Under the pieces are notes generated by a model. It was given only the letters and a program-made list of their open reading frames with translations, made no database searches and was not told the origin of the DNA. From Antedon mediterranea (taxonomy: Eukaryota; Echinodermata; Crinoidea; Comatulida; Antedonidae), in assembly GCF_964355755.1 (NCBI RefSeq), contig NC_092678.1, forward strand, positions 22,300,365 through 22,364,364: a stretch of DNA of 64,000 bases. The letters run 5' to 3'. Positions 1 to 64,000 of this stretch are shown here, piece by piece. Each line of letters opens with the position of its first letter. Within the stretch, counting starts at the first letter, position 1. Position numbers and translations under genes: made by a program.

Positions 1-728
1 ATATAATTTATTATTATTTTCAGTTTTAAGAAAATTTGATATAAAACAAAGCTATTATAGGATAATAAGTCACTTGAAATTGTTATTATTTTAATGTTGA
101 ATTATTAAAAAGAAATTTTCATTACTATTCAATTTTAAATTTTAATAAAATTGTTTATACGCAGGTACCCAGTCGTATTGTTGTTCATTAATCAGTGATA
201 TAGTATTTCTGAAATTATAATTATGTTCATATCCTGAAACTTGCAGGTATGCTACAGTTAATAAGATGTCGTTCGTGCAGAACACTAGATTGACCCAGTG
301 ATGCTGTACTTAACTAATACATTTTTTTAGAAGCTTGAGGAGTCTTAAACAGCCTAAGGTACTGAAAATAGATGTCCATAAAGTATTCATATATCTATCC
401 TCTCTGTGTAAATAATGTATATATAATATCGTGCCATGCATGAGTTGAATTCTAAAACCTACCAGGATATTCTATTAAATATGCATATTTTCTTCAATCA
501 TAGTTCCTTTCAATTTAACATAACATTGCCATTGTTTACGTATAGGACACAAGATTTATAAATAAAATAGTCTGTGTACGTACAGTACTCTAAATAGCTC
601 CATTTAGTAGTAGACCAATGATTAATGCGTGCGTTACATTTTTGAGAAATTCCAATAATTTATAATTGACAACCATAACCAGTGATTGCTATCTTATCAA
701 CACACCCTATTTGTCACGTTTTATATGC

Positions 729-800
729 AGCCCATATGTGGACATGATGATGTCATATCACTACCATATTTGGGTATAGCACTACCATATTTGGTAGTTG
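729..800. mobile_element. MITE-A, partial interior copy
   Basis: It contains the family interior (GGACATGATGATGTCATATC, then two CACTACCATATTTGG units) but lacks the terminal inverted repeats. The internal unit is present twice, as in some other copies. Confidence 0.6.
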
Positions 801-832
801 TTTTATTAATACAGCATTGGACTTTAATCCTT

Positions 833-1130
833 AAAGCCATTGTTTGATAATAGATATTTTTTGCAGTCGTGCACTTCTGCGCGTTCAATGGCATTCTATC
901 TATTATTACTGTAAATAATTTATTATACTGTACTGTAGGCCTGGTTTAAATTTGCAGTCATCAAAAGATACCCTACTTGTCATATCTCTTCTCAAGCCAT
1001 TGATAATTGATTTTTCTGTCATATGCATGTTCAATTGAATTTTATTATTACTGAAAATAATTTATTATTATACCATGGACCTATTTATAGGTCCATGATT
1101 ATATTGTAGGCCTAGCATAAATTTGCAATA
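833..1130. repeat. Imperfect direct duplication, two units of about 130 bp
   Basis: Unit 1 (833-958) and unit 2 (994-1130) share in the same order AAGCCATTG, GTTCAAT, a TATTATTACTG.AAATAATTTATTAT block, TGTAGGCCT and AAATTTGCA. The copies are clearly diverged, so the duplication is old. No function is apparent. Confidence 0.5.
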
Positions 1131-1662
1131 GTTAGTTTTTACAATTCACATTATTGTACAAGTTTTTATCAAAATAATCTGCGATCACTCATGTGAAACA
1201 ACTATTTTTGTGATTGTTGTTGACCCGTAAAGGAGTCATGCGGTGATGTCATGTGATCTTTTAAGGCGTGACACTCGTCAAGTATTTCTGTGGTTTCCTG
1301 ACGGTCCTATGATTTCAGCATTCCATTTCTGATGTTCAGTAGATTCTATTTATATTGCGCAATCATATCCTTATATTGCGCAATCACTATTCTACTTTGG
1401 TTTTAGCTGTATATGTCTTAATTAGGTATTCTCTCAGACACTCCACATCTTTTGCGCCAAGAGTTATTCCGCTATCAAATTAACAGCATGCTCTCAATAG
1501 GAGTTATTATTACTGTTCTGTCGATACTGTACAGTAGTACAAATTAGATTATACCAGTGAAATTAAATTGTAATTTCACTCTTAATTCCCTGATTATACC
1601 ATGCGCTCCCCATTTATACCTATTAATTGATGCACATAAAATGTAATAAGACAAGGTATGAT

Positions 1663-2064
1663 TTAAACAGTAACACTTTATTTTATTGACAGTCCTTTTT
1701 TGCTTATAAATATTAATACAACTTTAATAATAGCATTTCTTACTTTAACAAAAATAATAGTTTAAAACTACTGTATACAAAAATAACAGTATGTAGTTTA
1801 AATTTCTAACTTTAACTTGCATGAATTGGTTGTAGACAGCATATACAAAAAAATGATATACTGTATTTCTAAAAAAAATACAGAAAAAAAAATAGCAAAT
1901 GTTTTGAAGATTGTACAAATGACAGCAGCATGTGATGCTTGTTAATTATTTACTCCACCCACATTATTGACAAAGCAGTAGAAGGCTTGGTTCAATAGAA
2001 TGCCATTCCGCCTTTTAGTTGTGCCCCAATTGACGTCCGTTGTTGTTACGCCTTGCTGATTCCA
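1663..2064 (-). CDS. Possible terminal exon of an unrecognised minus-strand gene
   Basis: On the minus strand a pyrimidine-rich run ending in ATAG precedes an open stretch of 40 codons (2064 down to a TAA at 1944-1942). About 260 nt further on are two overlapping AATAAA signals (1677-1687). Acceptor, open frame, stop and poly(A) signal in the right order suggest a real 3' exon. The peptide contains the segment GILLNQAFYCFVNN and no domain I recognise. It could also be a spliced 3' UTR of the HEXIM-like gene or a non-coding RNA exon. No upstream exon can be joined to it with confidence. Confidence 0.3.
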
Positions 2065-2766
2065 CTATGAAAATAAAAGGACCTTTGTCATTGTATTATG
2101 CTCTATTATGAAAAGTAAACAATGGTTTAACCTAGATATGTTAATGTGTACTTGTGTTGGATCAGTTTTGGTTATAAGGTGTAACAGGTACACCCATTTT
2201 ATACAAACAACTTATTTAGCTATAGAACTACTCAACAGTGTTTATTTCATTTTTAAATCGTGTTTTTTAAAGTTGATACAGTTATTCGTTTTATTTAATG
2301 AGGAAATAAATTTGCTTTTTCTATTTCTTCATGGTTTCATAATAATTTATTAATAATTAAACCAGTAGCCATGGCCTATAGGTTAAAGTACATCTTCCAG
2401 GGTTATTTGTTTGATCTAGCAGTTGCAGGGTTGTTTTTTGTTTGATCATGGACCTATGGTTTGATCCTAGCATTTTAAATAACAAATTTACCAGCGACAT
2501 GCTTCATAGACAGAACGAATAATTGTAAATATTTAAAACGAGATTTAATTTGTTGTGTTGAACAAAATTAATAAATTAGTAGCATTGGTTGATTATAATA
2601 ATCAATTATTCATTGAGTTTCAAGAATATTTACCGTAGTTGGTTTGAATTAATATTTAAAATTTTATTTCCTCTTATAAAAAAAAAATTACAAGTTTAAT
2701 AACGTGCATATGCAATGACTAAAACATTCATTACCTCACACCAGCGCCTTGGTGTAAGGTTGGGTG

Positions 2767-2834
2767 TCAGGCCATGACATCCTCCGTGACCCTTGACATC
2801 TGCAAGTGTCGCACTATCCCGGCTAGAATGTTAT
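2767..2834 (-). CDS. Possible alternative last exon of the HEXIM-like gene
   Basis: The minus strand shows a good acceptor (CTTCCTTCCTCAG) at 2835-2836. From it, only the frame that needs one base from the previous exon is open, for 22 residues to a TGA at 2769-2767. The HEXIM-like reading frame has a possible donor (AAG/GTGAAG, exon end 3801) that leaves exactly one base. Splicing would replace the last seven residues of the HEXIM-like protein with a 22-residue tail rich in Leu, Val, Arg and Met. There is no independent support, and the agreement of phase could be chance. Confidence 0.22.
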
Positions 2835-3777
2835 CTGAGGAAGGAAGTGAAAATATTAGTAATACAAGGTCTGCAAATCGAGTAGCTATGAAAAAATTAT
2901 AATCACCATGCTTGAAAAAAACAACACAATTTTAGTTTGTGCACCGATGTGTTTTGGAATCCTTGCAAGGGATATTAAAACAAAGCCACTCCTTTTGAAT
3001 ACTGTATTTTTTGCACTGCAATACAACTTATAATTTAACTAAATATACATTTTCTGATCAATTCCTCCATATGCTTTTACAGTATATCAATAAATTATTA
3101 ATAGTAACCCACATATGAAATAGATCCATTCAACCATAACAGCATTTAATATTACGATAGTTTTGGATCAATATTGCAAAGTGTCAATAATCAAGATTTA
3201 GTGTGGGCGGTTTGTTTTATCAGATGTTACAACCGTTTCGAATTTACAATAGCATTTTTAATTCTTGTTTTGTTCTAATTTGTTTGCACTTCCGTTCAAA
3301 CTTAACAGCTGTTTCACTTATAATTTAGGTTTTCCACTTCCGACGGTGACGTAAGCAAGTTTAATTATGTATAATATTAAGCGAAATAAAATGAATTTTT
3401 AATTACTCATAATCTGTTTAGCTTTCTAAAAAAAAGTCATAGAAGCTTGGCTCCAATAAGCTATTGTATTAAAAATATTTTGTAGTTAAGCTAAATTTTA
3501 TAAAAGTATGTGCAATTAAAAGGTCATTTTACATGGCAAGTTAAATTACTAATTATACAAACACATGAATTTTATTTTAAATTAATCAATTAAAACTATC
3601 ATAAATTGCGATAAATAAAATTTAATATTAATCAAATGCAACACAAGTAAAAACATTTAAACATTTACAATAAGTTTGAAATTTACCGTACCATTTTTTT
3701 AATCAAATAGTTTTCTTTTCTCAAAGAGGTACAGTTTGAGATTATCTCATATAAAACCTTTCGGGAACAGTTCAGTC

Positions 3778-4467
3778 CTAGATTGTCGCATTTTCTTCAC
3801 CTTCCAATGAACGTAACCTCGTTTTCAAATCAAAATATTTCTGTATTAACTGTAGTCTTGTCATTGAATGCAGATCGTCCAATAGTGCTTGTTCGTTTTC
3901 CAAATCAAAATTTGACGCTGAAGTTTTATCAATTGCGAGATGTCTTGAACGCTCTTCTATCGGAGATTCACAATCGCTTTTTGATGTTGTTGATGACTGA
4001 CCGCACGATTCCCCATCTGACGTTAAGTTCCTACATGAATGTAACGTATGGCAATCACTAAATACCGGACTAAGCGGCAACGAAAAATTAACTTTTGATG
4101 ATTCAATTTCATCTGTACCATACATTTGAAGATAATATTCAGATGGTGAAATTAGTTCGTCACTGGTAGTTGGTTCTGGTACAGCAGGAGTTGGTGTATT
4201 CGGTACACGATACCATTCTTCCACTGGGTCAAAATCATCTGGACGTGGAGCTGGAATGGTCAGCGGCCGGAGATTCGGTTTCCATGCTAGACCACGTCTT
4301 CTGTTTTTTGTTGGAGTTGGTAGAACAGTTGATGATACAGCTTCCTCGGGTTGCGATACTGAAATGAGTTTTCGTTTGCGTCCTCTTCTCGTTTTCTTTC
4401 GCTTCCCGCATCTTGGAGTTTTCTGCTCAAGTTGAATGTCCACAATAGTTGCCGATTCACTTTCCAT
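3778..4467 (-). CDS. HEXIM-like P-TEFb/7SK snRNP regulator, short form
   Basis: This single-exon frame encodes 229 residues from the ATG at 4467, which has a better context (A at -3, G at +4) than an ATG eight codons upstream. HEXIM proteins bind 7SK RNA through a basic motif and inhibit CDK9-cyclin T in the nucleus. Visible here are a basic block at residues 19-33 (RCGKRKKTRRGRKRK), a second basic patch followed by W-K-P at 62-64 that matches the conserved W-K-P of HEXIM, a Pro/Ser-rich acidic middle, and at 197-225 a helix (LHSMTRLQLIQKYFDLKTRL) that resembles the start of the HEXIM cyclin T-binding coiled coil. Oddities: the P-Y-N-T inhibitory motif is not recognisable (nearest is SPSEYYLQMYG), and the coiled coil stops about 70 residues earlier than in vertebrates. 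HEXIM genes are intronless in vertebrates, as here. The family call rests on these motifs only. Confidence 0.55.
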   Translation of the reverse strand: MESESATIVDIQLEQKTPRCGKRKKTRRGRKRKLISVSQPEEAVSSTVLPTPTKNRRRGLAWKPNLRPLTIPAPRPDDFDPVEEWYRVPNTPTPAVPEPTTSDELISPSEYYLQMYGTDEIESSKVNFSLPLSPVFSDCHTLHSCRNLTSDGESCGQSSTTSKSDCESPIEERSRHLAIDKTSASNFDLENEQALLDDLHSMTRLQLIQKYFDLKTRLRSLEGEENATI

Positions 4468-5014
4468 ATTGAAATTTAGAAAATAAATCATTTAGCAAAG
4501 ATATCAACAAAATATGGTTTTAATTAAACCAGATTAGGCTTAGCAAGCAATATGTTTAAACTTTGAGTACTAAAGTTGATACTAACTTTACAAATAATTA
4601 GTTAATCAACAAAATATTTGTGATTTATAAAATAAAAAGTTCTTCTTGGTTAGAAATACAGATCTATTATCTTCAATACTGGAATATTAATTGAGTTATT
4701 TTATAATCTAACTCAAACTTACTTCTGACTAAGTGCTAAACTCGGCACGTCTGCTCTCTTTGCTCGCTGCTCTCGTAATGATCGATCTTGTTGCGAAATG
4801 TTCGTTTATCGAACGTCGTGTGTATGTTGTCATGGCCCGACGTCACGGAAACGTTTCACGCGCACTAACCTTCACGTACAGTCGTTTAGAGGTTGTTGAC
4901 AATTAGTTTTATGGAAATGAAAGGCTATTGTATAACAGAATGGTGGCGTTTTGTTTTTATTTACGGTTGACTGATTCTCGTCAGGTACGTGGTGATGAGA
5001 ACATTCTGAAACAG
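4468..5014. promoter_or_regulatory. Probable bidirectional promoter and 5' UTR, HEXIM-like / POMGNT1-like pair
   Basis: The two genes diverge from this interval. A relatively GC- and CpG-rich core at about 4740-4890 stands out from the AT-rich surroundings and contains a CRE-like GACGTCAC (4839-4846). A good donor (ACAG/GTAGGC at 5014/5015) pairs plausibly with the acceptor at 5991-5998, which would give the POMGNT1-like mRNA a non-coding first exon of about 4870-5014. I see no clear TATA box. Confidence 0.45.
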
Positions 5015-6054
5015 GTAGGCCTAACTTTACCTCATTTAACTTTTGTTTTGAAAATACAATTATACTTTTTCTTTTGGAAATGTATTGTCTAAATGTTGCA
5101 CTATAAAATTTCTTGATTTGTATTGAATAAAACGTATTTAATGTTGTGTTTGCAGCAGCCTTTTCCACACAGCAGACAGCACTCCTCTGTCTGTCTGCTG
5201 CACAGTCACCACACACCGGCGGTGGGCTCACTGATATGATGAGGAGGAGTAGGAGAGGAAGGGCTGCATCTAGTAGGCCCTAGTACCATACTAAGTAGGC
5301 TAGCTACCTACCTGTGCTCATGATATAGGCATAGAGTAGGAGCCCTAATCATCTTCTAATATGGATTATTGCATATAAACATGAATAAAAAATCCTTTAG
5401 GCTAGGGCCTAGGCTGTATTTTAAAATATTTAAATTTAAAAAAAAATGATTATATTCTTTTCTACTATAATAGCCTAGCTAGATTGATATTATTTCTTTG
5501 TTGAAATCTAATCAAAAGAAAATACAATGCATTTTCATTTCACACATTTCAATTGTCCGGTTTCACTATATAGGCCTAGGTAGGTCACAAAAGGGTGTAT
5601 TCTGTCACCACACCTTGTTGATTAATACGTTCAAAAGCTTATTTTTATATATAAATTTAACATTTTAACAAATAATTGTACAACATAAATTGTTAACCCC
5701 TTGACCGATTGTGTCGAATATAAAAATTAAAATGAAGTAAAAAACAAATATTTTTTTGATTCAGTATATTATAATACTATTACTAGATCAATAGATATTA
5801 GTATGAATTGAATATATAACTATACAGTAACTATGTGCTTTGAAAAGGAAAAAATAAATATATATGGAATATGAATATTTATTATTGTATTCTAGGGCAT
5901 GTTTGTGGTCAAAATTGTAAAATGTAGTTATTTAATCAATTTTTATTTGGTGGGTATGTGGTTTTGCATTTTTTATTAAACATTTAAACTTTTTACAGGC
6001 AATGTTCAAAACACAAGATTTTACTGTATTCTTCATGATCACATGATATCAACA

Positions 6055-9000
6055 ATGAAGGTTATTCGCTTAAAAAACCGTGAGTATAATGAGGGCGCTG
6101 CACTGTGGTGAATACCACAGACGTTTATTTTATCTGATAAATGTTATATTTTTTCAGATAAGTAGGATTAAAAAGTATTTTAATACAATTTCTGTATTAA
6201 AAAAATTTTAAAAAATGTTTCAAATTAAAACTCAATCATAGAGTATACCTATTCAAACTGGTTCTAGAGAAATGGATGTGGTGTGGTGTTTTTTTTTCAC
6301 AGGAACGCAAAATATAATCCTGGTGGTCATCTTTCTATGCTCTGTGTATTATTTCTACAAACACATCTTTGATGAGTCAACAGACAACAAGCTGTCTTTA
6401 GGTGAACTTTCCAAAAATAATTTACCAATAGGTAAGTAGATTAGAACACATTCACTCTATTCAGAGGACACACCCTTTTCAATGGACACACCCTTGAGGG
6501 GACAATTTCTCATTAAATGAATGAGGGGTGTATATATGTTTTAACAATAAGGCCAACATCTATTCAGAGGACACCCTATTAAATGGAAACTTTGTCAGAT
6601 CCCAAACGTGTCTCCCTCACTGTAAGTGCTTGAGCTACCATACGAACATGTATGTATCATAGTCCCTAAATTTCTTATTTTCATATGCAACTAAATTAAC
6701 CTAATTTTATCTATTTTAAATAAACTTTATTGTTATTTACTTTTTATCATTTATTTTTTTAATTTATTTCGTTCCTTATTTAATTTTTATCTTTTTTTTT
6801 TTCTTTTTATAAAAGAAGAAAAAATAGAATATGAAGATGAAGCAAAATGTGGAAATGCAAAGCCTTGTGTCAAAGGTCAATATGCGGTCAGCATTACAAG
6901 TGGATCTGGGAAGAGCAGTGCCTCACCGATGTGTTTTAATGGTGTTCTGTAAGTAACAGTAATGTCAATAACTATACTGTATATAGTTGACTCTCTAAAA
7001 TATCTCTCAAAATTCTTTTTGCATTTTAAAATTAGACATATTAGGCCTGTCCCAGGCTGTCTGGCATTGGGAGAGTTAACCGTACCAGAGTTTCTGACAA
7101 AAATAAGCATTTTAGGGCATACCAAGTGTGTCTAGTATTGGAGAGTATAATGTACCTTTTCTACCTGCAACATTACATCATACTTTCAATTTAATTTATT
7201 TCATTATTTAAAGTTCAAATGATCATTTACAAAATCAATAAATACTTTTTTTTTGTCAGAGCATCACATGACATTAGCAGAGGAATGAATGTTTTGGTAA
7301 TTGATGGTAAGTGGAATAATATGTATAAAGGCATGCTTTAGAGAGATGAGTAATTAGGTTACCCAACATAATGTTCTTCCGCCAAGTAGATCCTTCACAG
7401 CCATATTTTAATACAGCATCCATTCTAAAATCCCCAAAGAAATTAATATTTGAAATTGGGATATGAAGAACATTGATTTTTTTACTTTAAAGCTCTATCT
7501 ACACTATCAAACTAGTTTGACAAAGAAAGTGTGATGTGCCCAAATATGGTAGTGATTTGACATCATCATGTTCATGTATGGGCACATCACATTTTTTTGT
7601 CACTTAAAGTTTTAGAGTGTAGACAAGGCTTTAAAGATTGGTAGTGTCCTTTATATTGATTTCTTTGCATATTACAGAATTGAACGGAAATATAATTTCT
7701 GAGGATGTTTTTGATTTGTGGGGCCAAGGTAAGTTATTTATTAATTATAATTTAACTAGGACTCTCACTTGTATGACACATGTATGTTGAACAAAAAATA
7801 ATCTTAAGTTAAACATCACAGTCAGAAATTTTGCAATGAGACTAAACATCTTTTATTCTATATTCTATACTTTGTCTTGGGCAGACAGTAATCATTTTAT
7901 CCAGTTCCTTGATGGTCTGGCCACTGGTCAAGTGATTGTTGTGGCAACAGTCGATGAAGCGTCAAAACAATTATCTGAGCATGCTCGCGAAATATTGCGT
8001 GACGGGTTTGGTAGTAGACATATTGAACTATTGAACTACAGAGGAACATGGGCATTTATTGGACAGAAAAATGTGGAACATGAGGGGTACTATGAAAAGG
8101 TTAGTAAGCAAAATGCTATTATAATATTGTTCACTGATAGATGATAGTAGTAGAAATTTGATATTTTTGGAATCACTTGATGGGATTATAAACGCTCACA
8201 TTTTAAATTAAAGGGCCTACTGAGACAAGTTTATTTCTAGGTTTTTCCTCATTTTATGCTCTGTATTATTTGTATAGCATTTGATGAAATAAGTGTTTGT
8301 TGTGGTGGTAAATTCATACTTTTTATAGTAACTTAGGGAACATGATTTTGTGTTATTTTCATTACAGATAAACCCACGTAAAGATAAACAATATTGGGCC
8401 GAACCTTCCGTTATCAGAGGATGCATCAAATTGCCACGTAAGTAAATATAGACATAGCAGAACTTATACGACTAGATTCCTCCATAACTTCCTGCCATTG
8501 TGCAAGTTAGTTTATTATAGAAATGAATATATATTTTCAACTACGTTATTAAGTCAGACTTTTTAAAAGGTATATCTCATTTTAAATGTAGTATCGGAAG
8601 CCACGGAATTGGAAGAACAAGAAGAAGGAGAAATAATTGTGGTTAAAAAAGAACCAGAGGAAGAGATTAACATGTGTGGAAGGTTGAAATGCGGGTCTGG
8701 AACTATAGCAGTGCATGTACGCTCAAGCTATGTTAAAGGAAAAACGAAAATCTTTCCCATGATATGTGTGGATGGACAACCGTAAGATATATTTTATATT
8801 TAATGTATATGATTGTAATCTAGATTACCCATTTATAGAGTACACAGTGGAGCTTTAGGGATGCCACTGAGAGACAATCCCACCTCATGGTACAATAGTT
8901 TTGTAGCCACATGAGATTGAGATTACCTAAATCAATTGTTTCTTTATAGATTGATATACAAGGACGGTGGCACAGGAACAGCTGGCCGTGGTCTTAACGT

Positions 9001-12000
9001 AGTAGTGTTTGACCCTAAGGAGAAGAAGCCTGTTAAGACTGTGTATTATGATACATATGACTCTGGTATGATATGTCTTATCAGCTTATAAAGCTCTGTC
9101 TACACTATCAAACTAATTTTACAAAAAAAGTGTGATGTGCCCAAATATGGTAGTGATATGACATCATCATGTCCATATATGGGCACATCACATTTTTTTC
9201 ACATAAAGTTCTATAGTGTAAAATCACCTCCGTTTTCATAATTTTTCTTCCCTTTCTATCCTAGTTATGTAAATATCTTTTGTTTACCCTGAAACCTATT
9301 TTGGGATGCCTGACAATAATCACACGTTCCTTTTATTCTATTTTTAGACACGGATGATCGTATAGCGGCGTCATTGTTTCACAGTATTAAAAAGGATCAC
9401 TTTGTAATTGTAACGACTCATGATGAAGTTACACGCAAGTATGTTTTATCATCACACTGTTGTTTTTATTTCATCGGAATGCAATAATACTGTTATATAC
9501 AAAAGTTAATTTGTGTTGTCTTCAACAGTTTTGTGCTACTTTTTACAATTAAATTTAAAGAGATTGTAAAGCTCTGTCTACACTATCAAACTTTTGTGAC
9601 ATAAAAGTTTGATGTGTGCATATATGGACATGATTATGTCATATCACTACCATATTTAGGCACATCAACTAGTTTGATAGTGTAGACACCCATTATTCTA
9701 TGTTCTTTGTTGTCTTGTAATACTATTTTATGGAAGAATGATACTATTACTGGGGACATTATAACAAATCTGATAACATTATTATTTTAGGCTAGGTTTT
9801 GAAACAATGGGAGAGCTCAGAAATCTTGGTAGCCAGCATATAAACAGCCTAGGCTTTCGTTCATCGTGGGCGTTCATTGGACAGGGCAAAATAAATGGTA
9901 ACTCACCCTATGAGCTTGTTGGGGAGGTAGATGACGATGGCTGGGGAACTAAAGTGGAAATAGAGGAATGTGTTCCAAAAGTCAGTAAGTAGATTTTTAA
10001 TTATAACAATTCTTGATGAACTTTGAACCTTTTGCAATTCTGAAGAAAATTTAGGCTGTTTATTGTTATCGTAGGTCACTTAATAACACCCTGTCTGTTT
10101 AAGGTAAAAAACTATATTATAGTACTGTATGTTAGGCATGCGGCATGTGTTTGTAAGTATCAACATAATTCCAAAAACCATGCACCTTTAGTGCCTTTTG
10201 TCGCATACATTTGATAGTGTAGACAGAGCTTAAGTCTGATTTTATTTTGAGAATGCATTTAAATACCGTAATACGAGAAGAATTTTGTTAATGATTTACT
10301 AACTGTTACTGTTTTGTAGACGAAAATTATTTATTTATATTTTTTTTTTATTCTAGTCAAGAAAGAGGCAAGTGATACAAATACTGACACTAGCCAAACA
10401 AGCAAGAAAAAAATAAGTTTTTGCAAAAAATATGATAGCTATGGAGAATTCTGTAATGGTAAGAGCATTGTTGCAACTTAATATAATACTGGAATACTGG
10501 AGTAGATTTGATTACTTTTTATGCTGTTATTAGATTAAATTTGTAATGAATATTTAATATTCCAGAAAAATTGGATGTTCCATTGTTACCTGTTGCCCTT
10601 GACGACGCATCATTAAAGTCTAATCCAGCGTACAGCACTCCAATCATCATAGTATCAGGTGTGTATTTTATATAATTAGTTTTACAGTAATTTTAGAAGT
10701 TTTGTGCACTAAGGGCTTAGAATCCACTAAATCGATTGTAATTACATAGTTGACACAAAGACTTGTATATCTATTGAGGTAGGTATACTGATAATTACAC
10801 GATGAATAATAGACAGTAAATATAAAATATGTATCAAAATAAAGTTATTAATTTAAATAGGAGAAATTAAAAGTCTGATATATAAATTAAAAGTTGAATA
10901 TGAATAGACGCTACACATGTATGCAGATCTTTTGGTGAATAAGAAATTTCTTGTTTTAATTAGGTCCTGATCTGCCTGAGCTACAGAAGACAATGGATTC
11001 TGTTCTTCAGATTCCTGGCTTAAATAATAAAATGGTTGTTGTAAGTATACTATATAAACCTGTGACCGATTTAAAGAAAATAAATTATTTTTTGTCGTTT
11101 TTCATAAATATTTATTGTGCAACAGGTTGTTGTAGAAGAAACTTTTGAAGAATCTACGTTGCTAGTTCAGCTTTATAATTTCCGGCTTGAACATGTTAAA
11201 ACTGCAACAACTTTTGCAGGTAATTTTTATATCTACAAACATAATATAATGTAATAACATGTGATTTCTTCTTCATAATATGTGACTTCTTCTTCATAAC
11301 ATGTGATTTCTTTTTCATAACATGTGATTTCTTCTCCATAACATGTGATCTCATTTTCCATTAAAGGAATGATGCATAAGACAATGCGTCTTACAATGTC
11401 ACTGAATTACTTCAAAGACAAGAATAACTTCATCATGATAGAGGATCGTATCAATGTCAGTCCTGATCTGCTGCGATATTACTCTCAGACGCTTCATCTG
11501 CTTCAAGAAGACTCGTCTATATTCACTGTATCTGCATGGAATGAATTTGGTATGTTTTTGTAGTATTCTTTAGAATTCAACTCTAAAAATCAGACAATAT
11601 TCAGTCAGAATTTAATTAGCCTAAAATTCGGTTTTTACCAAATATAGAAATTAACAATGCATTTGAAATAGTAGAACAGAATTTGGAATGTTTTGCGCCT
11701 GAGAAGTTAATTCCGTTTTTGTTACAAATAACTGATGAAAACAATGCTGTGTGTTGGATTTCAAACATATTTTCTTTGAATTTTTTTTCAGGTATTTCTA
11801 GCACATCCAGCGATCCTAGTCTTTTATACAGAACAGAACTATTCATAGGATATGTGTAAGTACCATTCTTTCATTGTAGTTTCAATCTATTGTGTACAGC
11901 TTTATGGCATAAATAAATTGATAACAGTGCATTGTAGTATATGATAAATTATTTAATTTATTTATTCTAGATGGGTATTGCAAAGATCTATCTGGGATAA

Positions 12001-13664
12001 AGAGATACGAGACAAAGAGGGACCGTGTTGCAATCGGCCTACTTGGCAAGGCTGGTTTCTGGATAACCTTATGAAGGGGCGTGAGGTGGTTGCACCTGAT
12101 GTTTCACGAGCTTCGAAGAGGTTGCAAGATGGTTACTATGTTGACAAGAAAGCTATTGAAGAATATCATCATGACAGACTTGAATCTACGTAAGTGACTG
12201 GTTTCTATTTTATTCATAATTTTAAATTAATACACAAAAGTTTATCCTTGTGATTTAATTGGTTGATTACGTATCATCATGTACCATGCATTATTTGGAT
12301 TCATTGTCACAGATTAGTACTTGCATTCCACATTAAAATGTTTGTAAACACTTTTTATGCAAGGCTTTAATGAACTCCATTATCTGTATGTTATTGTATA
12401 CCTCAATGTACTCTATTTCAGAGATTGTGAAAACGAACCAAAATTTGCATTGAAAATGGTGAAAGCAGCCTATGAAGACGAATTGAAAGACTTAATTACA
12501 ATGAGCTTGCCAGTTGATGAAGATGATTTAGAAGGGTGTATGGAAAGTGGAGCAATTATCTTAGAAAAGGATGACGAGTCAAAGTAAGTTATTGGTGCTG
12601 GTTGCAATGGATGGTACAGGTCCCTGGTTGCAATGGTACAGTTCGCTGGTTGCAATGGTACAGGTCCCTGTAGTGCCTGGTTGCAATGGTACAGGTCTCC
12701 GGTTGCAATGGTACAAGTCCTTGGGGTGCTGGTTACAATGGTTCAGGTCCCTGGGGTACTAGTTGCAGTGGTTCAGGTTGCTGGTTGCAACGGTACAGGT
12801 CCCTGGATGCTGGTCCCAATGATACATGTTGCTGGTTGCAGTAGGTCAGGTCCCTGGGTGCGGGTTGCAACGGTACAGGTCCCTGGGGTGCTGGTTCCAA
12901 TGATACATGTCGCTGGTTGCAGTAGTTCAGGTCCCTGGGGTGCTGGTTGCAACGGTAAAGGTCCCTGGGGTGCTGGTTCCAATGATACATGTCGCTGGTT
13001 GCAGTAGTTCAGGTCCCTGGGGTGCTGGTTGCAACGGTAAAGGTCCCTGGGGTGCTGGTTGCAATAGTACAGTTCGCTGGTTGCAATCGTACAGTTCACT
13101 GGCTTACTGGTTGCAATGGCACGGGTTGCTGGTTGCAATGGTACGGGTTGCTGGTTGTGATGGTAGAATTTACTCTGTGGTGCTAGTTGCGTTTGCTGGT
13201 GCAGGTTTTTGTGGGTAGTACGTGTTAGTAGAAGTTGTAGTGGTGTTGATGAAGGGTTTTGTAGTGTGTTTTGGTGGTGCTACTTGTTTTACTGATACTG
13301 ATTCCGATGGTTTTGACAAATTCTTCATATTTCTTTTTTCAGAAATGTATATTCAGTATTCTATGAATATGATTCTAAAGATAGGACTCTACTTCAGTTA
13401 TGCAAGTGTTTCAATCTGTATGTTCATAAGGGTACCACAGTCAGGAATATTCATAACGGACTAATACGGTATGTCAACATTTCATCAACTTACCAACTGT
13501 AATATTATATCTAAAGGTGTCTAACAGAAGGTGTATGTTCTAATGTGCTTTTGTTTCATTTTAGCTTTACAATGGACATGGATATATACTTTTTAATTGG
13601 TTCCAAGACTGAATATTATGAACTCAAACCAGATAATGTTGTTGCAGTTAAAGTAAGATCATGA
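6055..13664 (+). CDS. POMGNT1-like protein with two FAM3/ILEI domains and a degenerate GT13 domain
   Basis: Coding exons: 6055-6079, 6303-6431, 6816-6948, 7260-7306, 7678-7728, 7885-8099, 8368-8437, 8592-8781, 8950-9065, 9348-9438, 9791-9984, 10357-10458, 10566-10658, 10964-11040, 11126-11219, 11367-11549, 11792-11855, 11971-12189, 12422-12583, 13343-13468, 13565-13664. They sum to 2481 nt, an intact 826-residue frame. A short cytoplasmic tail and one membrane segment (about 13-27) predict a type II Golgi/ER protein. ILEI domain 1 spans 63-219 (Cys 63, 69, 91, 219), domain 2 spans 252-416 (Cys 252, 257, 282, 416); each has the four-Cys FAM3 pattern and a W-A-F-I-G motif. After a linker (FCKKYDSYGEFC) comes a GT13 domain (about 478-740; SAWNEFG, GREVVAPDVSR). 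POMGNT1 adds GlcNAc to O-mannose on dystroglycan and has one ILEI-like stem domain. Here the metal Asp (Arg570), the catalytic Asp (W-Q-G-W, 650-653) and the N-R-P motif are replaced, so I infer a pseudo-enzyme or changed chemistry. Confidence 0.85.
6455..6610. repeat. Dispersed repeat G (GGACACCCCTATTAAA type)
   Basis: Two copies of ATTCAGAGGACAC with partners (CAATGGACAC, GAATGAGGGGTG, CACCCTATTAAATGGA) lie in intron 2 of the POMGNT1-like gene. The same word set recurs at about 25.9, 28.8, 37.7, 47.7, 49.4 and 53.0 kb. The family has no coding content. Confidence 0.5.
7489..7632. mobile_element. MITE-A, full-length copy
   Basis: This 144-bp foldback element has ends AAAGCTCTATCTACACTATC and the inverted GTGTAGACAAGGCTTT. 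Its interior is AAATATGGTAGTGAT, CATCATCATG and GGGCACATCACA, with one internal unit. It lies in intron 4 of the POMGNT1-like gene. Confidence 0.8.
9090..9220. mobile_element. MITE-A, right end degraded
   Basis: The left end AAAGCTCTGTCTACACTATC and the interior are intact. The right inverted repeat breaks off after TATAGTGTA. It lies in intron 9 of the POMGNT1-like gene. Confidence 0.75.
9568..9688. mobile_element. MITE-A, inverted orientation
   Basis: It has the same terminal repeats with the interior reversed (CATGATTATGTCATATCACT then ACCATATTTAGGCACATCA) and one internal unit. It lies in intron 10 of the POMGNT1-like gene. Confidence 0.75.
10188..10275. mobile_element. MITE-A right half plus shared flank
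   Basis: Only the right end (TTTGATAGTGTAGACAGAGC) remains. The next ~45 bp (TTAAGTCTGATTTTATTTTG, then ATGCATTTAAATA) also follow the copy that ends at 22554, so both copies sit in a larger repeated segment. Confidence 0.65.
11254..11358 (+). repeat. 21-bp tandem repeat that forms a splice acceptor tract
   Basis: Five units of the type ATAACATGTGATTTCTTCTT(C) run straight into the 3' splice site of exon 16 of the POMGNT1-like gene (exon starts at 11367). The pyrimidine-rich half of the last unit serves as the acceptor tract. Confidence 0.8.
12588..13175 (+). repeat. GC-rich minisatellite in intron 19 of the POMGNT1-like gene
   Basis: Irregular units of about 20-30 bp are built on GGTTGCAATGGTACAGGTCC and CTGGGGTGCT. 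It is open in several frames on both strands because of its composition, which yields long but meaningless reading frames. It sits between the splice sites at 12583 and 13343. Confidence 0.85.
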
Positions 13665-15403
13665 TAAGAAAAACCCCTAGACAAAGACTATGACATCATA
13701 TCTATAGCAGAAGGAATGAAAGAGTAAGAAGGTGCCACTGAGTCTCAAGTAACATCCAGGAACACCCAGGGATCTCGTGGAATTGGCAGGAATCTTTAGA
13801 AGCGTGCAGGAGTCTTTAGAAGCGTGCAGGAGTCTTTAGAAGCGTGCAGGAGTCTTTAGAAGCGTGCAGGAGTCTTTAGAAGCGTGCAGGAGTCTTTAAA
13901 AGTGTGCAGGAATCTTCAGGAATATGCAGGAATCTCCTGAAATATGCAAGTATTATTGGAAATATACAGGAATCTCCTCCTTTCAAAGCACAACACAAAA
14001 TAAAATGAATATTCTGCGTTATTGCGTAGAGGGCGTATCATACTGCATCATTTACCGAATATAAAAATACTACTCATACATTCCTATTCTTGTACATTCA
14101 CTGTTTTTTACGAATGTATCGGGAGTAATTTTTGTTTAAATTATTTTTGTATTTATAAAACAATATATATATGTGGTGATTGTTTAAATCTACTTGGTAG
14201 CATTAAATGTTTAAATATATTTTAAAGTGTAGTTCCTAGGCTAGATAAATTTAACGTACATTTATACACAAGAGGCTAATAGCAAATCTTTTAAAGTGGA
14301 TGTGTTTTGTCATTAGGTGAAGATTCAAAGTGAGGGGACAGGGAAAATGTACAAATACGACAGATTTTTCAGCCCAATGTGACACGGCATAGTAATGAGT
14401 TGTGCTGTAAAACAGTTTGAAACGCATTCAAGCAGTAGTTCAGTTGATTTAGTATACATTTATTGATTTCAGAGAAGTGTTTTTGAGTCTATTGCCATTG
14501 TGCCATGGATGTGTATTGGACATATTTATGAGTACTGAGAGACAAACTAGACCCAATGTATTGATACAGCTAAAGTTAAAATGTTGCACTTTTTTAAAAT
14601 ATTGGTGTTTTTTTTACACAAAAAAAAGTGTAATTACATTTTTATTTTAACTTGAATATTTATAGATTTATAGTAGAATTAGATTTATTTTAACATTCCA
14701 CTTAGGGTCTTTCAGTTAGGAGGTATATTTTAAATAACTTAACATTTATTATAAAGAGAATTCAGCCTTGAAAGAAGCCAAAAGGCTTGTCGCATTCTTT
14801 ATTGCTGTTTTACTTTTATATGATAATTTAGGTTTCTGCTTATTTTAACTCCATTTATTCATATTTTAACTAAATTAAATGTTTATGCTGTTAAATATTT
14901 TGTAAATACCTGTAATCCACCAATTATACCTTGATTTTGACATTTATTTGCAATGAAATCTTTTTTAAAGAAAACTTTATTAATCAATAATTATTTTAAA
15001 TATAAATATTATTAGAATTGTTAGTTATTATCAATTAATGGCAACTGTAATTTGATCTTACAAGTTTTCTATCTTATTTTCTATCAAAATATTTGTTTAA
15101 TAAATGAATTATAAAATGTTTGTGGTATTAATAATATCTTGGCTGATTTGTTAGATATATATATATATACTGTATATATATACTCCACTCTGTATCAATG
15201 TGTACATCTGTTTATAAATATAGCCTACATAAAAATGCACAGGAGCGGCTGTGTCCCATTTATATGCAACTCCTTTTAGAAAGGCGAAATCCCAAAATGT
15301 TGGTAAATAATTATACTATATATTTACCGTAATACATTTTATACATTTAATGTCCGCCTGTTTAATGTTGATCTGCACAGGCTGTGTTCATCACCCGCAC
15401 AAG
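13665..15403 (+). other. Probable 3' UTR of the POMGNT1-like gene and intergenic space
   Basis: Candidate poly(A) signals AATAAA lie at 13999-14004 and 15099-15104, so the 3' UTR is either about 0.35 or 1.45 kb. Apart from the 20-bp minisatellite and a short (TA)n run near 15156-15182 I see nothing further. Confidence 0.45.
13787..13970 (+). repeat. 20-bp minisatellite in the 3' UTR
   Basis: At least five near-perfect units of AGGAGTCTTTAGAAGCGTGC are followed by decayed units (CAGGAATCT...ATATG). It begins about 120 nt after the stop codon of the POMGNT1-like gene and would be transcribed in its mRNA. Confidence 0.85.
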
Positions 15404-15597
15404 TGACGTTACGCATGGATTACGTAACTCATTTTAAAAGGGAAAACCCCTAGCACGTGTTTTTTATATAGAGGGCGCTATTCATACACATTGTAAACAT
15501 TGATATTGTCAATGAAAAAAACGTGTTGTTTATTAGTCTGATTTGTACGTTTATTTTCACAGTTTATGACCTGAATAAGATATTTTTAGTAATAAAT
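15404..15597 (+). promoter_or_regulatory. RPP14 promoter region
   Basis: Upstream of the RPP14 start codon are a CRE-like TGACGTTA (15404-15411), the palindrome TTACGTAA (15420-15427, a bZIP-type site) and an E-box CACGTG (15454-15459). A TATA-like TTTTTATATA follows the E-box. The motifs are seen; the binding proteins are inferred. Confidence 0.4.
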
Positions 15598-16940
15598 ATG
15601 TCGGTAGAAATAAGTGAGCCTACAAAATCGTGTTATTATAAGCGTGTTAAGAAAAATGCTGAGAACTTCTACATCAAATTCAAACTGTGAGTAGGCCTCT
15701 GTCTTACTACTACTGTACTACTATAGTACTGTAGTAGTAGTACTGTATTAATAATATCTATCTATGCTAAAATACTAATTACTATATCTAGGCTCCATTA
15801 TATATTGTTATGAGTAGGTAGATATGGGCTTCCAATTGCCATACATACTTGCATACTAACTACTGTGTATCTTCATTGACAATGAAGAGAAAAATATTTG
15901 TTATTTAAAAGGTGCGTGTTTATTATTAATATACTGTATTTAAATATCTGAAAGGGAATGCAATTACTAGTATTTACATATAGATATTTGTTCAACATGA
16001 TGATATCTATATCTCAATATAGATTACCATATTATTGTACAGTTTTTTTATGCTTTGCAGAAAATACGAAGGAAAACCATCGGATATTGACATCTTAGCT
16101 ATCAAAAGTATAATAAATAATGCTATTGTACAACTGCATGGACATTCTGTTAGCGCTTTGACCCTTGACCTTATGAGATTCGATAAGAAAAACATGGAAG
16201 GAATTCTAAGGGTGCCTTCATGGTTCGTATTTTAGTTTAGTGATTTTTATACAAATTGTATTAATATTGTATTCAGATTTTGTTTTTAATTTTTTAAAAT
16301 CCATGTTCACACTTATCAAGCATGGTGAGTCCCGTGTTCTCAGAACGTAGGGGAATGAGCTGTTAGGAGCTCATTGTGGACTGAGAGTTGTCGGGAATTG
16401 AACCCGGATCTATCTGTATAACAGTCACGTGTCCTAACCACTCGGCTATCCAACTTCCTTATCAAGCATAGACAATAACAATTGTCTCAGTGTGAACGCA
16501 GCCTTATTATAATTCATTAAATAATTTCAGATGTACACTATGGAATATTTTATGTATTATTGAATGAAGAAGACATTGTTAGTTGTATTAATGTTTAGCA
16601 TCATGTACAGTATAACTAATAATCTGTATAATCGAATCACTTTTCATTATCTTTATAACAGTGGATTTGTTCAAGTATGGAGCTCTCTTACTTTGCTCAA
16701 CCAGCACGAAGGAAAAGCATGTGTATGTCATGTTCTACAGGTGTGTTTAGCAAGCTAGTTTAATTTCACCACAGAAAAAAAGCATTAGTATTTATGTAAA
16801 ATATATTTTATTATTAACTTCCATCATTATTTCTATAATCAGCATTTTAAAATGAAGACTTATTCTTTATTCAGGTTACACCATACTTATTGGCACTTGC
16901 TGGGAATAGCAGAGAGTTTGTGATACCGCCGCCATTATGA
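15598..16940 (+). CDS. RPP14: Ribonuclease P protein subunit p14
   Basis: Four exons (15598-15686, 16061-16222, 16662-16740, 16875-16940) sum to 396 nt and give a 131-residue protein; human RPP14 is 124. RPP14 belongs to the POP5/RPP14 family, small protein subunits of nuclear RNase P, which trims the 5' leader of tRNA precursors. Diagnostic matches are the WSSLTLLNQHEGKACVCHVL segment in exon 3 and the C-terminal PYLLALAGNSREFV. The exon 2 donor is an unusual GTTCGT, but only this junction restores the C-G-F-V-Q-V-W frame. A poly(A) signal (17460-17465) lies inside the convergent CCNQ gene. In vertebrates the same mRNA also encodes HTD2. No HTD2 frame is present here, only two short downstream frames joined by ATGA-type overlaps. 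Confidence 0.9.
16324..16457 (-). mobile_element. tRNA-derived SINE with target-site duplication
   Basis: A perfect 12-bp direct repeat (CTTATCAAGCAT at 16312-16323 and 16458-16469) flanks a 134-bp insert. On the minus strand the insert has an A box (TAGCCGAGTGGTTAGG, 16448-16433) and a B box (GGTTCAATTCC, 16404-16394), so it is a tRNA-related RNA polymerase III element. It lies in intron 2 of RPP14, antisense to the gene. The acceptor and anticodon stems are imperfect, so it is not a working tRNA gene. Confidence 0.8.
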
Positions 16941-17256
16941 TGCCTGGAGTAAGGAAGCCATCATGATGTCAAATGCCTGGAGGAAGAAAGCTGTGCCGTA
17001 TAAGAAATTGATAGGTAGTTCGAATGGCTTCTTCTCGGCATCAAAGAAAAATTGTTCCATGTTTAAAACGTCTACTTAACGTTGAAATCGTAAGATCAAT
17101 TTTATGGCGTCACTTTCGACAAAACCAAGATGTCTTCAATGCATTTATAATCGGTCGGCATTCTCCCCTTAAAATGATCTGGATGTGACATCATTCCAAA
17201 CAATGGCATCTGGAACATCCGCTCTCTCATGCTGCCTTCTACAGCACTTTTTGTCG

Positions 17257-18552
17257 TCATACTTGAACCTCTTGTTGGTATACATCAATCAACTCTAATA
17301 TCATTTTCTGGATCGAGTTTTCACTAATGTCTTCACAGAAAACCTGCAGTAAAAAATAACAATTTAAAATTTGGACTGTAATTACAGCAGCGGATCCAAG
17401 AATTTCAAATGACAGAGGAAGGAGAGCGTATGGTATAAAATTAGAAGCATCTAGTTGCCAATAAATTTTACTTTCCCCACTATCAATCCGCACGCCTGAC
17501 CCTTAACTGCCACACCCCCCATCCTAACCTGATAGACCCCTGACCCTTAACTGCCACACCCCTGACCTTACCTGCCACCACTGTTTTTCAGCTTGTAAAT
17601 TACAAGGCACTTCCACCCCATAACACTGAAGAGCAAAGTACACAGCTGCCACTGCCAGGTGTTGAGGCTTCACACGCAAACACAAATCAGTGTGAAAACT
17701 ATCACATAAAATAGACATTGAAGTCTTTGCAATCGGAGTGGTGAGCCACACGTCTGTGTCCATCCAATCACGCAATGACTTTAAGTAGTGCAACATGTAC
17801 TTATGTGGCAACTCGGAATTTAGTTTAAACTGAAGGACTCGGACAAGTAAGAGTTCGCAGTTGACGATGCTGTCACGCAGTTCCCAATACTCTGGTCCGA
17901 TTTCTAGTTTTGGTGAGTTCTTGTGCAACATCCTGAAATGTATAAAAACAATGTAAATTTACCACAAAATAAAATATATATTATTAAATATTTAATGCTG
18001 TCCCGGATCCTGGATCTGCCCATAATATACAAATAATGAATGTTTATGAGTGTAATAGTACAAATAATGGCATGAGGTGAAATAACCTTTTATACCAAAA
18101 TAAAAAAAGTACTATTGACCGACCATTCAAAAAGTGCTATTGAATGACCGTTCGATAGTGCGTTCTATTGCACACCATGTGACTCACAATCGTCCAATCA
18201 AATGACAGGAATTTATTTAGGTGTTATATATTCACGGATATTATATAACACACCTGTGACAAACATTAATAATATCTCTCATTCTAACCGGCTGTTCTTC
18301 AACTTTCGTAGCTAAGTATATACATGTGGCTGCGATTAGGTGAGGATCGTAGTTGCTTAATTTCCGTTGACGGAAGAAACGGTGATAGAAGATGCATGCA
18401 GATGCAGTTGTAACAGACTCTAGGCTCAGTTTAACGGAAGCCTCCATCAGAAAGTGGACTACTTTAAAATGTATTTTTGATGAGCTGGGCTTTTGAATGT
18501 TCGCACCCGAAGAAGCTGTGAGCCGCTGGATTTCTTTTTTGAACACTTCCAT
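17257..18552 (-). CDS. CCNQ: Cyclin Q (FAM58A), activator of CDK10
   Basis: Three exons on the minus strand (18552-18254, 17932-17572, 17343-17257) sum to 747 nt and give 248 residues, the same length as human cyclin Q. Cyclin Q binds and activates CDK10; loss of the human gene causes STAR syndrome. Family matches are HFLMEASVKLSLESV, the cyclin box (YDPHLIAATCIYLATKVEEQ, RDIINV), YWELRDSIVNCELLLVRVL, HKYMLHYL and YGVEVP with EKQWWQV. Exon junctions are in phase with good GT-AG sites. The start is the ATG at 18552, preceded by a likely 5' UTR acceptor and a six-codon upstream frame whose TAA overlaps this ATG. It is convergent with RPP14 and divergent from POC1. Confidence 0.92.
18125..18238. 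repeat. Dispersed repeat H, copy 1
   Basis: About 110 bp match the segment at 30172-30280: CAAAAAGTGCTATTGAA, an imperfect palindrome, CTATTGCACACCATGTGACT and ACAATCGTCCAATCAAATGA. It lies in intron 1 of CCNQ. Family unknown. Confidence 0.75.
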
Positions 18553-18574
18553 TACAATGATTTCTGTTTCATGG
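18534..18574 (-). promoter_or_regulatory. CCNQ upstream mini-ORF with overlapping stop and start
   Basis: Directly before the CCNQ start, the minus strand reads ATG, five sense codons, then TAATG, so the mini-ORF stop shares its last base with the CCNQ ATG. A TTTTCAG acceptor precedes it, so this segment would be the start of the second transcribed exon. The arrangement could couple termination to reinitiation. Confidence 0.45.
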
Positions 18575-19354
18575 ACTGAAAATAAAAATAATTAGTAAAA
18601 ATAATTGTCATTTGTTTGTTTTTTTGTTTATAAAACGATGTGTTTGAAAGAAACGCGTTTAAAAAACATTTATAATCAACAGACCGATTTAAAATATTGT
18701 ATACAGTAGAGAGAAAAGGTATCAGGACGAAACGACTCTGATTGTCTCGATCATCATTAAAAAGTCGGTCGCGACCTCTAAAAATACACAAAATAAAAAA
18801 TGCGTAGGCCTAGCCTAAATCAAACTCATTATTAATAATTGCTTGCACATGTTATTTATTACACTTGACAGACATACCAACCCACCGACATTCCTTTACA
18901 CAAATTTACACAATAAATAACTTAGTTTGGTGTTTTAGAAGCTTAGCTAGGCCCTAGGCCTATCACTCTTTTGGGTACCCAGTTTTCACGCAATGTTTTA
19001 CCCAGAGAGGAGAGGACGGTGTGCCTGGTGTTTTTTTAAGATTGCCCGAACTATATCTAGCCTAGCCTAGGAGGGAAATAACAGTTTACCAATAATTAGA
19101 TAAAGTTGTGGTATATAATACACAATCAATAATTATAAAATAATATTTTAGAGTATCGAACATAATGCGTTTGGGATCAAGTGCAATATAAATAATATAA
19201 AGCTGAGCGAAAACAGCATAAAGTTAAATTAAGATGATTTCCTGGAAATTATTACGCATGCGTAACCGCCAAGTTTGAAAATCCAAACAACGTTTTTGGA
19301 AGTTGTTTTATTTCTTGATGTATTTGCTAATATTATAAGAATAAAATTACAAAA
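18553..19354. promoter_or_regulatory. Shared intergenic promoter region of CCNQ and POC1
   Basis: The two start codons are 802 bp apart and diverge. The interval contains TAGGCCTA-type palindromes, a possible acceptor for a CCNQ 5' UTR exon (18574) and AT-rich sequence. I find no clear TATA box or CpG-island-like core. Confidence 0.4.
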
Positions 19355-22300
19355 ATGGCTAGTGTTTTAGTAAGTAATGTTTAGAGAATTCAGTGTAGCA
19401 AACAGGCACACTGTCATGCTTTTGTTTAGCATGAATTTATGGAGTTTATTAGGCTAGGCCGGACTAGCAGAGACAGCAGCAGCAGACAGAGAGAGAGAAA
19501 GACTAGAGACTAGATAGATTAGAGAGGCCTGCCTGTCTGTAGTACCGTGCGTAGCGTAGTAATTGTAGGAGGGCCTAGCTAGGCTAGATAGAGAGAGAGA
19601 GAGTTGTTACTAGACTGCCCCGAATTCATTCATCCCACCATGCATTGTCATTTGTGTCATTGCATATTGAGATAAACCTAAATAAAAAAATGCAATTATT
19701 TTTAGATTTAATTTAAAGAAAGGTAAAGTAGGCCTAGCCTACTAGCTAGCTAGGCCTAGTTTACTTGTGCATTATGATTAGCTTTCAAATGTTTTATGAA
19801 AAAAATCCTTAATTAAATATATATTTTTTAGGAGGATCCAACGATGGAAAGACATTTTAAAGGTCATCGTGACACCATAACAAGCGTGGACTTTAATCCA
19901 AATATGAAACAATTAGGTAAGTAATAAAGTAAGGTATTAATATACTTTGCAGTTTTATGCCATATTCTGCCAAATCCTTGACTAAAATATCCTCAACAAA
20001 TCCCCTAGCTGCTGCCATGTTTTAATAATGCCAGAATAAGTAAATAAAAATAAACGCATAACCCATCCATACCAATTCTTACTAGCCAGCTAAATACTGT
20101 ACCAACACAGTTTTGAACAATTTTATTTACATTTCCATAGCTTCTGGTTCAATGGATTCATGTCTTATGGTCTGGAACTTTAAACAACAAATGAGAGCTT
20201 ACAGATTTGTTGGTCACAAGGTATTTATAAATTTTAACAAATTATTTGTATTATATATTTGTATTAATCCAAAGGCAAAATACTTTTTAAAAAAAGACGA
20301 TGCCGTGGGTATCAGTGGCTGGATCTCAATAAAGATACAAAAAAAAAAGCGAAAAGCTAAACCAAATCGATAAAGTAAAACAGCCAGAAAAGTTAGCAGA
20401 GCTTTCAGGCAATATTTGTCTTTTTATACACCTCCTGTGTGTTAATATGGGCTATGAAGTCTTGTTCTCACAAATGATTTAATTGAACTAATGAACAGTG
20501 TGTGCAAAATCATGAGTACCCCCTCTATTTTTGCCTTTTACTTTATAAATAGAAAGAGAGTTTGTATTTTTGTTCATTTTACACATGTTTAAACTATTGC
20601 AAGCATCCATAGACTAGTCATGGGGTATCAAAATTACTGGAATTGTACTAACACATTTTTAAGGTACATTTAAAGACTACCTTGGGGTGGGTAACTTGTA
20701 CAAGTGCTACCAGTTTATTACAATTTTAAATCTACTCTTTATAACTTAATATTGTCTATTGAAGAAGAAAAAACCTCGACAATATGTCCTGCCATTATGC
20801 ATTTTGGTTTACCTCTATGTGACTTGTCATTAAAACGTTTTCTTTTAGAACTCCACAGTAGGCAAATCCTATTTTATGCCTATAGTATACTGTGGTCCTT
20901 CACACTACACTGAATGTTGTACAGTATAATAATGTAATAATTATTAAACCTTCACATGCTAAATCTAGAATTGAAAGGTCTATCGGAAACTAGCGCCATA
21001 AGCATGGAACCAATGTTAGTATTATATAGCTGCATAATGGCGCCAACGCCTAGGACAGTTTATTCATTTAGGTCCTGTATCCTCTTAAAAAGTTCAATGT
21101 CGTCTTTCCAACACTAAAATCCATGATTCATGTTTACAAACTTACTGCTAATTTATACTCTTCTCATTACGGTTCGACTCCGTAATTAACACGCTTCGCG
21201 ATGTAGATCATGGTCGTAGGCTGACTGGTGCCGGCCCGATACACTTGTCACATCCCGGAAAAGATATTTAAAAAGGATGCAAAATTGAAATCATATTCAG
21301 ACTCTATTTCGAGACATTTTTATCGCCATCCTTGGTTATTGATTATCTCTCTTTCATTGATAAGGTTGCATAAATTAAATTTCTAACTCGAAAGTAAAAA
21401 TGAATGGACAGGGATACTTTAGCTACTGGAATAGAGTAAACCTTGTGTTGGCCCTCCATCCCATTGTGTCTCTAGTGTGAACCAACCTTTAGGCAGTTTT
21501 ACCTCCTGTTTAGCGACGTAATTCTAACTTTTAAGCTTTAAGATTTTTGTTTGCATTTTATATCCATTTTTTTAAATGTGTTATGAATAGATTAGGTATA
21601 TGAATACATTATTTATAGATTGTAAACATTCAATTTCTATTTTGGTTGGAATCAATGTAGTACACAGCATGTAATTAAAGTACTTTCAAGATAAATTTTT
21701 AAATTGAGAAAATCAAATGTCAAAGATCAAGCATACAATTTCTATTTTTAAATTTATAATTTTAAACAGTTTTTGATTATGAACATCCTATCCTAAAAAT
21801 TAATGTCATAAAATAATTCTATTTTCATATTCAATTTAATTTTAAAGTTTAGTTGTCCATTTATAGACTGTTGAAGTGAAAGCATTTTCCGTTCAATTTT
21901 AGATTTTAAACATCCTACCCTAAAAAGAATGTCTTAAATTACAAGTAATTATAATTAATTAATTTTTAATTAACGAAGAATGCCATTAATTATAAAAGTG
22001 GCAGAAAGTTTCACTTTTCATAAAAATGTCTAATTTGGGCAATATTTTAATTTGAAGTCAAGAATGACTTTAATTAATGATTAATTCAAACCACTACTTT
22101 CTTTGATAAAAATACTTTATCAACGCAGCGTAGAATGATTTTAATTTGTTAAAATGTATGCTGGAAGTGATCTATTTTGATTCGTTTCCGTTCGCGATCT
22201 CAAAATATAGCGGTTACCTACCTCGTAGGAACTCGGTACTGCTGAGTACTGAACTCGAATTACTCAGACGTTTCCGTAAAATGATTTGTACAAAAAACGC

Positions 22301-25300
22301 GTAATAAATTAATCACTTCCACGTTGTTTAATTAGATTGGAGACTGTTAGTAGCTCCTGTAGACAAGTTCTGTATCCTTGCTTATAGCTGTGTTAAGCTA
22401 TGTCTACACTACTATATCAAACTAGTTTGACAAAAAACGTGTGATGTGTCCAAATATGATAGTTATATGCCCAAATATGGTAGTGATGACATCACCGTGT
22501 CCATATATGAGCACATCATATTTCACATAAAGTTTGATAGTGTAGACAGAGCTTAAGTCTGATTTTATTTTGAAAATGCATTTAAATACATTAGTACTTC
22601 GAACTTTATGACAAAAAGCAATTATAATATTATACAGTATATTATTATATAAAAGCATATACAGTAGTATGACTCTATGAGCACATCACATTTTTTTGTC
22701 GCATAAAGTTTGATAGTGTAGACAGAGCTTTACTCTTGCTAGTGGGAAAACAACCAAATATAAATCCACTCTTTCAATTTGGAAATGATATGTATTTTTA
22801 GTATGCGTGTTGTGTAGGATGATTGTTTTGACAGGTTGTTGGATTTTGGATAGAATTTAGACTCACTGATTTTGTATGACAGTGCTTTGGCATTCAAAGT
22901 GCTAATGTGTCATTGTCTAATACTGTACTTGGCTACTGGGCTTGTGTACAGCTACAAGGCTATCATTAATCAAGACAATTGTTGAAAGTAGTGTTTCTGT
23001 ATACTGCAAACAGCTTTATGTCCCATCTCCAAAGGACGAGGCTATTATAATAATTTAAAATTCTTGCTTATTTAACTGTAAGGATTCTTCTTTCTTAATT
23101 CTTTATTTCTATTCATCAAGTACACAATCATAAACATACAGTACATTAAATAAACATCATACATACAATACAAAGAGAAAAAAAAAAGAATGGAAGTGGG
23201 GAATCTCAGAAGCATACTATGGCTTTACAAGTAGAAACTCCTGCTACAAAAATCTCTGTCTCACAATTCCTGGTCATTTATACTGACCACTGGCTGGTTA
23301 CACAGTATGTATTGCACCTTTGTCCTGTATTCATGTTGTTTGTGATATATCATGATTGACCGGTAAACAAGTTTTGTTCTTAGGGTCATCCACACCAATC
23401 AATCAATCAATCATTTATTTTCTTCAAATTAAAACAGTACACTAAATGGTGTAAAGAAAGGTAATTAAATTGAAGAAGGCATGTTCAAAAAAAGCTTGTG
23501 ACAGACATGCCTAAACAAAGATGAGATTTAAACTACACAGAAAAAGAAAGAAAAAAAAAGAAATAACAAAATATAAATTTACATAACATGGGTTTAACTA
23601 AATATGAAAATAACTAAAAAAATAATTTTGGTATAAATTAAGAACTGTTCGTCTTCTTGTTACTCATCATTATAATTATTATCATAAAATTTAATATATT
23701 GAAAATTAATACTTGGGAATCTTTATTATGAATTTGAAATGGTGGTGAATAATTAGTAGTATTCTTCTGTTGATAAATTGTAGAGATGTTGGTTTTCACA
23801 TTTGACCACATTAAAACAATTTTTATGTAGCAAAAAGGTAAACTTTACTACAATCGCTTTTTAATGTAACTAAGACATATATAATTTCATTTGATTCCAT
23901 GTACAATACTTTTAAATTATATATATTTGTTTTAATTGTAATGTACATTATTTTTATATTTAAATGTTATTTTATGTTTTATTTTAAAATTTTTAGGATG
24001 CTGTTCTATCAGTGAACTTTTCTCCGTCTGGTCATCTGGTTGCTTCAGCTTCCAGGGATAAAACTGTTAGATTATGGATTCCCAGTGTGTAAGTACTTTT
24101 CTGAGACTCTTTACTCGACCGCACTTTTGTGAAATGCTGTTTTTATCAAACAACTACGCGGTTACTGTCACTTCGTGGCATCCCACAACTTGTAAACTAT
24201 CATAGTAAAAGTTAGTTGTACAAAATACACTATTGTTCGACAACCACATTGACGTAGTCGCTTTAAAAGCAGCTCACAATGTCATGTGACATGGTTCAAT
24301 GTTTGAGTGAATGTTCACATCAACTTGCAGTGGAATTTTAGATTAACAATGACACACGAATGATCCAATTTATAAGATCAATGATCCTTTCTAATCCTAC
24401 TTAAACATTATTAATTCTTTTAATCCCATCTTGGGATTTTTAAAATAACATTTACTGTAAACATTTCTTTTTTAGATTTAAAGCATTAGATGTTGTATCA
24501 TTCACCCATAGAAAAGAAATGTTTTGTTTTTATTTGCATTTACTAATAAATAAGTAAATACTATCAAAACAGTGGTATGTTTGTTGGCTGATTTTACGAA
24601 AAAATTGTTACCAAAGAAAAAGAAAAAAATCTAAAAGAGAAAAAATAAAAATTACACTATCAAACTAGTTTGGCAAAAAAGTGTGATGTGCCCAAATGGT
24701 AGTGATATGCCAAAATTTGGTAGTGATATATCATCATCATGTCCTTACAGTATATGGGCACATCAAATTTTTTGCCACATAAAGTTTGATAGTGTAGACA
24801 GAGCTTTAAATAAAAGTATGGCACAAAATATTAAAAACAGGACTTCAATACTATGATTTGTTTTTTTAGTAAGGGTGAATCAACTGTGTTCAAGGCCCAC
24901 ACCGCGACCGTACGTAGTGTCGAGTTCTCAAATTGCGGCCAGTACTTGGTCAGTGCTTCCGATGACAAGACTGTTAAGGTTTGTGTAATAAGTGTTGGTT
25001 AACATGTAATTGGTCAATTTATAATTAACCTGTCCCCTTTCTCTGATTTGAACACATCCGCAATGTGACATCCCCCTAGTTTTGATTTGTCACTTTTGGT
25101 TCCTTCCTTATTCTCAAGGTTAGGCTATGTGATTCAGCGTTGATTAATCATTGGTAATATTCCACTTTCTTTTTCATAAACCCACCCAATGTGTAGAGGT
25201 AACAGGATTTATAAGAACACTTTTGAAATTGTCAAAAATTGTCAAGAAGAGCAAGGTTTCTTAAGCTCTGTTTACACTATCAAACTTTATTCCCATATGT

Positions 25301-28300
25301 AAACATGATGATGTCATATCACTACCATATTTAGGCACATCACATTTTCACATTGTCGAACTAGTTTGATAGTGTGAACAGAGCTTTAGATCTAAGGGAA
25401 GACGAAAGTTGTTCAGAATCTAGAAAAGAGTTAAGATTGAAAAAAACAGTCCGAGCAAACGGTGGCCTGAAAAAAAGATAATCCTTATTTTTCTGCCATT
25501 GTTAAATTCTCTTAGAAATATAATTATTGAAAATATAATTTATGAGCTCTGGAATGTCATATTTTTAGCTATATCAAATATTTTGACATCTCACAGTGAG
25601 TTGGCTGACTATTGGGCCAGATTTCGTTTAATTCTTGTTCCTGTGGAAACGGAACAAGCTTTTAATTATTAGCTTAATTAATAATTACTCATCATATTAA
25701 ATTAATTAGTTGAATTATCGAGTCATGTAAATGGGTACTTCTTTATATTTTGATCGATTGATTGCTTTATTGATTAATTTGCTGTTACATTACCATACAC
25801 ATACTGTAGAGCAATTACATTGCCTTCAATCACATCAGCTTTCCTTTTCAATTCATGTATACATACACTATACATCTACAGTATTGTGTTAAATGAACAA
25901 GTTGCTGTATGTTTGAATATTGGGGACACATCTATCATATGAAAAGGTCCCAAAGATGTCCCCTTTATAAATAGAGGTTTATTTATTATTTAATTTTTCT
26001 GATCCATTATAATTTTGGTTATTATTATAATATATCTTGCATGTCCTTAATTTTTTTGGGGGAAAACAAACTAAAAAAAACTTTTTTTTACAAAAATTGT
26101 AACTTTTAGATATGGACAGTTCACAGACAGAAGTTTCAGTTTTCGTTAAGCCAACATATGAATTGGGTTCGCTGCGCAAAGTGGTCTCCTGACGGCCGAT
26201 TGATCGTTTCAGGAAGTGATGATAAAACCGTCAAAATTTGGGATAAGGCCTCTAAGGAGTGTATCCACACTTTCTTTGAACATGGAGGGTAAGCATTGAT
26301 TGATATTATTTTATTTTCACATCATCCAACAGCAAGAACACAACTGACCAATTACAGAATGGGAAACCCAATTACTTTCTAAACCAAATCTCATATGGTG
26401 TTAATATGTTGGCACTGTATTGGCTGTCAGAAAAATCCTGGAACTATGGCATGATTTGAACAAAGGAACCTGGATTTTGTAAGCTAGCACCAAGCCACAG
26501 TGCCACTGAATACTGTATTTGCGAATATCCATGCCATTTTATATGTACTCATCCTAGTCAATTATTACTACATTCATCGTATACTAGAATCCAGTTGTAT
26601 GACCTGCGACAGAAATACTATTTTCATGATGATGTTATACCACTACCATATTCGAGCATATCACTACCATATTCGGGCAAATAACTACCATATTCGGGCA
26701 TATTACTACCATATTCGGGAATATTACTACCATATTTGGGCAAATCACTACCATATTCAGGCATATTACTACCATATTTGGGCATATCACTACCATATTC
26801 GGGCAAATCACTACCATATTCGGGCATATCACTACCATATTCGGGCATATCACTACCATATTCGGGTATATCACTACCATATTCGGGCATATCACTACAT
26901 ATTCGGGCATATCACTACCATATTCGGGCATATTACTACCATATTTGGGCACAACACTTTTTTGTCAAACTAGTTACTCTTCTATATTTTATTGTTAGTT
27001 GTACAGTAATTTAGATTAGCTAAATTAAGCAACAAATCATTCTGCCATGTCTGTCAGTTTTCATGTTGGTCACAGGTCGTTTTTTTTTTTACTTTTTCTG
27101 CGAAAATTACGTCAAAGCCTGAATGGATTAGTCTTTATTACCTCATTAAATTAACACCTGCGGAAAAAAAAGTTTACAAGTGGGCCTAAATAAATAGACA
27201 GAATGCTGATTGTTACTGACCGTATGTTATATAATTAACGAATTACAAAGATTATAAATCTTTAACCTGTAGCTTATTCTCATAAATAACATTATGTCAC
27301 CAGAAAAAATAATATTGTTTTATTGTATAATAAATATAATTAGTGTTTAAAAGATGATTATATAACCTTTTTATAACAAGTTAATGACTTAAGAAAAGGT
27401 TAAATTTAGTGTATCGAATATTTTAAAACACTTTTAAAAATGGAAAAATTATTATATACATAATCATGAATACATTATCAAAAATGTTTACATTTGTTTA
27501 GGTTTGTGAACTGTGTAGCTTTTCATCCTAGTGGTACATGTATAGCGGCCGGAGGCACTGATAACACGGTTAAAGTTTGGGATATCCGTATGAACAAGTT
27601 ACTGCAACATTATCAAGGTAAGGCAACATGTCAAAATGATTTTACTGCAGTAACTATTGTAATAATGTATGATTTTTGTTTGTTTTAATGTAAAATAAAT
27701 TACAAAAAAAGCCTGATTTTGTACTCGTAAACATTAAACAAACAGTAAACTGCACAACAATGTATTGCAATGCAAAATATATAAATATGAATTTAATTGT
27801 TTTGTAAGAGCAGACTTAAATATTGAAAAACACTCATTTTGTGTGTCATCTTGCTAATCTTTGTATCTGTTTATCTTTCCAATTTTATCATGTGTACAAA
27901 TCATCATTACCATTGACGTATTTAATTCTTGGTTTTAGAGATTATCGTTTATTTATAAAATGGTGTTATTATTTTTCTGTTTTTTAATACGCATGACCTA
28001 ATTTAATGACACATGTATTATGTGTGATCACAATTTAAACTCTTAAAAGTCATGTTGAATGAATGCTATGTTAGTTTTTAGTTTGACCTTTTTTATTTTC
28101 TACCATCTCTTTCAATGGTTGTAAAATTAAATCTCTCAATTTTATTTTCAGTTCACAGTGGCGCTATAAATAGTGTATCATTTCATCCCACTGGTAACTA
28201 TCTTCTCTCTGCTTCAAATGACTCCACGCTCAAAGTATTGGATCTGTTGGAAGGCCGTCTGTTCTATACTTTACATGGACACCAGGTAAGAGTAGTATAG

Positions 28301-31300
28301 CTCATATCACCTGTAACAGTACTCGTAATTTATACCTATGCCAGACTGGCGAGAGGTCATGAGGTCAATCGTTTGTGTTTCTATATTAGTTAGTTAGCAG
28401 GATTACTCAACAAGTTAAGCGTGGTTCCCACTTGCATTACGTTCTAGTGGGAAGCTTTATTGCCTGATTATCATAAGACTTTAAAAGGATGGTTTCATAG
28501 CCGTACTGATATGCCATCATCATGTCCATATTTGGGAACATCATATTTTGTTGTCACATAAAGCTTGATGGTGTAGTATGATACCACCATTGTTGTGTCT
28601 GATATTACAGGGAGCAGCTACCGCAGCATCATTCTCAAGAACTGGAGATTACTTTGCATCAGGAGGAGCTGATGAACAAGTAGGTATACTAATTGTTACA
28701 GGACCGTTTTACAAGTCTCAATTCACATTATAACTACTGACCCTATCATAATATAAATCAGTATAAATACGAAAGAACCTCTCATATTGGGACACCCCTA
28801 TTAAAGGGACACTTTCTATGAAACGAATGAAGGGCATGTCATGTCCAACATTCTGTTCAATCCTTATTAATATTAAAGGGACACTTTAAAGTGAATGAGG
28901 GACATGTCTGTTCCAACACTACAGTATGGCCAATCCTTATTAAAGGGACACTTTGTTGGGTACCTAAGGTGTAGGCCTCTTATCAGAGAATCAACTCTGC
29001 AACAGTAATGCTCAGTAAATGTTCACTTTATTGTTACAGTAGTATATTTATAACATTTATATTTAAATACTTTATTCAATAGAATTAGTTTAAATGGATT
29101 ATTTTCCTGCAATGTTTTCTGTGTGCCTAAACTATTTTTATAAATGTTATACAAAGCAGGGATTTAACCGTAAAACAAAAGTGAAACCCACACACAAACA
29201 TCTTGCATTGATGTACGTGTGCGGACACGCCTGCCAACAATATCTATATTTGTACATTTTTAAAATTAAAACTCATTAATTAACTTCCTACAACTTGCAT
29301 ATGCCTGACCTCCAATTTTTGTTACTTAAAATTAGCTACTAAGTAATCAATATAGTATGATTTTTAAGAATTTGTAATTGAAATTGGCAATTCCAGCGAT
29401 GCACCTAAATAAGAGAGAAATATAAAATACAAGCAACATATAAAAGAATAAGTATAAGGAAATAAAATATAGAGGTCAAAATAAATACTTGGATAAATTC
29501 ATGGTTTTTATATTTCCTACAGTACAAGATTCAAGATTCAATTTATTGTCACATATAACATACATTATATTGTTTTCCTGAGCTTAGACACAATACAATT
29601 TACAACACAATTAAATACAATATGCATTTCCCAAAGAAATTAAAGATGTATTGTCCCTTTGACTAATTCCAAAAAAAATAAAAAAGATTTCGACAAAAAG
29701 TGGATCTTTTTGAAGCATCATATCAATAGTTATTAACTTTCACCAAAAATTAGTCGGAAAAAAAATCATTTAACTGAAATACAGACATCATGCATAATGT
29801 ATACTCATGGTTTGAAATCTTTGTTTACTTTCGTTCACAACGATTTTACAGACCAAATGTATTCAAATTAATTTACCTGTTAATTACGTAAACTTGTTGT
29901 TTTTGGCTCGAATTTTTGACTTAAAGTGAATAACTTTAATATTACTTTACTTTACAATTTAAATTTAGAATATTTTGACCTTCATTTTTTTCTGTTTCAA
30001 GGGACAATACATCTTCAAACATTTTATGTCCAATTACTAACAAATTTGTACACAACTAATAAACTGTAACAATAATATTATTGTGATCAATCTTATAAAT
30101 TATATGAAATAATTTGTATACTAGAGTTTTTTTCATCCGCGAAACGTTTTTTTTTTTCGTACGCAAAAATGTTTCAAAAAGTACTATTAAACGATCGTTT
30201 AATAGTGCGTACTATTGCACGCCATGTGACCCACAATCGTCCAATCAAGTGACAGGAATTTAGTTAGGTGTTATATAATAATAATAATAATATGAACGTT
30301 TTAAAGTATATAGTATTGCAAATTATGTTATGTTTATTTTAAGGTAATGGTCTGGAAAACAAACTTTGATCAGATTGACTACCATGAGGTCTTAGAATCG
30401 CACAAAGCACGCACTCAGGGACAGACAGCACCACCACATATACACGACATCCATCCACGGTCACCACTGTACCGCTCTACAACCACGCAGAATCCGACAG
30501 ATGTGAATGCGAGTAGAGGGCCTAAGAATATGTCTGTAGGAACTCCTAATGTTACTAATATAGGACCGGCGCTGTTTTCCCAACCTCAGGTGTGTAGGCC
30601 TACTCTATTTTTTTATTAAACCTGTTTTTCACTAGGTGAATGTATTTTATTATGTATTCTCCCAAAAAAATTGTGTTACCCTATTATTTTCCACTACAGA
30701 GCATAGTGCTACAATTTTTATGTGAGTGCTTAGTTGCGCAAATGTTTGGTACGCAAAAATCGAAACTTCTCAAACTACTAATTTTGTTGAAACAAAAAAC
30801 TTTAACAAATTATTTTAGTTGATTTTTTTTTATAGTGGTGATTTTGAGATTTTGTTTCATTGTGAGTTCACTCTCTAGTTTATTATATAACATCTTTATC
30901 TATGAATTTTGATTACATTGTGAGTTCACTCTCTAGTTTATTATATAGCATATTAATTATCTAAGAATTTTAATTACATTGTGAGTTCACTCTCTAGTTT
31001 ATTATATAACATCTTTATCTATGAATTTTGATTACATTGTGAGTTCACTCTCTAATTATAGCATATTTATCTATGAATTTTGATTACATTGTGAGTTCAC
31101 TCTCTAGTTTATTATATAGCATCTTTATCTATGAATTTTGATTACATTGTGAGTTCACTCTCTAGTTTATTATATAACATCTTTATCTATGAATTTTGAT
31201 TACATTGTGAGTTCACTCTCTAGTTTATAATATAGCATCTTTATCTATGAATTTTGATTACATTGTGAGTTCACTCTCTAGTTTATTATATAACATCTTT

Positions 31301-34300
31301 ATCTATGAATTTTGATTACATTGTGAGTTCACTCTCTAGTTTATAATATAGCATATTTATCTATGAATTTTGATTACATTGTGAGTTCACTCTCTAGTTT
31401 ATTATATAGCATATTTATCTATGAATTTTGATTACATTGTGAGTTCACTCTCTAGTTTATTATATAACATCTTTATCTATGAATTTTGATTACATTGTGA
31501 GTTCACTCTCTAGTTTATTATATAGCATCTTTATCTATGAATTTTGATTACATTGGGAGTTCACTCTCTAGTTTATTATATAGCATCTTTATCTATGAAT
31601 TTTGATTACATTGTGAGTTCACTCTCTAGTTCATTATATAACATCTTTATCTATGAATTTTGATTACATTGTGAGTTCACTCTCTAGTTTATTATATAAC
31701 ATCTTTATCTATGAATTTTGATTACATTGTGAGTTCACTCTCTAGTTTATTATAATAGCATCTTTATCTATGAATTTTGATTACATTGTGAGTTCACTCT
31801 CTAGTTTATTATATAGCATCTTTATCTATGAATTTTGATTACATTGTGAGTTCACTCTCTAGTTTATTATATAGCATATTTATCTATGAATTTTGATTAC
31901 ATTGTGAGTTCACTCTCTAGTTTATTATATAGCATCTTTATCTATGAATTTTGATTACATTGTGAGTTCACTCTCTAGTTTATTATATAACATCTTTATC
32001 TATGAATTTTGATTACATTGTGAGTTCACTCTCTAGTTTATAATATAGCATATTTATCTATGAATTTTGATTACATTGTGAGTTCACTCTCTAGTTTATT
32101 ATATAACATCTTTATCTATGAATTTTGATTACATTGCGAGTTCAGTCTCTAGTTTATTATATAACATCTTTATCTATGAATTTTGATTACATTGTGAGTT
32201 TGATCTCTAGTTTATTATAACCTCTTTGCCTTTAAATCATCTCTAATACTGTTGAGAATGAAATACCAAAGTAATTATTGATTGAAGAGTGAACAATGAG
32301 ACATGGATGTTAAATGTGCATCCAATGATATACTTTTAGCATAGTAGTAGTAATCCCAGCCAAGGGGTGATATTACAGCACATTAGCATAACTAGGCCGT
32401 AATGATTATAATCGTTATTGATTGGTCTACGCAAAATCCCGCAAGGTAAACTTAAATATACTAGACGACTATGTGTTGAAGACCTTGTGGCTACAACTAA
32501 GTACTTGGGGAAAACGTTGATCTGTTTTGCCCAAATCCACATTCGCAACTCATGTTTAACTTAAGTATGTTCTGTAATCAAGTTTCCTTTATATGCCTAC
32601 CCATACTATCTGTTTTAATTTGACGCTTGTGTCTGTATTGTATTAATACTTTAACCAGATCGTTACTTTTAAGTCCTTTTTTATTCTAATTAGTGACCAT
32701 ATCAGTTTAGTTGTTGGTTTTCCTGTTCATTCTTACAAGTTTCTATAGCTTTTACCGAGATAGGCGCACTAGTCCTGATATGGCCGAAACTCAATTGGTT
32801 ATAACCAATGTTTAAACCCTGGTTAGCGATGAGGCCGTCTCCCCATACTTAATTTTACGTTCTGCTGCTCTCACATTTTTAACTTGTTTTCAAGGAGTTT
32901 TTGGGCTTTGTATTTATTTCTTAAAGATGTATTGTCCCTTTGACTAATTCCAAAAAAAATAAAAAATAAAAGATTTCGTAAAAAAGGTGGGTCATTTTGA
33001 AGTATCATAATAGTTATTAACTATCACCAAAAATGTTTCGAAAAAAAAAAATTTTAACTGAAATACAGACGTTTTTTTGTTAAAAAAATAACTTCGACTT
33101 CCACTCCAGTCAAAGTTTTCAATCAAAACATATCCCATAATGAAACGCGCTTGTTTGGCTACTCTGTATGCATAATCATAAAACTTCCTCATGATCTGTG
33201 TGAAAATACCTTCTTAACCGTGACGAGTTGTAAACAATCCTAATTTAGCATATACATAATGCATACTCATGGTTTGAAATCTTTGTTTACTTTCGCTCGT
33301 GACGATTTTCCAGATGAAATGTAATCAAACTAATTTACCTGTTAATTACGTAAACTTGTTGTTTTTGGCTCAAATTTTCGACTTAAAGTGAATAACTTTA
33401 ATATTACTTTGATATAGCCACTTTAAATTTAGAATATTTTGACCTTTTTTTTGTGTTTCAATGGACAATACATCTTTAAGATAACACTGTTCTTCCAAGA
33501 GACGAAACAAGAATAACTTAAAAACAACTTAAAACAACAAATTAAAAACTTATAAATTCATAACTAATGACCTTTAAATTGGTCACTGACATCTATTCAT
33601 CACAAGTTATTTCTGTTATTAGTAAGATAATGGTTAGATCATGTGGTTAAAAAAACATATTTGTAATGTTTGAAAACTAATTTATTCTATTAGGCTGACC
33701 ACACATCTCTACATCTGAAAGACTATTAAATTAACAAACTGCTTTTGATGAGACATTTGCCCACGTCTTATAACTTATAAGCCACCTAATAATTATATTA
33801 ACATTTGTCAATTATTACGTTCGTACCACGCATTGTCTATTGTTAAAATAGCGTTGCTCATTATATCAAGCTTATTTGTGATTTCAATCACGTATCCGGT
33901 ATTTACATGCCGAAATAACGGACTAATCAACCGCGTGCTTGCATGATCGTATATAAACATTAATTTAACTAATTCTGACGAATGTTGTTTTACCGTTTCT
34001 TTAATTAATCTTATTTATGGCTTCAACCATTTGTTATTGTCATTTAGGACATTGGCTTTTACAAATTCTATTTTTAAAATTGGTAATTATTTAGTACAAT
34101 TAATTATGTAATGTTAAGAAGGAAAACACCAGAATATATATTATTTTTAGATTTCTACAAAATTCCAATTTGTAATGAAAAGTGCAAAAATATAATATTA
34201 GTAATTTTTATCAGAAAATGCAATATTTACATAATTGTTCTTTATTTAACCATAATGGAAATTACTATTACAAATATATTAGTAAGGATATAAGAAAAAC

Positions 34301-36003
34301 TACTATAAAGCTCTGTCTACACTATCAAACTTTATGTTTAAAAAATATATGATGTGCCCATATAAATGGACATGATGATGTCATATCCCCACCATATTTG
34401 GGCACATCACACTTTTTTTGTCAAACTAGTTTGATAGTGCAGACAGAGCTTTAGAAATTCTCTCAATGAATTTATTATATTTTCTCTATCAGGTCGACAG
34501 TGAAATTATAAAATTGTTTGTAATTTATTTATTTCCGTAATTATTTGTTTGTTCCTGTACAAATGACTCATAAGTTAATTGACCTAACTGAATTAATTTA
34601 CAAGCACCGCAGACAGACATCGTCTTCAAGTCTTGTGAGATCGCCTAAAGCATGGCAACAACATAACGTTTCAAAGAAAGTTAAATATAGGTATTAAAGT
34701 GTGCTCTATAGTATATTTAGATAGCGATGTTGTTTGCCTAATGTATGCGACATTGTGGCTACGTATTACATCATGAAAAAAAAAGATATTCCATGTCAAG
34801 TCTTCTAATTTTAACAACTTGCTAACAGCATTATTTTTTAAGTAATTTTAAATTCCATTTTTTACATGTATTGGTAACCAACCTTTTTCATTCTTAGTTT
34901 TTTACCCGCGTAAGCTAGTTTCTACCAGTGAAGAGTAAAATTTCACCCTTCCCTGGTTCCTATCAAGGCAATCTAACAACAGGACACTGAGCTCGCCTTG
35001 CTAAAATATGAACTTATAAACATCCTTTGATCTTATGTCTGGCTGCGACAAATACCAACAGTACTGTACATATTTTCCGTGGCACGCGGTGTCTATTAAA
35101 GGGTGTAAACGATTGTGTCGCAGCCACAGATAAACCCTTTGATCTCTGAGGCTCAGCATTCTGTTAATAGATTGTCTTGTTCCTACCCACTAAAGTTATC
35201 GATTACTGTGCCCATTAAATCTTGATTGTACTGGCTAAATAAGTTCCATTCTAACATTCAATTTTTACATTCCATTCTATTGTTCCATTTTAATTAAATG
35301 TTCCATTTTAATGTTCCATTTTAACGTTCCATTCTATCTTTTTAGACGGACAAACCATCACTTTCAATGTTTGGCATTACGTCTGCTGATCAGGAGAGCA
35401 GAGGATTAGAGGGAAGAGGTCATCCAGATACATCAATGATTCAAGGATCTGCTACGGCACCTCTGGAAGTAAAAGAGATGCCACCAGGACTTTCCAAAAC
35501 TCTGGAGACTATCGTTGGCCAGTTGGACGTTCTGACACAGGTTTGATAAAATTATGACATATAAAATTTAACATAACACAACATACTATACATAAGTAAT
35601 GAGAATATACAATGATTAATGGGATAAATATGTTTTTATGGGAAAAGTAATAAACAAAATTCAGAACTGTATTTAACTTGAAACATATATTAGGTCAGGT
35701 CATCTTTAATGTGTATGTGTTTATATAGAGCATTCCACAAATAATGTTGTCTGAATGCGCTGTGGACTTACACTTTTCAACAATATTCTTCTCACTTAAG
35801 GGTCCCGTCATGTCAGTGCTGCCAGTGTCCAGAGAGTTGACTAAACTCATATGATTATGTGTTTATATGGTTTTATTTATTTTTGTTTGTCTTTACAGAC
35901 TGTTAACATTCTTGAGCAGCGGCTGACCATGTCCGAGGACAAACTCCGGGAAGTGCTGGACAACCAACAGAAGATCACTCTACAAGTACGGCCAACAGAA
36001 TGA
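19355..36003 (+). CDS. POC1: POC1 centriolar WD40 protein
   Basis: Twelve exons (19355-19369, 19832-19916, 20141-20220, 23997-24088, 24870-24978, 26110-26288, 27502-27617, 28152-28285, 28611-28679, 30344-30589, 35346-35540, 35899-36003) sum to 1425 nt and give 474 residues; human POC1B has 478. POC1 binds centriole and basal-body microtubules and stabilises them. The N-terminal ~300 residues form seven WD40 repeats (for example [71 protein letters not shown]). A Pro/Ser/Thr-rich linker follows. The C-terminal POC1 coiled coil is [20 protein letters not shown] with [13 protein letters not shown], at about 425-465. Vertebrates have two paralogues (A and B); I cannot say which is closer and expect a single pre-duplication gene. 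Introns 3, 6, 9 and 10 are large and full of repeats. Confidence 0.95.
19475..19605 (+). repeat. Purine-rich simple repeats in POC1 intron 1
   Basis: Imperfect CAG, (AG)n and TAGA-type runs lie between the first and second coding exons of POC1, with several AGGCCTAG palindromes nearby. Confidence 0.6.
22395..22600. mobile_element. MITE-A, two internal units, plus shared flank
   Basis: The 160-bp foldback (22395-22554) has ends AAGCTATGTCTACACTA and GTGTAGACAGAGCTTA and carries the CCAAATATG.TAGT.AT unit twice. The following ~45 bp are the same flank seen after 10232. Confidence 0.75.
22676..22731. mobile_element. MITE-A, right half
   Basis: Only GAGCACATCACATTTTTTTG through GTGTAGACAGAGCTTTA remains, about 120 bp after a fuller copy in POC1 intron 3. 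Confidence 0.7.
23091..23285 (-). mobile_element. Probable LINE 3' stub
   Basis: Read on the minus strand, the segment ends in an AATAAAGAATTAAG-type tail after a unique body that includes an A/T homopolymer. This is the look of a 5'-truncated non-LTR element. The call is by resemblance only. Confidence 0.35.
23394..23600 (-). mobile_element. Probable LINE 3' stub with (TGAT)n tail
   Basis: On the minus strand the segment ends AAATAAATGATTGATTGATT, a 4-bp microsatellite tail typical of CR1/L2-like non-LTR elements. Nothing coding is left. Confidence 0.45.
24651..24807. mobile_element. MITE-A, two internal units
   Basis: It begins TTACACTATCAAACTAGTTT and ends GATAGTGTAGACAGAGCTTT. The GCCCAAATGGTAGTGATAT unit is followed by a second unit, GCCAAAATTTGGTAGTGATA. 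It lies in POC1 intron 4. Confidence 0.8.
25263..25388. mobile_element. MITE-A, one internal unit
   Basis: Ends are AAGCTCTGTTTACACTATC and GATAGTGTGAACAGAGCTTT. The interior is CATGATGATGTCATATCACT then ACCATATTTAGGCACATCAC. It lies in POC1 intron 5. Confidence 0.8.
25918..25978. repeat. Short copy of dispersed repeat G
   Basis: GGGGACACATCTATCATATG and the inverted AAGATGTCCCCTTTATAAAT form a small imperfect foldback in POC1 intron 5. The words match repeat G elsewhere in the window. Confidence 0.35.
26411..26508 (-). mobile_element. tRNA-like SINE, family 2, copy 1
   Basis: On the minus strand it begins AGTGGCACTGTGGCTTGGTG and contains a degenerate B box (TTGTTCAAATC). It ends in TCCAGGATTTTTCTGACAGC, shared with the copy at 37341-37448. 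It lies in POC1 intron 6. Confidence 0.6.
26617..26976. mobile_element. MITE-A with its internal 21-bp unit expanded to 15 copies
   Basis: The left edge keeps the family words TCATGATGATGTTAT and the right edge keeps TTGGGCACAACACTTTTTTG then TCAAACTAG, so the array (about 26635-26949) is an expansion inside a MITE-A copy. The unit is CATATCACTACCATATTCGG(G), 21 bp. I count 15 units with a few substitutions and one 1-bp deletion (unit 13). Because 21 is a multiple of 3, long spurious reading frames run through both strands. It lies in POC1 intron 6. Confidence 0.85.
28416..28459. mobile_element. MITE-C, minimal hairpin copy
   Basis: TAAGCGTGGTTCCCACTTGC and the inverted GTTCTAGTGGGAAGCTTTA meet with almost no interior. 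It lies in POC1 intron 8. Confidence 0.6.
28500..28578. mobile_element. MITE-A, right half, diverged
   Basis: CATCATCATGTCCATATTTG, GGGAACATCATATTTTGTTG and AAGCTTGATGGTGTAG match the right half of the family. It ends about 30 bp before exon 9 of POC1. Confidence 0.6.
28765..28962. repeat. Dispersed repeat G, internally duplicated
   Basis: GGGACACCCCTATTAAAGGG is followed by two further rounds of TCCTTATTA...AAAGGGACACTTT, with GAATGAAGGGCATG and GAATGAGGGACATG. It lies in POC1 intron 9. Confidence 0.6.
29524..29639 (-). mobile_element. Probable LINE 3' stub
   Basis: On the minus strand the segment ends TGACAATAAATTGAATCTTG, with a doubled AATCTTG tail. This is typical of a truncated non-LTR element. 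It abuts a MITE-B element. Confidence 0.4.
29640..30019. mobile_element. MITE-B, 380-bp deletion copy
   Basis: The terminal inverted repeats are TTAAAGATGTATTGTCC and GGACAATACATCTTCAAA. The interior closely matches the 561-bp copy at 32920-33480, except that about 180 bp between GAAATACAGAC and TACTCATGGTTTG are missing here. It lies in POC1 intron 9. Confidence 0.8.
30172..30280. repeat. Dispersed repeat H, copy 2, with perfect 24-bp palindrome
   Basis: It matches the copy at 18125-18238. Here 30183-30206 is a perfect palindrome centred on CGATCG (arms ACTATTAAA and TTTAATAGT). It is followed by TATTGCACGCCATGTGACCC. It lies just upstream of exon 10 of POC1. Confidence 0.75.
30841..32228 (+). 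repeat. 58-bp minisatellite, about 24 units, in POC1 intron 10
   Basis: The unit reads ATTTTGATTACATTGTGAGT, TCACTCTCTAGTTTATTATA, TAACATCTTTATCTATGA. Units differ mainly at TAACATCTTT, TAGCATCTTT and TAGCATATTT. The variants are interleaved rather than blocked, and one unit carries a deletion near 31050. Edge units are the most diverged, as usual in tandem arrays. Confidence 0.95.
32920..33480. mobile_element. MITE-B, 561-bp copy
   Basis: The terminal repeats are CTTAAAGATGTATTGTCC and the perfectly inverted GGACAATACATCTTTAAG. There is no transposase frame. It lies in POC1 intron 10 and is the longer of the two copies in the window. Confidence 0.85.
34307..34453. mobile_element. MITE-A, full-length copy
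   Basis: Ends are AAAGCTCTGTCTACACTATC and GATAGTGCAGACAGAGCTTT, with interior GACATGATGATGTCATATCC and one internal unit. It lies in POC1 intron 10. Confidence 0.85.
35038..35131. repeat. Hairpin element of about 94 bp
   Basis: TCTGGCTGCGACAAATAC and the inverted GATTGTGTCGCAGCCACAGA bound a short interior. It may be a small foldback transposon or a deletion derivative. It lies in POC1 intron 10. Confidence 0.45.
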
Positions 36004-36550
36004 GAAACTTCTTGTTTTTACCGCTGCCATTACAATATGCTGGAGTTTCAAGGACCAACTTGTCTTTGCATTATCACGGTGGTTAACATCAAAATAAGGA
36101 GATTTTATTGGAGCCAAGTGGTTTTTCTGAAAGTTTGTAAGACTCAATTATTATTTCACCTGTTATTGTAATATGTTTATTGTCTCGCACAATTCTCTGT
36201 AATGTCTCACCACTATGTAAATGTCTATTATCTTAGACAAATTCTATAATACGGTGTCACATATCATCACATGTGCTGCCTTTATTTTTCTAGGTTAGGT
36301 TTATGACCTATTATACATATGTGATACTATATTACAAAATTTTCCTGATACTTGTGTTAAATTATTCAATTTATTCAAAAAAGCACTTACATTAAAAGTT
36401 CAAAACAAAGGAAAAACAATATACAAAGCTGAAACAATTTAAGCTTAGATCAACGCCCACAATTGATAATTGATATAGTCAGTCATTAAATTCCAAGTGC
36501 GGGATCTCTTTCGAGTACAGTTGTAACAGTGTCAAAGACACTGTGGTAAT

Positions 36551-36758
36551 ATGTGACACTGAATTACAGGAGCTGCCTATGATACTGTACAAATTATAGG
36601 TATATGACACTGTATTACAGGAGCTTTCTATGATACTGTACAAATTATAGATATGTGACGCTGTATTACAGGAGCTACCTATGATACTTGGATTCAATTA
36701 TAGACATGTGACACTGTATTATAGGAGCTGCCTATGATGCAGTACAGATTTTCGATAT
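36551..36758 (+). repeat. Tandem repeat of about 52 bp, four units
   Basis: Units start near 36551, 36603, 36653 and 36706 with ATGTGACACTGTATTACAGG, then AGCT.CCTATGATACTGTAC. The array lies within 800 bp of the POC1 stop codon and may be in its 3' UTR. Confidence 0.75.
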
Positions 36759-37340
36759 ATCAGCTATATCGCTGATGATCAAACATTTTGTTTATATGTA
36801 AATGACATTCCCGTTGAAGCGTGCTGCAAGCAAATATGTAAAACATGAAGTTACTCCCACGTACAAAACACCTACATACTCTATTAATCTACTGTGTTCA
36901 GTAACAGTGAGCGTTATTTACTGCAGACTTGATTTATTGGCGTACCATACTTTGGACATTTAACATGTGTAATGGACACCTTTAACATTTCACACACGCT
37001 CTGCCCACATCGCCAGACATGTATGACAAGCCCAGCGGTCATTTATTTCAAATTGAGATATTATTATTATTTGTTATTTTTACTGTTGAACATTCATGTA
37101 TTTTAAACATTATTTGTGTGCTCTTAACATTTCTAACTTTAGCTTTAAATATCAGAAAAAAATACCCACTTTGTTTTAAATCATTCCAGGTGGGGTTGGA
37201 ATACAGAGCTAGCAAATAGTAGTATTAAAAACAATATAAAACATTCCATATTTACATTTCATAAATTTGATAAAATTACAATTTAGGAATGAACAATTAT
37301 ACCAACCCTTCTAAATATATTTGTGGGGTTTATTTTGTGA

Positions 37341-37448
37341 CACCGTTTTTGGCCATCAGAAAAATCCTGGAGTGACAGAGATAGGAATTGAACCAATAAC
37401 TTTGTGATTAGTAAGCATTCGTGTAAACCACCAAACTACAGTGCCACT
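37341..37448 (-). mobile_element. tRNA-like SINE, family 2, copy 2
   Basis: On the minus strand it begins AGTGGCACTGTAGTTTGGTG, has a B box GGTTCAATTCC, and ends TCCAGGATTTTTCTGATGGC. These ends match the copy at 26411-26508. Confidence 0.65.
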
Positions 37449-37702
37449 AAATGCAAACTGACCTTTATTAACCATCCTTTAATTATAAATCTGTAAAAAA
37501 TATCATAGCATCGACAATTAAGCTGTAGTCTTTAGGGAAACATTTCTATATTAATGATAACACCCACATCATCTAGACAGTATATAGCTGTTTTATTATT
37601 TATTAACTATCTTTCATAATAACAGTAACATGTTATTTGATAATTTACCCATTTATCTATCTATCTAAGGCTCCTTCTCTTTTCCTTCCCCCACCCCCAC
37701 CC

Positions 37703-37820
37703 CCTCTATTTGGACATCTCTTATTAAAGAAACACTGTCCCATGAAACAAGAGGCAATATAACCCCTATTCAATGGAGGCTATTAGGGACCCCCTTTTTG
37801 GGGTCCTGAAGGTGTCCTCT
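37703..37820. repeat. Dispersed repeat G next to MITE-C
   Basis: TTTGGACATCTCTTATTAAA, CCCCTATTCAATGGAGG and GGTGTCCTCT run directly into the left end of a MITE-C copy at 37821. Confidence 0.5.
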
Positions 37821-38004
37821 TAAGCTTGGTTCCCACTAGAACGTAACGCAAGGACGTAAACGCAACGCAAGCGTTTTAACCAATGACAAGCGAAGTTATA
37901 GACAGTTGGCAATCAAAACCGAATAAGCCATCGCTTGTGATTGGTAAATTCACTTGCGTTGCGTTACGTCCTTGCGTTGCGTCGCTAGTGGGAACCACGC
38001 TTTA
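37821..38004. mobile_element. MITE-C, full-length copy
   Basis: The 184-bp foldback has ends TAAGCTTGGTTCCCACTAG and CTAGTGGGAACCACGCTTTA. Subterminal ACGCAACGCAAG-type repeats follow, and the core carries CCAAT in both orientations (ACCAATGACAAGCGA and TCGCTTGTGATTGGT). Confidence 0.85.
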
Positions 38005-38980
38005 ATAGAGGTTCTGCTGTAGTACTTTTAGTGCTGTAGTATTTTTATTGAAATTCATTAATTTACCCAACACATTCTTTATTTAGATATTTGTAAATAT
38101 AATGTTAATATTGTAAATATAATAACTTTGATAAATGTTGTTTTTTTTTTCTATACTGTATTTTGAATAAAAATTGTACATATATATTTGATTTAGTATG
38201 AAAGGGTGCGACAAAATTAAGACACTATGCAAGCATTTACTGTAAACTATTTAAATAAAATATATAAATATTTGAGAAAGACTTCACTATAGATTTGATA
38301 TAGCTGTGCTTGAGTATTATACGTACATTGCAGTAACTGTACATTTACAAAGAGGAAAATGACATTTGTTTTCTATCTCTATGATTGAATTTAAATTAGT
38401 TGTTAAGGTAATTTGTTTTTTATTATTAAATATTATTTTCTTTAAAATATTTATTATTTTGTATTTATTCGATTACATTATTCAATATTCGACAAAAAGT
38501 TCCGGAAATGTTTCATTTCAACAGTGTATTTTCTGGGTCGAAAAAATAAGTTTATTTGATTTTCAGATAAATTGTGATTTTCATTTTATGAATTCTTACA
38601 CTACATATCCGTGTATAAGTGACAGATTCATAAATTCTAACAAGATGTACTTAAAACCATTGTTATCGCTAACAATTGTGGTTTTTGCATTTGTGGTTTT
38701 GTATGGATGCTTTCCTGGTAACGAAACGTAATGGAAGTGTTCCTCTCACACAACACTGCAATTTACACTTTGTTTTGTCTCTCTGTCTGAAGTAACCTTC
38801 CGTTTCTGTCTTTTAATTATTTTCTTAAATTGAATTCTGATTTTGAAAGAGTCAATTTCGTTCGTAACGGAAGTTCTCAGGCTATAATGTTTTGTGAGAA
38901 AAGTATTTTCTCCGAAGTATAAAAAAATAATTATTTTACCAAAAAAAAAGGTTTTTCATATTAACCAAAAACCAAAACAA

Positions 38981-38993
38981 GGGGGGGGGGGGG
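38981..38993 (+). repeat. Poly(G) run of 13
   Basis: A run of thirteen G follows an A-rich stretch. It could form a G-quadruplex or be a sequencing-sensitive homopolymer. Confidence 0.8.
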
Positions 38994-39885
38994 TTAGATT
39001 TTGAAATATTTATTTTTTTCGTTACAAAGGTTACATCATAATTGTAGAGTTCCCTGACATGATTTAACATGGTTATAGTTACAAAACATTTTTTTTTTGC
39101 GTTTATTTAATAATGCTGTTTTTTATTTTGACTTTTATTGTTAACGGAATTTATCGTCAGATATTAATATAATTAATGTGTTTTATTTAATATATGTGTC
39201 GTATACGCGAAACATTTCAGATTTTAAATCGATGAAAATGTCCTCAAAACAGGAAAGAGTCATTTTTTCTCTCCCCCGCCCCTTTCAACGAAATTGCATG
39301 GGAGCTGGATTATGATTATAAACTGTGGAGAGGGGATATTCGTTTCTCTTTCCCCCGGCATTTATAGAGGATTATTTATCGGAAGTGTATTTTAGATAAA
39401 TAAATACGAATTTAGTGTATAATTTAGAAATTCTTTTTTCTATCGGAATTCACCTTCACATTACCCGGATCCTTCAGCGGTGGTCTGGGCTTATGTTTGT
39501 AAACATTAACTGTAGTGTAAATGAACAGTTTTCTACCGCCTACGTCACATATTTGGTTCCGTCATGAATTCAGAATTTGGCAAATAAATCGGCTGAACAA
39601 ATATTTAGTTTTTTTCTAATAAACACATTTATTAAGATGTAATTTTTTTGTGTGATTTTTATGAGTGTGTTTCTTTTATTTTTATCGTCTGGTTTTACAA
39701 GAGAGAGATTTTATACAGTGTTTGTTTCTTGTGTAAAATAAATGGTAGTGATGATTTAGCTGTGTTCCAACACACTAAAGTTAAGCATGCATAAACTGAC
39801 TCCTCATCCGAATTATTATATCAGAGTTAGATCCGACGTATGTGCTCATGTGATCGGTTAACGCTCTTTTTATACCTCGTGTTGT

Positions 39886-40385
39886 TAACTCCGACACTTC
39901 CAGTTTAACTCCGACACTTCCGATTTAACTCTGATACTTTCGATTTAACTCCGATACTTCCGATTTATCTCCGATACTTCCGATTTACCTCCGATACTTC
40001 CGATTTAACTTCGATACTTCCGATTTAACTCTGATACTTCCGATTTAACTTCGATAGGCCTACTTCCGATTTAACTCCGATATAAGAGGTGTATCCGATT
40101 TGGTACGTTATACCACACTAGAATGCAGAACAATTTATACCGATTGAAGCACTACCGTATTCAATTCCGGAATCGATTTTTTTTGGTGGCTACCTCGTGT
40201 CGTTATCTCCGATAAACTCGCGATACTTCCGAGTTTACTTCGATAAAATAAATATATCTGATGGGGTATCGTACGTTATACTACACACGTTTTAACGCAA
40301 ACAAACATTACCGATATTGAAGCACTATTTAATTCCGGAATCGATTTTTATTTGTGACTGTGGTCATCGCGTCGAGTCGTTTTTG
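39886..40385 (+). repeat. 20-bp tandem array and flanking duplication
   Basis: From 39886 to about 40082 roughly ten units of TTCCGATTTAACTCCGATAC occur. Next to it, a ~130-bp segment (40078-40210: TACGTTATACCACAC, TTGAAGCACTA, AATTCCGGAATCGATTTT) is repeated at 40242-40385. Both copies continue into CTCCGAT- or TTCCGA-type sequence, so the whole block is a nested tandem repeat. Confidence 0.7.
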
Positions 40386-42172
40386 CGTTTTGTGTACACA
40401 TTGTTAATTTGGCCTATGTGACACCTGTGTGGATAACCCGCCACCACAATGTAAAGTTTCTCAGAAATGTATGTAAAACCATAGTATAACTAGATCAGTA
40501 TCGTCGACGACGACGACGACGAGGCCTCCTCCTCCTGGAGAAGTAGACCTTAATATTTATTTCCATGTGTAGGCCTACGCATGTGTATGTCTGTACTTTC
40601 AACGAAATTTATTATGCGATTTGTATCCAAAGAAAGAAATAAAGAAATGGATTTTCAATGTTCTTCGTGTTTTTTCCTTGTCACGTGGTTTTATTTTGAA
40701 AAGAAAATCGCCGTGCCAGCAGACTTTTTTCCTTCTTATTTTGCTATAAAGGAAATGCGCATTGCAAACATAATATTCTACGTAAGCATGCGGTATTAAC
40801 CAACATACGATGCTAGCAGAGTCACATTTTACAAAAATAAAAAAAATACATTGTTTTGTGCTTCGTATCGTAGGCCTATCAAAAAGGAAGTGCGCACCGC
40901 CGGTCTACTACTATTTTACATGTATTTTAACCGAATACGTAGGCAGATCCCGTCACCTTACGTCAGCATTGATATAGGCCTGCCAAGTTGTGTTAATTAG
41001 TGCAGATTGTGGTAAAAACATTGCGATATTTGGGCTACGTACATGTTCTTTAACCGCAAGCAAATTAAACGTGGGCTACGATAAAATGTCAAGCAATAGT
41101 TGCATAAATCACAACAATATCTTGCTGAAAATAATTCATTGCCTTTTCTGTCTGTTTTATCATACTGATAATAATGTTATTTCATTTCATAATTTGATAT
41201 AAAATAAAACATTACCGTTTTATGGTATATCCACCCCAAAAGTTATGGTAATTGAATTCAAAGCTGAAATCGCAAGAAAATTATTAATTTGACTGCCCAC
41301 CACGTTAATTTATTCATGTTTTTTTCTTTATACTATCTACTTTGTACCGTTAGGCCTATATAGTAATTTTCAAATATGTTTAATACCCGATAGTTTTGAC
41401 AAATTCTCCACTTTGAGTTTAGTATTGGATGTAATATATTTAAATCTACTTGCCCGTTTTTATTCAGTTAAATTTCTTTTTTGTTTGTTTTGTGTTACTT
41501 ATTTTTGTAACTGTATTGTGAATGTTAGAACGCACCGTTTTATAAACGTGTGCCGGTGATCCAAAAGGGAGAAATGTAGGCCCAATGGTTCTTCTTATTA
41601 AAAAAATAATAATTTAATTTAGCTTAATACTGAAAATCCTATCGCCGCCTGCTTAAATAAAATTACACCTCTGTACAAGCGGTTTTATTTTAAAATATGT
41701 CCTTTATTATTAAATTATAATGAATAAGGAATGGTGTAGGCTCTATTTACACAATTGTAAAACCCCTATGGATTTCAACCAGATTTTACGGATTTTACAA
41801 ATACTTTATCAGCGTAAACAAACCGAAATTAAATTATTTGTTTATTTGTGGTTGTGACGTACCGTAGTGAACATTTAATGCTTTCGCTTCCTGTGTATGA
41901 CGTCATTTGCCCACATTTCAAATGTTGTAGGTTTTCCTAATCTTCTGTTTATTTACTTGTTATGAATGATTTTTCAATTGTAACACGTATTTGATTTTTA
42001 TCTTGATTCTTAGTATAAATTCGTGTTACTGTTAGTTTTCATTATTTTTGTTTGTATTTATTGTATGTCTCATATTATAAGTTATTTTATTAGTATTTAC
42101 TATTAGGCCTATTGATATTTTGTGCTCTAATCCTATTATATCAATTCGACCGGCAGAGGCATATCATTGTGT

Positions 42173-42332
42173 AAACCTCTGTCTACACTATCAAACTATG
42201 TGACAAAAAATGTGATGTGCTTATATATGGACATGATGATGTCATATCACTATACCATGTTTGGGTATATCACTCCCATATATGGGTACATCACCATTTT
42301 TGTCAAATAGTTTAATAGTGTAGACAGAGCTT
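42173..42332. mobile_element. MITE-A, two internal units
   Basis: Ends are AAACCTCTGTCTACACTATC and AATAGTGTAGACAGAGCTTA. The interior is GGACATGATGATGTCATATC followed by two TATCACT...CCAT.TTTGGGTA-like units. Confidence 0.8.
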
Positions 42333-42714
42333 AATTTAACACACGTTTGTTCATAACAATTACATATCTGAAGCGCGTCTACTTTTGATCAAAGACCATT
42401 TACCCTAATTTCAATCATTCCGAAAGAATTATATTATTACTTTATTCAAAAGTGTCATTTTTCCCCGCAAAAATTTCTTTTATTCTACCAAAATTGTTAC
42501 AAAACGAGACAGATTGTCAAGTATTTTTTCGTGATACCAGAAATTAAGCCATGGTACTTATACCAAACTTATACCAGACATAAGTGGTGGATGGCGCTTT
42601 CCGTCAATAAAGCATAATTGAATTATGTCAATTAAATTGTGATTAAACAGTCCTAACTCTCGATATAGTGAAAAAATTAATAAATTATCGGTATCTGTTT
42701 CTCAATATGAACTT

Positions 42715-42870
42715 AAATTCAAAAATTCAATTCTCTTTTATTACGGTAATCCTTTCGGAAATTCATTTCTCGTTTTACAAATATATAAAAAATGTACAAC
42801 AATATAAAAGGTAAAACATTTACAAAAACAAGAAGAGAACGTCACAAAATATGAGTAAACATTTAACAAT
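42715..42870 (-). mobile_element. Probable LINE 3' stub
   Basis: On the minus strand the segment ends AATAAAAGAGAATTGAATTT, after an A/T-rich body. The resemblance is to 3' ends of non-LTR elements. Confidence 0.35.
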
Positions 42871-43526
42871 AAAATAATAACAATAATATAGGCCCTATAT
42901 AATTATTATTTATTTATTATAACTTAAATTAGGTAAACATTACAGGAATCTTATTTGTATAGAAAATACATAAATTGTGAAATAGAACCTATTTTAGTAC
43001 GGTGCCCAATAGCACTTTATTTTTAAATGGAGATTTTTTTTGCGAATTACAATACTTTAAATGTTAAACCATTGGACTTGGATTGGATGTCCATGGTGAA
43101 ACAAATTCTTATCGAGAGCCATCGTATTTAACCCATGGGCTTCTTTTCGAAGTTTGTTATATTTTGTTTAATCATGAATTATTCATTATTTCTGAGAGGT
43201 GGTCCAATAACCGTCACACCGAGTCTAAATTAATTTAGAATATTTTGAAGGAATCGGAAGTGTTTCGATTTCGCTTTCTCAAAACCCTTCGTAAATTATA
43301 GCGGTTGTTGAACCGGATTTCGGGTAATAATGAATTAATTGGTGTGAAAGTTTATAATTATAAAGATATTACAATGATAACATGATAAAATATATGTTGT
43401 TTGTTTATCCAGAATGTTTCAATAACTTGTTTGCCGTACCGAAAGTTTACGTCATATTTGGTACAATATACAAATCACATAAACTGGCTTTTCAATGAGG
43501 CCTAGCCCTAAAATGATGGAGTGGAG

Positions 43527-43795
43527 AAAGTCCCATCGGCGGCGCGGCACGATATATTATTCTGTCATATATAGGCCTAACAATTAATTAATAATTTCTA
43601 CAAAGTACCACCATAATATATACAAAATGTACGCATTGTTTTACAACTTTAACCCAGGAAAGACCCTTTATGGCGGCGCGGGTCAATAGATTATTCTATC
43701 ATATATACTATATAGGCCTAACAATTAATGAATAATTTCTACAAAGTACCACCATAATAATTACAAAATGTACGCTTTGTTTTACAACCCAAAGA
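43527..43795 (+). repeat. Tandem duplication, unit about 132 bp
   Basis: Copy 1 (43527-43657) and copy 2 (43659-43795) share GGCGGCGCGG, a TATTCT.TCATATATA block, TAGGCCTAACAATTAAT, TTTCTACAAAGTACCACCAT and TACAAAATGTACGC. The copies are similar enough that the duplication is fairly recent. Confidence 0.8.
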
Positions 43796-44203
43796 TCCTT
43801 TGACTCAAGACATTGAATCACAGCCGCACGGCGGATTAAATTCTTCTGGACAAGATGATAGATTGAAAAATATGAATGAATTAATTAGGCGGATATTAAT
43901 TGTTAATGATCTTTTTGGCGCCAGAATACTCTTTGCGGTGAGAGACAAGGTCACATATACTCGCGCTATTCGCTGAAGTGTTAAGTTGTACTTTTTGTCC
44001 GAGTTCATCAGATTGACTCTATTATGATTTTGATCTGTAAAAAAATCACAAACTTTAATACAAAATCGTAAATTGAGGCTGAATAAAATCTGAAATTATT
44101 ATTATATTATACCACAAAATTAACAAACTGTGAAATTAAATAAGGGCCTATATGATGCCTATCAAACGTATTTTAAACCTAGGCCTGTGAATTGGGCTGT
44201 ATT

Positions 44204-44345
44204 TAAGCTTCACTAAGACGTGACGTAAGCGCACAGCGCAAGTAATTTTACCAATCACAAACGATGGATTATTCGAACTGTCGCTTGTCATTGGTCAACT
44301 CGTTTGCGTTACGCTTACGTTGCGTCCTAGTGGGAACCAAGCTTT
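44204..44345. mobile_element. MITE-C, 142-bp copy
   Basis: Ends are TAAGCTTCACTAAGACG and CGTCCTAGTGGGAACCAAGC. The core has ACCAATCACAAACGATGGAT and TCGCTTGTCATTGGT. Confidence 0.8.
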
Positions 44346-45626
44346 ATAGTCTCTATTTACTGAGGTTTTTCCCAATGTGTGAACAGACTTTTGTAAAGAA
44401 AAAAATAATTGCTTTTTTAAAAGAATAGTTAATCAAAAATATTACTTTATTATCGGTAATATCAGCGTATTCTAATTTCCCTATTTCACACTGTATAAAA
44501 TTATACTGAAATATTTATTTAAACAGCGCCATCTTTTGTCCAAGTAAATTAAATAAACTCGCGGCGTACAAAAGACATCAAAATATGTACGCGCGCGTCA
44601 AGTTTCGTTTTGTTCCGCATCACTAAACAAAGATTTACGATTTTTATAATACTAACTAGAATTTTTTAACGAGTCGGTCATTGCTCTGTCCTCGTTGGAT
44701 ACATCGATTTTTGGAATTGGTTAGTACGGTATTATACTACCGGACCGGGTCAACCTCCATCCAAAGACCACTTCCGGTGCGTTGGTTAAGTGGTTTTTAA
44801 TCACCTTTTCTTAATTAATTATTCTAATTAACAATTACACCTCCGCGGCATCCATTTATACCGCAGATTACGGAGATTCGTTGATCCAATTTAATTAATT
44901 GAACTTATTAGTTTTTCTTCATTACACTTACAAGTTTAAAGTCGATTCTATTCGAGAGTCGAAATCAATTGAAACTCTGTATATTTATTTTAAGTAGGGT
45001 ACCATTACGGAAAGCAAGGCATGATTACAAACAACGTACAGTGCTGCAATCAGGAAGAACATCCAATAAATAAACCAATAACTCATTTGAAACCGTGCAT
45101 GGTAGTACAAAGTGAAATAAAATACATTTATATTAAGAATATTTTTCCCATGTTTCACTTCTTTTTTCAGCCTTTTGTTTTTGTATCTGTCCGTATTATT
45201 ATTGCTTTTCCATCTTCTTAATAAGTTCAAAGTTTTATGGATGATGGGGTTTTGGTCGTTTCATGGTCGCGCGTTCTGTCCTTATGGACAAGCAGCTAGT
45301 GGTCATTTTCATGGTCGTGCGTACTAGCCGTGGCCTTGCACGTACGGGCGGTCGATCCTAATGATTTTGGATTCGATAGGCGATTTCGTTTTTACATCAT
45401 TTTTCTTCATCCAAAGTTCACTTATAAGTAGGCCTATACCTTTCTTCTTTTTATATTACAAGAGTATTAATTATTATTATTATTAATTCGTCTCAAGATT
45501 ATATACCAGATACCAGAAAAAAAAAGTATGATTTTATCCCTGTTATCACAATATAGACTGGTTTATAATAAATCTTCCACTAGTTTCATTTAATGAAACG
45601 TACCCATCTGGACCCGTTGATTATTA

Positions 45627-45642
45627 CCCCCCCCCCCCCCCC
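45627..45642 (+). repeat. Poly(C) run of 16
   Basis: An uninterrupted run of sixteen C sits in AT-rich sequence. Its length may be unreliable in assembly. Confidence 0.8.
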
Positions 45643-47737
45643 TCATGACAAATACCGTATACGACAATTACCACCATGGATAACACATTTTAATAAAGTA
45701 AATATTGTTGGATTTTAATTGAACATCAATTGTATTAGTTTATGTTTAATGGTTGTAAACAAATACGCAATATTTAATTTTATTATTTTTTTTTAAATTA
45801 CCAAGAAATTTCCCGTAATCTTCCTGGTTGTATGTTTTTGTTTTAGTGTAAAGTTTTAAGCAGAATATTGCGGATTCGTTTGTTTACTTTAATGTGTGTC
45901 GTTAACATGTTTACAGTCGACCACAAGTAGACCACAATTGTCTGACCTCAGGTCAGGTTACACAAACAATTGTTTGTATAAACGGAGTCTACTGGTTAAT
46001 AATTGTGATAGAATTTCTATTCGTTGTTTTTGGTTTCGTATTAATTATTTATTTTGAAGTTAAAATCGGTAATAAACTTTATGCCAAACATTTAAAACAA
46101 ATAGATAGATATAGAATACATTGTACGAATAAGAAAAAAAGTTACACGCAATACATCTTATTCAATGATTCTTATTCACAAATTTAAAACAGAAGTTACA
46201 TTAAATATCTTATATAATGAACAGAATGGACTGAAAAAAACGATTATGAAATTAACACTAGGCTAGTGATACATTGTATTGGTTCTTGTTTTGATTGGGA
46301 GATGAATTACAACCTGACGAATCGATAGAGAAATATCGAAAAAGCAACACAACACCTTCCTGTTTTGAAAAATGGAAATATAATATCTCTATGTATTTTT
46401 AAAAAAAATTTTTTTTTTTAATCGAAAATAATATTCGGAACATGATCATGATGATCGCGGAAATACCATGTCATAAAAAAATGAAAATTCCAGTAATAAT
46501 ATATTAATCTTTTCTTTTTATTAACGTGAAATCACTGAACCCATTTGTGGTCAGAAGAGTGTTTTTTAATGCAATATTTTTATCCACTCAGGCAGAACCT
46601 CCAGTTCAAATACGTTGAGTTTGTTTAAATCTTTTTTTGTTAGATAATTCATTTTAATCGTTTTTTGGAAAGGTGCTTATTCAGAATTAAAGTGAACTTG
46701 TTTCATCTGAGAGTCTATTGCTAAGGCCGCCGTAGCTACAATAATATTGCCTTCAACTCTACCCCATCACTTATTTACATATCTTCGATTTTGTCGAAAA
46801 GTATCTTCGGGTTTGTCGGTTTGTCGCTCAATATTAAAATAATACTTTTTGTAATCATGTCTCTTTCGTCATAATTAATAGTAACACCTGAATCCCCACC
46901 ACATCACACTATATTCGATTCTGTCGGAAAGATAACTTTTTACTTGGTCACTGTTCTACCGTGGACCTATAATTTATTACTAATATGTACAGGTCCATTG
47001 TTCTATAATATCTCTATGGTTCTAATACTGTATGTTATACTATATAATGTAGATATTATAGTTCAATAATATCTCTATGGTTATACCAATATTTTCTTAC
47101 GCACTTATGTGGAAAGGTTTTCAATAAAATAGGTTACGTAACAAATATCGTATCATCGCTAAACGTTACCTTGTTACCTTGTTACGCGTGGGTTGGCATG
47201 CCGTAAGGCTCGGAATTGGTACCATTGATCTAATTATCGGAAATGGTCTTCACTACCTGTTCCTTAATTTATATTATTTCGGATGTTGGCAAGTGTGTGT
47301 GTGGGAGTTGGTATTGCAGTCCACTTTTGAGGCTTACTACGGATATAATAAACGACCAGGATATAGCTATACGTAGGGTTTGAGTAATAGCGATCGAACA
47401 AATTAATATCACAGAATTTCGAGAATTATTATTGAATTTCTTCTTTGTTGAATTGTGTAATATTTCAAATTGTTTTATCAGCTTTTATTTCAGATTTTGA
47501 GTAAGAAGCAACTCCGGAAATACATTAATATTTACGCGTTATTTGATCTGTTTATCATATGTTAAATGGTGAAGTAATAGTTGTTTGTTTATCACAGATT
47601 CGATTTTGTATTTTTCATCTATTTCAGCATGATTTTATATGCTTTTTTCCTCATATCAGAACTCCACTCTTCTCCAATTTTTTTTGGATAGATTCAACAT
47701 TTCTTGTTTAACAAGTGTTGGCTACAACAATATATTT

Positions 47738-47821
47738 TGAACCCCTCCTTTGGGGCAGCACAGAACCCCTAATAAGTGGACACTATCCCCATCAGCAACC
47801 CTTTCAGAGGAGAACCCTATC
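47738..47821. repeat. Dispersed repeat G next to MITE-C
   Basis: CCCCTCCTTTGGGG, CCCCTAATAAGTGGACACTA and TTTCAGAGGAGAACCCTA run straight into a MITE-C copy, in the same arrangement as at 37.7-38.0 kb. Confidence 0.5.
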
Positions 47822-47973
47822 AAGGCTTGGCTCCCACAGAGACGCAACACAACGACGTAATTTAACGTACGTTATCACAAGCGATATATTATTCGAACTG
47901 TAGCTTGTCATTGGTCAACACGCTTGCGTTGCGTTTACGTCCTTGCGTTACGTCCTAGTTTGAACTAAGCTTT
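47822..47973. mobile_element. MITE-C, 152-bp copy
   Basis: Ends are AAGGCTTGGCTCCCACAGAG and ACGTCCTAGTTTGAACTAAG. The core CAAGCGATATATTATTCGAA and GCTTGTCATTGGTCAACACG matches the copy at 44.2 kb closely. Confidence 0.8.
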
Positions 47974-48537
47974 AGGGATACTAGTAATATAACGGTTTTA
48001 ATCTGTATTCTGAAAAAGAGTATGCCTAACCATTCTAAAATAAATCATGTTATTCTCTATAACTGACTGAACTCAAATAAAAAAAAAATCAGTTTCCCGT
48101 GTTCAGTCACCAGTACCAGTTGCTTCCTACCAATGAGCAATGCCAATATTATATTAAAATTAATCATATTGATAATTTATTTCATAATCGTGTGACTAAT
48201 GAGAGGCTGTTATTCTGTCACTTTGCCAAACCAAAAACCAATATGTATATTGTAATTGCCAAATGTTTATTTTCTGAGTGTCTGTGGTTTACACTAATTA
48301 ATGCCAAGAAGTAACAATTTCCTTATAATAAATGCCAACTGCATTTATTAACTTGCAACTAACTTCACGATGTTTGTATATCATGGAGGGAGTGTTAGTC
48401 TTTCCGTGGAGAGACTCGCATCATTTCGATTCGATTTTGTGCGCGCTGATATTATGCGCTCTTTGTATTCACACGTCAAATATTTCCTACACCGATGTGC
48501 CCGACAAAATTAATTTTATTTACAGCGTTTGAACTTC

Positions 48538-48665
48538 AAATCAATCTCTTTATTCTCATCAAAACAATACACGTAACAAAAAGGAGTAAAACTAATTTAA
48601 AAGAAGATGAAAGTGACCTCAAGGAAACTCCAAGAGACTTATGATAGAAGGCTCACAAACTAGTT
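48538..48665 (-). mobile_element. Probable LINE 3' stub
   Basis: On the minus strand the segment ends AATAAAGAGATTGATTTGAA, after CTTGGAGTTTCCTTGAGGTC. It resembles a truncated non-LTR 3' end. Confidence 0.35.
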
Positions 48666-49337
48666 ACATTGTAAGGTTTTGTGCGCGTGCGTGGAACCAC
48701 TGATAACATGCGCATGTCAAATATGTTACTTTTGAAATGTCCCACTGACGATTAGCCTATTATCTGTTAAAAAATGACAAAAATAGCGATATTTATTTAT
48801 TTATAGCGTAGGTACAATATTTATCAGTCTATTGTATTGTGCAAATCACAACCTCAATTACTCACTCACCATCAACTTTCGCAATATTGAGCAAAGTCCA
48901 CTAAAATTAACTGTAAACATCATTGCTCATAATCAAATATTTGCGATCATAAGTAGCAGTAGAAAAACAAGATAACCCTTAGTGTTCAGCAAGCAGACTG
49001 CAAGCCGTGACTTGTACATTTAATAAGTCAATATCAAAAAGCTTGATTAATAATGTTTGCTTAAGATAAATGCCAATTGTGTCGATATCGCTGTGTGCTA
49101 GCGCTGCACTATTGTATAGTGTATATATTAGGTCATGTTGTGTCTTAAGTCCATGATATGGCGTCTAGTAAAAATGGTTTTTCATAATTTAGAAATTTCC
49201 ATGGTAAGCCCTAGAGAAAATAGTTGATGCTTGAAATCTCACTGTATGGCTTCCTTGGCAGACTCCAACTGATGACTTGAAATATTGGGACAATATCGGG
49301 AGAGTTGGGAGGTCTACCTTGGCCCTTATATTATGTT

Positions 49338-49535
49338 TGTAGAGCCCCTTCTTTGAGTCACTTTCCTTTCAAAACGAGAGTAGATAACGGCCCCTATCAT
49401 GAAGTAAAGAATTAATCATGTCCCTGTTAAATAGTGTCCCTTTTTAATGGGTGTTGTTCTTTTAGTATAGTACGGCATCCATCCTCAGAGGACACCCCTA
49501 TTAAGTGGTTCCCCTTTAGGGGTTCGTCTGAGTAT
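49338..49535. repeat. Dispersed repeat G
   Basis: GAGCCCCTTCTTTGAGTCAC, CCCTGTTAAATAGTGTCCCT and TCAGAGGACACCCCTATTAA match the family words. No terminal repeats are obvious. Confidence 0.5.
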
Positions 49536-51836
49536 ATAGCTTAATAACAATACTTTCTTTCCTAGGAGCCATTTATTATACATAGGCCATTTGCCCGAAT
49601 GCATCAACATAAACAATAAAATAAACTTATGTGTGCGTTAAATAACTATTATTTATTAACGATTTTTTTAAAATGTATCTTAAATGTATAATATGCAATA
49701 GGCCTTAAGTGAAATAATCGCTATATGTAAAGTACACATTAAATCATAATGCATTAAATTGTCAGCAAGATTGTAACCTGACGACTGTTTTTGACAACAT
49801 TAAATTAATAGTTTATTCCTATTACTAATTAAACACATGTTATATAAGCATCTCTGTTTAAAGGGAAATAATTACATCCGCACATCCGATCTTGAATTAT
49901 ATACCATATTTCCGGTTGTTCTACCACACATGGGCTAACGCTCATGCATAAGGCACGTATAGCCTCACTAAAAACCAACCAATATCGTATAATAATAGGC
50001 CTATGGTTTAGTAGGCCTACAGCGGTATAATCTCTTAACATGGTAATAATTACCACAGAATGTACTACTCTATCATCATATAACACTTCAAAGAGCCTAA
50101 TTATACTGCAATAAATAATGAATAGTTTTTTAAATATAAACGTTGTATCGACTTTTCGAATTGGATTTTAAACTTTTTCAACTGTATTTATATTTTAAAT
50201 ATTCGATAAATGTATTTATTTTTTATATTTTATTTTATCTGATAATTGTATTTGTTAATTTCTATGTGTAGAACCGGTAGACTGTTATTTTCATTATAAT
50301 GACTGTGGTACTGTATGATGAACTAATTGGCTTAATGTTGTTGCATTAGTAAAGAATGACACAAAAGTTTAGGTCTTAAAAAGCCCTATATTATCAATAT
50401 GTATACTTTATAATATTAGCGTCTCTTTATAACAGACGACATACAAATAGAAAGTCCATAGGCCTAATTTTGAAGTTTTGATCATACATAGAAATGATGA
50501 AATGAGCCGAAACCATAACATCTCATTTCAATCGAACTTTATCTGATTTCGAGAATGAAACAAATACTGTAATTAAACTTATTTTATAAATATGATAAAT
50601 GACGTCATTTCTTTATATTCTATTTAATCTAGTTTAGTTTAGTTTCTATGAAGAATTATTACTAAACTGCTAAATGATAATGATAACAAAAAAACAATTA
50701 AATTCCTATTCACACGACGTTATCATAATAACTAATAATAAAAATATCTCGTGATCCCATTGAATAAAAGTTTATCCAAACAGAGGGTAACAAATATAAT
50801 ACCCCCTGTTCGAAATCAGTCATTGTAATTAAAATGGTCTTCGAATTCGTCATCGCCTTACCGATAACAATGGTAAACCTAATGACAAAAACAAATTAAT
50901 TCTTCGGAATATTTTTTTAATCAGCACGTTTCCGGAAATGACCTTTTAATAATTTAGATTGTTTGAAATCAAGAAGCCATACTTTGGAAGCCAATATTGG
51001 ATATCCCGCGATGGTTTCCTTCAATTTCCACAGGAAATTTGTTTACAAGAAAAAGGCGGGAGTGTAGGGCTAAAAAGGCGCGAAAGAAACAACATTTTGT
51101 CTCTGTTATTCTTTGTGATTAATTTGCAATAATTGGCATTGATTACTTCATTCAGTTCCAACTAAATATTATTATTACTGGGAAGAGTGACATTACATTG
51201 TGATTTCACACTTCCCTGATTATTACATGTGCCCTGAGCACGTTTAGTGGATATAGGCTCGTTTATATATTGTTTTATTATATTTTAATTATATAAAACA
51301 ATATTAAATGGAATTGAAACCATCTATTGCCAATTTTCACATATTTCTAAAGAAAAAATATATAAATGAAATAGTGGGAGTGCGTCATGTTCTCTCATCA
51401 ATTTTAAATTTAATATTTTGTGCCATAAGCAAGTTAAATTTTAAAAAATATGTTTCCAATATTTCACATATTTTTTTAGAAAAAAAAAATTTCAATCACA
51501 ATATATAGTTTTTTTAGGCCTATATCTGTCTAAAATATGTATTTTTTATTTGTCTCAACAATTGATCATCATTTTTAATTTTTGATTGTGCTAAAACGGA
51601 AATCATGTGACTGAAATTGGATGATTCAACGGATGTTTTGTGGTGTTTTCATTAAATTCATCATTTAACATTAATCCGATACACGAACTGGCATGTTTTC
51701 TATTTAAAGGATGAAATTAATTTATTTTTTATTCCTTTCGCTATGTTAAGTGAAAGACAAGATCTTCGGGTTTATTTGTTTATTTTGTTGTTGTTAAAAG
51801 CCACAAAAAACAAGTCTTCGTTGGTAACATTTTCAC

Positions 51837-51920
51837 ACGCGCGTACAAGAAACGTTTGAACGCGCTTGTACCAGAAACGTTTGAACGCGCGCGTACAAGA
51901 AACGTTTGGACGCGCGCGTA
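51837..51920 (+). repeat. 25-bp tandem repeat with ACGCGCGCGT core
   Basis: Three units of ACGCGCGCGTACAAGAAACG plus TTTGA are followed by a partial fourth. The CpG-rich core alternates purine and pyrimidine in otherwise AT-rich DNA. Confidence 0.8.
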
Positions 51921-52954
51921 AATTATGTGTCTCAGATAACGGAAGGGCTTTCCGTAGTATAAGCTAACACAATTATCACAGTAGTCCATCAATACCAATC
52001 GATTTACTTTACTTCCGAATTTCAAACGTCAAAAAAACAAATATCAATATTTCGTTGCGGTACATTGGTCATCGAAATGACCAGTAATCAGCCAAAACAA
52101 CTTTATTAATTTAGACCGGAAGTTGATTAACCAGCATTGACGATATATTAATCTGTAATTGACTAGAGACCATGGACAATTAGGCCTACTTATTTTAGAA
52201 TTAATAAACTAAATTTGATAAATATGAACTCAGGTGTGACTCCTCAGTTGTTTCGTTTGTAACTGATCAATGATGCATCGAAATAATCTTTTTACAAAAC
52301 TTTTATAGCCTACAAACAAATGCAATTTATTGTGATTATGTGTGTGGGGTGACTAAATATGACGTCTAAATACATATTCATTCATTCATATATTCAACAC
52401 TAATCATTGAGAGTTGAATTGAAAGAATTGAATTCGTTTTGTGAAATTGATTTTTTTTTTAATGGAAGTCGAATGACACCACCCAGGATGGAAATGATTC
52501 TAAATCGGTCTTTGACTTCTAACAGTTAGTCAATAGTTCCTCTGTGGAAATGATACAGTTGCATGAATTAAAGGGATCAATATACTCATGCATTTCATCA
52601 TATCTGTGAATCATCTTTGGCGGCAAAGTTGCTCATCCGGGGGACTATGAGGATGGTGTGTACGGTTAGGCCTACTGTGCACCGCCAGGCCTATTCAGCA
52701 TCTCAACCGTGTGGAGTTGTTTTGTTTTTTTAAAGGCTGGTCTGGTATATTAATTGCTAGCCTAAGAACCATGTTATTGATTTTTATAACATGAATCCTG
52801 TACCAAAGAGTTTTTTAATGTATTTTACATCCATAATTAATGAAACCGAAACTAATGAAGAATTAAGTTAGTACGTTATTTTGCACGCAATGCGTTTGCT
52901 ATTCATTTTTAGGAACTTTGTACAGAGAGGAAAGAGTCATCATCAACAAACTCA

Positions 52955-53170
52955 ATAGAACCTCTATTGAGGAGACACCCATATTAAGGGCACAATGAAT
53001 GAAATGAAATGTTTGTTAACCCGAGAAAAAACTCGCATAACACTACAGAGGATAGAAGGAGACACTTAATTCCCGTAAAACGAATGAGGGGCATCAGCAG
53101 CAGAGTACTACTCTTTTTACACTACGACCAACCCTTATAAGGAACACTCCTATTTTAGGGTTCATTTTGT
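52955..53170. repeat. Dispersed repeat G
   Basis: CCTCTATTGAGGAGACACCC, GAATGAGGGGCATC and ACTCCTATTTTAGGGTTCAT match the family words in the usual order. Confidence 0.5.
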
Positions 53171-54031
53171 GGTGGTAATAGACACATAATACTCTGCAGT
53201 GAATTACCTTATATACCATGTTTATGTACAGAATACCGATTGCATACCGCGGTAAAATAATGTTTTACTGCGGTAAGGACTGGTCTTATGATTGACATAG
53301 CGTAATACTTGAACAGTAACAGTTATATAATACATATTTTAAAATAAAAGCCACACATTGTATAGTACAATATTGTACAGTTATGAAATATAACCCTATA
53401 CATGTTTATAGTACACTGTAGTGTATTTTTAGTACATAACATTATTGATGGCCAATATCGAAATTTGAATGGCAGGCAGTTAAACAAACTGTCACAGTGA
53501 TCGAGCACATTGTTACCAAACTTAAGTATTGAAGCTTGGCTCTTTTGTCACAATCTTAACCATTGTAGTTCGTTTAATACCAGCAAACAATAAACCAACA
53601 ATTGATCGAAATCATCTTTATATCAGACTACCTTCATCAAATCTACTTCCTGACAAATATTGACTTAACTCACAGACTCACAACAAATTAAAACCAACGG
53701 CAAACAAGGACTGTACATAGGTCGTTTCGTTGTGAAAACATTGTAAACAAGTCTCTAGTGAAAATCATGATATACTGTACTTTATGTGGCACTTCACAAT
53801 ATAGGTCGCTTTAGTGTGGAGTAGGCCTAGATAGTAATCTAGTAATTTTAAAACGGTCCTATATGACTAATACTGTTTAAGGTCATCGTACAGGGGGAAG
53901 GGAAGGCTTGTCAGATACGTGGCCATACCCTTGGTTAATGCATAACGTTTAACGCATTGTATTGTCATATAACATCAATTTGCCTGTTTTTTTTTAATCC
54001 ACTTCTTCGGCAAGAGGTGGATGTTGATATT

Positions 54032-54132
54032 ACGACGCGCGCGTGCTGCTATTGATAATCACGATGTACGCGTACTGCTATTGATAATCACGACGCGCGC
54101 GTGCTGATACTAATAATCACGACGCGCGCGTC
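54032..54132 (+). repeat. 29-bp tandem repeat with ACGCGCGCGT core
   Basis: Three units (54032, 54061, 54090) of ACGACGCGCGCGTGCTGCTA plus TTGATAATC are followed by a partial fourth. The spacer differs from the 51.8-kb array, but the CG-rich core is the same. Confidence 0.8.
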
Positions 54133-54305
54133 AACTTGTGTACGCGTATTGTTTCGATGCTCTATGCTAAAAATAACACAAGTTATACCTAGCTGTACGG
54201 TAATACGTACGTAGCCTAATATTAACATTCATTTCAACAAATGTGATGCATAAAAGGCCGATGTTTATCTTGAAGGTGGATTTAGTTTGGATGAATGACT
54301 GTTAG

Positions 54306-54567
54306 ATAAGATAAGATAAATTTATTGAATCAGCGGCACACGTTTATAAGGCAATGTAAAAACAAAAAGAAAAGTATCAAAAAATAACATTTAAGTCTTA
54401 ACTAAGAAGCGAATTATACAAGTAAAATGAAATTAGTAAAAACAAGGTAATCTTACATATCGAACAATACTTAACCTATATGATGGAGTTAATGTTATTA
54501 TCTATTTATTATCAGTATTATTAATATTTTCAAGTTTTAAGCGAATATATTATCATTATTATTACTA

Positions 54568-54598
<31 letters not shown>

Positions 54599-54805
54599 TA
54601 ATTGCTAATTGATTTATTATACTGTTATTATTAAAATAAATGCAACTTTTATATGATTATTTGTTCTTATTATATTTAATATTAATAGTTATTTGTAATT
54701 TAATTAAATGTGATACAATTTTTATTATACTATTTAGTCTTATTTTTAGTACTGTATTATTTATTTATTTTATTTAGATTTAGGTTACATTATATAATTT
54801 TGAAG

Positions 54806-54837
<32 letters not shown>

Positions 54838-56107
54838 TAAAAATATAATATATTATTGAATTAGATAAATGGTAAAATAATGTTAGTAGATAATATGGTG
54901 GGCGGTAAATATTTATATATTATATATTAAGTGTAGTCTTTCTATGTCTCCATGCAGCAGTTAAGTATTGTTTACAGTGATAGTCTACAATTTCACCGAT
55001 TCTCTCAAATGGAAATTCTAAATAAAGGTCATCAAGTAAAATATGATGTTGGTATTCGATTGTACCACTTCTAAAATTCTCCCAGAATGTATCATAACCA
55101 CAATACAATAAATCCATTTTTAGTAAGTTAAAATGTGTTTCTCTTACATTTTTAAGGTTTGAACATTCAAGTAGAAAATGGTCTGTAGTTTCAATTAACT
55201 GATTGTTGCATAGCTTGCAAAAACCAGTCTCATTTTCTGACCATGTATTTTTTCTACCTTCTAAATCAAGAGAGTTAGACCTCGCTTTAAACTTTAAACT
55301 AATGGAATCAAAATTCACCATATCAAACATGTATGTCTCTGCTTTAGGTTCATGTTTATATTTCAAATATTCGGAGAGGGTTGACTTTGTTTTTGCACCT
55401 TCTAACCATTCCTTGATATTTTCTAGAGAGTTGGCATGTGTAAAACTCTTGAACCATTGACTTTCCGGATTTAAATTAAACTTATTTCCTAAATCAAATT
55501 TACATAATAAATCTTTGATATGGTTAATCCACTTCCATTTCACCTTATCTTCTACATCCATTATAGATCTACATAGTAGTTTTTGCCACCTTTGGTCATC
55601 CATATTTTTAATTCTGTTAAAATAGGACATCCTAGATTTATTTTGGATGGTGTAGAGTGTCTCCCATCCTAGGTCACCAATCAATGCCGCTTTCGCGACG
55701 TTTCTTGGTGCCTTCAAAATAATTCTAGCCATTTGGTATTGTAAATTTTCTAACTTATTTAGTGAACCTTTAGAGTTACATAACCATATTGCAGAGGCGT
55801 AATTAATTGTTGGTAATCCTATCGTTCTCCATAAAAGATCACCATAGTATACCCTATTGAAATCATTCTGATTGTTTATAATAGAGGTAATATAGGCTAT
55901 TATCCTATTTCCCTTTTTGATTACTTCATTGATATTGTCAGAATCTGTATATGAACGTGATATTATTACACCAAGATATTTATACCTTTCTATTTCTGTG
56001 ATATAATGATTACCAAGGCTCCATGTTCTATGTGGATTTACTCTTTGCCCTGTGACCAGCACATTTGATTTGTCAAAATTAAACTCTAATTTAACGGATA
56101 TAATATC
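54306..56107 (-). mobile_element. 5'-truncated LINE (non-LTR retrotransposon)
   Basis: On the minus strand a reverse-transcriptase C-terminal region is followed by an AT-rich 3' segment. It ends in GATTCAATAAATTTATCTTA then (TTATC)n at about 54306, a microsatellite tail typical of CR1/L2-like elements. A (TA)n run and a 28-base A run (54806-54833, T on the coding strand) lie inside the 3' segment. The 5' end stops near 56107. The tail motif and a similar look in five other stubs suggest the clade, but I cannot name it. Confidence 0.7.
54920..56104 (-). pseudogene. LINE reverse-transcriptase C-terminal fragment
   Basis: About 394 codons are open without a start codon. The frame begins just after an in-frame TAA at the 5' truncation point and ends at a TAA at 54920. 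Visible are the post-palm motif FNFDKSNVLVTG, the YKYLGVIISR motif that follows the catalytic domain in non-LTR reverse transcriptases, the thumb-like region, and a C-terminal Cys/His motif (FCKLCNN, then TTDHFLLEC). The catalytic Y-x-D-D region and the endonuclease are absent, so it cannot move by itself. The open frame suggests a fairly young insertion. It has no role for neighbouring genes that I can see. Confidence 0.8.
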
Positions 56108-57025
56108 TTAAAGCTATAGTATCGACCTTGTAGTAGACACTAAAGAATCAATTGTTCCTTTTTTTTTAAACATTCGATCCAAACAATCCGATCGATGCGT
56201 TTGATTGTTGTTGCTATTGTTCTCTTTAATATAACCAGGAAGTTTGTTCGGTTAATTCATTACAGCGTTTCATTACCATAGCAACTCATGTCATAAGTTC
56301 GATGTCTGTCAATGTACCATGTTTAAAATATTTATAAATAATTGTACAAATATGAATGGTTGTACTATTTTTAGTCAAGTTGATTGATTCGACATTATTA
56401 GTGGATTTAACAAAAAAAAGGATGATGCTAAATCAATTGAACCATTGACGGCGGATAGTTACAGAGAAACAAACAGTAAAAAAACACAAACTTAAAGCGC
56501 GTACACATTTTGATGTTCACTGCCTTTTTTTTAAGCGCGCGTGTCAACTTATTTTTGTAAAACCATAATAATACAATCTTTCATTAAATATATGCCGTTA
56601 ATACAATTCTATGTCTCGAGTTTATAAGTCTTATACAAAAGTATGCGTGACGTCACTTTAGATTTCAAATCTATTGTGATATTGATAAATAAGCACGCGC
56701 ATTTGTGTTGCATTTCATTTTGTAATAAAAAATAGCACAAAACTGTATCCAATGTGTGTATAGGTTTATAGGCCTAAATATCAATGACGTAATTAATCCA
56801 AATGACTGGTCTATTCCTAGCGATTCCAGAGGTATCGAAATATTGAATATTTTATTTAATCAGTGAATCTCTAGACAAACTCCATGGATAAGTGACAATT
56901 TCTGTAGTGAAACCATCAAGACATTTTTTGTGCGCGTACATATGACAACGATATTCGCACGCGCGCGTCAATGTACACGCACTCAAATGCACGCGCGCGT
57001 ATATTGACGCTCATGGTTATTCATA

Positions 57026-57952
57026 CGCCCGTATTCTTAAACCGGACTTTAGTCGTAGTTCGAAGTTCGACTTGGAAAAGTCGTAGTTCGAGCTATTACT
57101 TCAAATTCGATTCAAAAACGAAGTAGTCGAAGTTTGCAGTTCGACTTAATGAAGTCGAACTTTTAGTCGAGTTGCACACGTCTGGGTAACAAAGGCTATA
57201 CATTGGCCAATGACAAGAGAGTATTTGAGGAGCAGACGAAATTTTGCGCATTGATATCACTTTCCATTTCTTACAACACTTTTTACGCATCAGGACTATA
57301 TACATGAAAAATAATTTTAATCGTTAATTATTAGAACAATATCAGTATTAATTTAACAGTGAAGTATATTTGATTAACAACAAATAAAATCTTAAAAATA
57401 TATTTAGGAACCATGGCGGTACGGTAACTTTTATATTTTCTAGGCCCCCAACAAACTATGATCGCCACGAACCACGCACTTCATAGCGTGACAAGAAAGC
57501 GCTAGGCCCCCTAAACATTCCATCGCGTGGTGAATTGCCGCATCTCCCATTGTCGCTATGGCGTGACGTAGCTCAAGTCGGACTTGCGCGAAGAAAATAA
57601 TGTAATTTGTATACAGTTGTAAATAAAGATGATTTTCATTATTATAATCTATACCAATGTATATTTAATTAAGCTAATATAAATATAGATATTTCATTCT
57701 TCAATATCTGGCCAATATAACAACTTAATGACTGTTACGTTTTTTATAAACATCGTTTAAAAACCATTTAGTCGACCATTTAGTCTTCCCCCTCCAGGAC
57801 TAAAAAAATCGATCAAAATCCGTCTCGATTTAGTCGAGGTTGGCCTGATTTAGTCGGTGATTTAGTTGAAGTTCGGTTTATGAATTAAAATGACGTCATT
57901 TTTTTAGTTTTAGCTCGAACTACGACTAAAGTCCGGTTTAAGAATACGGGCG
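57026..57952. mobile_element. 927-bp DNA transposon with perfect 38-bp inverted ends
   Basis: Left end 57026-57063 (CGCCCGTATTCTTAAACCGG, then ACTTTAGTCGTAGTTCGA) is exactly inverted at 57915-57952. Subterminal sequence is rich in TCGAAGTTCGACT-type repeats in both orientations. No transposase frame is visible, so it is non-autonomous. A target duplication is not clear (a 3-bp TTA is possible but shifted), so I leave the superfamily open. Confidence 0.85.
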
Positions 57953-58060
57953 TTATTGTTCATTGACGCGCGCATACCAATTTCGTGGTTATTCATAGTT
58001 GATATGCTTCATATAAGGCTTAAGCCTACATCCTACAACTATAGTTACATAACCTCAGTT

Positions 58061-58132
58061 GGCTCGGTGGCCAAGTGGTAAGGCGTCTGTCTCGTAAACA
58101 GAAGATCATGGGTTCAAACCCCATTCGGGCCT
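58061..58132 (+). tRNA. tRNA-Thr (anticodon CGT)
   Basis: The 72-nt cloverleaf is complete. Acceptor GGCTCGG pairs with TCGGGCC (two G-T wobbles), D stem GCC with GGC, anticodon stem TCTGT with ACAGA around loop CTCGTAA (anticodon at 58093-58095), and T stem ATGGG with CCCAT around TTCAAAC. The discriminator base is T. There is no intron. A T-rich run (58134-58139) follows and fits RNA polymerase III termination. It is a single gene with no tRNA neighbours in the window. Confidence 0.95.
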
Positions 58133-60654
58133 ATTTTTTATGATATTTTTCCTCCTCTTAGTTTAAACTATATACAGTACTATAGGCGTTAACCATATCC
58201 TTAAATATATATTGTTTAAATAAACCACAACGGTTTGACAAATAGTGATAATACATGTTACAGAGGACTACAAACGGATAAAAGAGGATAATTGAATACA
58301 TTCAATGGTTTTAAGTACACGAAGTAAACTTTACAAGCTCTTAATATAAATTAAAATCGATTTATCGATCGTAGGCTCCCGTTTTGCAACGTTGTATTTC
58401 GATGCGGTCCTCTTATCCAAACCAAAGATAACTGGCTGCTCATGCAACGTACATATATATATATATATCGATCATTATCATTACGTATTATTTCCATTAT
58501 AAAAACTCTATGATTGATAATGATTTATGTTAATATCACAAGTACAGTATTGGTATATACGCGCACCATACCCTATATCAATCATTATAATCATCGCACA
58601 TGAAACAGACAAACTGCGATTAAGCCCATGGGCCTATAATATGAACTGTAAATATAAAAGATAGAGCGGTTATTATAATAGTAATTAATTTCTTCTGTCT
58701 GTTAATTTGTTCATAATCTGGGATAGTATACAATTATTCCATAGCATTGTTATTTTTACCATTGTTTTTTTTCGCACAATTGTTTGTCATCGTTGACGCC
58801 AGTGCTTTAAAATTACTTAGCATGCAAAAACAGGTGCTGCCTCGAACTTGTAAAAAACATTGTTTTGTATTGTCATTTAATTATAAAACAATCGGCATGT
58901 GCTGCAAACAGGAATAAGCTCGCATTTTGAATATAATTTATGGACAACAACGCTAGAGAAGTATAAACACCCTGGAATTGCAGTTTTAATGCCAAGGTCG
59001 GTAAATCAGTCTTATTTGTAAGGTAAGTGTTTTGATTAATTTGTTGTAATTTTCGCGCGTAAAAATGCATTTCCGATAGGAAATGGAATTGTAACAATTT
59101 AGACGCGCGCGCCATGTTTACTATTTCCGCCTATAATAACCATGGATTACAATAGGCCTACTCCATGCAATATAACATGCGAGAAACCATTAGATATTAT
59201 TATAATATCTCTATGGATAGTGATTCAGGGAGGTTATAGAATATAAAGGTAATTAATCGACATCTTGGGGTCCGTCTTGCTAATTATTAAGTAATTAATT
59301 TTAGTATATATTTTGGTATTTTTGGATGAGTTTGATGGGACCGTACCGAGGAGAAATGTCTATTTGTCCATGTTTGGTTTGTGGGAACGGGATGTCTATT
59401 TGTCCATGTCGGTTTACTGGGACCGGGTAACGTCTATTTGTCCGAGTTACTAGACTGTATACCTTTATTAACACCATAGAGATATTATACTGTATATCTC
59501 TATGTTAACACTGAAGATTGGAATTGTCTAATCTATTCTTATAAAACAATAGAGTTTTCACGGCTATAGCATCAAAGGCGCCGACATGACAATGACGTGA
59601 AGATACCACAATGAAAGTGATTAACGAAATCTCACTTTAAAGTAAGGTGTAAATAATGGATACAGTAATTATGTTAGCAATTTGAAATCATTGATGATTG
59701 CTGTTACGTGTAGAACTGTGTAAACGTGATTACATCATTGTTTCTGCCCATTTATATTATTAGGATAGGCCTATTCCGGAGAAAAGTGAGGATGAGTAAA
59801 TATGTGACTCATTTGTTAATATAATTCCGGTTATTATAATGCAAACACACAATGTGCTGCTTTTACATTTCGTCAATACAAAAAAGAATAACGGCCAAAA
59901 CTTCATAACTGGGGTAACTGCAAATTAAGAGACGAACAAATATTGAACATTTAAAGTATATGAACTATTTATAATAATAATAATAAAAAGTGATGCAAAT
60001 GGTATTGAATTTTAGAAAAATAATAAGGCATGTGACTCATTTATTAAAATGATTTAATTTATTGTAAATTCAAACACACAATTTCAATGAATTTCGTCAA
60101 TACAAAAAAAGAATAACGACCAAAACTACATAACTGGAGTAACAACTAATATACGAACACATATTTAACATTTAAAGTATATGAACTAGCTATAAATAAT
60201 ATTAATATAGATAAAAGTGATTCGAATTTCATATAATAATTTTATACAATGTTTTAATTTAATATACCCGAAGACCTGTATCTTATTAATTAACATAAGT
60301 TTAGGCATGGAAGAATTAAATACTTCCTCCATGGTTTAAGCATTGTTAGGCGCTCTGTTCTTGGTAGGGCGCCATAAAAGCTTAACACACAGTAAACAAC
60401 AAAACGGAAACTATTACGTAACACATTAAAGTCACGTTATTAGCCTAGCTAAGTACCGACCGACATTAATAAGCCTAAATATGCATATTTCAATCAGGAA
60501 TAGTTATGAACGGAGAAAGAATAGGTCTACAAGTAATTAGGACTAATAAATGTCTGATAAATTAATTCGATATTTTCAAAATTAGGGAAAACTAGGGGTT
60601 TAACTAAATCTCGTTCACAAACTTCGGTATAGCGCCACCTATGATGTGGAAGCA
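58133..60654. other. Intergenic sequence upstream of the DUSP gene
   Basis: I see no gene. It contains a small repeat of GTCTATTTGTCC (59358, 59393, 59432), a perfect CATAGAGATAT/ATATCTCTATG foldback near 59474-59505, and the ~228-bp tandem duplication listed separately. Confidence 0.5.
59804..60235 (+). repeat. Diverged tandem duplication, period about 228 bp
   Basis: Copy 1 starts at 59804 and copy 2 at 60032, both with GTGACTCATTT. They share AAACACACAAT, TTTCGTCAATACAAAAAA, GAATAACG.CCAAAACT, CATAACTGG.GTAAC and ACATTTAAAGTATATGAACT. The pair lies about 0.7-1.1 kb upstream of the DUSP transcription start inferred below. Confidence 0.8.
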
Positions 60655-60915
60655 GAACGGAAGTTCACTCTTTATTTCCCATTCAGATTTTTTTTTTAAG
60701 TAGGCGGAGTTATGTATATGATTTGGTAAACAAGTAATTCCTTCCTATTCCTTATCTATTGAATGGAAGGTTTCCATAACGATTGAAAGAATAAGTCTGT
60801 GACGTTTCATAATACGCTGTGCTGATTGGCTATTGGCAGTGACTTCGGTGACTTCCGCTGTTTGTCAATCATGTTATAAGAATAAAAGCAAAGCGAGGCC
60901 ATGCATTCAGTATTT
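60655..60915 (+). promoter_or_regulatory. Core promoter of the DUSP6/7/9-like gene
   Basis: In order: an ETS-type ACGGAAGT (about 60656-60663), a CRE-like TGACGTTT (60810-60817), two inverted CCAAT boxes (ATTGG at 60825-60829 and 60832-60836), a second ETS-type ACTTCCG (60851-60857), a TATA-like TTATAAGAATAAAAG (60874-60888) and an initiator-like TTCAGTA with a likely start near 60909. Vertebrate DUSP6 is induced by ERK through ETS factors, so the sites fit the same feedback loop. Binding is inferred. Confidence 0.55.
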
Positions 60916-61169
60916 ACTGGTAGATTTCATGGCTGTTTGTACCAATAAAAGGAAGTTATTTTGAGTTTTTCACTCAAAGTACTTAAATTACAGCATTTAG
61001 GATTTATGCTCTTAGCTTGTGTTAGCATTGCACGGACATACATATGATTTCTGCAAGCTGAGTGTGTTTTTGTCGAACTTTTTATATTTCAGTTTTTTGC
61101 GAATTTTGTTTGGAATTTTACCGGGAATCTATTCAAGTTGAACTCATATTTTTTTACAACACTTGTAAG

Positions 61170-63646
61170 ATGAAAATGCCAACTCAAAGCAGCCTAGATC
61201 AACAGGATTTTTTGGCGCAGGGTCGGTCGCCAAAGTGGGTTAGGGAGCATTTGGCTGCCAACGACTTGCTTGTTTTAGACCTCCGGTCTGCAGATGAATT
61301 TGGTCAATCACACATCGATGGAGCGATTCATCTATCTTTGCCCGGTAGCGGGGGTATTCTATTACGGCGACTTCAGAAGGGTACAGTGTCTTTCAAATGC
61401 TTTATAGCCGGCGATGAAGGCAAAGAAACATTTGCAAAAAGATCAAAGAATGTTCCTATTATTTTGTACGATACGAATACCACAGATTTCAACGCAAACA
61501 CGGACTCAACGTTCTTGCTGTTGTTAAAGAAGTTGGCCAAAGATGGCTTCCGATCTTACTATCTCGAAGGTAAGTGATCTCATCATCATAGTTTAACGGC
61601 TATTTACAAATGCTAATTTATGCTATGTGTATCTTTTGTTTATTGTTTTAGACTGTTATCAGTTAAGTGTGAAGTTTATCCGAGCGGCTTATTTGTAGCT
61701 AGGCATAATTACACATTCAAATTGTTATACGGGAATCGATTGCGTTTAAAACAGTGTAATGCTTAAAAACCACAGTCGTTAACAAATGTTTAGAATTTGT
61801 TTCAATTGGGCGAGTGCAGTTTCGATTTTCTCGCGCCTTTTTAAACTATCGATCGTAGGGGTTAATTGAATAGAAAAGCAATTGAATTTCTGTAACCGAA
61901 TTTTCTTGGACGGCCACTTTAAAGCGTCTTAACAGATGGTATTTTGATTTACTCGAAAAAATTTACTTCCGTTTTAATGGTGTAACCAAACACCAAACCA
62001 CGACAATCCTTTCTCAGCAGGGGGTAGTCGAAACTATTTCGGAAGTTTCACATTTGAACCGTTAGTTATTACAGCTTGCCTATTTATTTTTGTCAATGAA
62101 ATATGATCAATTTATAAAGTATTGAATGATACAATAAATTATGTATAGCCTCTAATTAAGGACCAACTAATCTGTCCACATTTTTTTTAATTAATTTTAA
62201 TCTACTTGTTTTTAAGTGTGTTTTTTAAAGTTGTATGATAAATTAAAATATAATTTATTTTTTTAGGAGGATTTGCTTCTTTCGCTTCACAATTCCCGAA
62301 TTTGTTGGACAGACAAGGAGAAAGTGAGTCGGACGACGAGCCGATGGTTGAAGGAATCGGTAGATTACGAATAAATTGTGGCGGCAGTGGCAGCGAGTCC
62401 GAGCAAGAACCACCATTAGACAATCTTTTACCGGTTGAAATTTTACCAGCATTATTCCTGGGATCTAAGAAAGACTCTGAAAATCTGTCTATGCTCCAAG
62501 AACTCAATATTAAATACATTTTGAACGTTACGCCAAATATTCCCAATAGCTTTGAGAAAAATGGACTTATAAAGTACAAACAAATACCAATATCCGACCA
62601 TTGGAGCCAAAACCTAGCTGCATTTTTTCCAGAAGCAATATCATTTATTGGTAAGTATTTTTAAAAATCACAAAATAAGAAATCGTTAAATTTACAGATA
62701 ATAAATTTAAAAAAAACACAATATTTTAATCTAAAATTAAATTTTGACAGAAAGTTTAAATTTCAATTTTCCAATAATGTTGGTTTATTTATATTAAAAA
62801 CTTGGGGCATTGCCAAATCTGTTAATCACGGAAATAACTTAGTTAGCAGTTAACAAGGAAATCTCATTAAAATTAAATAAATTAAGCTTGTGTTCTTCCG
62901 GAAGTTCACTATTTGTTTTGGTTTTTATAATGACGTAGGAAATGACAATGAATTCACATGATATGGATAATTTAAATCCAATGTTCTTCACACCTGTAAA
63001 TAAAATTTTACCCAAAATTACATTTATTTCTGAACAATTTGGCTTATAAATATTCATATATACAACCTTATTGAATTCAATGAAAATGTATTATGCATAT
63101 CTGCACTCAGACAATGTCTTTGTCGAGTATTTAGTACTAAATTATGCCTCAATCGTTCACTGAAAAAATCTATATCTCATTTACTAATTTCATCTATGAC
63201 CTTTATAGGTCATAAAGTCATTCATGCGTAACATTTCAATATTATTTGTTTTTACAGAGGAAGCCAGAGAAGCCAAGTGCGGAGTATTAGTACACTGTTT
63301 AGCTGGCATCAGCAGATCCGTAACGGTGACCGTAGCGTATTTGATGCACAAAATGTCGTTATCGTTAAACGAAGCCTACGATTACGTAAAGCTTAAGAAG
63401 TCGAACATCTCGCCAAACTTCAACTTTATGGGACAATTATTAGACTTTGAACGACGATTAATAAACAGTCCGTGTCGAAAAGGAACGTGTCATTGTGCTG
63501 CGGAAGGACGCAAATGCTACAGCCCGAAAATCTTGAATCAGTACACAGAAGAAATGCATTTTACGGATAATTGCCCCACCACGCCAAGTAGCACGGAGTG
63601 TTCGTCCCCATCTGAATTCGATTTTCCCCCGTACCTGTCGTTGTGA
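61170..63646 (+). CDS. DUSP6/7/9: Dual-specificity MAP kinase phosphatase, MKP-3 type
   Basis: Three exons (61170-61569, 62267-62650, 63258-63646) sum to 1173 nt and give 390 residues; human DUSP6 has 381. The family dephosphorylates Thr and Tyr of activated ERK in the cytoplasm as negative feedback. The rhodanese-like domain (about 20-140) contains the kinase-interaction motif ILLRRLQKG with Arg66-Arg67, the ERK-docking arginines. A Ser/acidic linker follows, then the phosphatase domain (about 200-345) with ISDHWSQNL (general acid Asp244) and the catalytic HCLAGISRS (Cys275, Arg281), and the conserved [20 protein letters not shown]. The C-terminal tail is Cys-rich and unlike vertebrate tails. 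The start at 61170 gives the family-length N-terminus; the frame is open upstream but without ATG. It is a single gene before the vertebrate 6/7/9 split, I infer. Poly(A) signal: 63835-63840. Confidence 0.95.
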
Positions 63647-63689
63647 GACCTGTTTTATTTTCCCTCAGATACAAAAATATTCTAATATT

Positions 63690-63720
63690 TAATATATATA
63701 TATATAATATATATATAATT
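63690..63720 (+). repeat. (TA)n run in the DUSP 3' UTR
   Basis: An interrupted TATATA run lies about 45 nt after the stop codon, inside the probable 3' UTR. Confidence 0.8.
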
Positions 63721-64000
63721 GGTGCTGATTTTGTAATGAATAGGACTGATACTCTTTGTTGAATTGTTATGTAATTTTGCATCTTAAAGATGATATTTTG
63801 TTAAATTGTTATGAAGTTTAAAAGTAGATTTTTTAATAAATTAATTTGAATTTAATCGATTTTTAACAGATCATCCCACCATACAATGTAATTGGCCCAT
63901 GATTTTCTTTTGTATGTTTAATTGATATCTTTCTCTCGAGCAAAAGAATTTAGTTTCTCGTTAGACTGATTGTGAAATTAAAAGATAAACAACTCATTAT

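Follow-up and report, generated by a model that had tools for sequence, protein, structure and literature searches.

A FAMP-1-type gene of the crinoid Antedon mediterranea with two FAM3/ILEI domains and a GT13-like domain lacking catalytic residues

The locus described here raises the question of what a gene encodes when its glycosyltransferase family 13 (GT13) domain has lost catalytic and metal-binding residues while its reading frame has stayed open. It lies in a 64,000-nt stretch of Antedon mediterranea DNA (the window, ~32% GC), taken from an assembly of 11 large chromosomes (22–41 Mb) and 7 small scaffolds. An initial annotation of positions 10357–13664 placed the gene among the relatives of POMGNT1 and offered two readings, a pseudo-glycosyltransferase or a metal-free enzyme of the GT14 kind.

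Gene structure and domain order

Splice sites were reconstructed independently and gave a coding gene of 21 exons on the forward strand (6055–13664), with GT-AG introns throughout and a CDS of 2481 nt that encodes 826 amino acids and contains no internal stops, the same exon count and open frame as first described. Exons 1 and 2 (6055–6079 and 6303–6431) encode a short basic N-terminus and a predicted single transmembrane anchor at approximately aa 12–27 (MKVIRLKNRTQNIILVVIFLCSVYYFYKHIF, read by eye from the sequence), consistent with type II topology. Exons 3–7 (6816–6948, 7260–7306, 7678–7728, 7885–8099, and 8368–8437) encode a first ILEI/FAM3 domain (aa 60–220), and exons 8–11 (8592–8781, 8950–9065, 9348–9438, and 9791–9984) encode a second (~aa 250–420); both are matched by Pfam ILEI, the second in two stretches. 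Exons 12–16 (10357–10458, 10566–10658, 10964–11040, 11126–11219, and 11367–11549) and 17–21 (11792–11855, 11971–12189, 12422–12583, 13343–13468, and 13565–13664) encode a linker and the GT13-like domain, a putative pseudoenzyme (~aa 440–826), identified using Pfam GNT-I and alignment to 5ggf. The region initially annotated therefore corresponds to exons 12–21, the GT13-like part alone. The N-terminal half, with its membrane anchor and two FAM3/ILEI domains, had been left out, and finding two ILEI domains upstream changes the identity of the gene. A second in-frame ATG is found at 6043, 12 nt upstream of the chosen start.

The GT13-like domain

Membership of the GT13 family is supported by a Pfam GNT-I match of 71.5 bits (cut-off 25.4) over aa 562–673 and by a match to the POMGNT1 structure 5ggf (E 2.9e-54) over aa 278–820. 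Identity is 29% to POMGNT1 of the same genome and 21–23% to MGAT1. Residues were called using HMMER and a five-sequence MAFFT alignment (including the species' own POMGNT1, human POMGNT1, the species' own MGAT1, and mammalian GnT-I), and the two methods agree. In GnT-I, functions have been assigned to E211-D212-D213, D291, and loop 318–330 (PMC7014118). The position of the metal-binding Asp213 is occupied by Arg570 (codon CGT, 11447–11449, +), with the strand to the downstream conserved Asp576 aligned without gaps. The WDxW motif reads W650-Q651-G652-W653, followed directly by a one-residue gap, so that Gln651 (codon CAA, 12047–12049, +) takes the place of the general base D291. Elsewhere NRP has become PDL, the G-loop PGLG has become IGYV, the lid loop FG has become RL with the loss of HFG, the equivalent of the nucleotide-site D144 is E515, and a conserved Cys pair is replaced by T596 and V664. 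These results bear out the replacements initially reported at the metal site, WDxW, NRP, and HFG, and the alignment to POMGNT1 and GnT-I that had been proposed as a check places no Asp at the metal site; the SAWN, LLYR, and GRE..PDVSR motifs said to be shared with POMGNT1 are also conserved. About half of the GT13-invariant residues (33 of 67) are retained. Since E568, D569, W650, and H546 at the donor site are among the residues kept, the site has not been erased, and from sequence it is possible that the domain binds nucleotide weakly. The lumenal part has a single potential N-glycosylation site, N572-V-S, two residues from Arg570.

We considered whether a missing or alternative exon could account for the lost residues and rejected this, as they sit inside exons 16 and 18 with conserved flanks in register, and a profile search with the GNT-I model found no other match at the locus. 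Sequencing error was also rejected; the changes from Asp to Arg and from Asp to Gln are each two bases away from the species' own POMGNT1. Relatives of the GT13 part were not found in the viral or bacterial/archaeal contigs scanned, and we came across no description of an inactive GT13 protein in a literature search on the subject.

At 12 codons of catalytic or invariant type, 29 of 36 nucleotides differ from the species' own POMGNT1 and yet the frame is unbroken. In a neutral simulation the GT13 part acquired approximately 5.5 stops at 0.1 substitutions per site and 18.5 at 0.5. The earlier argument that the open frame reflects selection is reasonable on these numbers, though short of proof, and we take the GT13 part to be probably under selection on the strength of its open frame.

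The FAM3/ILEI half and known proteins of similar architecture

Both ILEI domains score highest with FAM3 proteins, at 82 bits for FAM3C against 52 bits for the POMGNT1 stem in domain 1, and 62 against 39 bits in domain 2. Each has the four FAM3 cysteines (63, 69, 91, and 219 in domain 1; 252, 257, 282, and 416 in domain 2) and the C-terminal W...C. The sequences also contain the equivalents of the GlcNAc-binding triad R129/D179/R207 in both domains, as R103/D152/R181 and R300/D351/R379. This R-D-R triad contacts GlcNAc in the POMGNT1 stem, and the triad-bearing Fam3L2 and FAM3C bind GlcNAc (PMC9802357). A tree of ILEI domains placed neither domain with confidence, with domain 2 on a long branch, and we therefore relied on the cysteine pattern, the scores, and synteny.

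The same domain order, with two FAM3-like domains in tandem ahead of a POMGNT1-like C-terminus, defines the FAMP-1 type and has been reported for C. elegans FAMP-1 (M70.4) and an amphioxus gene (PMC9802357), so the type is already known; what is added here is a GT domain that is a probable pseudoenzyme, the gene's non-orthology to POMGNT1, and the synteny. FAMP-1, compared here by its description only, likewise has a FAM3 domain with GlcNAc-binding residues, and no stand-alone FAM3 gene was found in its genome (PMC9802357). Its Fam3L1 lacks two of the three triad residues, whereas the Antedon gene has the triad in both FAM3 domains, as well as a membrane anchor and a canonical POMGNT1 elsewhere in the genome. 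Only minimal similarity was reported for the GT part of FAMP-1 (PMC9802357), while in the Antedon GT domain the loss can be mapped residue by residue.

POMGNT1 itself (GT13; 5ggf, 5ggi) shares the type II anchor, an ILEI-like stem, and the GT13 domain with its SAWN, LLYR, GRE..PDVSR, and FC..YG..C motifs. It differs in having one stem domain instead of two, in keeping its catalytic and metal residues, and in a stem that, in the part aligned, lacks the FAM3 cysteines. Vertebrate FAM3A–D (ILEI/PANDER; 5lc2, 7ecq, 2yop) likewise have a four-cysteine ILEI domain with the R-D-R triad, but these proteins are single-domain, secreted, and without a GT13 part. A precedent for a dead GT-A fold is COSMC (C1GALT1C1), which has lost both DxD and xED with its catalytic base and serves T-synthase as a chaperone (PMC7185993), though it belongs to another family (GT31) and has no ILEI domains.

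Function and alternative explanations

We consider it fairly probable that the gene encodes a FAMP-1-type protein with a type II anchor in the secretory pathway, two FAM3/ILEI carbohydrate-binding modules, and a dead GT13 domain, acting in glycan binding or as a scaffold. Such a protein would reside in the Golgi or ER and would have no transfer activity. The two FAM3 modules would bind glycans with GlcNAc-type ends, as do the POMGNT1 stem, FAMP-1 Fam3L2, and FAM3C, and the GT13 domain would have a structural or docking role, in which it might position client glycoproteins or act as a partner of active glycosyltransferases, by analogy with COSMC.

It is also conceivable, if rather unlikely, that the FAM3 domains carry the entire function as secreted or shed signalling modules, with the GT13 tail left over as an inert part that is either tolerated or drifting. 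Vertebrate FAM3 proteins manage without a GT domain, and in C. elegans Fam3L2 alone or human FAM3C rescues famp-1 thermotaxis (PMC9802357). However, FAMP-1 truncations at the C-terminus are worse than missense changes in Fam3L2, and a processed fragment was not seen (PMC9802357). The Antedon tail also retains its frame, its splice sites, and half of its GT13-invariant residues despite differing from POMGNT1 at about 70% of positions.

We doubt more strongly that the protein is an active metal-free glycosyltransferase in which the diphosphate is neutralised by Arg570 and other basic residues, a task that falls to Arg/Lys in GT14 enzymes. An Arg falls exactly at the metal-Asp position with E568, D569, and W650 retained, and inverting metal-independent GT-A enzymes without DxD are known to use Arg/Lys (PMC7948508, PMC7185993). 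The GT14 base, however, is a Glu (PMC7185993), and in the alignment the base position is Gln651 with no Glu nearby; the D144 equivalent, NRP, and the G-loop and lid-loop residues are replaced too, and a potential glycan at N572 would stand close to Arg570. With the general base also lost and only Arg570 in its favour, the metal-free half of the initial proposal is unlikely, while the pseudo-glycosyltransferase half agrees with the replaced metal ligand, base, nucleotide-site Asp, G-loop, and lid loop and with the separate canonical paralogues.

Those paralogues were found on other chromosomes, POMGNT1 on C6, where the suggested search for a canonical copy located it with EED, WDxW, NRP, and HFG intact, and canonical MGAT1 on C2. 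The FAMP-1-type gene is not an orthologue of POMGNT1. A lineage-specific POMGNT1 duplicate, decaying or newly adapting, is very improbable, since of nine introns in the GT13 part none has an exact counterpart, by both site and phase, in the species' own POMGNT1 (the position of one differs by no more than 1 nt), since the ILEI domains are of the FAM3 rather than the POMGNT1 type, and since the same architecture has been reported from nematodes and amphioxus (PMC9802357), even though the GT13 part is nearest POMGNT1. The initial filing as a POMGNT1 relative misses that the upstream half is of FAM3 type and that the complete protein has the FAMP-1 architecture. The orthology of FAMP-1, POMGNT1, and FAM3 had been described as obscure and transferase activity of FAMP-1 as not known (PMC9802357). 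The presence of a canonical POMGNT1 and a FAMP-1-type gene in one genome makes these separate genes, and the FAMP-1-type GT domain, apparently without transfer machinery here, may serve as a test case for dead GT13 domains retained in genes that are otherwise intact.

Synteny and a proposed origin of vertebrate FAM3 proteins

Three neighbours of the gene in the window are of interest. Cyclin Q (CCNQ/FAM58A)-like exons (17260–18591, −; Cyclin_N 49.9 bits) are taken to be CCNQ by their resemblance to the human sequence, and the first exons of a WD40 gene (19357–24980, +; sequence reading and weak beta-propeller matches) presumably belong to POC1. A DUSP6/7/9-type MAP-kinase phosphatase (61062–63643, +) was identified by Pfam Rhodanese (40.2 bits) and DSPc (47.3 and 92.5 bits). 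Human FAM3A lies on Xq28 with CCNQ and DUSP9. The expectation was that genes of human Xq28/3p would share the chromosome of the FAMP-1-type gene, C9, which makes up 7% of the genome; for two neighbour pairs, FAM58A with DUSP9 and Poc1a with Dusp7, the proximity is confirmed in papers. Filamin, G6PD, XAP5/FAM50, and TRAP-delta/SSR4 were predicted for C9 and all four were found there, adding to the linkage with CCNQ, DUSP6/7/9, and POC1.

A stand-alone FAM3 gene was not found in this genome, and together with the Xq28-type neighbours this suggests that vertebrate FAM3 genes probably descend from a FAMP-1-type gene that dropped its dead tail. We give roughly even chances to the fuller version, in which vertebrate FAM3 proteins (ILEI/PANDER) come from an anchored ancestor with two sugar-binding modules and a pseudo-GT tail, and lost the tail and one of the modules. 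In that case what is called their 'cytokine' activity would amount to glycan recognition passed down from a pseudo-GT13 scaffold, and the chromosome shared with neighbours of FAM3A makes this origin testable.

Architecture and FAM3-Type Domains

Rebuilt from its splice sites, the gene at 6055-13664 (+) has 21 exons, GT-AG introns throughout and a coding sequence of 2481 nt encoding 826 aa with no internal stops, the same totals as those of the intact frame in the initial annotation; the part singled out there, 10357-13664, is exons 12-21. Pfam places a GNT-I domain at aa 562-673 (71.5 bits, cut-off 25.4) and, N-terminal to it, two ILEI (FAM3-type) stretches (150 bits summed), preceded by a basic N-terminus and a single hydrophobic anchor as read by eye. 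The top PDB match was human POMGNT1 (5ggf, E 2.9e-54, aa 278-820); over the first domain, FAM3C, FAM3A and FAM3B ranked next. FAM3-like domains in tandem ahead of a POMGNT1-like C-terminus are the published architecture of C. elegans FAMP-1 (M70.4), which its authors also saw in amphioxus (PMC9802357), and by architecture the gene is therefore a member of this known type. They described FAMP-1/POMGNT1/FAM3 orthology as obscure and transferase activity as unknown (PMC9802357). The protein type is thus already known; what is added here is a record of which catalytic residues are lost, evidence that the gene is distinct from POMGNT1, and its linkage to neighbours of FAM3.

The anchor and ILEI domains carried no weight in the initial annotation. 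For both domains FAM3C outscores the stem of POMGNT1 (82 vs 52 bits for domain 1, 62 vs 39 for domain 2), and both retain the four FAM3 cysteines, unlike the aligned portion of that stem. An Arg-Asp-Arg triad is also retained (R103/D152/R181 and R300/D351/R379), whose counterparts R129, D179 and R207 touch GlcNAc in the stem of POMGNT1; this sugar is bound by FAM3C and the Fam3L2 domain of FAMP-1, both with the triad residues, but not by Fam3L1, in which two of them are missing (PMC9802357). A small ILEI-domain tree gave no resolved placement.

Catalytic Residues and Predicted Function

The protein was aligned with Antedon and human POMGNT1, Antedon MGAT1 and GnT-I from the PDB. In GnT-I, D213 of E211-D212-D213 is the sole metal ligand, D291 the base and 318-330 the lid loop (PMC7014118). 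E211, D212 and W290 are retained (E568, D569, W650), but D213 is replaced by R570 and D291 by Q651; the R570 register is fixed, ungapped to the upstream strand and to D576 downstream. NRP has become PDL and the lid-loop FG has become RL, so that the losses first listed for the metal Asp, WDxW, NRP and HFG all hold in the alignment. Further replacements affect the Asp of FIDG (POMGNT1) or SQDC (GnT-I), now E515, the G-loop (PGLG to IGYV) and two family-invariant cysteines, now T596 and V664, which we take to be the C239-C305 disulfide pair of GnT-I. Of 67 residues identical across the four canonical enzymes, 33 are retained, including SAWN, LLYR and R-x4-P-x2-SR, and identity is 29% to Antedon POMGNT1 and 21-23% to MGAT1. 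Beyond the initial reading, the donor site is altered, not erased. The sole potential lumenal N-glycosylation site, N572-V-S, lies two residues from R570; this too would be consistent with a disused pocket, though it is no more than a hint.

These losses support the pseudo-glycosyltransferase proposed initially, as judged from sequence. Directly observed, here and below, are the architecture, the lost residues, the triads still in place, the canonical enzymes encoded elsewhere and the linkage; the best-supported reading is a membrane-anchored protein, probably in the secretory pathway, whose two modules would bind glycans and whose GT13 domain, predicted to transfer sugar no longer, may act as a scaffold or docking surface. 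COSMC, a GT-A protein without DxD and base that acts as a chaperone (PMC7185993), is a precedent for such a non-transferase role. The alternative put forward with it, a GT14-like metal-free enzyme with Arg in place of the metal, is unlikely, since it needs a base and the base is missing.

Open Frame and Other Copies in the Genome

Across the 12 replaced catalytic or family-residue codons, 29 of 36 nucleotides differ from Antedon POMGNT1. When the GT13 coding sequence of POMGNT1 (1161 nt) was changed neutrally in simulation, 0.1 substitutions per site introduced a mean of 5.5 stops and left the frame open in 0.3% of runs; at 0.5 the figures were 18.5 stops and 0%. So under this simple, indel-free substitution model the GT13 tail has probably not merely been drifting since the catalytic residues went. 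No relatives of the GT13 part were found in the prokaryotic or viral genome collections scanned.

The 354 Mb genome (11 large chromosomes, 7 small scaffolds) carries canonical MGAT1 on chromosome C2 and, as the initial annotation had suggested looking for, a separate canonical POMGNT1 on C6, assembled across stem and GT13 exons, with EEDLD, LWDWDMW, NRP and YHFG and 67% identity to human in the GT13 part. Genome-wide, ILEI matches occurred only in this FAMP-1-type gene and in the stem of POMGNT1; no stand-alone FAM3 was found, though an exon-wise search can overlook one. A young POMGNT1 duplicate is very unlikely, because none of the gene's nine GT13 intron positions coincides exactly with one in POMGNT1 (one lies within 1 nt).

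Linkage to FAM3 Neighbours

Also within the 64 kb are a gene with a weak resemblance to HEXIM, one of cyclin-Q type (Cyclin_N match), one of POC1 type and one for a DUSP6/7/9-type phosphatase. Human FAM3A lies on Xq28 and FAM3D on 3p. Human FAM58A (CCNQ) and DUSP9 are listed as adjacent on Xq28 (PMC4836726), and mouse Poc1a and Dusp7 share one BAC (PMC4619696). We then predicted that further Xq28 genes would lie on C9, the chromosome of the window gene (7.4% of the genome). All four tested did: filamin (best multi-exon array, 25.76-25.79 Mb), G6PD (multi-exon, 2.41 Mb), XAP5/FAM50 (5.01 Mb) and TRAP-delta/SSR4 (3.57 Mb). The probability of this by chance is ~3 in 100,000, or somewhat higher given that there are other sequences of filamin and G6PD type elsewhere. 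FAM3D is among genes dated to the base of Olfactores (PMC11203038). Together, neighbours, linkage and dating favour an origin of the vertebrate FAM3 genes from a gene of this type that lost its GT13 tail.

An intronless-looking G6PD_C open frame (538 aa, C7:17060058-17060828) may be a retrocopy or H6PD-type gene. Dozens of filamin-repeat open frames (500-1100 aa) form clustered arrays on C3, C5, C7 and C9 (e.g., C9:23.86-23.91 and C9:25.17-25.20 Mb), resembling a large TRIM/NHL-type expansion.

Repeats and Other Features

A palindromic-like, MITE-like dispersed element of ~100-150 bp, GCTCTGTCTACACTATCAAACTAGTTTGACAAAA..., occurs in introns and between genes (7495-7640, 9095-9215, 9567-9690, 22390-22730, 24650-24800 and 25265-25390) and at the C6 POMGNT1 locus (stretch L013, 5095-5330). 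Tandem arrays lie at 12600-13170, 13790-13960 and 26600-26960; a G-rich array sits within intron 19, a GAGTCTTTAGAAGCGTGCAG array directly 3′ of the stop codon, and one array reads as repeats in several frames. A 395-codon open frame at 54923-56107 (-) has a weak zf-RVT match and looks like the terminal part of a LINE-type reverse transcriptase, and a tRNA-Thr (CGT) gene is found at 58061-58132.
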